DNA from: an uncultured Bacillota bacterium
GTDB lineage: Bacteria; Bacillota; Dehalobacteriia; UBA7702
Length of the DNA: 47,516 nucleotides
NCBI GenBank assembly: GCA_902796855.1
Contig: CADBQN010000044.1
Span: 1-47,516 of the forward strand
Reading direction: 5' to 3'
Part shown: positions 1 through 47,516 of the stretch, one piece after another
How positions within the stretch are numbered: position 1 is the first letter of the stretch
Layout: each line of letters opens with the position of its first letter
Notes under the pieces: generated by a model
What the model was told of the DNA's origin: nothing
Seen by the model: the letters and a program-made list of their open reading frames with translations, nothing else
Database searches by the model: none
Program-made: the position numbers and the translations under genes

Positions 1-687
1 CTGGGCCGGGATCATCCCCTGATCCCCGCGGGACGGCGGGAGGCCTTTTTTGAGCGGATGCTGACCCCGGCGATGAACGTGCTGTCCCGCCGCTTTTTTA
101 TGGAGGTCTCCCGGGGGAGTCCGGCGGATCTCCTCTGCGACGGCGGCAAATGCGTCGGCAGCGGCGTCGGTGAGATCGGCGCCGCGGTGGCCTTTGCCGG
201 CAACATCCTCCTTGATTTCCGTCCCCGGGTCATGGCCGGGGCGCTCCGTTCGCCCCATCCGGCCTTTACCGGGCTGCTGGCCGAGGCGATGACGGCAAAC
301 ATCCGCACCGTCCGGAGCTACACCCGGGGCGAGCTCCCCCCGGCGGAGCTGCTCACCGATTGGTTCTGCGAGGAATTTGAAACGGTGCTGGGCGATCTTC
401 GCCCCCGCTCCCCCGATGAGGAACTGGAAGCGAAAGCCCTGGAACTGAAGGAAGAACTCACCGCCTCGGCCTGGCTCTGGAAAAAGGGGCGGCGCACGGC
501 CCACCGCCGGGTGAAAATACGGGAAGGCGTCTATCTGAGCTGTCACGAGAAGAACGGCCGCCTCTACGCGCTGGAAAGCGAAAGCGGGACGGTGACCAAA
601 GCCTATCGTCTCGACGGCGGCGGCGCGGCGGCGCTGGCCTGCCCGGAACGTGTCACGCCGGAACAATGGCTGGAAGAAATCAGATAA
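1..687 (+). CDS. Lipoate--protein ligase family protein (5' truncated)
   Basis: The reading frame is open from base 1, so the N-terminus lies outside the window; about 228 residues remain. A stretch near residues 46-75 of the visible part (DLLCDGGKCVGSGVG, then GNILLDF) matches the biotin/lipoate A/B ligase fold, where a VDGKKVGGS-like motif precedes a GTLLLDF strand. The C-terminal half resembles the accessory domain of LplA-type enzymes. It is followed after 74 bp by a GcvH-like carrier and a second, complete lipoate ligase, so it probably takes part in lipoyl transfer to that carrier. The gap holds a short hairpin at 689-703 without a T-tract. The family call is fairly firm; the exact role (octanoyl transfer or lipoate ligation) is not readable from this fragment. 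Confidence 0.7.
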   Translation: MGRDHPLIPAGRREAFFERMLTPAMNVLSRRFFMEVSRGSPADLLCDGGKCVGSGVGEIGAAVAFAGNILLDFRPRVMAGALRSPHPAFTGLLAEAMTANIRTVRSYTRGELPPAELLTDWFCEEFETVLGDLRPRSPDEELEAKALELKEELTASAWLWKKGRRTAHRRVKIREGVYLSCHEKNGRLYALESESGTVTKAYRLDGGGAAALACPERVTPEQWLEEIR

Positions 688-761
688 CGCCGCCTTCGGC
701 GGCAGAAGCACGGGAAAGAGCGGAAAAACCGCCGCTTTCCCCGGACAGGGGGTAGAGAATT

Positions 762-1181
762 TTGAACGCGCGTCCCTATGAAATCATCGAAGGTCTGCTC
801 TACAGCGAAGACCATTTCTGGATCAAAGAAGAAGAAAACGGCGTCTGTGTCGTCGGTCTCACCGATTACGGTCAACACTGTGTCGGCGATATCCTGTATC
901 TGGAGATCGACGGGGAAGCCGGCGACGTCGCCGCCGGCCGTTCTTTCGGCTCCTTAGAGGCGGGCAAATGGGTGGGCGGTCTGATCTCCCCGCTCAACGG
1001 CGTTCTCCGCGAGGTCAACGCGGCGCTTTCCGACCGCCCCGGGATCATCAACGAAGACCCCTACGGCGCCGGCTGGATCATCAAAGCGGAGCGGACCGGG
1101 GACTTTCCCGCCGGGCTGATGGACGGCGCGGCCTATGGCGATTTTGTGGAAGAGGAGATCGAAAGCGAGGGCGCAGAATGA
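762..1181 (+). CDS. gcvH: Glycine cleavage H-like lipoyl carrier protein
   Basis: A 139-residue GcvH-like protein. The motif FGSLEAGKWVGGL aligns with the family motif FGSVESVKAVSDL and places the lipoyl lysine at K69; the following SPLNGVLREVN matches SPVSGEVVEVN. The start is a TTG at 762 with AGGGGG at 746-751; the ATG at 778 is out of frame. The end overlaps the next gene by 4 bases (ATGA). It sits inside a lipoate assembly operon with no gcvT, gcvP or other glycine cleavage gene in view. It may therefore be a dedicated lipoate carrier, like the LbpA proteins of sulfur oxidisers, or a substrate for local lipoyl assembly, rather than a glycine-cleavage subunit. Confidence 0.85.
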   Translation: MNARPYEIIEGLLYSEDHFWIKEEENGVCVVGLTDYGQHCVGDILYLEIDGEAGDVAAGRSFGSLEAGKWVGGLISPLNGVLREVNAALSDRPGIINEDPYGAGWIIKAERTGDFPAGLMDGAAYGDFVEEEIESEGAE

Positions 1182-2281
1182 AAAAGCGATGGCGGCTGCT
1201 GGATACGGGGCATCTCACCGCCGCGGAAAACATGGCCCTCGACCGTGTTCTGCTGGAATGCAAAAGCGAGGGCCTCTCCCCGGACACCCTGCGCTTCCTG
1301 CAGTTCCGGCCCCACAGCGTTTTGGTCGGCCGTCACCAGTCCGTCGCCCTCGAGGTGGAGGAGGATTACTGCCGCCGCCGTGGCATCGACATCTGCCGCC
1401 GGATCACCGGCGGGGGAAACCTCTATTGGGACGAGTCCCAGATCGGCTGGGAGATCTTTACCGACCGCCGCGGCGGGGGCATGCCCAGCCGCCCCGAGGA
1501 ACTATACGAAAAAATCTGTCAGTGCTGCGTCGCCGGTCTGGCCCGGCTGGGCGTGGAAGCGCGGTATCGGCCGAAGAACGATATTGAGGTCGCCGGGCGG
1601 AAGATCAGCGGCACCGGCGGCAAAGCCTACGGCGGCGCCTTTCTGTATCAGGGCTCTCTGCTGACGGACTTTGACGTGGATACGATGGTGAAGGCGCTGC
1701 GGCTGCCGGTCTCAAAACTTGACGACAAAGCCGTCTCCTCCTTTCGCCGCCGCGTCGTCAGTCTGAAAGAGCTGCTGCCGGAGACGCTCCCCGCCGCGGA
1801 AATCAAGGCCGCCCTGACCGCCGGTTTCGCCGAGAGCCTCGGCGTCGCCTTTGAGCCGGGTGGCCTGCTGCCCGAGGAAGAGCGGCGCTTTCGGGCGCTC
1901 CTGCCCCATTTCCGTTCTCGGCGCTGGATCTACGGCCGTCACGACGGTCAGCGGAACGATCTTTTCGTTCACGATCACAAGTGCCGGGGCGGCCTCATCC
2001 GCGTCTCCCTGCGGCTGGACGGCCCGCGGGAGCTGATCAAAAGCGCCTGTATCACCGGCGATTTTTTCCTGGAACCGGAGCGCGCCGTCCTCGATCTGGA
2101 AGCGGCGCTGAAAAACACCTCCTCCCGGCCGGAACGGATCCGCGGGAATATCCTCGCTTTTTTCAAAAGGGCGTCTTTTGACGCCCCCTACCTCACGCCG
2201 GAAGACTTTGCCGCCGCCGTCATCGCCGCGGCAAAACGTCAGAAAGAAGGGGAACACCATGCGGACGAAAGAGAAGTATGA
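1178..2281 (+). CDS. lplA: Lipoate--protein ligase (LplA type)
   Basis: A 367-residue ligase that would activate lipoate or octanoate with ATP and transfer it to the lysine of a carrier protein. Visible motifs are FLQFRPHSVLVGRHQS (about 40-55), the ATP-binding RRITGGG (74-80) and GRKISGTGGKAYGGAF with the catalytic lysine K142. The length fits two-domain LplA with its C-terminal accessory domain. The ATG at 1178 overlaps the gcvH stop, which argues for translational coupling. It is the second ligase-like gene of this operon, and such pairs accompany LipS1/LipS2 lipoate synthesis in some prokaryotes. The canonical His-Asp after TGGG is replaced by NLYWD, a mild deviation. Confidence 0.88.
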   Translation: MKKRWRLLDTGHLTAAENMALDRVLLECKSEGLSPDTLRFLQFRPHSVLVGRHQSVALEVEEDYCRRRGIDICRRITGGGNLYWDESQIGWEIFTDRRGGGMPSRPEELYEKICQCCVAGLARLGVEARYRPKNDIEVAGRKISGTGGKAYGGAFLYQGSLLTDFDVDTMVKALRLPVSKLDDKAVSSFRRRVVSLKELLPETLPAAEIKAALTAGFAESLGVAFEPGGLLPEEERRFRALLPHFRSRRWIYGRHDGQRNDLFVHDHKCRGGLIRVSLRLDGPRELIKSACITGDFFLEPERAVLDLEAALKNTSSRPERIRGNILAFFKRASFDAPYLTPEDFAAAVIAAAKRQKEGEHHADEREV

Positions 2282-3311
2282 CCTCATCATCATCGGCGCG
2301 GGCCCCGGCGGCAGCGCCGCCGCCTTGGCCGCGGCGAAGCGCTGTTCCGTCGCCGTCATCGAGCGGCGGGAACGGTGCGGCGTCCCCGTTCAATGCGGCG
2401 AATACGCGCCGCTGCTCCTGAAAAGGCTGGCTCCTTGGGAAAGCCGCTTCGCCGCCCAGTATCTGGAAGGCTTCGACGGCTTCATCTGCGGCGAGAAGAG
2501 CTTTTCCCGGGACGCTCCCGGTTACGTCCTGCGCCGGTCGCTGTATGACGGCGCTCTGGCCGCCGCTGCGGCCGATGCCGGCGTCGATTTTTTCCAGCCG
2601 GCAAAGGCTGTGGACTGCACCGGCAACGGTGTCATCATCGACGTCGGCGGCACGCGGCGGGAGTTGAAATCGTCCTTCCTCATCGGCGCCGACGGTCCCC
2701 GCTCCCTGCTCCGTCAGTGGTTCGGCCTGCGGGAGCAGCCGCTGATGTCGGCGGTTCAGTGGTCGCTGACGCTGGCTTCGCCGCTGAAACGGGCGGAATT
2801 CTATTTTGATCCCCGTTTCCGCTGGGGCTACGGTTGGCTCTTCCCCAAAGGAGACACGGCCAATGTGGGCGTCGCCGCCCGGACGGAGCCGGGGGAGCGC
2901 CTGACGTCGCTGCTGAGCGCCTTTGCCCGCCGTCTCGTCGAGGCGGGGCGTCTGCGCCCCGGCCCGCCGCTGGCAAAGAGCGGCGGCTGGATCCCGGTGG
3001 GCGGCCCCGACGTGACGATGATTTTTCCCCGCTGTCTCTTCGTGGGCGACGCCGGTGGTTTCGCCCATCCTGTCAGCGGCAGCGGGATCGTGAACGCCGT
3101 TCTCACCGGCAGACTGGCCGGGGAGGCCGTCACGGCGGCGCTGAACGGTTCCGCGGAGGGGATCGCCGGTTACGACCGGGCGTGGCGGCGGCTCCTGGGC
3201 CGTCCTCTCGACCGGGCCGCGGAAAACCGCCGCCTGCTGCAGCTGGGCTGGACCGATGACGAGGAGCGGTTCCGCCGTTTGATCCTCCATTGCTGGGGAC
3301 CGTTTTCATAA
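2259..3311 (+). CDS. FAD-dependent geranylgeranyl-reductase-family oxidoreductase (LipT-like)
   Basis: A 350-residue flavoprotein. The N-terminal dinucleotide-binding motif is IIIGAGPGGSAAA; a middle strand reads GADGPRSLLRQWFG; WGYGWLFPKGDTANVGVAA is the geranylgeranyl-reductase signature; FVGDAGGFAHPVSGSGI is the C-terminal FAD motif. The chosen ATG (2259) has AGAAAGAAGGGG upstream and overlaps lplA by 23 bases. From established knowledge, LipT, a protein of this family, is encoded with LipS1/LipS2 and lipoate ligases in lipoate-assembly clusters and is thought to handle reduction steps. The neighbours here match that arrangement, so I infer a LipT-like role. A function in isoprenoid reduction is possible but unsupported by context. 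Confidence 0.82.
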   Translation: MRTKEKYDLIIIGAGPGGSAAALAAAKRCSVAVIERRERCGVPVQCGEYAPLLLKRLAPWESRFAAQYLEGFDGFICGEKSFSRDAPGYVLRRSLYDGALAAAAADAGVDFFQPAKAVDCTGNGVIIDVGGTRRELKSSFLIGADGPRSLLRQWFGLREQPLMSAVQWSLTLASPLKRAEFYFDPRFRWGYGWLFPKGDTANVGVAARTEPGERLTSLLSAFARRLVEAGRLRPGPPLAKSGGWIPVGGPDVTMIFPRCLFVGDAGGFAHPVSGSGIVNAVLTGRLAGEAVTAALNGSAEGIAGYDRAWRRLLGRPLDRAAENRRLLQLGWTDDEERFRRLILHCWGPFS

Positions 3312-3326
3312 AAAAGGAGAAATGAC

Positions 3327-4430
3327 ATGGGCAACATCGCCAGGGAAAGCCCTCTTTGGGTCAAGACCAGTCTGGCCGCGGCCATCGGCCTGGGGCTGGA
3401 ACCGGGCAGGTTCTATCGGAACGCCGAGGCGACCTGTCTGAATCTGCTGCTCTGCTACGAAAAGGGGTGCGCGGCGTCGTGCGCTTACTGCGGCCTGGGC
3501 CGGAACCGCGCGGCGGCCGGGGAAAAGACTTTTATCCGGGTAAAGTGGCCGCGCTACGCCTTGGAGGAGATCCTTCAAAAACTCAGGGAGCGCCCGCGTT
3601 CCTTTCGCCGGATCTGCGTCTCGATGATCACGCACCCCGCGGCGCTGAAGGACACCGTGACGATCATTTCCTTTCTGCGGCGCGTGACTGACCTTCCCAT
3701 CAGCGTGCTGGTCACGCCGACGGTAATGCGGGGCAGCGGCGGTTTCCTGACGCTGCTGGCCGCCGGCGCCGATCATGTCGGCGTCGCCGTCGACGCCGCC
3801 ACCGACACGCTCTTCGATGCCCTTCGGGGCAAAGGCGTAAAGGGACCCCATCGCTGGGAGCGGTACTGGCGCGCCGTCGCCGAGGCCGTGGAGGTCTTTG
3901 GCAGAGGACGCGTCGGCATCCACCTCATCGTGGGCCTTGGCGAGACCGAGGAAGACTGCGTCCGCGTCATGGACCGGGCCCGGGCCATGGGGGCGGTGAC
4001 CCATCTGTTTTCGTTCTATCCCGAAGCCGGCAGCCTGCTGGCGGATCGCCCCCAGCCTTCCGTCGAGCGGTACCGACGGGTGCAGATGGCGCGGTATCTG
4101 ATTGACAACGGCCACGCGCGGTACGGGGAGATGCGTTTTGACGACGGCGGGAGGATCCTCTCCTACGGCGTCGACCCGGAACCCTTTGTCCGTTCCGGGG
4201 AGCCCTTTATGACGTCGGGCTGCCCCGGGCGGGACGGCCGCGTCGCCTGCAACCGTCCCTTCGCCAACGAACGGGCCGGCAGGCCCTTCCGCAATTATCC
4301 CTTTGCGCCGGAGCCGGAGGACATCGAGACGATCAGGAGCCAGTTCAAACCGGGGGGAGAAAGCCGTGACGACGATGAAGAAAGCGAAAAAAAAGATCCG
4401 CTTCGCGGTACCTTCGGGGAAGGTCTATAA
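3327..4430 (+). CDS. Radical SAM protein, LipS1/LipS2-type lipoyl synthase component
   Basis: A 367-residue radical-SAM enzyme with the [4Fe-4S] motif C48-x3-C52-x2-C55 (GCAASCAYC), biotin-synthase-like in its TIM-barrel region. Two-component lipoyl synthases (LipS1/LipS2) replace LipA in many anaerobes and archaea and insert the two sulfurs of lipoate stepwise into an octanoyl-carrier. The adjacent second radical-SAM protein, two ligases, a lipoyl carrier and the LipT-like protein strongly suggest that role. I lean towards LipS1 for this gene but cannot fix S1 versus S2 without alignment. It starts at ATG 3327 after AAAAAGGAG, 15 bp after the preceding gene, and overlaps the next gene by 65 bases. 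Confidence 0.75.
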   Translation: MGNIARESPLWVKTSLAAAIGLGLEPGRFYRNAEATCLNLLLCYEKGCAASCAYCGLGRNRAAAGEKTFIRVKWPRYALEEILQKLRERPRSFRRICVSMITHPAALKDTVTIISFLRRVTDLPISVLVTPTVMRGSGGFLTLLAAGADHVGVAVDAATDTLFDALRGKGVKGPHRWERYWRAVAEAVEVFGRGRVGIHLIVGLGETEEDCVRVMDRARAMGAVTHLFSFYPEAGSLLADRPQPSVERYRRVQMARYLIDNGHARYGEMRFDDGGRILSYGVDPEPFVRSGEPFMTSGCPGRDGRVACNRPFANERAGRPFRNYPFAPEPEDIETIRSQFKPGGESRDDDEESEKKDPLRGTFGEGL

Positions 4431-5313
4431 AAACGAGTATTTCCAAAACCGGCCGCTGTCTTTTGTCAATGTCAGTGTCACCGGCGCGGCCTGCGCTCTT
4501 GACTGCAAACACTGCGGCGGTTCGCTGCTCCGGTCGATGGCGCCGGCGCCGCCGCCGAAGGAGTTTCCCGCAAGGGTGCGGCAATGGCGGGAGCGGGGCT
4601 GCGGCGGGTTCCTGCTCAGCGGCGGCGCGGACGAACGGGGCAGGGTCCCTCTGGGCCCCTATCTCAACGGAGCCGCCGCCGCGGTAAAGAGCGGCATGGA
4701 AGTGGTGGCCCACACCGGCGTCATCGGCGCGGCGGACGCCGCGGCGCTGAAAGCGAGCGGCGTCACCCGGGCGACGATGGACATCATCGGCGATACGGAT
4801 ACGGTCCGAAACGTCTGCGGCCTGCCGCTGACCGCCGCCGCTTACGAAGGCGTTTTGTCGGCCTGCCGCTGCGCGGGGCTGGCGGTCTCGCCGCACATCG
4901 TCATCGGCATCGACCACGGTGTTTTAAAGGGGGAGCGAAAAGCGCTGGAAGCGATTGTCGCTCACGAACCCCGCTCCGTTGTTTTGGTGGTGCTGAAACC
5001 GCTGAAGGGCACCGCCATGGCGGGAATTGACCCGCCGGAGCTGAAAGAAGTCCTGTCGTTTCTGGAGTTCGCCGCGTCTGCGGCGGGATCCGTTCCCCTG
5101 GCGCTGGGCTGCGCCTGCCCCGGCGGCGCCTACAGGCGGACGGTGGAAAGCGCCTGTCTCGACCTGGGCTTCCGGGCCATCGCCTACCCCGACCCCCACA
5201 CCGTCGCGCGGTGCGAAGCGGAGGGCTGGGATTACGGTTTTGAGGCGCGGTGCTGCTGCCTGACGGCGGCGGGGCCGCCGCCGCGTGAAAAAGAAAAGGA
5301 AGGTGCGAAATGA
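4366..5313 (+). CDS. Radical SAM protein, second LipS1/LipS2-type component
   Basis: A 315-residue radical-SAM protein with C43-x3-C47-x2-C50 (CALDCKHCGGSL). The preceding strand LSFVNVSVTG is typical of this subfamily. A GTG at 4366 is preferred because GGGGGGAGA lies six bases upstream; the ATG at 4375 is the alternative. It overlaps the upstream radical-SAM gene by 65 bases and the downstream gene by four, so the three are tightly coupled. Extra cysteines lie near the C-terminus (LGCACPGG and ARCCCLTA) and may bind the auxiliary cluster that donates sulfur in lipoyl synthases. I lean towards LipS2. The pairing with the preceding gene is the strongest evidence. Confidence 0.75.
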   Translation: MTTMKKAKKKIRFAVPSGKVYKNEYFQNRPLSFVNVSVTGAACALDCKHCGGSLLRSMAPAPPPKEFPARVRQWRERGCGGFLLSGGADERGRVPLGPYLNGAAAAVKSGMEVVAHTGVIGAADAAALKASGVTRATMDIIGDTDTVRNVCGLPLTAAAYEGVLSACRCAGLAVSPHIVIGIDHGVLKGERKALEAIVAHEPRSVVLVVLKPLKGTAMAGIDPPELKEVLSFLEFAASAAGSVPLALGCACPGGAYRRTVESACLDLGFRAIAYPDPHTVARCEAEGWDYGFEARCCCLTAAGPPPREKEKEGAK

Positions 5314-5987
5314 CTTTTTTGTATCACATCGATCACGATCTCGGCGCGCCGGAAGTGCTGAGAAGGATGGGACTGCCTGAAGATCACAAGTATAAGGCGA
5401 AAGTCGCGTCGCTGCTGGAAGAACTTCTGCCTCAGGTCCGGCCGAAAGTCTTTTACTGTCAAAAGAAAGTTGCTCTCAACGACGGCGAGACCGTCGTCAT
5501 CGACGGCGTCGATTTCCACAGCAGAACGCTGGCCAAAAGTTTGGACGGCGTGACGGAGGTCTATCCCTTCCTGGCCACTGCCGGGCGGGAGCTGATCCCC
5601 TATCTTCAGACTTCCCGGATGCTGGATAAAATGATCATCGACACGATCATGGAACTGATTTTGAACCGCTCGCTGATGGCCTTCACCGATAAGCTGGTGA
5701 ACGGCTTCCCCCACGAAAAACACCTGGTGCAGGTGAACCCCGGTTCTCTGGTGGGCTGGGACATTGAGGAACAGCAGCAGCTCTTTAAGCTGTACGGCGG
5801 CGCCAACGAGGCGATGAAGGTATACCTCACCGAAAAATCGGTGATGGATCCGGTGAAAAGTGTCTCGGGACTGATGTTCGCCGCCGACGGCGCTTTTGAG
5901 ACCTGCGAGCTCTGTCAGCGCGCGGACTGTCCCACCCGCCGGGCGGAATTCGACCCGGCGCTGTTCGAGAAGATGATCTCCACCTGA
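5310..5987 (+). CDS. Vitamin B12-dependent methionine synthase activation-domain protein (stand-alone)
   Basis: A 225-residue protein equivalent to the C-terminal AdoMet-binding reactivation domain of MetH. The diagnostic motif is NPGSLVGWDIEEQQQLFKLYGG (start near residue 147). In MetH this domain supports reductive methylation of inactive cob(II)alamin. The C-terminus carries CELCQRADC, a cysteine cluster often seen in stand-alone versions, which may bind a metal or Fe-S cluster. It overlaps the radical-SAM gene by ATGA, so it belongs to the lipoate operon, although its known chemistry is corrinoid maintenance. It could service the corrinoid proteins encoded downstream. A strong hairpin follows the stop codon. 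Confidence 0.82.
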   Translation: MTFLYHIDHDLGAPEVLRRMGLPEDHKYKAKVASLLEELLPQVRPKVFYCQKKVALNDGETVVIDGVDFHSRTLAKSLDGVTEVYPFLATAGRELIPYLQTSRMLDKMIIDTIMELILNRSLMAFTDKLVNGFPHEKHLVQVNPGSLVGWDIEEQQQLFKLYGGANEAMKVYLTEKSVMDPVKSVSGLMFAADGAFETCELCQRADCPTRRAEFDPALFEKMIST

Positions 5988-6050
5988 CGGCTCTCCGCGC
6001 CGCGGCGGCGGGGAACTGCCGCCGCTAACGCCGGAGCCGTCGTTTCCCCT
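5986..6050 (+). terminator. Intrinsic terminator after the lipoate operon
   Basis: Nested inverted repeats: GACGGCTC (5986-5993) with GAGCCGTC (6034-6041), enclosing GCGGCGGC (6002-6009) with GCCGCCGC (6018-6025). The following sequence GTTTCCCCTTGTTT is only moderately T-rich, so termination may be partial. Confidence 0.55.
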
Positions 6051-6184
6051 TGTTTCACCACTGTTTCCCTTTGTTTTTCTCGCGCAGTTCCTGTGTGATT
6101 TTTTTTTGCGCGCGCCCTCTTAACGAAAGCGAAACGACGTGAATCTTTCACGGAAATCCTATGAAAAAGACGCGGTTCGGCTGA

Positions 6185-6213
6185 TTGTTATTTAAAATGA
6201 GCTATGTTAAAAT
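6185..6213 (+). promoter_or_regulatory. Sigma-70-type promoter of the AcoR-like activator
   Basis: TTGTTA (6185-6190), 17-bp spacer, TAAAAT (6208-6213), in an AT-rich stretch 90 bp before the activator start. The rest of the 5988-6302 intergenic region holds the terminator above and pyrimidine-rich sequence with no recognisable gene. Confidence 0.65.
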
Positions 6214-6302
6214 TTTAATATAAATAGAGATATAGATTATAAAAAAATCGCATCATGTGACTTTGGAAGAGGAAGCCGAGCCATCGGTTTGAGGTGAGAG
6301 AA

Positions 6303-8273
6303 ATGCGAAAAACAGATGAGCGGAAACGGGGGCTGCATCAGGCATGGGAGGATTTTATCAACCGCGGCGTCATCGACGAGGACGTCGTTCGCCCGGAAAT
6401 CGCCCGATCCTGGCGGCGCTGCCGCAAGCTGGACGTCGACCCCATGGTGGGTCAGGTCATGGCGGCGCTGTCCCCCGCCGAACTGGAACTGACAAAGAAG
6501 AAAAGGGAACTGCTGCTGAATACGGCCCGTCCCTATGTAAAGCTCCTCAGCGATTACGCCGTGAAGAGCGGTTTTACGGTGTTCCTGGCCGACCCCAAGG
6601 GAACGGTGCTGATTTTAGACGGCGACCGCGCGGAAATCGAGCGTCAGAGCCGGGTCAACCTGCGGGAAGGGGCCATCTGGTCGGAGCGCTACGCCGGAAC
6701 CAACGCCGTGGGCACCTCCATTTTTACGAAGAGCCCTCTCCAAGTCGTCGGCGAGGAGCATTACTGTGCCTTTCAGCACCGCATCACCTGCTCCGGCGCG
6801 CCGATCTGCGGCCCCGACGGCGCTCTCGTCGGGATTTTAAGCATGTCCGGCAATTCGGAGCACGTCAACATCCACACGTTGGGAATGGTGGTGGCATGCG
6901 CTCAGGCCATTGAGAATCAGATCATGCTGATTGAGACCATGGAAGAACTGCGGAACCGCAACCTGCTGATGAACGCCACCTTGGAAAGCGTGCCCAACGC
7001 GCTGATCGCCATCGACAAAGGCGGCCGCGTCACTCAGGTGAACAGCCTCGGCCTCAAAATGCTGAACCGCGGCGTCGAGGACGTCATCGGCGAAAAGCTC
7101 CCCCGGCTCATTCCCGGCAAGCCCGATCTCCTCAGCCTGATCGAGTCCGGCTGCGCCGACGGCGTCGAGATCCTGCTGGAAAACATCGATCCCGTGGTGC
7201 GCTGCAACATCAGCAGCAACGAGATCTACGATCACCGCGGGCACTACCACGGGGCGGTGCTCCTGTTTAACAAACGGGAGCAGGTGGTAAAGCTGGTCAA
7301 TCAGATCACCGGTGCCCACTCCAAATTCGGGTTCGACGCCCTGGTGGGCGAGGAGCCCTCCTATCTGGAGGCCAAGCGCGTCGCCAAAGAGGTGTCAAAG
7401 ACCAACGCCTCGGTGCTCCTTTTGGGCGAAAGCGGCACCGGCAAGGAAATGTTCGCCCAGGCCATCCACGAGCAGAGCGCCAGGGAGGGCCCGTTCATCG
7501 CCATCAACTGCGCCGCGATTCCCCGCAGCCTGATGGAGAGCGAGCTCTTCGGCTATGAGGCCTCGGCCTTCACCGGCGCCAGCCGCAACGGCCGCCCGGG
7601 CAAGTTCGAACTGGCCCACAAGGGCACGCTGCTCCTGGACGAAATCGGCGATATGCCCCTTGATCTGCAGGCGGCCATTCTCCGCGTGCTCCAGGAGCGG
7701 GAAGTCGTCCGTATCGGCGGTCACAAGTCCCTCCCCATCGACGTCCGGATCATCGCTTCCACCAACTGCGACCTGCGGCGGAAGATCCGGGAAAAGACCT
7801 TCCGGGAGGATCTCTATTACCGCATCAACGTCGTGACGATCAAGATATCGCCGCTGCGCCAGCGCAAAAGCGATATCACGCTGCTGTCCTCGGCGCTGCT
7901 CCACGGCATCAACCGGCGCATGAACAAGGCGGTGGTGGGCATCACCGACGAGGCCCTCGCCATCCTGCGGGATCACGACTGGCCCGGCAACGTGCGGGAG
8001 CTGGAAAACGTCCTCGAACGCGGCGTCGTGCTGGCCCGGGACAATTACATCGGCGTGGAAGACCTCCCCGATTACATCGTCAGCAAAAGGGAAGAGCCCC
8101 GGGAGGAACCGGCGGAACCCCCCTCGGACGACGACGAAAAGGACATCATCGAGGACGCCGTAAAGAAAAACCGCACGATGGCCCTGGCCGCCAAATCGTT
8201 GGGGATGAGCCGGAGCACCCTCTACCGCAAGCTGAAAAAGTACGGTCAGAGCCGAACCGCGCTTTTGAAATAA
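6303..8273 (+). CDS. Sigma-54-dependent activator, AcoR type (GAF-PAS-AAA+-Fis)
   Basis: A 656-residue enhancer-binding protein. The N-terminus has the AcoR-family SWRRC motif (EIARSWRRC), then a GAF domain with YAGTNAVGTS, a PAS domain (about 215-325), a sigma-54 AAA+ domain with Walker A GESGTGKE and Walker B LLLDEIGD, and a Fis-type helix-turn-helix at the C-terminus (LAAKSLGMSRSTLYRKL). The sigma-54 contact loop reads SAFTGA instead of GAFTGA. I chose ATG 6303 because GAGGTGAG lies just upstream; the GTG at 6294 would overlap that site. A consensus sigma-54 promoter follows the gene, so it most likely activates the molybdenum-enzyme/corrinoid operon in response to a small molecule bound by the GAF or PAS domain. 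Confidence 0.9.
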   Translation: MRKTDERKRGLHQAWEDFINRGVIDEDVVRPEIARSWRRCRKLDVDPMVGQVMAALSPAELELTKKKRELLLNTARPYVKLLSDYAVKSGFTVFLADPKGTVLILDGDRAEIERQSRVNLREGAIWSERYAGTNAVGTSIFTKSPLQVVGEEHYCAFQHRITCSGAPICGPDGALVGILSMSGNSEHVNIHTLGMVVACAQAIENQIMLIETMEELRNRNLLMNATLESVPNALIAIDKGGRVTQVNSLGLKMLNRGVEDVIGEKLPRLIPGKPDLLSLIESGCADGVEILLENIDPVVRCNISSNEIYDHRGHYHGAVLLFNKREQVVKLVNQITGAHSKFGFDALVGEEPSYLEAKRVAKEVSKTNASVLLLGESGTGKEMFAQAIHEQSAREGPFIAINCAAIPRSLMESELFGYEASAFTGASRNGRPGKFELAHKGTLLLDEIGDMPLDLQAAILRVLQEREVVRIGGHKSLPIDVRIIASTNCDLRRKIREKTFREDLYYRINVVTIKISPLRQRKSDITLLSSALLHGINRRMNKAVVGITDEALAILRDHDWPGNVRELENVLERGVVLARDNYIGVEDLPDYIVSKREEPREEPAEPPSDDDEKDIIEDAVKKNRTMALAAKSLGMSRSTLYRKLKKYGQSRTALLK

Positions 8274-8306
8274 ACCGAACCGATGTCCCGCCCGGCGGGA
8301 AGAGAA

Positions 8307-8370
8307 ATGTCTCACGGAAAGACAAAAATGTTCCATCGTTTTTGTCGCCGTGGGACATTTTTGTTTTATT
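8307..8370 (+). terminator. Long hairpin: terminator and possible activator-binding region
   Basis: ATGTCTCACGG (8307-8317) pairs with CCGTGGGACAT (8348-8358) with one G-T pair, and inside it GACAAAAA (8321-8328) pairs with TTTTTGTC (8339-8346). The right arm is followed by TTTTTGTTTTATT, as expected of an intrinsic terminator. The TGTCCC/GGGACA-like half sites, with another at 8284-8289, lie 160-230 bp upstream of the sigma-54 promoter, a usual distance for enhancer sites, so a dual role is possible. Confidence 0.6.
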
Positions 8371-8515
8371 TGAGCGCTTTTAAAAAACCGGCGCCGGGAG
8401 AAACGCCGTTCTTTGATTGGGAAAACGGCAGATTCCCGAGAGGAAACAGCGCTTTACGGCGCATTTTTAAAAAAAATGAATCGAAAAGGCAAAGACCGCC
8501 GCGGTACGGTTCCGG

Positions 8516-8531
8516 TGGCATCGGAATTGCA
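8516..8531 (+). promoter_or_regulatory. Sigma-54 (-24/-12) promoter of the molybdenum/corrinoid operon
   Basis: TGGCATCGGAATTGCA has GG and GC separated by exactly 10 bases and matches the consensus TGGCAY-N5-TTGCW. It lies 45 bp before the ATG of the molybdopterin oxidoreductase and downstream of a sigma-54 activator gene. The rest of the 8274-8575 gap holds the hairpin above and no gene. Confidence 0.85.
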
Positions 8532-8575
8532 TTGATAAAAGGGTACAAAAGAAAAAGATATGGGGTGAATTCGAT

Positions 8576-10801
8576 ATGGCAAAAAAAACGCCCGCTTTTC
8601 AGCGGCACTGTGAGGATCTGAACAAATACGCCGTCGCGAAGAACGTTCCCGTTTGGGTTGGCGGCGAAAAAATCGTCGCGGATCGGGTCGTGAAGACGGC
8701 GTGTCCCCACAACTGTTACGATACCTGCGGCATGCTGGTTTACGTGAAAGACGAAAAGGTTATAAAAATTGAGGGTGATCCGGAGCATCCAATCACACGC
8801 GGACATCTCTGTCTCAAAGGTTATTCCAACGTTCAAAAAATAAACAGTCCAGATAGAGTCAAGTATCCTATGCTCCGTACCGGGGAACGAGGGGAGGGTA
8901 AATTCCGCCGCATCAGCTGGGACGAAGCTTTCGACTACATGGTGAAAAAAATCACCGCCATGCGGAGCAAGTACGGCAGCGAGTCGCTGGTGGAATACTG
9001 TTATTCCGGCAATCGGGAGCACATGGCCAAAGCCGTGAGCGGCCGGTTTCTGAACCTTTTCGGCGCGACCAAGCTCGTGGGCAGTTTCTGCCTGCTTTCC
9101 GGGGCGGCGGGTTCCTATCAGACCGTCGGCTATCAGCACACGATGTCGCCGGAAGTGTGGAGCGAGAACTGCGAGGCTGTCATGCTGGTCGGGCGGAATC
9201 CGTCCTTCACGAATCCGCACATCTATCCGTTCCTCTATCGGGCGAAGGAGCGCGGCGCTCTGCTCATCGTTTCCGATCCTTACGTTACCGCCGTGGCCTC
9301 CAAGGCCGATCTGCATCTGCAGCCCCGGCCCGGCACCGACGGCGCCATGGCTCTCGGCATGATGCACTGGATCATCAAAAACGATCTCCACAATAAAGAG
9401 TTCATCGCCAAATACACCCACGGTTTTGAGGAGCTGACCAAGCTGCTGGAAAAATGGACGCCGGAATATACCGAGGAGATCACCGAGATCCCCAAGGAAA
9501 AACTGATTCGCGCGGCGGAGATCTTCGCCACCAAGGAAACGCATCTGGAATGCGGCTACGGTCACCAGCGCTACAGCAACGGCCATCAGGTGCAGCGCGC
9601 CATGGCCTGTCTGGCGGCGATCTGCGGCCACATCGGCAAAGCCTCCGCCAATTACAATTTCATCGACTCCATGGGCTTCCCCGGCATCGAGGGCTTCGCC
9701 AAGACGGCGGCGGTCACGTCCCCCGCCGGCGCGGAGATCAAGCCCACCAGAATGATCAACATCGCCACCTTCGCCAAAGCGGTGCACGAGGCGAAGGACC
9801 CACCCATTAAAGGCGTTATTTGTTATCGGGGCGGCCTTGTTTCCCAGCAGCCCTGGGTTGACTATACCATCGCGGCATTGAAAAAATTGGATCTGTTCGT
9901 TGTCATTGAGCAGTTCATGACCGATGACACCGACTGGGCGGATCTCGTCCTGCCCGGCTGTCATTTTCTGGAACAATACGGCCTGCATACCTCCTATTGG
10001 CATCATTTTAATCAGATTTTGGTGCCGGTCTGTCAACCTTACTACGAAGCCGTGCCCGACCTTGAGATTTTTGAGGAGCTGGGACGGCGGCTGGGATACG
10101 CGGAATATTTCCCCAGGGAACGCACGGGTTTGGATTACATTCGGATGCTCATCGGCGACAACACCGATGTGGACGCCGCCACTTCTCCCAACGGCCCTGT
10201 CCGTCTCGGCGAGGAATGGTGCCCCCGCGTTCCTTACGAAAAGAAGGATTTCAACACGCCCACCGGCAAGGTGGAGCTGTATTCCACCATGATGGAAGAG
10301 CGCGGGAAGAAGTTTAAAGGGGATTACGAGCCCCTGCCGCACTTCATTGAGCCCGATGAAAGTCCCTGCCGGACGCCGGAACTGTTTAAGAAATACCCGC
10401 TGACGTGCATTTCTCAGCATCCGGCTTTCAGAACTCATTCCCAGTTCTATAATCTTCCCTGGATCCAGGAGATCGAGGGGCCGCCCAAGATTTTTATCAA
10501 TGAGGCCGACGCCGCCGCCCGCGGCATCAAAGACGGCGATAAAGTCCGCGTGTTCAACGACCGCGGCGAGCTGACGAACATCCTGGCCCGGGTCTCCATC
10601 CGCGTCCGGCGCAACGTCGCCGAGCTGAGCAGCGGCATGTGGGTGAAATTGGGCGGCAGCGTCAACAAGCTGACGTCTCTGAGCATCGGCGGTCCCCGGG
10701 ATGTCCTCTCGGAGGACGGGATCATGTATGAGTACCATCCGCTGTACGACGGCAACACCACGGCCTATTTCAATTCCCTGGTGGAAGTCGAGAAAATGTG
10801 A
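8576..10801 (+). CDS. Molybdopterin (bis-PGD) oxidoreductase, DMSO-reductase family
   Basis: A 741-residue catalytic subunit. A [4Fe-4S] motif near the N-terminus is C43-x3-C47-x3-C51-x27-C79, followed by the usual molybdopterin-oxidoreductase domains and a C-terminal molydopterin dinucleotide-binding domain (about 610-740). The likely metal ligand is C172 in GSFCLLSGAAGS, but this needs structural alignment. There is no twin-arginine signal, so the enzyme should be cytoplasmic. With the next gene it forms a two-subunit soluble complex without a membrane anchor, resembling in layout the transhydroxylase type more than respiratory reductases. The substrate cannot be predicted. It is the first gene after the sigma-54 promoter and heads the operon that continues into corrinoid methyl transfer. 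Confidence 0.88.
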   Translation: MAKKTPAFQRHCEDLNKYAVAKNVPVWVGGEKIVADRVVKTACPHNCYDTCGMLVYVKDEKVIKIEGDPEHPITRGHLCLKGYSNVQKINSPDRVKYPMLRTGERGEGKFRRISWDEAFDYMVKKITAMRSKYGSESLVEYCYSGNREHMAKAVSGRFLNLFGATKLVGSFCLLSGAAGSYQTVGYQHTMSPEVWSENCEAVMLVGRNPSFTNPHIYPFLYRAKERGALLIVSDPYVTAVASKADLHLQPRPGTDGAMALGMMHWIIKNDLHNKEFIAKYTHGFEELTKLLEKWTPEYTEEITEIPKEKLIRAAEIFATKETHLECGYGHQRYSNGHQVQRAMACLAAICGHIGKASANYNFIDSMGFPGIEGFAKTAAVTSPAGAEIKPTRMINIATFAKAVHEAKDPPIKGVICYRGGLVSQQPWVDYTIAALKKLDLFVVIEQFMTDDTDWADLVLPGCHFLEQYGLHTSYWHHFNQILVPVCQPYYEAVPDLEIFEELGRRLGYAEYFPRERTGLDYIRMLIGDNTDVDAATSPNGPVRLGEEWCPRVPYEKKDFNTPTGKVELYSTMMEERGKKFKGDYEPLPHFIEPDESPCRTPELFKKYPLTCISQHPAFRTHSQFYNLPWIQEIEGPPKIFINEADAAARGIKDGDKVRVFNDRGELTNILARVSIRVRRNVAELSSGMWVKLGGSVNKLTSLSIGGPRDVLSEDGIMYEYHPLYDGNTTAYFNSLVEVEKM

Positions 10802-10816
10802 GACGAGGTGGAGATC

Positions 10817-11344
10817 ATGAAAAACGCCCAGATTACCTTATATATCGACACAAAGCGCTGCATGAACTGCCGCGCCTGTGAAATCGCCTGCAAGCTTGAG
10901 CACGATCTGCCCGTCGGCCCCCGTTATACGATGGTGACGGAAACGGATCTGATGGTGGAGGGCGAGCCGAAATCCATGTTTTTGCCCACGCCCTGTCTCC
11001 ACTGCGGCGACGCCCCCTGTCTTTCGGCCTGTCCCGCCGGCGCTATCAGCAAGCGGAGCGACGGCATCGTTTTGGTCAACAAGGATAAATGCATCGGCTG
11101 TCACGAGTGTCTGTGGGCCTGCCCCTTCGGTATTCCCCAGTTCGGCAGCGACGGCAAAATGGAAAAATGCACCCTCTGCGCCCACCGCGTCGATGAGGGC
11201 GACCGCCCGGCCTGTGCCAGGGCCTGTCCCGCCGAGGCGATCTTAGTGGGTACCACCGCCGAGATTTCCGAAACGCTGCGCCGCCGCTACGCCGGCACCG
11301 CTTTTGCAAAGACGCTTCTCGGCGGCGCCGCCCAGGGACGCTGA
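10817..11344 (+). CDS. 4Fe-4S ferredoxin-type electron-transfer subunit (NrfC/DmsB-like)
   Basis: A 175-residue polyferredoxin. Four cysteine groups are visible: CMNCRACEIAC, CLHCGDAPCLSAC, CIGCHECLWAC and CTLCAHRV followed by CARAC, enough for four [4Fe-4S] clusters as in DmsB/NrfC-type beta subunits. The ATG at 10817 follows GAGGTGGAG; a GTG at 10808 is in frame but would bury that site. It starts 15 bp after the molybdenum subunit and should carry electrons to or from it. No membrane anchor subunit is present, so the complex probably exchanges electrons with a soluble carrier. Confidence 0.88.
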   Translation: MKNAQITLYIDTKRCMNCRACEIACKLEHDLPVGPRYTMVTETDLMVEGEPKSMFLPTPCLHCGDAPCLSACPAGAISKRSDGIVLVNKDKCIGCHECLWACPFGIPQFGSDGKMEKCTLCAHRVDEGDRPACARACPAEAILVGTTAEISETLRRRYAGTAFAKTLLGGAAQGR

Positions 11345-11474
11345 AAGGCGGCCGTTTCAATACGATAGAATCCGGTTTCAGGTGCCGATCCCGACGGTCA
11401 AATCCCCGTCTTCAGGCCGCGTTTCGGCCCGAAAAGCCGCGGAATCTATAAATATTATTTAAGGAGGAAGACCC

Positions 11475-11822
11475 ATGACCAAAGCGCAAGAAATCTTAAA
11501 GGAATTCCAGGAAGGCTTGGGAAAGGCGCAAAATGAGATGCCCAAAACGATACAGGCCTACTTGGACCTGGAAAAATACGCCTGCGCCAACTACAACACC
11601 TTTGACGCGAAAACAAAGGAGCTTTTTATGCTGGCCCAGGGCGTGAGGACCCCGTGTAAGTACTGTATTGTCATCCACACTTACAACGCCATCAAAGAAG
11701 GCGCCACCAAAGAAGAGATCTACGAAGCGGCCAGCACGGCGATTCCCTTCGGCGGAGCCAAGACCTTCGCCTACGCCTGCACCTATCTGACCGACGCCGT
11801 GGACAGCTTCTGGGTGGACTGA
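11475..11822 (+). CDS. Carboxymuconolactone decarboxylase / AhpD-like protein
   Basis: A 115-residue alpha-helical protein of the CMD/AhpD family. The redox motif CKYCIVIHTYNAIKEGAT has the CxxC plus downstream histidine of AhpD-like peroxidase-reducing members. AAGGAGG lies just before the ATG. It sits between the molybdenum enzyme genes and the corrinoid genes on the same strand, with 130-bp gaps on each side in which I saw no clear terminator. It may protect the oxygen-sensitive enzymes or act in substrate processing; neither can be shown from sequence. The family call is secure. Confidence 0.85.
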   Translation: MTKAQEILKEFQEGLGKAQNEMPKTIQAYLDLEKYACANYNTFDAKTKELFMLAQGVRTPCKYCIVIHTYNAIKEGATKEEIYEAASTAIPFGGAKTFAYACTYLTDAVDSFWVD

Positions 11823-11955
11823 GGCGGCCTCACCGCCGCCGGCGGAACGACCAACGATAAAAAAGCAAGGTTCCGATCTGACAAAGGTTTCCGTATGCTG
11901 CAGCGCGCAGATGTTAAATACAGATATAGAACATGAATAATAAGGAGGTTTCAAA

Positions 11956-12591
11956 ATGGCATTTGAAAAAGTAAGAGATGCTATGTTGGCAACAGACAGC
12001 GAATTAGTGGTGAAAGAAATCAACGCGGAACTGGCGAAAGGCGCGGATCCGAAGGCTATCTTCGACGTGCTCACCGACGCCATGGGAGAAATCGGCGATC
12101 TTTTCAGTGAAATGAAAATGTTCCTGCCCGAAGTGATGCTGGCCACCGAAGCCATGAACGAGGCTTTCGCCATTTTAGGGGCGGAAATGCAGAAACAGGA
12201 TCAGGCCATTGAAAACCTGGGCACCGTTGTGATCGGCACCGTCAAAGGCGACGTTCACACCGTCGGCAAGGATATGGTCACCGGTACGCTGAACACCGCC
12301 GGTTTCAAAGTCTTTGATATCGGCATCGATTCCTCTCCCCAGGATTTCGTTGAAATCGCTGAAAGAGAAGGCGCCGACATCATCGGTCTTTCGGCCCTGA
12401 TGACCGCGACCATGCCCAGTCAGAAGGACGTCATTGAGTTCCTGGAATCCAAGGGCATCAGAGAAAAATATAAAGTCCTCGTCGGCGGCGGCGTCGTGAC
12501 CCAGGAATGGGCCGACGAAATCGGCGCGGATGGTTACAGCAAAGACGCCGTAGGCGCCGTGGATGTCGCCAAGAGACTGGTAGGCAGATAA
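11956..12591 (+). CDS. Corrinoid (B12-binding) methyltransferase carrier protein, MtmC/MttC type
   Basis: A 211-residue protein with an N-terminal four-helix cap (about 1-85) and a Rossmann-like B12-binding domain. The motif GTVKGDVHTVGKD supplies the lower-axial histidine H101, followed by GLSALMTATM and VLVGGGVV, all typical of methylamine and methanol corrinoid proteins. AAGGAGG lies 9 bases before the ATG. It precedes the MtmB-like methyltransferase by 63 bp and would accept the methyl group from its substrate, then pass it to the methyl-H4folate transferase encoded downstream. Confidence 0.92.
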   Translation: MAFEKVRDAMLATDSELVVKEINAELAKGADPKAIFDVLTDAMGEIGDLFSEMKMFLPEVMLATEAMNEAFAILGAEMQKQDQAIENLGTVVIGTVKGDVHTVGKDMVTGTLNTAGFKVFDIGIDSSPQDFVEIAEREGADIIGLSALMTATMPSQKDVIEFLESKGIREKYKVLVGGGVVTQEWADEIGADGYSKDAVGAVDVAKRLVGR

Positions 12592-12654
12592 GAGGAAACG
12601 CCCGATACGGATCCCGCGAAACCATTCTTTATTTTAGATTAGGAGGTATACAAA

Positions 12655-14049
12655 GTGAGAGGTAAAATTTTTACATATTGGAATCGTTCCGAATCCGGCC
12701 CCATCATGACAGAAAAAGATTTCGACCTGAAAGTCTACTGGCCGGCCGTGAAAAAAGTGGTAAAAAAATATAATATTGAGTACAATCCCGATGAAGTGGT
12801 TCCGCAGTCGGTCGATCAGATTAACGACATCTATAAAGCCGCCCGGGAACTGTTCCTGGAAGTCGGCGTGTTCAACGTCACCACCGGCCGCCGGATCACC
12901 TGGACGGAAAAGGAACTGGACGACACGATGAAGAAATTCCCGTCTGAAATGACGGTGGGTGAAGGCCGCGACGCCTGCCACTTCGATCATCGTGTACTGA
13001 ACGATCCCCGTCCGGCGAACTGCCTCGGCCGCGTCCTCGGCCCCCAGGATCCGGCCCTGCTCGACCGCGTGTTCTACGCCTACGCTTCGGAACACCGCAT
13101 CGACCACTGCTGCTTCCAGGGGATCATCCCCTACATCAACGGCGCGAAAGTCAGACCCTGGAGCCCGCATGAAATCTCCGCCGAGCTGAAACGCGTCTCC
13201 GAAATGGATCACGCCCGCCGCCGGGCCGGACGTCCCGGCATGTCCGACTGGTCCAGCGCCCCCGTATCGCTCCAGGCCGCCATGGCCGCGATGAACTCCG
13301 ATTCCGGCATGCGCAAAGGCGATGTCCGCCACATTTACATCATGCCGCATCTGAAAACCAGCTACGAACAGTTCACCAGAACGATGGCCACCTTCGCTTT
13401 CGGTCACCATCAATGGGGCATCGGCCAGGCTTATGTGGGCGGTCTTTCCGGCTCCCCCAACATGGCCGCCGTCGTCTCCTGCGCTGAGCTCTTCGCCTAC
13501 TGCATGCTCTACAATCCTTCCGCTCTGGGTCTGTGGACCGCCGACGGCATGTACTTTGCCACCACCAGCCGCACGGCTCTGTGGGTGTGCTTCCATGCCG
13601 GCGCCGCCTGGGTCAACAACACCAATACGTTCAGCTTAGACGGCGCTCCCTACGGCGTTGTCGCCTCGGGCCCCTGCACCGAAACGTATTTCTGGGAACA
13701 TGCCGCCGCCGCCATCGGCGACGCCGTGACCGGAATGAACAGCGGCGGCGGTACCGGCTGGCAGAGCGCTCTGACCATGGGCGCCACCCCGATCGGTGCC
13801 CGTTTCGCCAGCGAAGTCTGCGACGCTGTCTGCGAAGCTCAGATCGGCTGGAAGGAAGCGAACCGTCTGGTCAATTACTGCCTGGACAAGTATATGGACC
13901 GCATGGACGCTCATACGCTGCATGAAGGCGGGAAACGCTTTGATGAATGCTATGATGTGGAAACCTGCGAACCGACTCAGGAATATCTCGATCTGTATAA
14001 CAAGGTCAAGAACGAACTCCGCGAACAGGGCCTGAAAAACCTGGGATAA
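12655..14049 (+). CDS. MtmB-family (monomethylamine) methyltransferase homologue lacking pyrrolysine
   Basis: A 464-residue protein, close to the 458 residues of archaeal MtmB. From memory of the Methanosarcina sequence, shared blocks are GxGRDA (about 102-107), AGRPGM (191-196), SGPCTE and the C-terminal FDECYDVETCEPTQEYL. In MtmB the residue three after AGRPGM is pyrrolysine (amber codon); here it is W199, codon TGG at 13249-13251, and there is no internal amber. The start is GTG 12655, eight bases after AGGAGG. It lies between its corrinoid protein and the folate methyltransferase, so a substrate:corrinoid methyltransferase role is well supported. The substrate is unknown; without pyrrolysine a plain methylamine is doubtful, and a quaternary amine or other methyl donor is possible. 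Confidence 0.85.
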   Translation: MRGKIFTYWNRSESGPIMTEKDFDLKVYWPAVKKVVKKYNIEYNPDEVVPQSVDQINDIYKAARELFLEVGVFNVTTGRRITWTEKELDDTMKKFPSEMTVGEGRDACHFDHRVLNDPRPANCLGRVLGPQDPALLDRVFYAYASEHRIDHCCFQGIIPYINGAKVRPWSPHEISAELKRVSEMDHARRRAGRPGMSDWSSAPVSLQAAMAAMNSDSGMRKGDVRHIYIMPHLKTSYEQFTRTMATFAFGHHQWGIGQAYVGGLSGSPNMAAVVSCAELFAYCMLYNPSALGLWTADGMYFATTSRTALWVCFHAGAAWVNNTNTFSLDGAPYGVVASGPCTETYFWEHAAAAIGDAVTGMNSGGGTGWQSALTMGATPIGARFASEVCDAVCEAQIGWKEANRLVNYCLDKYMDRMDAHTLHEGGKRFDECYDVETCEPTQEYLDLYNKVKNELREQGLKNLG

Positions 14050-14167
14050 GATGACACTAAAAAGGGTTGCCGCGTTCAAGCAATTCGCGATGAGGGTCAA
14101 CCGGCAGCGATGCAGGTGAAAAACGCCGCAGCATACGAATTTGAAAATCCGAAAGGAGAAAATTTTC

Positions 14168-15016
14168 ATGGAAACAATCGTAAAGAGTAAAACAAAAACT
14201 GTCGTCATTGGCCCCGAGCACCCCTTTACCATCATTGGGGAACGCATCAACCCCACGGGACGAAAAGCCTTCGCCGCCGAACTGAAAGAGGGCAATCTGG
14301 AACGCGTCGCTTACGACGCGAAAAAACAGGTGGAAGCCGGCGCTCACATCCTCGATGTGAACGTCGGAGCCGCCGGTGTCGACGAAAAGAAACTGATGAA
14401 GGAAGCCTGTCAACTGCTGGATGAGATCACCGACGTTCCCCTCTGCTTCGATTCCTCCAAAAGCGACGTGCTGGAAACGGCGCTGAAGTTCTATGAGGGG
14501 AAAGCGCTGGTCAATTCCGTCACCGGCGAGGAAGAACGGATGAACGCCGTGCTGCCGCTGGTGAAAGAATACGGCGCCGCCGTTATTGTTCTGCCCTTCG
14601 GCGAGGGAGGCATCCCCGACAGCGCCGACGAGCGGTTCCGCATCGCCGCCGATATCGTGGAACGCGGCGAAAAACTCGGCATCCCCCGCGAGGATATGGT
14701 GATCGACTGTCTCACGATGACGCTGAGCTCCAACGCCGCCGCGGGGAAGATTACCCTGGATACGATGAAGCGCATCCGCGATGAGCTGGGCTGCAATATG
14801 TCGCTGGGTGTGAGCAACATCTCCTTCGGCCTGCCGGACCGTGAGACCATCAATTCCGTATTCATGGTCGCGGCCATTGAAAACGGCCTGACCGCGGCGA
14901 TTATCGATCCCACGAAACCGGAAATGAAAAAGGCCGTTCTGATCCAGGATATGCTCGCCGGCAAGGATAAACACTGCATGACCTACATCAGAGAAAGCAG
15001 AAAAAACCTCAGCTAA
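14168..15016 (+). CDS. Methyltetrahydrofolate:corrinoid methyltransferase (MtvA/MtgA/AcsE-like)
   Basis: A 282-residue pterin-binding (DHPS-like) TIM-barrel enzyme. Motifs are GERINPTGRKAF near the N-terminus, AGAHILDVNVGAAGVDE, a CFDSSKSDVLE strand and the VSNISFGLPDR segment, all characteristic of the MetH/AcsE/MtvA pterin-binding family. It would move the methyl group from the methylated corrinoid protein to tetrahydrofolate. The chosen ATG (14168) follows AAAGGAG by nine bases; an in-frame TTG at 14141 has no such site. Its place after the MtmB-like gene fits bacterial demethylation, where folate replaces coenzyme M as the final methyl acceptor. Confidence 0.92.
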   Translation: METIVKSKTKTVVIGPEHPFTIIGERINPTGRKAFAAELKEGNLERVAYDAKKQVEAGAHILDVNVGAAGVDEKKLMKEACQLLDEITDVPLCFDSSKSDVLETALKFYEGKALVNSVTGEEERMNAVLPLVKEYGAAVIVLPFGEGGIPDSADERFRIAADIVERGEKLGIPREDMVIDCLTMTLSSNAAAGKITLDTMKRIRDELGCNMSLGVSNISFGLPDRETINSVFMVAAIENGLTAAIIDPTKPEMKKAVLIQDMLAGKDKHCMTYIRESRKNLS

Positions 15017-15064
15017 AAAAGCGCGCTCCCGCTTAGGCGGCGCGAAACGAAGGAGGTCTTTGCG

Positions 15065-16909
15065 ATGCGTATGATCATTCTCGACGAAGAGCAGCGTAAG
15101 GAATACGAAATGCCGGAAGGCCTGAGCGTCATTGAATGTCTGCTCCGGTATGACCTGCCGGTACGGAACGACTGCGCCGCCAAGGGGAACTGCGGCAAAT
15201 GCCGCGTCCGCACCATCGCGGGGAACCTCTCTCCGGAAACCGAAATCGAGCGGGAGCACCTTTCCAAAGAAGAATTAGACCAAGGCTGGTTCCTGGCGTG
15301 CCAGAGGGCGGCAAAAAGCGATGTCACCCTCAGGCTCAGCTATGGCCGGGACGCCGGTTACCGCAAGACGATGCTGGCGGAAAAGGAAGACGCCCTCGCG
15401 GGGGATCCCGTGGTGCAAAGGGGGGTCTTTTCCATGTCCGAACCGGATCTCAGCGATCAGGTGCCCGATTGGGAGCGGCTGCTGGCCGCCGTCGGCGGTT
15501 CCGTCAGCCGGGAAGCGATTCCCCGCGGCCTTTTGAGCGCTCTCCCCGAGCTGCTGCGAAAGGAAGATTTCACCGTCACCGTGACGACGGTAGCGAACCG
15601 TCTGGCGGCGGTGACGCCCGGAAAATCGGAGCGACGTCCCTTCGGCGCCGTCTGCGACATCGGGACGACGACCCTTGCCGTCTATCTCGTGGATCTGGCC
15701 ACGGGCATCACCCGCGGCGCCGCGGCGAAGACCAATCCCCAGGTCAGCTTTGGTACCGACGTGATTTCCCGCATCAACAGCGTTTCCGAGGACTTTTCCG
15801 CCCTCGAAAAGATGCACGGCGACATCGTCGCCGCCATCGCCGAGCTCATGGCGGGCCTCCTTGAGGAGAATGACCTTTCGGCGGACGACCTCTTCGCCAT
15901 GACCGTCGTGGGCAACACGACGATGAGCCACCTCTTCGCCAAAGCGGACCCGCGCCGTCTGGCGACGGCGCCCTTTGTTTTCTGCTTTAAACAGGGGCTC
16001 ACCTTTCGCGGCAGGGATTTCCCCCTGCCGATGCACCCCGAAGGCGAGGTCTTTCTCCTGCCCAATGTCGCCGGTTATGTCGGTTCCGATACCGTCGGTG
16101 TCATGCTCTCCGTCGATATCCTGAACCGGAGCGGCTGCGCCATCGCGGTGGATCTGGGCACCAACGGCGAAATCGTCCTGTCCGGCAACGGCCGCGTACT
16201 GGCCTGTTCCACCGCGGCGGGGCCCGCTTTTGAGGGCGCCAAAATCAAAAACGGTATGCGGGCGGGAGCCGGTGCCATCGAGAAAGTCCGGATCAGCGAC
16301 GGCGAAATCGAGCTGAAGATCATCGATGAAGCTCCGCCGGCGGGCATCTGCGGCTCCGGCCTGATCGATGCCGCGGCGCAGATGCTGAAAGCCGGTCTGA
16401 TCGACGCTTCCGGCTGCCTCCTGCCGCCGGATACCGACTTCCCCCTGGCGGAAAATCTCCGCCGCCGCCTGCGCAAAGGCGATCAGGGCCTCGATGAGTT
16501 CGTTTTAGCGGCCAAAGGCGAGTACGGCAACGACGCGGACGTCGTCATCAGCCAGAAGGATATTCGCGAGCTGCAGCTGGGCAAAGGCGCCGTCGCCGCC
16601 GGCATCACCGTTCTGCTGCGGGAGATGAACATCACCGCCGAAGAAGTCGACCGTCTGTTCCTCGCCGGGGCGTTCGGCAACTACATGGACGTCCGCCACG
16701 CCGTTATGCTGGGGCTGTTCCCCGGCATCAGCGTGGAAAAGGTCGAGGCCGTCGGCAACGCCGCCGCCTACGGCGGCCGTTTGGCGCTGCTCTCCCGGGA
16801 AAAACGCGCCGCCGCCGAAGAACTTGCCGAAAAGACGGAGCATATCGAGCTCTCTACCAGCGCGGCGTTTTACGATATTTTCATGCGGGAGATGAATTTC
16901 CCCGGCTGA
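15065..16909 (+). CDS. Corrinoid reductive activase (RamA/RACE type, 2Fe-2S plus ASKHA domain)
   Basis: A 614-residue activator. The N-terminal plant-type 2Fe-2S domain has C37-x5-C43-x2-C46 and C79. The rest is the DUF4445/ASKHA ATPase region with DIGTTTLAVYLVD and VDLGTNGEI phosphate-binding motifs, and NVAGYVGSDTVG between them. Such proteins use ATP to drive reduction of inactive cob(II)alamin to cob(I)alamin in corrinoid proteins. GGAGG lies eight bases before the ATG. It is the last gene of the operon and the only such activase in the window, so it may also serve the MttB and MtbB systems. A terminator hairpin follows. Confidence 0.92.
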   Translation: MRMIILDEEQRKEYEMPEGLSVIECLLRYDLPVRNDCAAKGNCGKCRVRTIAGNLSPETEIEREHLSKEELDQGWFLACQRAAKSDVTLRLSYGRDAGYRKTMLAEKEDALAGDPVVQRGVFSMSEPDLSDQVPDWERLLAAVGGSVSREAIPRGLLSALPELLRKEDFTVTVTTVANRLAAVTPGKSERRPFGAVCDIGTTTLAVYLVDLATGITRGAAAKTNPQVSFGTDVISRINSVSEDFSALEKMHGDIVAAIAELMAGLLEENDLSADDLFAMTVVGNTTMSHLFAKADPRRLATAPFVFCFKQGLTFRGRDFPLPMHPEGEVFLLPNVAGYVGSDTVGVMLSVDILNRSGCAIAVDLGTNGEIVLSGNGRVLACSTAAGPAFEGAKIKNGMRAGAGAIEKVRISDGEIELKIIDEAPPAGICGSGLIDAAAQMLKAGLIDASGCLLPPDTDFPLAENLRRRLRKGDQGLDEFVLAAKGEYGNDADVVISQKDIRELQLGKGAVAAGITVLLREMNITAEEVDRLFLAGAFGNYMDVRHAVMLGLFPGISVEKVEAVGNAAAYGGRLALLSREKRAAAEELAEKTEHIELSTSAAFYDIFMREMNFPG

Positions 16910-16947
16910 CGCCGTCAGCCTCCGGTAAAAACGCGCTGTGAAGAATC

Positions 16948-16999
16948 AAAAGACCTGCTCCCAAAGGTGGAGGGATGCCTTTGGCGGCGGGTCTTTTTT
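16948..16999. terminator. Bidirectional terminator between the activase and amidase genes
   Basis: AAAAGACC (16948-16955) pairs with GGTCTTTT (16990-16997), and CCAAAGG (16961-16967) pairs with CCTTTGG (16978-16984). Ts follow on the plus strand and As precede it, so it can serve both converging genes. Confidence 0.7.
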
Positions 17000-17022
17000 C
17001 GCGCGGTTTGGAAAGGCCGGGT

Positions 17023-17778
17023 TCAGGGCGTTTTATCGCGGCCCGCGCCGAAGGGCAGCCACGAGGGGGCGTCCTTTTCTTCCCGGTAATAATCGCGGAT
17101 GCCGCCGTAGATGGCGGCGACGATTTTTTCCCGGTAACCGTCGTCTTTGAGCAGCGCTTCCTCCTCGGGGTTGGAGAGAAAGCCCACTTCCACCATGACG
17201 GCGGGGATGTCGAGGGCGCTCATGATATAGGCGCTGCTCAGCGTCAGCGCTTCCCGGTCGGTGTTCTTCAGCTTCGTCACAAAACGGCGCTGAATCGCCT
17301 CGGCCAGCCGTTTGCCCTTGTCTGAACCGGGGAAGTAGAAAGTCTGGCCGCCCCGGAGGGCGCTGTTGGGAACGGCGTTGCACTGCAGGCTGAGGAAGAG
17401 CTCGGCGCCGCTTTTTTTCACGATGGCGGCGCGGTGATCGAGGTCTTCCTTTTTTACGTCGCTGAAGGCTTTGTCGCTGTCCCGCGTCATCACGACGACG
17501 GCCCCTTTTTCCTCTAAGAGCCGTTTCAGCTTTTTCGCCAAAACCAGGTTGACCTCTTTTTCGGCGGTTCCCGTGACGCCGATGGCGCCGGGATCCGGGC
17601 CGCCGTGGCCGGGATCGACGGCGATGATCTTCCCTTTCAGCGGCAGGCCGCTTTTGACGGCGGCGGTCGCTTCGGCGCGGTGGACGCAGACGGCGGCGGT
17701 GACGGCGCAGACCGCGACGGTGACGGCGCAGAACAGGGTGAAGGGACGAAAGGAACGGATGAGCACGAACTGTTTCAC
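17023..17778 (-). CDS. N-acetylmuramoyl-L-alanine amidase, CwlD-like (Amidase_3)
   Basis: A 251-residue protein with an N-terminal membrane/signal segment (about 10-32) and an Amidase_3 domain. Expected residues are H58 in DPGHGG, E73 in EKEVNL and the catalytic E197 in VEVGFLSN. The third zinc ligand, normally His in a SIHxNA motif, is Q132 here (SLQCNA, codon CAG). The overall similarity is to CwlD, which acts in spore cortex muramic-lactam formation. The start is GTG with GAGGAAAC upstream. The His-to-Gln change could lower or alter activity, or be tolerated by an alternative ligand. It is transcribed against the corrinoid operon. Confidence 0.85.
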   Translation of the reverse strand: MKQFVLIRSFRPFTLFCAVTVAVCAVTAAVCVHRAEATAAVKSGLPLKGKIIAVDPGHGGPDPGAIGVTGTAEKEVNLVLAKKLKRLLEEKGAVVVMTRDSDKAFSDVKKEDLDHRAAIVKKSGAELFLSLQCNAVPNSALRGGQTFYFPGSDKGKRLAEAIQRRFVTKLKNTDREALTLSSAYIMSALDIPAVMVEVGFLSNPEEEALLKDDGYREKIVAAIYGGIRDYYREEKDAPSWLPFGAGRDKTP

Positions 17779-17860
17779 AGGCGGTTTCCTCGGATCATGT
17801 CGCTTTTTCCTATCCTATGGCGGCAGAGGCGCGAATATGAGAAGCGCCGAACCGCCGCGG

Positions 17861-17889
17861 TTGATTTCCCGGCGCGGTTCGGATATAAT
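17861..17889 (+). promoter_or_regulatory. Sigma-70-type promoter of the FMN reductase gene
   Basis: TTGATT (17861-17866), 17-bp spacer, TATAAT (17884-17889), 27 bp before the ATG of the flavoprotein gene. Confidence 0.75.
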
Positions 17890-17916
17890 AAAAGAAAGAA
17901 AAGGGGAGGAATGACC

Positions 17917-18462
17917 ATGAAGATTTTGATGCTGACAGGCAGTCCCAGAAAAAAAGGGGTCACCGCCCGGCTGGCGGCATCGTTTCGCGCCGGGGCCGAG
18001 GAAGCCGGCCACGAGGTGGAACGGTACGACGCCGCCTTTATGAAGGTATCGCCCTGCAAAGCCTGCTGCTCCTGCCGAAAAAACGGCGGAAAATGTGTTT
18101 ATGACGACGATATGACACCGCTTCTCGGCGAGGAGGGGAAGATCCTTTCCGCCGACGCGATCGTTCTCGTCTCGCCCGTCTATTATTGGGGGCTGACGGC
18201 GCAGCTGAAAACCGTTGTCGACCGCTTTTACGCCCTCGGCCGCAGCATGCGGGAAAAGGATCAGCGCGTGATGCTCCTTTCCGCCGCCGGCGACGCGGAC
18301 GAGGCGGTGATGGACAGCCTGAAAGCGCAGTTCCGCTCGCTCTGCGCCTGGACGCGCTGGCAGGACGGCGGCATGGTGCTGGCCGTGGGCTGTCACGAGC
18401 CCGAAGCGCTGGATCAGACGGATTTTGAGAAAAAAGCGTACGAAATGGGAAAGAATTTATAA
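17917..18462 (+). CDS. NADPH-dependent FMN reductase / flavodoxin-fold oxidoreductase
   Basis: A 181-residue flavodoxin-like protein. The FMN phosphate loop is MLTGSPRKKGVTARL at the N-terminus; SPVYYWGLTAQLKTVVDRF is the second FMN-binding segment. Four cysteines lie in CKACCSCRKNGGKC (about 46-59), a feature of Fe-S flavoproteins and related Clostridia enzymes. I chose ATG 17917 because AGGGGAGGA sits six bases upstream; an ATG at 17911 would directly abut it. It is monocistronic, with its own promoter, and is followed by a tRNA gene. The physiological substrate is unknown. Confidence 0.85.
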   Translation: MKILMLTGSPRKKGVTARLAASFRAGAEEAGHEVERYDAAFMKVSPCKACCSCRKNGGKCVYDDDMTPLLGEEGKILSADAIVLVSPVYYWGLTAQLKTVVDRFYALGRSMREKDQRVMLLSAAGDADEAVMDSLKAQFRSLCAWTRWQDGGMVLAVGCHEPEALDQTDFEKKAYEMGKNL

Positions 18463-18471
18463 AGAAAACAG

Positions 18472-18500
18472 TTGCATCCCCGCGGAAAACATGGTAAAAT
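18472..18500 (+). promoter_or_regulatory. Promoter of tRNA-Ala
   Basis: TTGCAT (18472-18477), 17-bp spacer, TAAAAT (18495-18500), ending 14 bp before the mature tRNA 5' end. Confidence 0.65.
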
Positions 18501-18514
18501 ATAAAGTACCGTTT

Positions 18515-18590
18515 GGGGGCGTAGCTCAGCTGGGAGAGCGTTCGGTTCGCATCCGAGAGGTCAAGGGTTCGAATCCCTCCGTCTCCACCA
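18515..18590 (+). tRNA. tRNA-Ala (anticodon CGC)
   Basis: A 76-nt cloverleaf with encoded CCA. The acceptor stem GGGGGCG/CGTCTCC includes the G3-U70 wobble pair that identifies alanine tRNAs. The D-arm is GCTC/GAGC, the anticodon stem TTCGG/CCGAG with loop TTCGCAT (anticodon CGC, reading GCG), and the T-loop TTCGAAT. One A-C mismatch lies at the base of the T-stem (49-65). Confidence 0.95.
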
Positions 18591-18630
18591 AAGATAAAAG
18601 ACCCCACGAAGTGGGGTCTTTTATCTTTGG
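18588..18630 (+). terminator. Perfect 20-bp inverted repeat, terminator of tRNA-Ala
   Basis: The 20 bases at 18588-18607, which begin with the tRNA CCA end, are perfectly complementary to 18611-18630 around a GAA loop. The core GACCCCAC/GTGGGGTC followed by TTTT acts as an intrinsic terminator; the outer part would pair with the tRNA 3' CCA in the precursor. Confidence 0.8.
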
Positions 18631-18739
18631 TATAGATATCGGAAGGATTTGCCACAAAGCGGTAAATCCCTCCGTTTCTTTTTTATCTTGAGATCAATTA
18701 TTGTCATAAGAATAGGTTCTCTATCCTCACGGCGATTTT

Positions 18740-19777
18740 TTATTTCATACCGCCGCCCGGCGTTTCAGAGGCTCGGGAAAAGACGCAGCGGTGTCCCGGC
18801 GTTTGGTAGCATCGGTTGCAGGAGACGCACTTGGCCGGCGCGGTATCCCCGCTTTTCCAGCGGTTGGGCAGCGCGGGCTCGCGCAGCAGCGGACGGGAAA
18901 GAGACAGAAAGTCGACGCGCCCCTCGTTGAGGATCTGTTCCATCTTCCCGATACTTCTGTGGCCGCCCACGAGGATGATCGGGAGATCTGTCCTTTCACC
19001 GAGACGAAGGGCGAAATCTTTGAAATAGCCTTCGTTTTCTCCTGCTTTGATGTGGGGTACGGAAGTGCCGTTGCCGCTGACCTCGATGGAATCCATCCGG
19101 TTCTCGGCGCAAAGCTCACAGATCCTCAGGCTTTCCGCCGGTGTCAGCCCGCCGCTGAAAAAGTCGCTGCAGTTGATTTTCATCGAGACGTGAAGTTCGG
19201 GACAGCGCGTTTTGATGGCATGGAGAATTTCGATGATGAGCGCCGCGCGCCCTTCGGGCGTTCGGCCGTATCGGTCGGTTCGGCGGTTATAACCGGGGCT
19301 GATGAAGCGGCTGAGAAAGAAGTTGTGGGCGGCGTGAATCTGAACACCGTCGTAACCGGCTTTGGCGGCACGGACGGCGCCGTCGGCGAACATGTCACGG
19401 ATGCGGCGGATATCCTTTTCCGAAAGATCGTTGACGCTCATGTCTCGGTAAGCGCCGTTGTATTCCCCCAACGCCAGCTGGACGATGATGGGACAGCCGC
19501 GGCGGTGAGCGATGTCGGTAAGCCTTTTGTGCTCGCCGATGAAGTCATCCGAGGACAGTCTCGCTATGCCTCCGAAACAGTGGTCGTCGCCGGATACGGA
19601 TGTAAACCCGCTGATGATCGCGGCGATGCCGCCGTCGGCAAGCGTCTCGCAGCGTTCGAACAGCTCTTCGTTCATATGTCCGCGTTCATCGGCCAGCCCT
19701 TCCCAGGTGGCGGAGCGGATCAGGCGGTTTTTCATTTTCAGCGTTCCGAGGGTGGTTGGTTCAAACAGCTTTTTCAT
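18740..19777 (-). CDS. NADH:flavin oxidoreductase, old yellow enzyme family
   Basis: A 345-residue TIM-barrel flavoprotein. It starts MKKLFEPTTLGTLKMKNRL as in OYE-type enzymes, carries the active-site segment VQIHAAHNFFLSRFISPGYN with RTDRYG, and ends with the FMN-phosphate region FLSLSRPLLREP. The C-terminal CVSCNRC resembles the start of the Fe-S motif of larger 2,4-dienoyl-CoA-reductase-like members, but the protein stops soon after, so it is a single-domain form. AAAGGAGG lies upstream of the ATG, which is inside the end of the preceding hydrolase gene. It is the last gene of an ArsR-led operon. The natural substrate, probably an activated alkene, is unknown. Confidence 0.88.
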   Translation of the reverse strand: MKKLFEPTTLGTLKMKNRLIRSATWEGLADERGHMNEELFERCETLADGGIAAIISGFTSVSGDDHCFGGIARLSSDDFIGEHKRLTDIAHRRGCPIIVQLALGEYNGAYRDMSVNDLSEKDIRRIRDMFADGAVRAAKAGYDGVQIHAAHNFFLSRFISPGYNRRTDRYGRTPEGRAALIIEILHAIKTRCPELHVSMKINCSDFFSGGLTPAESLRICELCAENRMDSIEVSGNGTSVPHIKAGENEGYFKDFALRLGERTDLPIILVGGHRSIGKMEQILNEGRVDFLSLSRPLLREPALPNRWKSGDTAPAKCVSCNRCYQTPGHRCVFSRASETPGGGMK

Positions 19778-20708
19778 GGGAAATACCTCCTTTTTTCATC
19801 GCCGCGCCGCTTTTCCCCGGTTTCGGCGACGGTTTTGCCGACGTGGCTTTGGATGAAGCCCTCCATTCCGAGACCAGTTCCGTCAGGGCAGCGGCCGTTT
19901 CCCGATGCTTTTGCTGATAGGTATGGCCCGTTTGTTCAATAAAGATCAGCTTGTTTTCGTCAGCCTTCATCATGTGACGGTTGATGTTGCGGAGGAACCC
20001 CGCCGGATCGCCGCCGGCGAAGGTGTCATACGTGCCGATGAGCAATGCGCCGGAATGGGTGATTTTTGAAACCGCGGAAAAATCGCCGTCGCTTTCGGTG
20101 TGGACGTTGTTGAGATCGTCCGTAAATACCCAATCGTAAGCGGTGTAAGCAACGCAGTCCACCCAGCCCATCAGGGGGGAAGGCAGTTTTTTATCTCCGT
20201 CGCCGCGTTCCGTTTGTTCGCGGATGCGTTCCTTTTCCCTTTCGGTCACGCCGCTCATCATGCAGGAAAGATTGGCGGGGCTGAGCAGGATAAAGCGTTC
20301 CACCCGGGGATCATGGCGGCGGGAGAGATAATAGATCACCTTATTGGCGCCAAGGGAGTGACCGGCGAGATAGATGTGGCGGTATCCCGCCTTTTCACAG
20401 ATATCGAGATAAGCCTCGATGTCCTCATCGGTGTAGGCGAACCGTTCGTTCCAGGAGCCGATCGTCTCCAAACCGCCGGTCCTAACGTTTTTAGTGTAGA
20501 TTCGGTCAAAAGCGTCGTTGGTCTGGGCATAGATAAAGTCGATGCCGGCGGCGTTCAGCGCCTCGCCAAAGTCGTAATAGAAGGGGTTGGAATAGAAATT
20601 GCCGTGGATGCCCGTGATGGCGATCACGACGGAATCGGCGTCTTTTGTGTCAAAGAGCGCGCCGTTGAGGACCGTGCCCCGTTTTGTTGCCGCGTCGAAT
20701 GGTTTCAT
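19761..20708 (-). CDS. Alpha/beta hydrolase family protein
   Basis: A 315-residue protein with the nucleophile elbow GHSLGANK and an N-terminal strand VVIAITGIHGNF typical of serine alpha/beta hydrolases; the likely histidine is in EQTGHTYQQKH. It resembles DUF1749-type fungal and bacterial hydrolases. The start at 20708 (MKPFDAA) follows GAAAGGCAG; an in-frame ATG 60 bases further upstream exists but has no such site. It overlaps the downstream old-yellow-enzyme gene by 17 bases. An 8-bp inverted repeat (20732-20739 with 20759-20766) lies just upstream and may be an RNA hairpin or a regulator site. Confidence 0.75.
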   Translation of the reverse strand: MKPFDAATKRGTVLNGALFDTKDADSVVIAITGIHGNFYSNPFYYDFGEALNAAGIDFIYAQTNDAFDRIYTKNVRTGGLETIGSWNERFAYTDEDIEAYLDICEKAGYRHIYLAGHSLGANKVIYYLSRRHDPRVERFILLSPANLSCMMSGVTEREKERIREQTERGDGDKKLPSPLMGWVDCVAYTAYDWVFTDDLNNVHTESDGDFSAVSKITHSGALLIGTYDTFAGGDPAGFLRNINRHMMKADENKLIFIEQTGHTYQQKHRETAAALTELVSEWRASSKATSAKPSPKPGKSGAAMKKGGISHEKAV

Positions 20709-20838
20709 GATGTCTGCCTTTCTGTTTTCTCGCTGTCCGTCTCCGACATTGTCCGGAACGGACAGCATATTTCGTTATTTATACATTTTTCAATTTATAG
20801 ATATGATATGTCTCAAAAAAAGCTGCGGGGCCTGAGCC

Positions 20839-21153
20839 TCACAGCTCTTTTCCGATAAATTCCGCCAGTTCTTTGATGACCTCCTCGTTGCGGCGGTAGT
20901 AGGTCCATTTCCCGTGGCGTTCGGAAAGGAGCAGCCCCGAACGCTGGAGCATATCCAGATAATTGGAAACCGTGGATTGGGAAACGCCCGCTTTTTCCCG
21001 TATGCTGCTGACACAAACGCCGCCTTTCAGATCCACCGGTTCATTCAGGCATCCGCCCTGGGGAGGAAAGTTCTCCGTCGGGTTTTTCAGCCATTTCACG
21101 ATGTTCAGGCGGGTATCATTGGAAAGCGCTTTGCATACCTCAATGAAATCCAT
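20839..21153 (-). CDS. ArsR-family winged-helix transcriptional regulator
   Basis: A 104-residue regulator. The winged helix reads SSIREKAGVSQSTVSNYLDMLQRSGLL followed by the wing RHGKWTYYRRNEE; the N-terminus (CKALSNDTRLNIVKWL) is the usual ArsR opening. Only two cysteines, C37 and C49 by my count, lie near the recognition region, so a metal-binding role is uncertain. It leads an operon with a hydrolase and an old yellow enzyme, which it probably represses. Its promoter carries a dyad in the spacer, consistent with autoregulation. Confidence 0.88.
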   Translation of the reverse strand: MDFIEVCKALSNDTRLNIVKWLKNPTENFPPQGGCLNEPVDLKGGVCVSSIREKAGVSQSTVSNYLDMLQRSGLLLSERHGKWTYYRRNEEVIKELAEFIGKEL

Positions 21154-21185
21154 CTTTCGGGCCTCCTCCCTGTCTCAATAATATT

Positions 21186-21213
21186 ATTATATCACGAAAT
21201 CTCGATTTGTCAA
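21186..21213 (-). promoter_or_regulatory. ArsR promoter with dyad in the spacer
   Basis: Reading the minus strand: TTGACA, 16-bp spacer, TATAAT, a near-perfect housekeeping promoter. AAATC-TC-GATTT (21197-21208) forms a dyad across the spacer and is a plausible operator for the ArsR protein. Confidence 0.75.
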
Positions 21214-21256
21214 TCTATTATCCCGGGACAGGGGCGGAGTTTTCGTCAAAACGCGA

Positions 21257-21286
21257 TTGCCTTTTTACCCTTTTTTGTGGTATGAT
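21257..21286 (+). promoter_or_regulatory. Promoter of the DUF362 gene
   Basis: TTGCCT (21257-21262), 18-bp spacer, TATGAT (21281-21286), 50 bp before the ATG. Confidence 0.5.
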
Positions 21287-21335
21287 TTTCCTATACGGAT
21301 CCAGCGAAATCGAATCGTAAAAGGAGGCGGTCACA

Positions 21336-22343
21336 ATGACCCAAGCAAAAGCCGTGCCGGGAACCGGCGGCGAACTCTACATTCCCTTTGAAAAGCGCGC
21401 GGGGGAACCCTCCGTCGTTTATTTCACCAAAGACCTCTCCGTCGAGGGGCTGCGGCGGATCTTCGCCCGGGTAAAAGGCGGGCTTAGCGGCAAAGTCGGC
21501 GTCAAGCTCCACACCGGCGAACCCCATGGCCCGAACATCCTCCCCCGTTCCTGGGTGCGGTCGCTCCTCGAAACGGAATTGCCCGACGCCGCCGTGGTGG
21601 AGACCAACACCTATTACGAAGGGGAGCGCTTCACGACGAAACAGCACCGGGAGACGCTGGCGGTCAACGGCTGGGATTTTTGTCCGGTGGATATCATGGA
21701 CGAAGACGGTGTCGCGGCGCTGCCGGTGAAGAACGGCAAATGGTTCACGGAAATGGAAATGGGGAAGAATCTGCTGAATTACGATTCCCTCTTTGTCCTC
21801 ACTCATTTTAAAGGTCACACCCAGGGCGGTTTCGGCGGTTCCTGCAAAAACATCGGCATCGGCTGCGCCGACGGCCGGATCGGCAAGGCGAAGATCCACA
21901 CCACCCCCGGTTCCGACGACCAATGGGACATCGCCAAAGAAGAGTTCATGGAGCGGATGACGGAATCGGCCAAAGCCGTCGTCGATCATTTCGGCGGACA
22001 AATCACCTTCGTCAACGTGCTCCGCAATATGTCGGTATCCTGCGACTGTGAGGGCGTCAACGCCCAGCCTGTCGTCACGCCGAACATCGGCATCCTCGCT
22101 TCCGACGATATCCTCGCCATCGACCAGGCTTCCGTCGACCTGGTCTATGCCCTGAAGGAGGAAGACCGCCGCGATCTGGTGGAACGGATCGAGTCCCGCC
22201 ACGGTCTGCGCCAGCTCACCTATATGAAGGAGCTGGCCATGGGCAGCGACCGCTACCGCCTGCTGGACATCGACAACGGCGACGCGGAAATTTCTCTCGC
22301 CGACGCCGTCAAAGACGTCGTCCCCTTTGCGGAAACAAAATAA
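21336..22343 (+). CDS. DUF362 domain-containing protein
   Basis: A 335-residue DUF362 protein. Family features are VGVKLHTGEPHGPN near the N-terminus, LTHFKGHTQGGFGGSCKNIGIGCA in the middle, and ILASDDILAIDQASVDLV. Members often carry an added ferredoxin domain; this one does not, and only single cysteines are present. AAAGGAGG lies before the ATG. It stands alone between a divergent ArsR operon and a strong terminator. The biochemical function of the family is not established to my knowledge. Confidence 0.85.
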   Translation: MTQAKAVPGTGGELYIPFEKRAGEPSVVYFTKDLSVEGLRRIFARVKGGLSGKVGVKLHTGEPHGPNILPRSWVRSLLETELPDAAVVETNTYYEGERFTTKQHRETLAVNGWDFCPVDIMDEDGVAALPVKNGKWFTEMEMGKNLLNYDSLFVLTHFKGHTQGGFGGSCKNIGIGCADGRIGKAKIHTTPGSDDQWDIAKEEFMERMTESAKAVVDHFGGQITFVNVLRNMSVSCDCEGVNAQPVVTPNIGILASDDILAIDQASVDLVYALKEEDRRDLVERIESRHGLRQLTYMKELAMGSDRYRLLDIDNGDAEISLADAVKDVVPFAETK

Positions 22344-22352
22344 AGGCATCAA

Positions 22353-22396
22353 AAACGCCGCCGCGGCAGCCGGTCCGGACTGCCGCGGCGGCGTTT
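22353..22396 (+). terminator. Strong hairpin terminator after DUF362
   Basis: A perfect 17-bp inverted repeat (22353-22369 with 22380-22396) around a 10-base loop. A-rich sequence precedes and TTT ends the right arm, so it may serve both the DUF362 gene and the converging mttB transcript. Confidence 0.75.
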
Positions 22397-22418
22397 CGCG
22401 CTGAACGGGGCGGAAATG

Positions 22419-22625
22419 TTACGAGGCTGATTTGGATTTTTCCCGATTGGCCATCAACTGGGTGAAGAACCCCGCCATAAAACCGCTGATGACGCCGCTG
22501 ATGCCGTTGCCGACGGCGTGCGCCGCCGTGGAAGCCGGGAGGGGAATAAAGAAGTAGTTCATCAGAAAGCTCATCAAAAAACCCATGAACGCTCCGATGA
22601 GACCGGCGATGAGCGTTTTTTTCAT
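22419..22625 (-). CDS. Small two-helix membrane protein (possibly DUF2798-like)
   Basis: A 68-residue protein with two hydrophobic segments (about 5-27 and 38-59) and a basic C-terminus. The glycine/phenylalanine-rich first helix (GAFMGFLMSFLMNYFF) recalls DUF2798 proteins, but I am not certain. AAAAAGGAGGG precedes the ATG. It lies 22 bp downstream of the MttB-family gene on the same strand with no terminator between, so it is cotranscribed. It could be a small transport-associated or anchoring protein. Confidence 0.6.
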   Translation of the reverse strand: MKKTLIAGLIGAFMGFLMSFLMNYFFIPLPASTAAHAVGNGISGVISGFMAGFFTQLMANREKSKSAS

Positions 22626-22647
22626 GTGAATCCCTCCTTTTTACCGC

Positions 22648-24099
22648 TTATTTCGCGTTGACGCGGGCCTGAGCTCCGGCGACGATTTCATCCAGCTGCT
22701 TCAAAATATCGTCGGCGAGGGGGTGCTGCGGGCCGGCGTCAATGATTTCTTTCGCTCTGGCACGGAGCCGCTGACCGAGATCGGGCATATCCGCCGTCTG
22801 CATGTCCTCAAAGGTCATGCCCTTAATGCAGGCGGATTTCCACTGTTTCCTCGCTTCCGCGGCTGTCTGGGCTTCCATCAGGAAGTTGCCGCCGGGGCCG
22901 ACGCCGTTGATGATTTCCTCGGCCAGGGTGTATTCATCTACGGCCTGACCGGAAACGATGGTCTTGATAAAGCCGATGGCTTCGTCGGCGAAAATGAGTT
23001 CCTCAATACTGCTGGATTTGCCGCATTCCATGGCGCCGTTGGTAAAGGCCATGTTGACACCGCTGAGCATACTGGTGTAGATGGCCGCCGTCGTTTCAAA
23101 GGCGGCTTCGGCGTCGAATCTGCCGTTGGCCGTGGCGCCCAGATTGGAGCAGCAGGGCAGTCCGAGGTAACGGAAGACGTCGGCGGCGCCGGAGAGACCG
23201 ATGAGGTATTCGGGACGGGAATAGGTGACATGAACGGTGGTCATGTCGACGTTATCCGACAGCACGCAGCCGATCCAGGGCGCGCCGGGCTGCGTCAGCT
23301 GAGAGACGAGAAGGGCCATCAGGTTGTCGCAGAGCGCCGTAACGACGGCGCCGGCGGCGGTGATGGGCGCGGCGAGGCCCAGGGAAGCGCCGGGCATGTA
23401 GAGCACCGGCAGACGCTTTTTCGCCATATACATGATCTGGGCGAGGCCGTCGTCGGTGTGCTGCAGCGGCGGTACGGGGCAGATTTCCGTCATGATGAAG
23501 GGATTCACCGCCAGTTTTTCCGGGCTGCCGGCGATGATTTCCGCCATTTTGACCATGTCTTTGAGGTTTTCCAGGCTCAGAGCGAAATTCATCACCGGCT
23601 TTTTGGTCAGCGGGAGCATTGTACGCAGTTCATGGATATCGGAAATCCTGGCGTCGCAGTCGTCGATGAGCACGAGGGTGCTGGCCCAGGCCATGTCGGG
23701 GAGGGCGTCGCAGAGAAGAGCGTAGTTGACGGCGTCTTCGGTGGTGGCCCGGCGTTTCGTGTCTGTCTCACCGTCCCAGACGCAGGTATCGGAGTTCGTC
23801 GGTCCGAAATTGGGAACGTGGGCGGCTAAGGTATAGGCCGGTTCGCCGAGACGGTCGTACATCGTGATGGAGCTCGGCGCGGCGTCCACGGCCCAGCGCA
23901 GCAGCCCTTCGGGGACACGGACGCGTTCACCGTCCACGTAACAGCCGGCTTTTTTCAAAAGCTCCCTGGCTTCGGCGTTGCGGATTTCGGCGCCGGTTTT
24001 CGCCAGAACACGGCAGACCGTTCCGAAGATTGCCGCGCACTGATCCTCACTCCACATCTGATACTGTACCGATTGTTGATAGGTGGCATTCATTTTCAT
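22648..24099 (-). CDS. MttB-family (trimethylamine-type) methyltransferase, non-pyrrolysine
   Basis: A 483-residue member of the MttB superfamily (COG5598). Matching features are ETGAEIRNAEARELLKKAG-like opening (CRVLAKTGAEIRN), PNFGPTNSDTCVWDGET, and a conserved TIM-barrel core ending in NGVGPGGNFL. No in-frame amber is present, so it belongs to the non-pyrrolysine branch whose characterised members demethylate quaternary amines such as glycine betaine, proline betaine, carnitine or butyrobetaine. The substrate here is not predictable. No corrinoid protein lies next to it, so it must use one encoded elsewhere, perhaps at 11956 or 28419. A divergent sigma-54 activator at 24241 probably controls it. 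Confidence 0.88.
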   Translation of the reverse strand: MKMNATYQQSVQYQMWSEDQCAAIFGTVCRVLAKTGAEIRNAEARELLKKAGCYVDGERVRVPEGLLRWAVDAAPSSITMYDRLGEPAYTLAAHVPNFGPTNSDTCVWDGETDTKRRATTEDAVNYALLCDALPDMAWASTLVLIDDCDARISDIHELRTMLPLTKKPVMNFALSLENLKDMVKMAEIIAGSPEKLAVNPFIMTEICPVPPLQHTDDGLAQIMYMAKKRLPVLYMPGASLGLAAPITAAGAVVTALCDNLMALLVSQLTQPGAPWIGCVLSDNVDMTTVHVTYSRPEYLIGLSGAADVFRYLGLPCCSNLGATANGRFDAEAAFETTAAIYTSMLSGVNMAFTNGAMECGKSSSIEELIFADEAIGFIKTIVSGQAVDEYTLAEEIINGVGPGGNFLMEAQTAAEARKQWKSACIKGMTFEDMQTADMPDLGQRLRARAKEIIDAGPQHPLADDILKQLDEIVAGAQARVNAK

Positions 24100-24141
24100 A
24101 GCCTTCAGTCCTTTCTGTTTTTTTTGTTTATTTTTGCACCG

Positions 24142-24190
24142 TTTCAGGCAATGGGGAAACAGACCCTCCTTTCTTGAAAAATGCCTGAAA
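24142..24190. promoter_or_regulatory. 9-bp inverted repeat between mttB-family gene and its activator
   Basis: TTTCAGGCA (24142-24150) and TGCCTGAAA (24182-24190) are exact inverted copies 31 bp apart. The right copy lies inside the spacer of the activator promoter. The left copy overlaps a poor minus-strand sigma-54-like match (TGCC-N8-TGCA) facing mttB, which I do not regard as established. Likely binding sites for the activator. Confidence 0.5.
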
Positions 24191-24202
24191 TTCCCTTATA
24201 AT
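24174..24202 (+). promoter_or_regulatory. Promoter of the PAS/sigma-54 activator
   Basis: TTGAAA (24174-24179), 17-bp spacer, TATAAT (24197-24202), 38 bp before the ATG. Confidence 0.75.
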
Positions 24203-24240
24203 GAAACCATCATGAACGGAAAGAGCGGGGGTGTTGTTCA

Positions 24241-25668
24241 ATGGCGAAACAAGCGGAGGAAATCAGCCGGTTAAAGGAACGGATCGCGGTCTACGAGGCG
24301 ATTTTTGATCACCTGGACAGCGGTGTTTATATCACCGATCAGGAGGAGACGATCATTTGGGTCAGCCGGGAGATCCTTCGGCACGAAAACGCCGCTTTGG
24401 AGGATCTTGTCGGCCGGAAGGAGTATGAGGTGTGGCCGGATATGTATCCCGCCAGCACCAATCGCTATAAGATCCAGCCCGGTTATCCCGCGAAAGAGTT
24501 TATGCTGAGCTTTTACAGCGCCAACGGCGAAAAACACGATATCCTGACAAAATCCTATCCTTTTTTTGTCGGCAGCGATTTGAAATACATCTTTTCCATC
24601 GGTTATGACGCCGTCTATTCCGACCGTCATATCGCCAAAATATTGGAATATCGCAATAAATATCTGAATCAAAAGGAAAAGCAGGCCAACGGGACATCCT
24701 ATACTTTCGATGATTTTATCGGCAGCGCTCCGGCGGTGCGTGAGCTGATTTCCGTCGCCAAACGAATTGCCGTTCGGAACAGCCCCGTCATGATCTGGGG
24801 GCAGACCGGCACCGGCAAAGAGATCATCGCGCAGGGCATTCACAATGCGGGGCTGCGCCGGGAAAAACCTTTTATCGGGATCAACTGCGCCGCCATTCCC
24901 GAAAATCTCTTTGAGTCGCTGATGTTCGGTTCGGTAAAGGGTGCTTTTACCGGGGCGGCGGATCAAATGGGCTATCTCGAAGCGGCCGCCGGCGGAACAC
25001 TGTTCCTTGACGAAATCAATTCCATGCCGCTGTTTCTGCAAAATAAGCTTTTGCGTGTGCTGCAGGAAAAACGGTTTACCCGTGTCGGCGGCCACCGCTC
25101 CATCGAAATGACCTGCCGTATTCTCTGCGCGACGAATCAGCGGCCCCAGCGGCTGATTGAAAGCGGACAGCTTCGGGAAGATCTCTATTTCCGCCTTTCT
25201 GCCATTACCCTCAGCATTCCGCCGCTGAAAGCGCGGAAGGGGGACATCCCCTATCTTGTGGATCACTTTATGCGGAAGATCAACGAAGAGAACCAAACGG
25301 AAATCAGCGCCATCGATCCGGCCTGCCGAACGTATTTTGACCGTTACGATTGGCCCGGCAACGTTCGTGAGTTGGAGCACGTAATCGAATACATGATGAA
25401 CATCACAACGGAAGAAAAGTGCCTTTCCCTGTATGATCTGCCGCCATACCTGCTGGAAAACGCGAAAAAGGAAATATCCTTTAACGAGCGGGAAGATTTT
25501 GACGGGAAAACGCTGCGGGAAATTATGGATTCCTATGAGCGGCGCGTTCTCAGTGAAGTTCTGCGCGCCCACGGCTACAATGTGGCCCGCTGCGCCAGGG
25601 AACTGGGAATTCGGCGGGAAACGCTTTATTATCGTCTGCGCCGTCTGGGAATCGAGCCCCGGCCCTGA
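24241..25668 (+). CDS. Sigma-54-dependent activator (PAS-AAA+-Fis), RocR-like
   Basis: A 475-residue enhancer-binding protein. A PAS domain (about 15-125) senses a signal. The AAA+ domain has GQTGTGKE, the intact sigma-54 loop GAFTGA and Walker B LFLDEINS, followed by WPGNVRELEH. The C-terminal Fis-type helix-turn-helix is NVARCARELGIRRETLYYRLR. The start ATG 24241 follows GGGGGTG. Divergent orientation to the MttB-family gene and the shared inverted repeat suggest that it activates that gene and may repress its own promoter, since one repeat arm sits in the spacer. Confidence 0.9.
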   Translation: MAKQAEEISRLKERIAVYEAIFDHLDSGVYITDQEETIIWVSREILRHENAALEDLVGRKEYEVWPDMYPASTNRYKIQPGYPAKEFMLSFYSANGEKHDILTKSYPFFVGSDLKYIFSIGYDAVYSDRHIAKILEYRNKYLNQKEKQANGTSYTFDDFIGSAPAVRELISVAKRIAVRNSPVMIWGQTGTGKEIIAQGIHNAGLRREKPFIGINCAAIPENLFESLMFGSVKGAFTGAADQMGYLEAAAGGTLFLDEINSMPLFLQNKLLRVLQEKRFTRVGGHRSIEMTCRILCATNQRPQRLIESGQLREDLYFRLSAITLSIPPLKARKGDIPYLVDHFMRKINEENQTEISAIDPACRTYFDRYDWPGNVRELEHVIEYMMNITTEEKCLSLYDLPPYLLENAKKEISFNEREDFDGKTLREIMDSYERRVLSEVLRAHGYNVARCARELGIRRETLYYRLRRLGIEPRP

Positions 25669-25964
25669 GGATTCCGTTTGAAATTTAGTATCGCAAAACC
25701 CGTGCCAAATTCAACTCCGTTCGCTGACGAAAAACTCCCAGTGTAAGGAGCTTTTGCGGAAAACAGCTTTTTTGAACGTCCGGCGCGAGTGTTGTGTTTT
25801 TTTAACATGCAGGTAAAAAGGGGAGATGAAACGATATGTTTTATTATTCACACATGTTGTGTTTTTTGCTCTGATCGGGGCAATATTTTCTGATGATAAC
25901 CGAAAAAACACCGAAATTTAAAAAAGATGACGCGCCGGGCGCTTCATCATCGGAGGGATCTGTT
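25669..25964. other. Intergenic region with 13-bp direct repeat and a doubtful small ORF
   Basis: TGTTGTGTTTTTT occurs at 25790-25802 and again at 25855-25867. A 31-codon frame at 25826-25921 would encode a hydrophobic peptide beginning MKRYVLLFTHVV; AAGGGGAG directly abuts its ATG, which is too close for a normal ribosome site. No convincing promoter or terminator was seen. Confidence 0.3.
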
Positions 25965-26462
25965 ATGCTTGATACCATTTTTCACCGTGTCAGTGTGCGG
26001 AAATACGAAGACCGCCCCGTTGAGACGGAAAAAACCGAATGGATGCTGAAAGCGGCGATGGCGGCGCCTTCCGCCGTGAATCAGCAGCCATGGGAGTTCT
26101 ATGTCGTTACGAACAAAAAAGTCATCGAATCATTGTCTCAGGTGACCCCATATGCCGGCTGCGCGGGAAAAGCCCCGGCGGTTATCGCCGCCGCCTATCG
26201 GGAAGCGTGCCCCTTTCCTGATTACGCGCAAATCGATCTCGCCATCGCCATGGAAAATCTTTGGCTTGCCGCGGACGCCCTCGGCCTCGGCGGTGTCTGG
26301 CTCGGCATCGCTCCCACGGAGGCATATATGAAAAAAGTCGGGGAGATGCTCGCTTTTCCCGAAGGACTCAAAGCCTTTGGGCTCTTTGCCTACGGTTATC
26401 CGGCGGAGTCCCGTCCGCAGCAGGATCGCTTTGACAGGGAACGAATCCACTATATTGAATAG
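25965..26462 (+). CDS. Nitroreductase family protein
   Basis: A 165-residue FMN-dependent nitroreductase-fold protein. The opening FHRVSVRKYEDRPV, then AAMAAPSAVNQQPWEFYVV, and the C-terminal GLGGVWLGIAP are family hallmarks; the length matches the short single-domain Clostridia forms. I chose ATG 25965 because GGAGGGAT lies upstream; a longer frame starting at 25893 has no good site. It ends in TAG, one of only two such stops I found in this window; the next in-frame stop is TGA after 24 further sense codons. Physiological substrate unknown. Confidence 0.88.
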   Translation: MLDTIFHRVSVRKYEDRPVETEKTEWMLKAAMAAPSAVNQQPWEFYVVTNKKVIESLSQVTPYAGCAGKAPAVIAAAYREACPFPDYAQIDLAIAMENLWLAADALGLGGVWLGIAPTEAYMKKVGEMLAFPEGLKAFGLFAYGYPAESRPQQDRFDRERIHYIE

Positions 26463-26518
26463 TTTTCCCTGCTCAGACCGGGTAAACCGGTGGTTGAGTC
26501 CGCTGAGCTGATGGTCGG

Positions 26519-26546
26519 TTGCGAAAAACGCGTTTCGTGATATAAT
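26519..26546 (+). promoter_or_regulatory. Promoter of the XRE membrane regulator
   Basis: TTGCGA (26519-26524), 16-bp spacer, TATAAT (26541-26546). CGAAA and TTTCG (26523-26527 and 26534-26538) form a dyad in the spacer. Confidence 0.65.
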
Positions 26547-26575
26547 GGGGACAGCAAAACACGGAGGTCTTTTCT

Positions 26576-26986
26576 ATGAGCGAACAAACCATGGGCAAAA
26601 TCATCGCCGCCCGGCGCAAAGAGATGGGCATGACCCAGGCGGAGCTGGCGGGAAAGATGGGCGTTACCGATAAAGCCGTTTCCAAGTGGGAGCGGGATCT
26701 CTCCTATCCCGACATAACGTCCGTTCCCAAACTCGCGGAGACGCTTGACGTTTCCGTGGAAGAACTGATGATGTCCACCGCCGCTTCGGCGGGAGAAGGA
26801 AACCGGGGCAAAAAGGGGAAGGCGCTGCCGGCCTTTCGGCTGGTCGCCGTCTGTGTCGCCCTGGCCATGGGCGTCGCCGTGACGGTTCTGACCCGTCTGG
26901 GCGATGTCGATGTCGTGAGCGGCATGTCCATGCTGGGAATCGGCCTGGCTCTGCTGGCCGTCGGCGCTCTGCCGCCCTCAAAATAA
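26576..26986 (+). CDS. XRE-family helix-turn-helix protein with membrane segments
   Basis: A 136-residue protein. The N-terminal HTH (MGKIIAARRKEMGMTQAELAGKMGVTDKAVSKWERD in outline, about 6-60) is of the Cro/CI type common in Firmicutes. A linker rich in Gly and Lys follows, then two hydrophobic segments (about 88-107 and 113-131) and a short tail. AAAACACGGAGG precedes the ATG. Such membrane-attached XRE regulators are common, and their signals are unknown. A clear terminator follows. Confidence 0.85.
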   Translation: MSEQTMGKIIAARRKEMGMTQAELAGKMGVTDKAVSKWERDLSYPDITSVPKLAETLDVSVEELMMSTAASAGEGNRGKKGKALPAFRLVAVCVALAMGVAVTVLTRLGDVDVVSGMSMLGIGLALLAVGALPPSK

Positions 26987-27285
26987 ACAACGAAAAAAAA
27001 AGACCGGCTCCGGGCTGAACCCGAAGCCGGTCTTTTCGGTAGAGCGAATGTCACGAGACGGCCTGTAAAAAAGGGGCGGGCATAGAAAAGGAGCAAAAGG
27101 AGAACGATCAGGCCCGCCGCGGTGATGACGGCGGCGGGAATCAGCATCGGAGCGGGGTAATTGCCGTATATAAAGCTGTTTTCCGTCATCAGGGCGTTGG
27201 TGCTGACATAGGAGGCCACCGGTGTGCCGACGATGAGGACGCAGCCGCCGTAATGGAAACAAAACCAAAGTGTGCCGAGGAACAT
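26704..27285 (-). CDS. Hypothetical two-helix membrane protein with doubtful run-on C-terminus
   Basis: The start is well supported: AAAGGAGAT lies seven bases before the ATG at 27285. The first 85 residues look like a real protein, with hydrophobic segments at about 3-25 and 48-68 and a basic turn. Beyond that, the frame passes through the terminator hairpin at 26998-27036 and runs antisense to the XRE gene, giving a low-complexity Arg/Ser/Thr-rich tail with no sign of selection. I suspect a lost stop or a frameshift, so the functional end is probably near 27040. No family recognised. It lies after the terminator of the permease gene on the same strand. Confidence 0.4.
   Translation of the reverse strand: MFLGTLWFCFHYGGCVLIVGTPVASYVSTNALMTENSFIYGNYPAPMLIPAAVITAAGLIVLLLLLFYARPFFTGRLVTFALPKRPASGSARSRSFFFVVYFEGGRAPTASRARPIPSMDMPLTTSTSPRRVRTVTATPMARATQTATSRKAGSAFPFLPRFPSPAEAAVDIISSSTETSSVSASLGTDVMSG
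26998..27036. terminator. Terminator after the XRE gene
   Basis: AAAAGACCGGCT (26998-27009) pairs with AGCCGGTCTTTT (27025-27036), with inner CGGG/CCCG. As and Ts flank it, so it can work in both directions. Confidence 0.8.
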
Positions 27286-27312
27286 GAAATCATCTCCTTT
27301 AAAATGGCTCTC

Positions 27313-27366
27313 AAAAAAGCGGACCGCAGACGCGGAGCGTATCCGGAAACGGCGCCGGTCTGCGGT
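27313..27366 (-). terminator. Terminator of the mtbB-mtbC-permease transcript
   Basis: On the minus strand ACCGCAGAC (27366-27358) pairs with GTCTGCGGT (27331-27323), followed by CCGCTTTTTT. It ends the transcript that contains the TauE-like permease. Confidence 0.7.
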
Positions 27367-27420
27367 TTAGAAGGTATTTTTTTGCGAATCGAACCGTTGC
27401 CGGGGGATGATGGCGTTCCC

Positions 27421-28326
27421 TTATTCGGCGGCGATTTCAACACTGCTTTCTTCATTCGGTTTTTTCCTGAAAGCGGAGTAAAACATCGTGATGGAAGTGT
27501 AGATCAACACGCATACGACGAGCCAGGTCAGTATGTAAATGGGCAGCTCTTTGACGAGGAACGCCGCGAGCAGCACCCCGATGGAGCCTGCGATCTGGCC
27601 GATGAACGTGACCTTGATGTCGTAATTGTTGTCTTTAATGAACTGAACGCCGGCAACGGGCATCAGCAGCGTATAGGAGCTGAAGAGAATCGGGAAAGCC
27701 GCCCGGGGGCTCATGCCCAGCGTATAGCAAACGGCCATCATCGGCGCGTAAGCGCCGATGCCGCAGGCGGTGCAGATCCCCAGCGCGAAGAAAATGACCA
27801 TGGAAACGATCAGTTTCCAGCCGGCAAAGCCGATGGCTTCGCCGCCGGCGGGCCAGATGCCAAGCTGACGCATGACCATAATGCCGGCGACGACGATGAG
27901 ACCAAACCCGAAAACGAGCTGAATGGTTTTTTCCGGAAGTCTGTCCACAATGCGGGCGCCGATGTTCGCGCCGACGGCGCAGCAGAGAACGAGGGCCAAT
28001 AATGTGACGGGATCGACTTTCACGATGGAAATAAAGATCAGTGCCTCAATACATTGAGGAATGAGCGACGCGACGTTTAACGTGCCGGGAATCATCTTGT
28101 CCGGCAATATCCTGAGCATTTTCCAAAGGGCGGTCTGCGGCGCGTAAGCCCCGATGCCGAGGGTGTCGAAAAACATTGTGACACAGGAAATCAAAAAAAT
28201 GATGACGGGATTTTTCTTGGAAATCCGATCCTTGTTCCCTTTTGCGTTTTTGATGAGCAGCGCGGAAAACATTGCCGCTAAGGCAACCGCCACAATTTGA
28301 AGACCGCGGATGATAATTGTACCCAT
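27421..28326 (-). CDS. Sulfite exporter TauE/SafE (TSUP) family permease
   Basis: A 301-residue integral membrane protein with about eight hydrophobic segments. Two related halves carry GIGAYAPQTALWKML and GIGAYAPMMAVCYTLGM, the internal repeat of the TSUP/DUF81 fold. The ATG at 28326 (MGTIII) follows GGGGTGA; the longer frame lacks such a site. It lies 92 bp after the MtbC gene on the same strand, separated by a 14-bp-stem hairpin at 28345-28399, and ends at a terminator, so it appears to belong to the dimethylamine operon. Known TSUP proteins move organosulfonates, sulfite or small carboxylates; what this one moves is not known. Confidence 0.87.
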   Translation of the reverse strand: MGTIIIRGLQIVAVALAAMFSALLIKNAKGNKDRISKKNPVIIFLISCVTMFFDTLGIGAYAPQTALWKMLRILPDKMIPGTLNVASLIPQCIEALIFISIVKVDPVTLLALVLCCAVGANIGARIVDRLPEKTIQLVFGFGLIVVAGIMVMRQLGIWPAGGEAIGFAGWKLIVSMVIFFALGICTACGIGAYAPMMAVCYTLGMSPRAAFPILFSSYTLLMPVAGVQFIKDNNYDIKVTFIGQIAGSIGVLLAAFLVKELPIYILTWLVVCVLIYTSITMFYSAFRKKPNEESSVEIAAE

Positions 28327-28344
28327 TGTTTCACCCCATTTCCT

Positions 28345-28399
28345 GACAGCCGGGCTTCGGAAGAACGGTGATGGGGGATGTTCCGCCGAAGCCGCTGTC
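28345..28399 (-). other. Intercistronic hairpin between mtbC and the permease
   Basis: GACAGC and GGCTTCGG (28345-28350, 28353-28360) pair with CCGAAGCC and GCTGTC (28386-28393, 28394-28399). No T-tract follows on the minus strand, so an mRNA processing or stability element is more likely than a terminator. Confidence 0.55.
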
Positions 28400-28418
28400 A
28401 ATGATTTGTTCTGAACCG

Positions 28419-29066
28419 TTACGAGAGGAGCCTCGCGACTTCGGCGACGGCCTGAGACGCGTCTTCGCCGTAGGCGTCGGCGCCGATGCGCTTGGCGAAA
28501 CGTTCGGTGACCGGGGCGCCGCCGACGAGTGTTTTGAATTTGTTTTTGAGACCTTTTTCTTTTAAGAGCTCTTCAAGCACTTTCATTTCACCCATGGTGG
28601 TGGTGAGCAGCGCGGAGGTGCCGATGAGATCCGCGCCGCATTCGACCGCTTTTTCAACGATGTCGGCGGCGGGAACGTCGCGGCCCAGGTCAATGACTTT
28701 GACGCCCTGCGTTTTGATGAGAGAGGCGACGATTCCTTTGCCGATGTCGTGCACGTCGCCCTGGACCGTGGCCAGGACCATGGTGCCTTTCTTTTCGGCG
28801 GTGCCGCCTTTTTTGGATATCTCTTCTTCCACAATGGCGGAAACGGCTTTCATAGCGTCGGCGGCGAGCATCAGTTCGGGGAGGAACATGCGGCCGCGGC
28901 CGAACTGGTCGCCGACTTCGCGGATACCGGCGCTGAAACCTTCGGAGAGGAGTTCGGCGGCGTCAACGCCATCGGCAATGGCGTCGTTCATGACGGAAAC
29001 GGCTAATTTCTCATCGCCTTTGATCATGGAGTCAATGGCGGCTTTGATGTATTCTTCTTTGGTCAT
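28419..29066 (-). CDS. mtbC: Dimethylamine corrinoid protein MtbC-like
   Basis: A 215-residue corrinoid carrier. The helical cap covers about 1-85; the B12 domain has TVQGDVHDIGKGIV with the axial histidine H106, then GTSALLTTTMGEMK and TLVGGAPVT. The ATG at 29066 follows AAAGGAGAAG; a longer frame upstream is not supported. It begins 70 bp after the mtbB stop, the standard pairing in dimethylamine metabolism, so it should accept the methyl group from MtbB. No activase or folate transferase lies in this operon; those at 14168 and 15065 may serve it. Confidence 0.92.
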   Translation of the reverse strand: MTKEEYIKAAIDSMIKGDEKLAVSVMNDAIADGVDAAELLSEGFSAGIREVGDQFGRGRMFLPELMLAADAMKAVSAIVEEEISKKGGTAEKKGTMVLATVQGDVHDIGKGIVASLIKTQGVKVIDLGRDVPAADIVEKAVECGADLIGTSALLTTTMGEMKVLEELLKEKGLKNKFKTLVGGAPVTERFAKRIGADAYGEDASQAVAEVARLLS

Positions 29067-29136
29067 TTTTATATCTTCTCCTTTGTCATATTTGGGCTGA
29101 GCTGCGTTTTTGTATTTGATGTCTTTGAACGAACGG

Positions 29137-30525
29137 TCAAAGCAGACCGGTTTTCTTTTTGAATTGAGTGACGCTGGGAATTTCAATGCCGAGGACTTTT
29201 TCGATGTTGAATTTGGCTTCCATCCCGTTGCTGGCGCCTTTTCTGTCAAGAACCGTACCGATGTCAAGAGATTCCCTGATCTCTTTCATCGCGAAGGTAT
29301 CGGACAGATCGAGAACGGAGCAATGGAGCTTGTCCGCGACGTATTCTTTCGCGGCGCTGAGTCTCATTCCCTTCATGACCATACGGCTGACCAGGTCTCC
29401 GGCCGTCCGAATCCCACCCATTCCGGAAGAGAGCTCATGTACCGCCGCCATGCCGTAAGCATCGCCGTGGCCAATCTACAACCCGTCGACTTTGGCGATT
29501 TCCAGCAAGGCTTTGGAAACGCGGGAAGTCACGTCGGTGGGCGTGGTGTTGGTGTTGGTCACGCCGCCGACGCCCATGCCGGCGTCAACGACAACGGGGA
29601 TTTCCGCCGCGGCGACACAGGCCTTGGCGTAAGTGAGAGCTCTCGCTAAGTTCCAGGCAAAGGTCTGGTTGCTGTTGGTATTGACGACACAGCCAAAGAT
29701 GTCCACCCCGGCTTTTTCCGCCATTTTTACCTGCTGATGGGGGTAAGCTCCGGCAATACGTTCGCCCTCAAACTCGAGCTGACCGTGCATGCCGAGGTTG
29801 AACTCGCCGGCCATGCCCATTTCGATCCCGATATTGGGAAATCTTTTTTTCAGTTCTTTCGCGGCCATCAGAGCGGCGAGAACGTCCGCGTCGCCGGAAG
29901 CGCCGACGGTATCGAACTGAATGCCGCAGGCGCCGGCTTCCGCCATTTGGCCGGTGATGAAGACCATGTCGCTGACGGCGTGTTCAACGGCTTCTTCCTG
30001 GGCTTCGCGGGCTTCGGCGATTTTGCCCATGGGCAGCAGTTCCGACCAGTTGTCAATAGGGCCGTCGGGCTTGGTGTACTGACCAAGATTGGGCATGGCG
30101 CCGTAAAAGATCGGCATCACGCAGTTGTTCTGGGCCAGTTCCATCGTCATGGCTTCTTCCTGAACAAAGTTTTTGATGCTCTTGTAGCTGTAGTCGGTGG
30201 TGCAGAGTTCCATTGTGTCGGAACAGAGTATTCGCTCATGAATCATCAGCGTCGCGAGGCGGTCCACCGGGATCCCTGCCCGCACCGGCAGTTTTAAAGT
30301 GCCGGCGTCAAAGGTCATGATCCCTTCATGCCCTCTTTTCACGCTGACATTTTTCTGAGGCATGGTCAGTATCTCGACGAGATAATCGACCTCTTCTTTT
30401 GCCAGTTCGGGGATTTGCCCCCTGTCCGCCGCGTCGGCGGTGCCGTCTTCCACGTCATAGCGAATGTCTTCTTTCGACATCATGACCGCGGCGCCGTCAC
30501 CCAAACGTGTGAAAAATTCACTCAT
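29137..30525 (-). CDS. mtbB: Dimethylamine methyltransferase MtbB with in-frame amber (pyrrolysine)
   Basis: Read through one TAG, the gene encodes 462 residues, matching archaeal MtbB (467). The first 349 residues end ALLEIAKVDGL; the TAG at 29478-29476 is codon 350; the frame then continues IGHGDAYGMAAVHELSSG without a gap and ends in TGA. In Methanosarcina MtbB the pyrrolysine (residue 356) sits in the same context. Both halves are typical MtbB, so a sequencing error or decay is unlikely. The enzyme transfers a methyl group from dimethylamine to its corrinoid protein. AAGGAGG precedes the ATG, and a consensus sigma-54 promoter lies 43 bp upstream. Function requires pylS, pylT and pylBCD elsewhere in the genome. 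An automated caller would split it into a 349-residue and a 104-residue gene. Confidence 0.95.
29476..29478 (-). other. In-frame amber codon read as pyrrolysine
   Basis: Plus-strand CTA, minus-strand TAG, at codon 350 of mtbB. The frame is intact on both sides and the flanking residues match the pyrrolysine site of known MtbB proteins. Confidence 0.93.
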
Positions 30526-30567
30526 TGAAAACGCCTCCTTTTTGTTTTTCTTTTTACTGTGATATAA

Positions 30568-30583
30568 CGCAAAAAAGGTGCCA
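30568..30583 (-). promoter_or_regulatory. Sigma-54 (-24/-12) promoter of mtbB
   Basis: Minus strand TGGCACCTTTTTTGCG, with GG and GC 10 bases apart, a near-perfect consensus. It lies 43 bp before the mtbB ATG. Confidence 0.9.
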
Positions 30584-30649
30584 AATGTTCTTTTTTGTCA
30601 AAAAAAAGGTTTGACCAGCGATTTGTTATTGTATTTGACCGAATTTTAA

Positions 30650-30683
30650 AAGCCCTCTGATGCGTTTACGCATCAGAGGGCTT
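30650..30683 (-). terminator. 15-bp perfect hairpin: terminator of the activator gene and possible enhancer site
   Basis: AAGCCCTCTGATGCG (30650-30664) pairs with CGCATCAGAGGGCTT (30669-30683) around TTTA. On the minus strand it is followed by TTTTAAAAT, so it can terminate the upstream activator transcript. Its inner heptamers recur in the site below. Confidence 0.65.
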
Positions 30684-30736
30684 CGGTATTTTGATATAAT
30701 TTGTCTCTTTGTCCATTATGAGATATGATGTTTAGA

Positions 30737-30755
30737 CGCATCACCTTTTGATGCG
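30737..30755 (-). promoter_or_regulatory. Inverted heptamers CGCATCA/TGATGCG, probable enhancer site
   Basis: CGCATCA (30737-30743) and TGATGCG (30749-30755) flank CCTTT. The same heptamers form the inner arms of the hairpin at 30658-30675, giving four copies 75-190 bp upstream of the sigma-54 promoter, the usual place for activator sites. Confidence 0.6.
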
Positions 30756-30770
30756 CGCGCACATCGAAGT

Positions 30771-32483
30771 TCAATTTGTGTTTTTGTTAAGTAAGCGCAC
30801 GACAGTGCTTTGATTGACCCCCAAAGCTTCCGCGGCCTTTCTCGTACTGCCGAAACGTCTCATGGCGCTGTGAACAAGGATGGAATCCAGCTCTTCCCTC
30901 GCGTTCTTTAAAGGGAAAATCCCGCTGCAGTAAATGCGCTGACTTGCCGACGGTTTTCCAAGGACTTCTTTGAGCAGGTCTTCATCGATCTCATTTCCTT
31001 CCGCGGAAATGACGAACCGTTCAATGACGTGCATGAGCTCACGGACATTTCCGGGCCATTCATAACGTGTCAGATCAAAAAGAACTTTTTCCGAAATGCG
31101 TTTCTCGGCGCAATGCTGCCGGTTGAATCTTTTTAGGAACAGCTGTGCCAGCGGGCGGATGTCTTCCTTGCGGCTGCGCAGCGGTTCCAGATGAATGGGC
31201 ATGGTGTTGAGGCGATAGAACAAGTCTTTGCGGAAGCGGCCCTCCTCCACCTCTTTTTTTAAATCGCGGTTGGTGGCGGCAACGACCCGCGCGTCAATGG
31301 GGATTTTTTTGATGCCGCCGATGCGCTGGATCTTCTTGTCCTGGAGAAATTCCAGCAGTTTTACCTGAAGCATCCAGGGCATTTCCCCGATTTCATCCAG
31401 GAAGATGGTGCCCTTGTCGGCGGCTTCAAGGATGCCGGTTTTTCCCTCTTTTGCCGCTCCCGAAAAGGAGCCGGGCATATATCCGAAGAGCTCCGATTCC
31501 AGCAGGTCTTTGGGGATGGAACCGCAGTTGATCTTCATCATCGGATGATCGCTGCGGCGGCTCATCGCGTGGATCATTTCGGCGGTAACTTCCTTCCCCG
31601 TTCCCGTTTCTCCCTCGATCAGGACGGTGACGTCTGTCGGAGCGATTTTTGTGATGACGCGTTTTACCTCCCGCATAGCGGGGCTCTCAAACACGTAGTT
31701 CTTTTGAGCGATCATCTGATTGTGCAGGTTTTCCACCTGCTTTTTGCTTTTTTCCAGTTCTGTTGTGATCAGGGCGTTTTCTCTCATCAGATGGTTCAGT
31801 TCCTGAACGTCTTTGGAAGTGCAGAGGACGTATTGAATCTGTTGGTCTTCATCGTAGAGCGGGGTCGCCGTGGAGACAATGTAGCGGCCGGTGTGCATTT
31901 CCGTGATCCTTTCCACTTTCTTTTTTTTCTCAAGGGCTTCCAAGGTCATGCTTTCGGGGAAAAGCCCCTGTTCCACCAAATCTTCCATATTTTGTCCCAC
32001 ACATTGATTCCAGGACAGGCCGCATATTTCCTCGCTGCGGGGGTTCATATAAAGGACGGTGCCGTTTTCATCGGTGAGAAAGATCTCTTCGTCGATGTCG
32101 TTGATGATTTTATAGTAGATATCCCGCTGTGCGCCGGAGATTTCAACTTCACTGATGAGCCAGGGGGTGTCCTGAACAAAGAGCGGCCGTCCATCGGCCC
32201 CGGTGACAAGGACAAGGTTCGCGGTCTTTAAACGGGAAGCGATGTCGATGATTTTGGCGGTGCCGCAGATTTCGGTGACACTTTCGCAGGCCGGGACTTC
32301 GGAAAGAAAAATCTGCTCCGTTTTTCGGTCGAGAAACCGCTTCATCAGCGACTGTTTTTTAAAAACCTCATGACGTTCCGATACGACGTAAGCGATGCGG
32401 TCATCGCGGATGTCCTGCCAGCTGATTCGTTTGTTTTCTTTCCAGAGAAGAATATTATTGTTGTTGAGTTCCGCCAGCAGCAT
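30771..32483 (-). CDS. Sigma-54-dependent activator with PAS and TyrR-type HTH
   Basis: A 570-residue enhancer-binding protein. An N-terminal region of unrecognised type (1-125) is followed by a PAS domain (about 135-250, IFLTDENGTVLYMNPRSEEICG), a coiled-coil linker, the AAA+ domain (Walker A GETGTGKE, Walker B IFLDEIGE, WPGNVRELMH) and a TyrR-type C-terminal HTH (STRKAAEALGVNQSTVVRLL). The sigma-54 contact loop reads GSFSGA instead of GAFTGA. The ATG at 32483 follows AAAGGGGGAAAGG. It is transcribed towards mtbB, with a hairpin and repeated heptamers between them, and most likely activates mtbB in response to dimethylamine or a related signal. Confidence 0.9.
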   Translation of the reverse strand: MLLAELNNNNILLWKENKRISWQDIRDDRIAYVVSERHEVFKKQSLMKRFLDRKTEQIFLSEVPACESVTEICGTAKIIDIASRLKTANLVLVTGADGRPLFVQDTPWLISEVEISGAQRDIYYKIINDIDEEIFLTDENGTVLYMNPRSEEICGLSWNQCVGQNMEDLVEQGLFPESMTLEALEKKKKVERITEMHTGRYIVSTATPLYDEDQQIQYVLCTSKDVQELNHLMRENALITTELEKSKKQVENLHNQMIAQKNYVFESPAMREVKRVITKIAPTDVTVLIEGETGTGKEVTAEMIHAMSRRSDHPMMKINCGSIPKDLLESELFGYMPGSFSGAAKEGKTGILEAADKGTIFLDEIGEMPWMLQVKLLEFLQDKKIQRIGGIKKIPIDARVVAATNRDLKKEVEEGRFRKDLFYRLNTMPIHLEPLRSRKEDIRPLAQLFLKRFNRQHCAEKRISEKVLFDLTRYEWPGNVRELMHVIERFVISAEGNEIDEDLLKEVLGKPSASQRIYCSGIFPLKNAREELDSILVHSAMRRFGSTRKAAEALGVNQSTVVRLLNKNTN

Positions 32484-32544
32484 GACCTTTCCCCCTTTCT
32501 CTTTTCTTAAAAAAACCGGTAGATGTTTTTCGCTTCTTATTCTC

Positions 32545-32573
32545 ATTGTACTTATATGATTCCCTTTTTTCAA
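32545..32573 (-). promoter_or_regulatory. Promoter of the TyrR-type activator
   Basis: Minus strand TTGAAA, 17-bp spacer, TACAAT, 62 bp before the ATG. Confidence 0.65.
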
Positions 32574-32590
32574 GTGAATTTCCCATGACG

Positions 32591-32627
32591 AAAACGGTTC
32601 GAGTCCGGCTATGCCGTTCCTCGAACC
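32591..32627 (-). terminator. Terminator of the nifS-nifU operon
   Basis: GGTTCGAG (32596-32603) pairs with CTCGAACC (32620-32627), with inner CGGC/GCCG. On the minus strand it is followed by GTTTTCGT. Confidence 0.65.
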
Positions 32628-32658
32628 GCTTCTCATTCACCTGTTCAAAAGGGCAGGA

Positions 32659-33096
32659 TTATTCTCCCGTTTCGCAGTGGGCGCAGCTGGGCTCCGCCGG
32701 GAAATCCGCCGCGTCATAGGGGATGCCGTTCCTGTCGTAGTAGTCTTTGAGCGCGGCTTTGATGGCTTCTTCCGCCAAAACGCTGCAATGCATCTTGATG
32801 GGGGGCAGGCCGTCCAACGCTTCGGCGACGGCCTTGTTGGTCAGGGCCAGCGCTTCGGAAACGGGTTTTCCTTTGATGAGTTCCGTCGCCATGGAACTGG
32901 ACGCGATGGCGCTGCCGCAGCCAAAGGTTTCGAACTTTACGTCTTTGATGGTGTCGTCCTCGATTTTGAGGTAGATCTTCATGATATCGCCGCACTTGGC
33001 GTTCCCCACCTCGCCGACGCCGTCGGCGTTCTCAATGACGCCGACGTTGCGGGGAGAACGGAAATGATCCATCACTTTTTCGCTGTATAATGCCAT
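32659..33096 (-). CDS. nifU: Fe-S cluster assembly scaffold NifU/IscU
   Basis: A 145-residue scaffold. The three cluster-binding cysteines are visible: C35 (NAKCGD, with D37), C60 (GCGSAIASS) and C104 (HCSVLAEEA). The C-terminal tail CAHCETGE adds two cysteines that are not part of the standard scaffold site. It follows the cysteine desulfurase by 14 bp, the usual NifS-NifU pair in anaerobes that lack a full Isc system. It would supply clusters to the many Fe-S enzymes in this genome. Start ATG with GAGGTG upstream. Confidence 0.94.
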   Translation of the reverse strand: MALYSEKVMDHFRSPRNVGVIENADGVGEVGNAKCGDIMKIYLKIEDDTIKDVKFETFGCGSAIASSSMATELIKGKPVSEALALTNKAVAEALDGLPPIKMHCSVLAEEAIKAALKDYYDRNGIPYDAADFPAEPSCAHCETGE

Positions 33097-33110
33097 TTTA
33101 TTTCACCTCG

Positions 33111-34298
33111 TCAGATTATATAATCGCGTTTGCCGTTCCGCAGATCCCGCCACACCGGCGACATGGCGCGGAGTGATGCGACGACGTCGGTCACGGCGTC
33201 GATGATGTAGTCGGCTTCCTCTTTCGTGGTGTTGTGGTCGATGGTGAGCCGCAGGGAGCCGTGGGCCACCTCGTGGGGGCGGCCGATGGCCAGCAGGACA
33301 TGGCTGGGGTCGAGGGAACCGGAGGTGCAGGCGCTGCCGGAGGAGGCGCAGACGCCTTTGTCGTCCAAAAGCAGCAGCAGGGATTCCCCTTCGATGCCCT
33401 CAAAGCAGAAGCTGACGTTGCCGGGGAGGCGGTGTTCGGCGTCGCCGTTCAGGGCGGCGTGGGGGATTTTGCCGATGCCGGCGATGAGCCTGTCCCGGAG
33501 GGCCGCGGTCTTCGCGGCGTTTTCCTCGATGTGGGCGGCGGCTTCTTCCAGGGCGGCGGCCATGCCCATGATGGCGGGGATGTTTTCCGTCCCGGCCCGT
33601 TTGCCCCGTTCCTGGGCGCCGCCGTGGATCAGGTTCGTCAGGCGGATGCCCCTGCGGGCATAGAGGACGCCGATGCCCTTCGGCCCATGGAACTTGTGGG
33701 CGGAGAGGGAGAGCATGTCGATGTTTTCTCTTTGGACGTCGATGTACAGATGCCCCGCGGCCTGGACGGCGTCGGTGTGGAAGACCACACCCTTTTCCCG
33801 GCAGACGGCGCCGATTTCGGCGATGGGCTGAACGGTGCCGATCTCGTTGTTGGCGTACATCACGGTGACGAGGCAGGTCTCGTCGGTGATGGTCTCCCTC
33901 ACCTGTTCCGCCGTGATGAGACCGTCACCGTGAACGTCGAGATAGGTGACGTCGAACCCTTCCTTTTCCAGCTCCTTCAGGGTGTGGAGGACGGCGTGGT
34001 GCTCAAAGGCGGTGGAAATGATGTGTTTTTTCCCGCCGCGTTCCCCGAGGCGGGCGGCGGAGACGATGGCCTGATTATCGGCTTCGCTGCCGCCGGAAGT
34101 AAAATAGATCTCCGCTTCCGCGCAGTTGAGGACGGCGGCGATTCGCCGCCGCGCGTCGGTAAGGGCTTCTTTGGCGATCTGACCGACGGTGTGGAGAGAA
34201 GAGGGGTTGCCGTAGATATCGTCAAAATAGGGCATCATCGCCGCTTTCGCCGTGGGGCTCAGTGACGTTGTCGCGGCGTTGTCCGCGTAAATTCGCAT
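33111..34298 (-). CDS. nifS: Cysteine desulfurase NifS/IscS
   Basis: A 395-residue PLP enzyme that removes sulfur from cysteine for cluster assembly. Motifs are YADNAATTSLSP at the start, TSGGSEADNQAI, the PLP lysine in SLSAHKFHGPKG, and the catalytic cysteine loop SSGSACTSGSLDPSHVL. I chose ATG 34298 because AAAAAGGAAG lies about nine bases upstream; a GTG three codons earlier is in frame. It heads a two-gene operon with nifU. The promoter region carries a palindrome over the -10, so an Rrf2-type (IscR-like) repressor is likely, though no such gene is in the window. Confidence 0.94.
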   Translation of the reverse strand: MRIYADNAATTSLSPTAKAAMMPYFDDIYGNPSSLHTVGQIAKEALTDARRRIAAVLNCAEAEIYFTSGGSEADNQAIVSAARLGERGGKKHIISTAFEHHAVLHTLKELEKEGFDVTYLDVHGDGLITAEQVRETITDETCLVTVMYANNEIGTVQPIAEIGAVCREKGVVFHTDAVQAAGHLYIDVQRENIDMLSLSAHKFHGPKGIGVLYARRGIRLTNLIHGGAQERGKRAGTENIPAIMGMAAALEEAAAHIEENAAKTAALRDRLIAGIGKIPHAALNGDAEHRLPGNVSFCFEGIEGESLLLLLDDKGVCASSGSACTSGSLDPSHVLLAIGRPHEVAHGSLRLTIDHNTTKEEADYIIDAVTDVVASLRAMSPVWRDLRNGKRDYII

Positions 34299-34362
34299 AG
34301 TGTTCACTTCCTTTTTTGCCGCGGCGGTGCTTTCCCTCGCCGCGTTTTAAACCCATTTGAAT

Positions 34363-34405
34363 AGTAGGTTATATACAGTATAATCCTACTTAATTGGTTT
34401 GTCAA
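34363..34405 (-). promoter_or_regulatory. nifS promoter with overlapping palindrome
   Basis: Minus strand TTGACA (34405-34400), 17-bp spacer, TATACT (34382-34377). AGTAGG (34363-34368) and CCTACT (34385-34390) form a dyad that straddles the -10, as expected of an Rrf2/IscR-type operator. Confidence 0.7.
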
Positions 34406-34502
34406 TAGCCCGGTGGGAACGAGGATAAAATCTTACTATTTTGGAAAAAAATACCGCTTTGCCCTCTTAGGGAGGGAAACGGCTTTCGCCGCCGTTTCGC
34501 CC

Positions 34503-34532
34503 TTGACAAGGCGAGGTTTGTCTCGGTATACT
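34503..34532 (+). promoter_or_regulatory. Promoter of the DUF853 ATPase gene
   Basis: TTGACA (34503-34508), 18-bp spacer, TATACT (34527-34532), 75 bp before the ATG. The remainder of the 34308-34607 gap holds the divergent nifS promoter and no gene. Confidence 0.7.
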
Positions 34533-34607
34533 ATAAATAATGAAGGAAGAGACACGGCGCGGCCCTCCCGCCGCCGCGTCTCGGCAAAGCGAAAGGAGCG
34601 ATATGAT

Positions 34608-36269
34608 ATGCTGAAGGATGGAACAATCTGGGTCGCCAACGACGGAGAGGGCGCGCCCCTGACGATACGGCCGGAGATGGCGAACCGCCACGGTCTGATT
34701 ACCGGCGCCACCGGGACAGGGAAAACAGTGACGGTGAAAGTGCTGGCGGAGTCTTTCAGCGATCTGGGCGTGCCGGTCTTTTTGGCCGACGTCAAAGGTG
34801 ACCTCGCCGGTATGATCCGCCCCGGTGCGGACAGCGAGGATATGCGGGCCCGGATCAGCCGCTTCGGCCTGGAAGAGGACTTTTCCTATCAGTCGTTCCC
34901 CGCTTCCTTCTGGGATATTTACGGCGTCAGCGGCATCCAGCTCCGAACGACGGTTTCCGAAATCGGTCCGTTGCTGCTCAGCCGCGTCCTCGATCTGAAT
35001 GATCTGCAGAGCGACATTCTCTCCATCATCTTCAAAATCGCCGACGATCAGCAGCTTCTGCTGGTGGACACGAAGGATCTTAAAGCGATGCTCCATTACG
35101 TCGATGAGAACAGGGAGGAATTCGCCCCGGCCTACGGGAAGATCAGCCCCGCTTCCATCGGCGCCATCACCAGGGCGCTGGTGGCGCTGGAGACCGCCGG
35201 CGGCGACATCTTTTTTGGGGAACCGGCCCTGAACATCGCCGATTGGCTCACGACCGACGCCGAGGGCAAGGGGATGATCCACATCCTCGACAGCGGCAGT
35301 CTCATCAACAACCCCCGTCTCTACTCGACGTTTTTGCTCTGGCTGATGTCGGAGCTCTTTGAGACCCTGCCGGAAGTCGGCGATCTCGCCAAGCCGAAGA
35401 TGGTCTTTTTCTTTGACGAGGCGCACCTGCTCTTTAACGACGCGCCGAAACCGCTGCTGGATAAGATCGAACAGGTGGTGAAGCTGATCCGCTCCAAGGG
35501 CGTCGGCGTCTATTTCTGCACCCAGAACCCAAAGGACATCCCCGACGGCGTTTTGGCGCAGCTGGGCAACAAGGTCCAGCACGCCCTCAGGGCCTATACC
35601 CCGGCGGAGCAGAAGGCCATCCGCGCCGCGGCGGAATCCTTCCGCCCCAATCCGGATTTCGACACCTTTGAGGCCATCACGACGCTGGGCACCGGGGAGG
35701 CCGTCGTCTCCTTCCTCGATGAGGAGGGGATTCCTTCCGTCGCGGAAAAGGGCTTTATCCTGCCGCCGCGGAGCCTGATGGGCTCCGTCGACGAAAGCGC
35801 CAGGGATACGGCGGTGAAATCCTCCCTGGCTTACAGCAAATACGCCGTGGCCTATGATCCCGATTCGGCCTATGATTTCCTGGAACGGAAGGGCCTTGCC
35901 GACCGCGAGGCCGCCGAAGCCGCCGCCGCCGAGGCGGAACGGCTGAAAGCCGAGGAAAAAGCCGCCAAAGAGGCGGAAAAAGAAGCGGCGAGAGCGGCGA
36001 AGGAAGAGGAAAAGGCCGCCGTCGCCGCCGCCAAAGCCGAAGAGCGGGAAGCGGCCAAAGCCGCCGCTGCCGCCGCCAAGGCCGAGGAAAAAGCGCGGAA
36101 ACAGAAGGAAAGAGCCGTGAAACAGGTCGGCAATTCCGTCGCCGGCACCGTCGGCCGGGAAGTCGGCAAGCAGTTCGGCAAACAGTTCGGTTCCTTCGGC
36201 AAGACCCTCGGCGGCAACGTCGGTGCCAGCATCGGCCGGGGGCTGCTGAGCACCCTCTTTAAACGCTGA
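34608..36269 (+). CDS. HerA/YjgR-like ATPase (DUF853)
   Basis: A 553-residue P-loop ATPase. Walker A is GATGTGKT (33-40), Walker B is MVFFFDEAHLLF, and FCTQNPKDIPDGVLAQLGNKVQHALRAYTP-type residues form the sensor and arginine-finger region of the HerA/FtsK superfamily. A long Ala/Glu/Lys-rich coiled-coil segment (about 425-505) and a Gly/Lys-rich tail follow, as in E. coli YjgR. The ATG at 34608 follows GAAAGGAGCG. The physiological role of this family is not settled; a DNA or macromolecule translocase is likely. It is transcribed alone, with a weak hairpin (36268-36282) after the stop. Confidence 0.9.
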   Translation: MLKDGTIWVANDGEGAPLTIRPEMANRHGLITGATGTGKTVTVKVLAESFSDLGVPVFLADVKGDLAGMIRPGADSEDMRARISRFGLEEDFSYQSFPASFWDIYGVSGIQLRTTVSEIGPLLLSRVLDLNDLQSDILSIIFKIADDQQLLLVDTKDLKAMLHYVDENREEFAPAYGKISPASIGAITRALVALETAGGDIFFGEPALNIADWLTTDAEGKGMIHILDSGSLINNPRLYSTFLLWLMSELFETLPEVGDLAKPKMVFFFDEAHLLFNDAPKPLLDKIEQVVKLIRSKGVGVYFCTQNPKDIPDGVLAQLGNKVQHALRAYTPAEQKAIRAAAESFRPNPDFDTFEAITTLGTGEAVVSFLDEEGIPSVAEKGFILPPRSLMGSVDESARDTAVKSSLAYSKYAVAYDPDSAYDFLERKGLADREAAEAAAAEAERLKAEEKAAKEAEKEAARAAKEEEKAAVAAAKAEEREAAKAAAAAAKAEEKARKQKERAVKQVGNSVAGTVGREVGKQFGKQFGSFGKTLGGNVGASIGRGLLSTLFKR

Positions 36270-36309
36270 GCGGCGTTCGCTCTTTCGCGCTCAAAGCCGT
36301 GAAATAAAA

Positions 36310-36390
36310 AAAACCTCACTTCGTTTTTCAAAAAAAGGCCGCATAGTCCCAGTGTTTCGGGGCAAGCTAAGAAAAACAAAGTGAGGTTTT
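36310..36390 (+). promoter_or_regulatory. Leader stem that masks the Shine-Dalgarno of the Mn-catalase gene
   Basis: AAAACCTCACTT and GTTTTTC (36310-36321, 36323-36329) pair with GAAAAAC and AAGTGAGGTTTT (36371-36377, 36379-36390): 19 of 20 positions. The loop is 41 nt. The ribosome site AGTGAGG (36380-36386), eight bases before the ATG, lies wholly in the right arm. It could also act as a terminator for the upstream gene, since TTTT ends the arm. Confidence 0.6.
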
Positions 36391-36394
36391 GCTT

Positions 36395-37063
36395 ATGTTC
36401 AAACACGAAAAAAAGATGCTCCGTCCCGTCGCCGTTGAACGGCCCAATCCGCAGTATGCCGCTTTGCTCCAGGAACAGCTCGGCGGCTGCAACGGGGAGC
36501 TGAAAGCCGCCATGCAGTATATGTCCCAGAGCTTTCGGGTCAAAGACCCCGAAATTAAGGATCTCTTCATGGACGTCGCCGCCGAGGAGCTCTGCCACAT
36601 GGAAATGATCGGTGAGACCATCTCCCTGCTGAACGGTCACGATGTCAACGCCTATTCCGTTCCCGCCGGGGAAATCCAGACCCACGTCGTTCTCGGCCTC
36701 AACCCCGGCCTCGTCAACGCCTCGGGCTATTCCTGGACCGCCGATTACGTCACCGTCACCGGCGATCTCTGCGCCGATCTCCTCGCCGACATCGCTTCGG
36801 AACAGCGGGCGAAGGTCGTCTATGAGTATCTCTACCGCCAGATCGGCGATAAAAAAGTCCGGGAGACCATTGATTTCCTGCTCAACCGTGAGGAAGCCCA
36901 CAACGCCATGTTCCGCGAGGCCTTTAACAAGGTGAGCGATACCGGTTCCAACCTCGATTTCGGCACCACCGAGGCCGCCAAATCCTATTTCAACCTTTCG
37001 GACCCTTCGCCGGCGGGAACACCGTTCCCAAAGGAACCGGTCGCGCCGGGAAGTTTTCGCTGA
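36395..37063 (+). CDS. Manganese catalase / CotJC family protein
   Basis: A 222-residue ferritin-like protein. The dimanganese ligands are probably in LGGCNGELKAAMQY, EELCHMEMIGE and REEAHNAMF. It resembles manganese catalases and the spore-coat protein CotJC but is a little longer than CotJC because of a Pro-rich C-terminal tail. It should break down hydrogen peroxide, which suits an anaerobe. The ATG at 36395 uses an AGTGAGG site buried in a long stem. It is followed after 11 bp by a small helical protein gene in the same transcript. Confidence 0.9.
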   Translation: MFKHEKKMLRPVAVERPNPQYAALLQEQLGGCNGELKAAMQYMSQSFRVKDPEIKDLFMDVAAEELCHMEMIGETISLLNGHDVNAYSVPAGEIQTHVVLGLNPGLVNASGYSWTADYVTVTGDLCADLLADIASEQRAKVVYEYLYRQIGDKKVRETIDFLLNREEAHNAMFREAFNKVSDTGSNLDFGTTEAAKSYFNLSDPSPAGTPFPKEPVAPGSFR

Positions 37064-37074
37064 AGGAGCGGCTT

Positions 37075-37509
37075 ATGATCGAAGAAGATACCATCAAACT
37101 GCTCCGTGAGTGCGACGCCGGCATCAAAATGGGTCAGGACGCCATCAACGAGGTCATCGACCGGGTGAAGTCGAAAGACCTCGCCGCCAGTCTGCGCCAT
37201 TGCCGCGTGGAACACGGTATGCTGGAAAAGGAAATCCAAACGCTCCTCAACCGCTGCCACGACGAGGGCAAAGAACCGGCGCTGATGGCGCTGGGCATGT
37301 CCTGGCTGAAAACGAACGTAAAGATGATGGCCGATCCTTCCGACGCCACCATCGCCGACGTGATGACCGACGGCTGCAACATGGGCGTCAAATCGCTGTT
37401 CCGCTATCTGAACCAATACAAAGCCGCCGGCGAGGAAGTGAAAAACATCGCCAAACGATTGATTTCCATGGAGGAAAACCTGGCGGCGGCCATGCGCCCC
37501 TATCTGTAA
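37075..37509 (+). CDS. Small helical protein, possible four-helix bundle (DUF2383-like)
   Basis: A 144-residue, wholly helical protein of no family I can name with certainty. Charged and hydrophobic residues alternate as in a ferritin-like four-helix bundle (helices at about 3-28, 35-65, 72-85, 100-135), and acid/His pairs (CRVEHGMLEKE, NRCHDEGKE) could bind metal. It begins 11 bp after the manganese-catalase gene, with AAGGAGC before the ATG, so both are made together and may act on oxidative stress. A good terminator follows. Confidence 0.7.
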   Translation: MIEEDTIKLLRECDAGIKMGQDAINEVIDRVKSKDLAASLRHCRVEHGMLEKEIQTLLNRCHDEGKEPALMALGMSWLKTNVKMMADPSDATIADVMTDGCNMGVKSLFRYLNQYKAAGEEVKNIAKRLISMEENLAAAMRPYL

Positions 37510-37528
37510 GCCCGAAAATTGTTTCATC

Positions 37529-37552
37529 AAACCCCGCTTTCGGCGGGGTTTT
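37529..37552 (+). terminator. Terminator of the Mn-catalase operon
   Basis: AAACCCCGC (37529-37537) pairs with GCGGGGTTT (37543-37551), then TTCC. Confidence 0.8.
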
Positions 37553-37610
37553 CCTTTGCTTTTCCTTCGTCCCCTCCGCGTCGTTTTCATGAAAAAAGGC
37601 CGCTTTTTCA

Positions 37611-37639
37611 TTGCAAACCGAAGGAAAAAATGGTAAACT
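37611..37639 (+). promoter_or_regulatory. Promoter of the second XRE membrane regulator
   Basis: TTGCAA (37611-37616), 17-bp spacer, TAAACT (37634-37639), 73 bp before the ATG. Confidence 0.6.
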
Positions 37640-37712
37640 ATGGTCAGGGAAATACAGTGTCCGTCCTTTGGCTGAGGAATACGGCACTTCCTTACATCGC
37701 GGAGGAAATTCT

Positions 37713-38291
37713 ATGGATGAGCTGAAACGTATCGTGGCGGATCATCTGATCCGTTTGCGGCAAGAGGCCCAAATGACCCAGGCGGAGCTGGGCGAAAAAC
37801 TGAATTATTCCGATAAAACGGTCTCCAAATGGGAGCGGGGCGAGTCCCTCCCCGACGTTTTTGTCTTAAAGCAGATCGCCGCCATGTTCCATGTGACCGT
37901 GGATATGCTGCTAACGCCCTATGAGGAATGGACGCTGCCGATGGAGCTGGGAGTGAAGGACCGTTCCTACAGCAGCAATATGATCATGCTGGTGGCGCTC
38001 GTCAGCTCCTGGACGCTGGCGCTTCTCATCTTTGTCCTGCTCTGGCTCTGCGACATCCTCTTTCCGATGATCTTCGCGCTGATGCTGCCGGTCTCCTTTG
38101 TCATCGTCCTGGTCATGAATTCCCTCTGGAACCGAGGGCGGTATAATTATTGGATCATTTCCGGTCTCGTCCTCAGTGTCTTTTTGATGATCTATCTTCT
38201 GATGTGGAAAACCCATCCCTGGCAACTGTTGCTCGTCGCCGTTCCGGCGGAAATCGTTGTTTGGCTCAGTTTTCACATTAAACGCCGTTAG
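37713..38291 (+). CDS. XRE-family HTH regulator with four predicted membrane helices
   Basis: A 192-residue protein. The N-terminal Cro/CI-type HTH (ADHLIRLRQEAQMTQAELGEKL then YSDKTVSKWERGESLPD) is followed by hydrophobic segments at about 90-113, 115-133, 142-160 and 165-185. This domain pair is common in Clostridia and Bacilli, as a membrane-linked regulator of unknown signal. The ATG follows GGAGGAA. It ends in TAG, one of two such stops in the window. A T-rich terminator lies at 38329-38362. Confidence 0.87.
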   Translation: MDELKRIVADHLIRLRQEAQMTQAELGEKLNYSDKTVSKWERGESLPDVFVLKQIAAMFHVTVDMLLTPYEEWTLPMELGVKDRSYSSNMIMLVALVSSWTLALLIFVLLWLCDILFPMIFALMLPVSFVIVLVMNSLWNRGRYNYWIISGLVLSVFLMIYLLMWKTHPWQLLLVAVPAEIVVWLSFHIKRR

Positions 38292-38328
38292 CTGGCGGTT
38301 CTCCGTTTTGTAGAGAAGATTTCAGCGG

Positions 38329-38362
38329 GGTAGAATCCTTTTTTGGGGATTCTACCTTTTTT
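38329..38362 (+). terminator. Terminator after the XRE regulator
   Basis: GGTAGAATCC (38329-38338) pairs with GGATTCTACC (38347-38356), followed by six Ts. Confidence 0.8.
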
Positions 38363-38398
38363 ACGCTGTTTTGGAGAGCGCGAAAACCTTTGAGTTCC

Positions 38399-38427
38399 TT
38401 GCCTTTCCGCCGGGAATACGATAAAAT
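38399..38427 (+). promoter_or_regulatory. Promoter of the DegV gene
   Basis: TTGCCT (38399-38404), 17-bp spacer, TAAAAT (38422-38427), 54 bp before the ATG. Confidence 0.6.
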
Positions 38428-38481
38428 GAAGGTGAATGAAACAAAGTGTACTTTTCCCGCGACGTTTTTTTGGAGGATCGT

Positions 38482-39366
38482 ATGAATGATTATGTTTTGA
38501 GTTGCTGCTCTACCGTAGATCTCCCCGCCGCCCAGCTGGAACAAAGGAATATTTCGTTTGTCTGCTATCACTATACCCTCGACGGCGTGGAATACCCCGA
38601 TGACCTCGGCAAAACGATGAATCTCGCCGAATTCTATCAGCGTCTGATCGCCGGCGCCGACGCGACGACTTCCCAGGTCAGCGTCGGTCAGTTCTGCGAT
38701 TATTTTGAGTCATTCCTCAAAGAGGGCCGCGATATTCTCCACATCAGCTTATCCTCGGGGATCTCCGGCACCTACACCTCGGCCTGCAGCGCTGCGGAAA
38801 TGATGCGCGCCCGTTATCCCGAACGCGTCATTGAGGTGGTGGATTCTCTCTGCGCCTCTTCCGGCTACGGCCTCTTTATGGACGGCGCCGCCGACAAACG
38901 GGACGAGGGGCTGTCTCTGGAAGAGCTCCGGCAGTGGGCCGAGGAGCACAAGACCGAAGTGCATCACTGGTTCTTTTCTTCGGATCTTCACTGGTACGTC
39001 AAAGGCGGCCGCGTCTCCGCCCCGGCGGGGATGATCGGCGGCATTCTCGGTATCTGCCCCGTTCTCCACGTGGATGATGAGGGGAAACTTTGCCCCATGG
39101 CCAAAGTGCGGACGAAAAAACGGGCGATGAAGGCGATGCTGGACCGCATGAAGGCAGAAGCCGTCGATACCCTGGGGTACAGCGGCAAGAGCTATCTCTG
39201 CAATTCCTATTGCCTTGACGACGCCAAGGAAATGGCGGCCATGGTGGAAGAGGCCTTCCCCCGGCTCGACGGCGCCGTTCAGATCTGCGATATCGGCACG
39301 GTCATCGGCAGCCACACCGGTCCCGGAACCATCGCCCTGTTTTTCTGGGGCGGCAAAAAACGCTGA
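38482..39366 (+). CDS. DegV family fatty-acid-binding protein
   Basis: A 294-residue DegV-fold protein. Family motifs are SCCSTVDLPA at the start, TTSQVSVGQFCDYFE, ISLSSGISGTYTSA in the lipid-binding cleft, DSLCASSGYG and the C-terminal IGTVIGSHTGPGTIALFF. DegV proteins bind a fatty acid and in Firmicutes pass it to fatty-acid kinase for phospholipid synthesis. The start follows TGGAGGAT. It stands alone between its own promoter and a terminator. Confidence 0.92.
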   Translation: MNDYVLSCCSTVDLPAAQLEQRNISFVCYHYTLDGVEYPDDLGKTMNLAEFYQRLIAGADATTSQVSVGQFCDYFESFLKEGRDILHISLSSGISGTYTSACSAAEMMRARYPERVIEVVDSLCASSGYGLFMDGAADKRDEGLSLEELRQWAEEHKTEVHHWFFSSDLHWYVKGGRVSAPAGMIGGILGICPVLHVDDEGKLCPMAKVRTKKRAMKAMLDRMKAEAVDTLGYSGKSYLCNSYCLDDAKEMAAMVEEAFPRLDGAVQICDIGTVIGSHTGPGTIALFFWGGKKR

Positions 39367-39391
39367 ACAGCGGTTTTATCCAAGCAAACGC

Positions 39392-39425
39392 GGCGGCGCT
39401 CCCTTTGGGGACGCGCCGCCTTTTT
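39392..39425 (+). terminator. Terminator after DegV
   Basis: GGCGGCGC (39392-39399) pairs with GCGCCGCC (39413-39420), then five Ts. Confidence 0.8.
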
Positions 39426-39500
39426 ATGGCGCGGCGAATATCGGAAGATCACCGGGCTTAGAATATAAAAAACGGTCTTTTTTCCGTTCGGGAGGCGCTC

Positions 39501-40394
39501 ATGACAACGCTCGTCACTGACGAAGGCAACAACGCCGGTCAAAACAGCCGTACCGGCGCCGCTTTTCCCGCCGCCGCGCCGCCGCTGAAGGGAACGCCCG
39601 GACGGCGGACGCTGAAGAATTTTCTCGCCACGGCGCTGATGCCGGTGGGCTCCACTCTCTACGTCTACGGCGGCGGCTGGAACCGCGGCGATACCGGCGC
39701 GGGCCCCGACGCGCGCGCCATCGGCCTCTCCCCGCTCTGGGGCGATTTTTTCCGAAGTCAGACCGCGTCCTATCACTATAAGCGTCCCGGCCCGGCGGAG
39801 AGCGGCGGCTTCTTCCGGGGGCAAAACGAATACGGCCGCGCCGGCCTCGACTGCAGCGGCTATGTCGGCTGGACGCTGTACAACACGATGAACACCGCTT
39901 CCGGCGGCGCGGGCTTTGTGACGAAATCCACGGACATGGCGAAAGCCCTGGCGGAGCGGGGATGGGGCACGTCTTCCGTTTCTTTTCGGGCGGAGGAGTT
40001 CCGTCCCGGCGATATCTTCAGCATGAACGGTCACGTCTGGATCTGCCTGGGCCGCTGCGGCGACGGCAGTCTCGTCATTCTCCACTCCGCGCCCGGCGAA
40101 AGCCGAACCGGCGGCAAAGGCGGCGGGCCGCAGCTCGGCGCCGTCGGCTCCTCCCGGAAATGCGAGGCCTGCCGGCTGGCCGAACGATATATGAGTAGGT
40201 ACTTCCCGGAATGGAGCCGCCGCTACCCGGCGGCGCTCCAAAGCTATGAGGCGTATACCGCCATCAGCGGCGGCGCCTCCGGCCTCTTCCACTGGGATTT
40301 CAGCGGCGCCGCGGGCGGTCTCACCGATCCCGAGGGCTATCGGGATCTGGGGGCGGAGCGGATCCTCGCCGATCTCTTCCGAAAAAATCAATAA
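39501..40394 (+). CDS. NlpC/P60-like cysteine peptidase
   Basis: A 297-residue protein with an NlpC/P60-type core. The catalytic cysteine is in AGLDCSGYVGW and the histidine in DIFSMNGHVWICLG. No signal peptide or wall-binding domain is visible: the first 45 residues are polar and Ala/Gly/Pro-rich, unlike a typical secreted hydrolase. It may act in the cytoplasm or in a spore compartment. GGAGGCGC lies before the ATG. The next gene starts 85 bp later from its own promoter. Confidence 0.72.
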   Translation: MTTLVTDEGNNAGQNSRTGAAFPAAAPPLKGTPGRRTLKNFLATALMPVGSTLYVYGGGWNRGDTGAGPDARAIGLSPLWGDFFRSQTASYHYKRPGPAESGGFFRGQNEYGRAGLDCSGYVGWTLYNTMNTASGGAGFVTKSTDMAKALAERGWGTSSVSFRAEEFRPGDIFSMNGHVWICLGRCGDGSLVILHSAPGESRTGGKGGGPQLGAVGSSRKCEACRLAERYMSRYFPEWSRRYPAALQSYEAYTAISGGASGLFHWDFSGAAGGLTDPEGYRDLGAERILADLFRKNQ

Positions 40395-40400
40395 AAAAAT

Positions 40401-40459
40401 GTAAAGTATGCTTGACATACCAACGCCCCTGTGGTATAGTGATGTAAAGCATGCTTTAC
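40401..40459 (+). promoter_or_regulatory. Promoter with two palindromic operators for the XRE/membrane operon
   Basis: TTGACA (40412-40417), 17-bp spacer, TATAGT (40435-40440). GTAAAGCATGCTTTAC (40444-40459) is a perfect 16-bp palindrome over the start region, and a 14/16 copy (40401-40416) overlaps the -35. The two sites lie 43 bp apart. Confidence 0.8.
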
Positions 40460-40479
40460 TTTTTTTATGGAGGTGTCCG

Positions 40480-40686
40480 ATGAAAAATTGTATCGCGGCG
40501 CTGCGAAAGGAGCGAAACTGGACTCAGCAGGCGCTGGCGGAGAAGCTCTCCGTTTCCCGTCAGACCATTATTTCCCTGGAAAAAGGGCGGTATGACCCGT
40601 CCCTTCGCCTTGCCCACGATCTCGCCGTCGTCTTCGGCTGCGCCATTGAAAAGGTCTTTATCTTTGATGAGGAGGTTGAAAAATGA
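40480..40686 (+). CDS. Small XRE-family HTH regulator
   Basis: A 68-residue Cro/CI-type repressor with little beyond the HTH (LRKERNWTQQALAEKLSVSRQTIISLEKGR in outline). It belongs to the short family that precedes small membrane proteins in Firmicutes. ATGGAGGTG precedes the ATG. Its promoter carries two copies of GTAAAGYATGCTTKAC, so it very likely represses itself. It overlaps the next gene by ATGA, so the two are translationally coupled. Confidence 0.92.
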   Translation: MKNCIAALRKERNWTQQALAEKLSVSRQTIISLEKGRYDPSLRLAHDLAVVFGCAIEKVFIFDEEVEK

Positions 40687-41087
40687 ATCGTGTTCGTGTA
40701 AATCTCATCAGCTATATCGTTTTGCTGCTGCTCGGCGCCGGGCTGACGCTGTTTTCGGCCCTGGGATATCTCGATGAATTCTGGTCCGGCATGGGGATCG
40801 GTTTGATCGTCGTTTCGGTGCTGAACCTGATCCGCTTCGCGCGGTACAAGACCGATCCCGCTTACGCCGAAAGAATCAGTGTCCGCAACCGCGACGAGCG
40901 CAATCGTTATTTGGCTGAAAAAGCCCGGTCCTTTTCCTTCTTTTACAGCGTTCTCGCCGAGTGTCTCGCCATCATCGTGCTGAGAGTGGCAGAACACCCG
41001 CAGCTCTCCACGGCGGTGGGATTTGTCCTCTGCGCTCAGCTGGTGCTGTACTGGGTATCCTGGCTCTGCCTGCGCCGGAAGTATTAA
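40683..41087 (+). CDS. Membrane protein, DUF2178-like
   Basis: A 134-residue protein with four hydrophobic segments (about 8-28, 35-50, 78-98 and 108-128). The cytoplasmic loop KTDPAYAERISVRNRDERNRYLAEKA resembles the DERN motif of DUF2178-type membrane proteins that are usually coupled to a small XRE regulator. It overlaps that regulator by four bases. The function is unknown. Confidence 0.75.
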   Translation: MNRVRVNLISYIVLLLLGAGLTLFSALGYLDEFWSGMGIGLIVVSVLNLIRFARYKTDPAYAERISVRNRDERNRYLAEKARSFSFFYSVLAECLAIIVLRVAEHPQLSTAVGFVLCAQLVLYWVSWLCLRRKY

Positions 41088-41101
41088 AGAAGGAGGAGCT
41101 T

Positions 41102-41794
41102 ATGGAACAAACGGTGGAAATGCGGATCATCGCCAGGATCCGCGGTGATTTTAACTCAAAATTCGGCCTGCCGCGCCAAAGCGGTCTCGTCCCGGCGCTT
41201 CGCTCCGCCGTCGTCTTCGAGCCGCCCTATCGGGACGAAGATGCTGTCCGGGGGCTGTCCGATTATTCACATCTGTGGCTCCTGTGGTGCTTTTCCGAGT
41301 CGATCCGGGAGGGCTGGACGGCAACGGTGCGTCCGCCCCGCCTCGGCGGCAACCGGCGGATGGGCGTTTTCGCCACCCGTTCGCCGTTCCGTCCCAATCC
41401 CATCGGTCTCTCGTCGGTGGCGCTGAAGGAAATCGTTTTCGACGAAAAGGAGGGGCCGATCCTCATCATCGAGGGCGCCGATCTGATGGACGGCACGCCG
41501 ATTTTCGATATCAAGCCCTACCTGGCCTTTACCGACAGCCATCCCGAAGCCCGGGGCGGTTTCACCGCGGACATCGCCGCCTATCGCCTCGACGTGGTCT
41601 TCCCTGCCGAGTTGCTGGCGAAAGTCCCCGCCGAAAAGCGCGCTGCGCTCCAGGGCGTCCTCGCCGAGGACCCCCGCCCCGCCTATCACGAAGATCCTTC
41701 CCGCCGCTACGGCCTCTCCTTTGCCGGCCTCGACATCGGTTTCAAGGTGAAGGAGAAGACGCTGACGGTAGTGGATGTGGAAAAAACAAAGTGA
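41102..41794 (+). CDS. trmO: tRNA (N6-threonylcarbamoyladenosine(37)-N6)-methyltransferase TrmO
   Basis: A 230-residue TrmO (YaeB/TsaA) protein that methylates t6A37 of some tRNAs with AdoMet. Family blocks are IARIRGDFNSKFGLPRQSG, LSDYSHLWLLWCF, the signature RMGVFATRSPFRPNPIGLS and DGTPIFDIKPYL. The ATG follows AAGGAGGAG and lies 14 bp after the membrane protein gene, so it may share that transcript. A clear terminator follows. Confidence 0.93.
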   Translation: MEQTVEMRIIARIRGDFNSKFGLPRQSGLVPALRSAVVFEPPYRDEDAVRGLSDYSHLWLLWCFSESIREGWTATVRPPRLGGNRRMGVFATRSPFRPNPIGLSSVALKEIVFDEKEGPILIIEGADLMDGTPIFDIKPYLAFTDSHPEARGGFTADIAAYRLDVVFPAELLAKVPAEKRAALQGVLAEDPRPAYHEDPSRRYGLSFAGLDIGFKVKEKTLTVVDVEKTK

Positions 41795-41808
41795 TTTATA
41801 AACCTGTG

Positions 41809-41838
41809 AAAAAAGAGCCGCGGAACGGCTCTTTTTTT
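41809..41838 (+). terminator. Terminator after trmO
   Basis: AGAGCCG (41814-41820) pairs with CGGCTCT (41826-41832), followed by a run of Ts, with As on the other side. Confidence 0.85.
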
Positions 41839-42239
41839 AAAAATGTAATTTATAAAATGGAATCATGTGCGTTTTATGAAAAAATGGCTTGCAATGACCG
41901 AGGGTTTGTGTTATATTTACTTTGCGGACAGTTCAAATGATCCGCCTCGTATCGGGAAATGATTCTTGATAAAAATAAGCGGTATTCTCCGAAATGATTG
42001 GACCCGTTTCGGAGATGAGCCAGGTGCTACCATCACCAAGACAAAGAGCAAATACTCATACCGCATTTTTCATTATAACATCTTGTTGATGCCGTTTCAA
42101 GACTGTATATAATGATAATGCGGAAGGTTTGTTCCTCCATTGCTGTACTTTTTTATCAAAACAGGTGCTGTGTACCCCCAAAGGGTTCACAGCACTTTTT
42201 CATTTCCCGAAAAAAACAAGAGGGGAAAAGGAGGAAAAT
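41839..42239 (+). promoter_or_regulatory. Long leader of the SLH protein gene: two promoters and two hairpins
   Basis: P1: TTGCAA (41889-41894), 17-bp spacer, TATATT (41912-41917). P2: TTGATG (42086-42091), 16-bp spacer, TATAAT (42108-42113). Between them TCTCCGAAA (41986-41994) pairs with TTTCGGAGA (42007-42015). Downstream of both promoters but before the gene, GTGCTGTG (42165-42172) pairs with CACAGCAC (42188-42195), followed by five Ts: a complete intrinsic terminator inside the leader, 40 bp before the ATG. I recognise no known riboswitch class. Confidence 0.55.
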
Positions 42240-45200
42240 ATGAAAAAGAAACTGATATTATTAACGCTGATACTGTCTTTTATGATTGGCTGTTTCGCGA
42301 CGCCGGTGAGCGCAGCAGGAATGACGCTTGATCAGCTTAAAGCAAAATTCCCGGATGGAAAGCATTGGAATCATAAAGTTACTGCTGTTAGTAATAATGG
42401 CGACAACCTTTTGGCTACAGGAAATGAGTCTTTTGCAAATAGTGTGACCAACCATCCGTGTGCAACTCATAGCGGTCCTGCATCTGTAGGGCAATATGAT
42501 TGTAATTATTTTGATGGTGGAATCCAGTGTTGGGGATTTGCACATAAATTAGGGTATGATTATACAGGAGGAAGCCGACCTTCCACGTGGACGAAGAAAT
42601 ATACTTTGGATGATCTTAAAGTAGGAGATATTGTTCGATATGGAACACATTCCGTATTTGTAACATCTGTAAGCAGTACTGCGTTTACTGTGGCTGAAGG
42701 AAATTATGGATATGATTGTTCTATTAAATGGGGAAGATACATCACTAAGTCAAGTATTGCTCGTTCGTTGCAATGGGTGAGTAAATGTCCTGTTTCACCC
42801 TCCTCGGCACCTAAGCCGCCAACAAATGTCAGTACGACTGCCAGTGGTACTTCTGTAACTGTTAAATGGAGCGCTTCGGCGGGAACTTCCTACTATAATG
42901 TATATTTGGTGCAAAGCCCTTGGGGATGGGAAAATATCAAATATACAGGAAAAACAACGGCAACGTCCTATACGTTCTCTAATGTTAAGGCAGGTTCTTA
43001 TTGTGCTTTTGTTATTGCCCGGCCAAATGCAGATTCGGTTCAAAGTAAATGGGTGGGCGTAACCGCAACGGCAAACGTCACCCCTGCTGCTCCATCCATA
43101 AAAGCAAACGGGACGGAATTGATTGAGGGGAACAGTCTGACGATTTCCTGGCCCGCGGCGAAAAACGCTACAAAGTATCAGTACTATATATATGAATTGC
43201 CGAGAAGATACGGCACAAGCAACGCGGTGAAAACGGGGACTACAACGGCAAAGTCTATCTCCTTTAAGGATATTCCCAGCGGGTATTACACTTGTGTTGT
43301 ATACAGTATCTCTAGTACAAACACAAAAAGCAAAGCGAGTAACGCCGTATCCTTTGATATACGAAAAAGTGATTATACGGCTTCAAAAGTGATTATTAGA
43401 GACGGTCATCTCTATGCGCTGTATGAGTCGAAAGAAGCATGGGATTACGCCGAAAAACTTTGTGAGTATTTTGGCGGTCATTTAGCTACGATAACCAGTG
43501 CGAAAGAAAATGAAGTTATCAAAGAGTTAATGGCTTCCGCGAAAGGGAATTGGTATTGGTTGGGGGCCCATAATTATGTCGATTCCGACTGGAACAAAAC
43601 GAACGGCCCCTGGAGTTGGGTGACAGGGGAAAGCTTTTCCTATACCAACTGGTATTCGGGCGAACCGAGCCAAAGTGGCAATAACGCTACCCGAGAGCAT
43701 TTTCTTGAATTACGGACAGCCAATAACTGCACCTGGAATGATAAATCGAATCGTGCGGTGAATGAAGACGGGTTTATTCTGGAAATCGATAATGTAAATC
43801 CCGATAAACCGACCGGAATGACAGCATGGGGGACATCTCAATACAAAGTATTTAACACTTCCATGACCTGGACGGAGGCGGAAGCCTACTGTGAAAGCAT
43901 CGGAGGTCATCTTGCCACGGCTGAGACCGGTGATGAATATGTCTTCCTCGCGGATTTGGTTACGTCAGGCAGTAAAGCGTGGTACTATCTGGGCGGTAAA
44001 CGAACAGATACCGGTGGAAACGGCAAATGGCTGAACGGGAATGTCATTTCAAAAACGGATGGAAAGACGAAATGGAGTTCCTTTAACCAGGGCGACTTCC
44101 TGTTTATGTATAAAAGCGGGAGTGGTTTAGGTTGGATCAAGAACGCGTATAAGCCTACTGCGGATATTAAAAATTTCGGTTTCATCTGTGAATTTGATGG
44201 CGTTGCCGTTACCGGTGTCACACTGGATAAAACAGCATTGTCTCTGACCGAAGGGAACAGCGAAACCTTAACAGCGACGATTGCTCCTGCCGATGCCGCA
44301 AACAAAACGGTGATTTGGAAGAGCGATAATACCGGAGTTGCCACGGTAGAGAATGGTAAAGTTACTGCCGTGAAAGCGGGTACGGCGAATATCACCGCAA
44401 CCACTGCCGACGGAAACAAAGTTGCCGCCTGCGAAGTAACGGTAATCGCTAAAGATCTGAAAGTGACAGGGGTAAGCCTTGATAAGACCGAACTGCCCAT
44501 GGTAATGGGTAATACAGAAAAGTTGACGGCTGTTGTCACTCCGGAAGGTGCCACAAATTATGATTTGGCATGGAAAAGCTCTGATGAAAGCGTAGCGACT
44601 GTTGACGGAGTCGGAAATGTAAAAGCGGTTGGTGTCGGTACGGCGGAAATTATCGTAACGGTACGTCCGACCGCGTCAGTGAGTCCTTCTTCTGAAGGAG
44701 CAAGGCCCTCTTCTTTGGTTGAGGAGTATACGGCAAAATGCCTTGTGATTGTAGCGAAAAACAATCCGGAATCCGCTTTTGGAGATGATGACGACGATAG
44801 CTTCCGTTTTGTAGACGTGATGGATGAAAAGGCCTATTTCTTTACGCCGGTCTATTTCGCTTATTATAACGGTATCACCAAGGGGACAGATGAAACCCAT
44901 TTCAGTCCTGGCGCGACTTGTACCCGGGGTCAGGTGGTGACGTTCCTCTGGAGAGCGAAGGGCTCTCCGGAACCGGCGACGGCAAACAATCCCTTTAAAG
45001 ACGTAAAATCCGGCGATTACTTTTACAAAGCGGTGCTGTGGGCGGTGGAAAATGAAATCACGAAGGGAACGAGCACCACGACATTCAGCCCGAACGAAGG
45101 TTGTACCCGCGGTCAGGTTGTGACCTTCCTCCACCGTACGGAAGGAACTCCTGCGGTTTCCGGGAAGAATCCTTTTACAGATGTAAAATCAGACGACTAT

Positions 45201-45332
45201 TATTATAACTCGGTACTTTGGGCTTCCACGAACGGCGTGACTTCTGGCACCTCTGCAACAGCTTTTAGTCCGAAAGACGTTTGCACTCGTGCTCAAATTG
45301 TCACTTTCCTCTATCGAGATTTAGCGGAATAA
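42240..45332 (+). CDS. Secreted S-layer protein: CHAP-like, FN3, two C-type-lectin-like, Big_2 and three SLH domains
   Basis: A 1030-residue surface protein with a signal peptide (1-25, cleaved near VSAAG). An N-terminal cysteine-peptidase-like domain (about 30-185; QCWGFAHKL and DIVRYGTHSVFV) is followed by two fibronectin-III-like domains (about 195-375), two C-type-lectin-like domains (about 380-545 and 550-665, with WYWLGAHN and FLELRTANNCTW), two Big_2 Ig-like domains (about 668-840) and three SLH repeats (about 855-1030, each with TRGQVVTFL or a variant) for wall attachment. AAAGGAGG precedes the ATG. The gene is clearly more AT-rich than the region before 41800, which suggests transfer. 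A role in glycan binding or peptidoglycan cleavage at the surface is likely. Confidence 0.88.
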   Translation: MKKKLILLTLILSFMIGCFATPVSAAGMTLDQLKAKFPDGKHWNHKVTAVSNNGDNLLATGNESFANSVTNHPCATHSGPASVGQYDCNYFDGGIQCWGFAHKLGYDYTGGSRPSTWTKKYTLDDLKVGDIVRYGTHSVFVTSVSSTAFTVAEGNYGYDCSIKWGRYITKSSIARSLQWVSKCPVSPSSAPKPPTNVSTTASGTSVTVKWSASAGTSYYNVYLVQSPWGWENIKYTGKTTATSYTFSNVKAGSYCAFVIARPNADSVQSKWVGVTATANVTPAAPSIKANGTELIEGNSLTISWPAAKNATKYQYYIYELPRRYGTSNAVKTGTTTAKSISFKDIPSGYYTCVVYSISSTNTKSKASNAVSFDIRKSDYTASKVIIRDGHLYALYESKEAWDYAEKLCEYFGGHLATITSAKENEVIKELMASAKGNWYWLGAHNYVDSDWNKTNGPWSWVTGESFSYTNWYSGEPSQSGNNATREHFLELRTANNCTWNDKSNRAVNEDGFILEIDNVNPDKPTGMTAWGTSQYKVFNTSMTWTEAEAYCESIGGHLATAETGDEYVFLADLVTSGSKAWYYLGGKRTDTGGNGKWLNGNVISKTDGKTKWSSFNQGDFLFMYKSGSGLGWIKNAYKPTADIKNFGFICEFDGVAVTGVTLDKTALSLTEGNSETLTATIAPADAANKTVIWKSDNTGVATVENGKVTAVKAGTANITATTADGNKVAACEVTVIAKDLKVTGVSLDKTELPMVMGNTEKLTAVVTPEGATNYDLAWKSSDESVATVDGVGNVKAVGVGTAEIIVTVRPTASVSPSSEGARPSSLVEEYTAKCLVIVAKNNPESAFGDDDDDSFRFVDVMDEKAYFFTPVYFAYYNGITKGTDETHFSPGATCTRGQVVTFLWRAKGSPEPATANNPFKDVKSGDYFYKAVLWAVENEITKGTSTTTFSPNEGCTRGQVVTFLHRTEGTPAVSGKNPFTDVKSDDYYYNSVLWASTNGVTSGTSATAFSPKDVCTRAQIVTFLYRDLAE

Positions 45333-45342
45333 ACGCATTATT

Positions 45343-45378
45343 GGAACTGAGTCGGCGAATCAACGGCGGCTCAGTTCC
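45343..45378 (+). terminator. Hairpin between the two surface-protein genes
   Basis: GGAACTGAG (45343-45351) pairs with CTCAGTTCC (45370-45378), with partly paired inner sequence. Only TTACATCTTTATTT follows, so termination is probably incomplete. Confidence 0.5.
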
Positions 45379-45410
45379 TTACATCTTTATTTAGAAAACG
45401 GAGGAAAAAA

Positions 45411-47516
45411 ATGAGGAAGGTAACAAAAAGTTTTATTGTAATTATCCTTGCGTTATGTCTGATTTTCACCATGGCGGTGGGCGTCAGTGCGGCGGTTGGC
45501 GTCAGCGCGGAAGTGATCGACAGTGGCACCTGCGGAGATAATCTCACGTGGTCGTTGGACGATGCAGGAACACTAACCATTTCGGGAACGGGGAAGATGA
45601 CAGATTATGATTTTTCTGATTCCCCGTGGCACCGAAATTACGATATTAAAACCGTCATAATAAAATCCGGCGTGACGACCATCGGCGATGAAGCGTTTGT
45701 TAACTGCGGTGGTTTAACGTCGGTGACGATTCCAAACAGCGTGGAGAGTATCGGAGATCGCGCGTTTGACTTATGCAATTTAACGTCGGTGACGATTCCA
45801 AACAGCGTGACGAGTATCGGAAAAGCCGCGTTTATGAGTTGCGCTTGTTTAACGTCGGTGAAGATTCCGGACAGCGTGACGAGTATCGGAGATTACGCGT
45901 TTGGCGGTTGCACCGGTTTAACGTCAATCACGGTCAGCCCGGATAACGCGAATTATTCCGATCGGGATGGTGTACTGCTTAACAAAAATCAAACGGTTCT
46001 CCTTTGTTATCCCGGAGGGAAATCGACCTCTTATATTATTCCTTCCGGCGTGACGAGTATCGGAGATTACGCGTTTGGCTTCTGCTTCCGTTTAACGTCG
46101 ATCACGATTCCGTACGGCGTGACGAGTATCGGAGATTATGCATTTTATGAATGCTTTGATTTAACGTCGGTGACGATTCCGAACAGCGTGACGAGTATCG
46201 GAGATTCTGCGTTTGATCAATGTTTCGGCTTAACGTCAGTAACGATTCCGAACAGCGTGACGAGTATTGGAGAGAGTGCATTTAATTGGTGTGTCGGTTT
46301 AACGTCGATAACGGTCAGCCCGGATAACGCGAATTATTCTGATCGCGATGGTGTAGTGTTTAACAAAAATCAAACGGTTCTCGTTTGTTATCCCGCAGGG
46401 AAATCGGGTTCCTATACCATTCCCGACGGTGTGACGAGTATCGGAGACTGGGCGTTTTCAGAATGTCGCGCTCTAACGTCGGTGACGATCCCGAACAGTG
46501 TGAAGAGTATCGGAGTTTCCGCGTTTTTGGATTGTCGCGGTTTAACGTCGATCACGATCCCGAACAGCGTGACGAGTATCGGAGGGAGCGCGTTTTGCGG
46601 CTGCGAAGCTTTAACATCGGTGACAATCCCGGACAGTGTGAAGAGTATCGGGGTTTTCACGTTTACTCACTGCACTGCTTTAACGTCAATTACAATTCCG
46701 GACAGCGTGACGTGGATCGCATATAACGCGTTTGACGACTGTGACGGTTTAACGATTTATGGTTATGCGAATTCTACGGCAGAAACTTACGCCAATGAGA
46801 ACAACATTCCCTGGGTACAGATTAACATCAACCCAACTGCTGTTACATTAAATAAAGCCACAACTTCCATTACGGTAGGCGGCAGTGAAACGTTGACGGC
46901 GACAGTTTCTCCGAATAACGCCACCAACAAAAATGTGACATGGAAGAGCTCCGATACTTCCATTGCCACAGTCAGCAACGGCAAAGTGACGGCAATAAAA
47001 GATGGTACTGCGAATATTACCGTTACCACTGCCGATGGTAATAAAACCGCTACATGCAAAGTAACAGTGGTACCGCAAACCATCGCCGTAACAGGTGTTA
47101 CATTAAATAAAGCCATAGCTTCCATTACGGTAGGCAGCAGTGAAACGTTGACAGCGACGGTTACGCCGAATAATGCCACCAACAAAAATGTGACATGGAA
47201 GAGCTCCGATACTTCCATTGCCACAGTCAGCAACGGCAAAGTGACGGCAATAAAAGCCGGTACTGCGAATATTACCGTTGCCACTGCTGATGGTAATAAA
47301 ACCGCTACATGCAAAGTAACAGCGGTACCGCAAACCATCGCGGTTACCGGCGTAACGCTGAACAAAACGGCATTGACCCTTAATAAGGGCGCGACATCTA
47401 CCTTGACAGCAACCGTTTCTCCGAGCAACGCCACAAATAAAACGGTGACATGGTCAAGTTCCGATACGAAAGTTGCGACGGTAAGCAATGGAAAAATCAC
47501 GGCGGTTGGTGCCGGA
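45411..47516 (+). CDS. Secreted BspA-type leucine-rich-repeat protein with Big_2 domains (3' truncated)
   Basis: The frame starts at ATG 45411 (GGAGG nearby) and is open to the window end, 702 codons. A signal peptide (about 1-28, ending GVSA) is followed by roughly a dozen LRR_5/BspA repeats of 23 residues with the core [18 protein letters not shown] (about 80-455), then Big_2 Ig-like domains from about 470. The LRR array is interrupted twice by an insert beginning [16 protein letters not shown]. One repeat is a codon shorter (DLCNLTSV). Such proteins mediate adhesion or surface display. The wall-anchoring end, probably SLH like its neighbour, would lie beyond the window. AT-rich like the preceding gene. 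Confidence 0.87.
45714..46770 (+). repeat. 69-bp leucine-rich-repeat units
   Basis: Tandem units starting TTAACGTCGGTGACGATTCC recur every 69 bp (for example 45780 to 45849); the first step is 66 bp because one codon is missing. A longer block beginning ACGGTCAGCCCGGATAACGC occurs twice, 378 bp apart (near 45929 and 46307). Confidence 0.85.
46841..47350 (+). repeat. 255-bp near-identical tandem Big_2 repeat
   Basis: TGTTACATTAAATAAAGCCA occurs at 46841-46860 and 47096-47115, exactly 255 bp apart, and the 85-codon units that follow differ at few bases. A third, more diverged unit begins near 47351. Confidence 0.85.

Follow-up and report, generated by a model that had tools for sequence, protein, structure and literature searches.

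The gene at 12655–14049 of the window, the whole 47,516-nucleotide stretch of DNA analyzed here, probably encodes the substrate-specific methyltransferase (MT1) in a corrinoid-dependent demethylation system of three components. This protein is most likely free of pyrrolysine (Pyl) by ancestry and active on a substrate other than monomethylamine. The new part of the system is the molybdoenzyme linked to it in the operon; a non-Pyl MtmB itself has already been published. The features are listed in Table 1.

Table 1. Features of the window considered in this analysis
Feature	Position	Strand	Remarks
Sigma-54 activator (GAF-PAS-AAA+-Fis), probable operon regulator	6294..8273	+	PF00158, PF01590, PF00989, PF02954
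Predicted sigma-54 (-24/-12) promoter, TGGCATCGGAATTGCA	8516..8531	+	Upstream of operon, 3' of activator gene
mopA, molybdopterin oxidoreductase, DMSO reductase superfamily	8576..10801	+	PF00384, PF04879, PF01568
FeS electron-transfer subunit (DmsB-like)	10808..11344	+	PF13247; TIGR02951, 140 bits
AhpD/carboxymuconolactone-decarboxylase-like protein, CxxC	11475..11822	+	PF02627; TIGR00778 over cut-off
Corrinoid protein (MtbC/MtgC-like), B12-binding, DxHxxG = DVHTVG	11956..12591	+	PF02310, PF02607
mtmB-like gene, predicted non-Pyl MtmB-family methyltransferase (substrate:corrinoid, MT1)	12655..14049	+	464 aa
W199 codon, TGG	13249..13251	+	Aligns to Pyl202 column of MtmB
Methyltetrahydrofolate:corrinoid methyltransferase (MeTr, MT2)	14168..15016	+	PF00809; NF005719, 290.6 bits, cut-off 259
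RACo-type ATP-dependent corrinoid reductive activator	15065..16909	+	PF14574, PF17651, PF17650, PF00111; N-terminal 2Fe-2S
Pyl-type MtbB	29152..30519	-	One in-frame TAG

Family and fold of the protein

The open reading frame starts with GTG, downstream of an AGGAGG ribosome site. The sole Pfam-A match of its product is PF05369 (MtmB), which covers residues 5–460 and scores 223.5 bits, above its cut-off of 25, and a phmmer search of the PDB returned MtmB structures only, with 1L2Q (MtmB1 from Methanosarcina barkeri) aligned to residues 6–460 (E = 2.5e-36). The AlphaFold model, computed with 55 relatives as input, has a pLDDT of 94.6. In Foldseek, it matches the MtmB TIM-barrel of 1NTH and 1L2Q with TM scores of 0.90–0.92 (0.90 to 1NTH), as compared to just ~0.5 for MttB and MtgB. 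The protein is an MtmB family member over its full length, as the first-pass annotation had proposed, and the structural comparison with MtmB that it suggested agrees with the alignment. A plasmid search returned no homologue of the protein. CdmB (chloromethane) was discarded as a relative, since it belongs to the unrelated UroD superfamily.

The pyrrolysine site is rebuilt

In the phmmer alignment with 1L2Q, AGRPGM-S-D-W lies opposite AGRPGM-G-V-Pyl, without a gap from the motif to W199, and both the alignment of 94 sequences and the AlphaFold model place W199 at the Pyl202 column. The earlier assignment of W199 to the Pyl position thus holds, and the gene has TGG, not an in-frame amber codon, at the place of MtmB position 202. 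Our sample of 94 distinct MtmB family members came from class, phylum and genome-wide scans of a limited genome set with few archaea. Within it, the column holds Val in 22 sequences, Pyl and Gly in 15 each, Met in 10, Thr in 6, Cys and Ile in 5 each, Lys and Tyr in 4 each, His and Phe in 3 each, and Trp and Leu in 1 each. The closest homologue (77% identity), from a genome of the same class (G006), has Cys (TGC) in this column. The homologues from rumen Selenomonas and Schwartzia (46–47%) have Gly, and other members of the clade have Gly (GGC or GGA) or Lys.

The surroundings of the site are replaced as well. Around Pyl202 of MtmB, residues E229, E235, E259, Q333 and Y335 are invariant in all 16 Pyl rows of the alignment, and in the published MtmB structures E229, E259 and Q333 serve Pyl chemistry. 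Their counterparts in the window protein are H226 for E229, H232 for E235, I256 for E259, P332 for Q333 and G334 for Y335. Judging from these aligned residues, the entire Pyl site is rebuilt, which backs a different substrate better than W199 alone does. The first-pass suggestion that catalysis and substrate should differ from those of Pyl-MtmB is supported.

The protein is Pyl-free by ancestry

The tree of the MtmB family with and without Pyl that the first-pass annotation had proposed was built with the Pyl column removed, and is unrooted. A single branch (SH-aLRT 100) sets all 15 Pyl proteins off from the rest, and the window protein lies within a non-Pyl clade of 14 members (SH-aLRT 99). 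Forcing it into the Pyl group was rejected by the AU test, both for the protein alone (p = 2.8e-6) and together with its 77% homologue (p = 9.7e-11), and its identity to the Pyl-MtmBs is ~29%. The protein is thus Pyl-free by ancestry and not by recent mutation, and W199 is a late change within an old non-Pyl lineage. In the sampled tree, the family is mostly non-Pyl, with Pyl confined to one side of a single branch, which bears on the question of Pyl gain versus loss in MtmB.

A sister clade has Lys at the Pyl position (L034:9989-12931, L129:1934-7829 and L130:1730-4355). Genes next to these loci encode permeases for xanthine/uracil and for cytosine/purine, an adenosine-deaminase-family protein and Bmp (PnrA-like) lipoproteins, a hint that the Lys-type proteins may use N-methylated purines or nucleosides.

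The source genome itself uses Pyl. It encodes PylS, six TAG-bearing MtbB genes (including that of the window) and 18 MttB genes, ten of which carry TAG; a Pyl-MtmB was not found in it. The statement in the first-pass annotation that the window contains a true Pyl MtbB and that Pyl is available in the cell was correct. The window also encodes a non-Pyl MttB-family protein at 22648–24099 on the minus strand; a gene for a sigma-54 activator lies at 24241 on the opposite strand.

Organization of the operon

The genes lie on one strand in the order mopA, FeS subunit, AhpD-like protein, corrinoid protein, MtmB, MeTr and RACo-type activator. Only 6 bp separate mopA from the FeS gene, and the genes past it are spaced by 48–133 bp. 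In a strict sigma-54 search, the predicted promoter was the sole match in the window, against 0.13 expected from shuffles. Three relatives (L076, L077 and L033) have similar sites close to their clusters, and homologues of the sigma-54 activator occur in the clusters of four relatives. The AhpD-like protein was unmatched in the relatives' clusters searched.

Where the flanking sequence is long enough, nearly all relatives have a corrinoid-protein gene close to the mtmB-like one, and the corrinoid protein of the window, whose best NCBIfam match is MtbC (NF041607, 190 bits, below the cut-off of 350), is the predicted cognate partner of the methyltransferase. For MeTr, ATG 14168 has a ribosome site and fits the start of the homologues, and the mechanical open reading frame begins at 14141 (TTG). 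MeTr homologues (60–64%) are present in the clusters of two relatives, and the G006 cluster encodes a 50% homologue of the RACo-type activator. The operon thus encodes a corrinoid protein, a second methyltransferase and a reductive activator, the genes of a three-component system, although adjacency is no proof of co-function. The source genome contains an acetyl-CoA synthase domain. At the Selenomonas and Schwartzia rumen loci, UroD-type methyltransferases occupy the place of MeTr in the stretch examined, suggesting that the methyl acceptor may differ inside the clade.

Upstream of the operon, the region 968–5987 of the window encodes a lipoate ligase and two candidate radical SAM proteins, one of them LipS2-like but below its cut-off and the other a weak match, as well as a small protein weakly matching the methionine synthase activation domain. 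In four relatives, a conserved membrane protein of ~350 aa, ending in GQKTPGTWDDV, is encoded downstream of MtmB (L076:16343-17416, L077:11814, L033:11615 and L074:11594); it has no match in Pfam, NCBIfam or the source genome, and its model has a pLDDT of 45.

The linked molybdoenzyme

No TAT signal was seen in mopA. Its best PDB match is PsrA/thiosulfate reductase (2VPW), and mopA and the FeS subunit give their top scores to DMSO reductase models. By alignment to PsrA and FdhF, C172 of mopA occupies the metal-ligand column. Formate dehydrogenases follow the Sec/Cys metal ligand with His. As mopA reads SFC(172)LLSG, without this His, it was rejected as a formate dehydrogenase; its counterpart in the L074 cluster has TGA followed by VLSG.

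Among 43 genomes of the class, the single close mopA homologue (73%) belongs to G006, which is also the sole other genome of the class with this type of MtmB. It lies 7 kb downstream of the gene for the 77% homologue, and the same cluster contains the FeS subunit (57%). The other mopA matches in these genomes are at most 41% identical, and the long ones at most 33%. The L074 cluster, labelled Nitrospira sp., with an MtmB of 40% identity, also contains mopA (53%) and FeS (50%) homologues, and the mopA–MtmB linkage therefore recurs between highly divergent clusters. Not every member of the clade shows it, as the L033, L034 and rumen clusters are without it in the stretches read. In the L074 gene (12818-15091), an in-frame TGA (L074:13379-13381) lies exactly where the window mopA has Cys172, with a predicted hairpin after it, so that the L074 homologue is likely an unannotated selenocysteine enzyme. 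The MtmB/mopA cluster of G006 also encodes two glycyl radical enzymes with activases after MtmB (L110:2549-5961 and 12238-15646), the first of which is unmatched in the source genome.

We know of no such molybdoenzyme pairing for any MtmB, MtbB or MttB system, and found no published counterpart of an operon with a Cys/Sec molybdoenzyme. Tentatively, this cytoplasmic Cys/Sec-ligated molybdoenzyme and the non-Pyl MtmB may handle a single methylated compound one after the other, which would constitute a distinct anaerobic pathway of reduction or oxidation plus corrinoid demethylation.

Proposed mechanism and substrate

In the mechanism that we propose, a methylated compound other than monomethylamine would be held in the barrel at the site where MtmB has Pyl, in a pocket predicted to be lined by W199 and the aromatic residues Y300, W254 and W347, the last three of which are conserved in most of the clade. 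Given the absence of Pyl, the substrate itself should already be a good methyl donor, such as a quaternary ammonium, a similar onium or another activated methyl compound; a quaternary ammonium or similar compound is quite possibly, though not more likely than not, the class concerned. If the protein works as MtqB, MtgB and MtmB do, it should offer the methyl group to the corrinoid protein at 11956, whose Co(I) would attack it directly. MeTr (14168) would then hand the methyl group to tetrahydrofolate and thereby into the Wood-Ljungdahl pathway, while the RACo-type protein (15065) would re-reduce inactive Co(II). The activator at 6294 would induce the operon via sigma-54, and the co-transcribed mopA and FeS subunit would act either before demethylation, to ready the substrate, or after it, on the product. 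Overall, tetrahydrofolate most likely receives its methyl group from a methylated compound that is not monomethylamine.

The kinship of mopA to polysulfide/thiosulfate reductase, its closest solved relative, and its best scores to DMSO reductase models also fit a methylated sulfur substrate (sulfonium, sulfide or sulfoxide), which the Trp-type MtmB would demethylate while the molybdoenzyme would reduce an oxidized form or handle the sulfur product. A four-domain rhodanese protein, encoded by the first gene past the sigma-54 site in the L077 cluster, points in the same direction. However, mopA scores far below every NCBIfam cut-off, the rhodanese occurs in one relative only, and the sole characterized non-Pyl MtmB uses quaternary amines (PMC13044021); a sulfur compound is thus rather unlikely.

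More improbable still is a Pyl-free monomethylamine demethylase standing in for the Pyl-MtmB that is missing from the genome. The lack of a Pyl-MtmB beside so many TAG-bearing MtbB and MttB genes, and the low activity of MtqB with monomethylamine (PMC13044021), are compatible with such a role, but the residues around Pyl are also lost, and monomethylamine does not support growth of DCMF ('Ca. Formimonas warabiya'), a member of the same class (PMC9768040). Moreover, G006 has two Pyl-MtmBs besides the 77% homologue, which is therefore no substitute there.

That the gene is a true Pyl-MtmB whose amber codon became TGG by recent mutation or sequencing error, as the single-base distance of TGG from TAG might suggest and in line with the amber loss assumed in the first-pass annotation, is refuted by the separate non-Pyl clade with its AU rejection, the identity of only ~29% to Pyl-MtmBs, the vanished Pyl-contact residues and the Cys (TGC) of the nearest homologue, while the nearness to TAG is uninformative because TGG is also one base from TGC.

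For the preferred reading, a Pyl-free demethylase of a compound other than monomethylamine, the compact regulated operon, the 77% homologue in a completely assembled genome and the conserved molybdoenzyme open a way to the substrate through induction experiments and enzyme assays.

Comparison with known systems

The window protein resembles MtmB of M. barkeri (1L2Q/1NTH) in fold, length, the AGRPGM motif and the pairing with a corrinoid protein. It differs from MtmB in having W199 for Pyl202, in the replacement of E229, E259, Q333 and Y335, and in its identity of only 24–29% and separate clade.

The first-pass statement that no non-Pyl MtmB has been characterized is outdated. In 2026, tetramethylammonium and choline were shown to be substrates of MtqB from Methanococcoides methylutens Q3c (PMC13044021), and a 2022 paper on 'Ca. 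Formimonas warabiya' had already dealt with non-Pyl MtmBs (PMC9768040). Such proteins are numerous, as a published tree contains more than 1000 members, Pyl ones included, and a substrate is established for one only. By its description, MtqB is likewise a non-Pyl MtmB from an organism that uses Pyl, and adjoins a corrinoid protein annotated as MtbC; the window gene also has an MtbC-type corrinoid protein beside it, albeit with a match below cut-off. Unlike MtqB, the window system is bacterial, would feed tetrahydrofolate instead of coenzyme M, judging by its genes, and includes a molybdoenzyme in its operon.

The non-Pyl MtmB-superfamily proteins of DCMF and Dehalobacterium formicoaceticum (PMC9768040) belong to the same family and class, but the protein from DCMF treated in that paper shares just ~30% identity with its family. 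We found no operon or Pyl-site analysis of the clade of the window protein in the literature, and papers on D. formicoaceticum EZ94 and the class Dehalobacteriia do not discuss the gene. MtgB and other non-Pyl MttB proteins, Pyl-free quaternary amine demethylases with a corrinoid protein and a methyl-tetrahydrofolate methyltransferase, offer a model of how the system may work, although they belong to a different family with a TM score of ~0.5 to the window protein.
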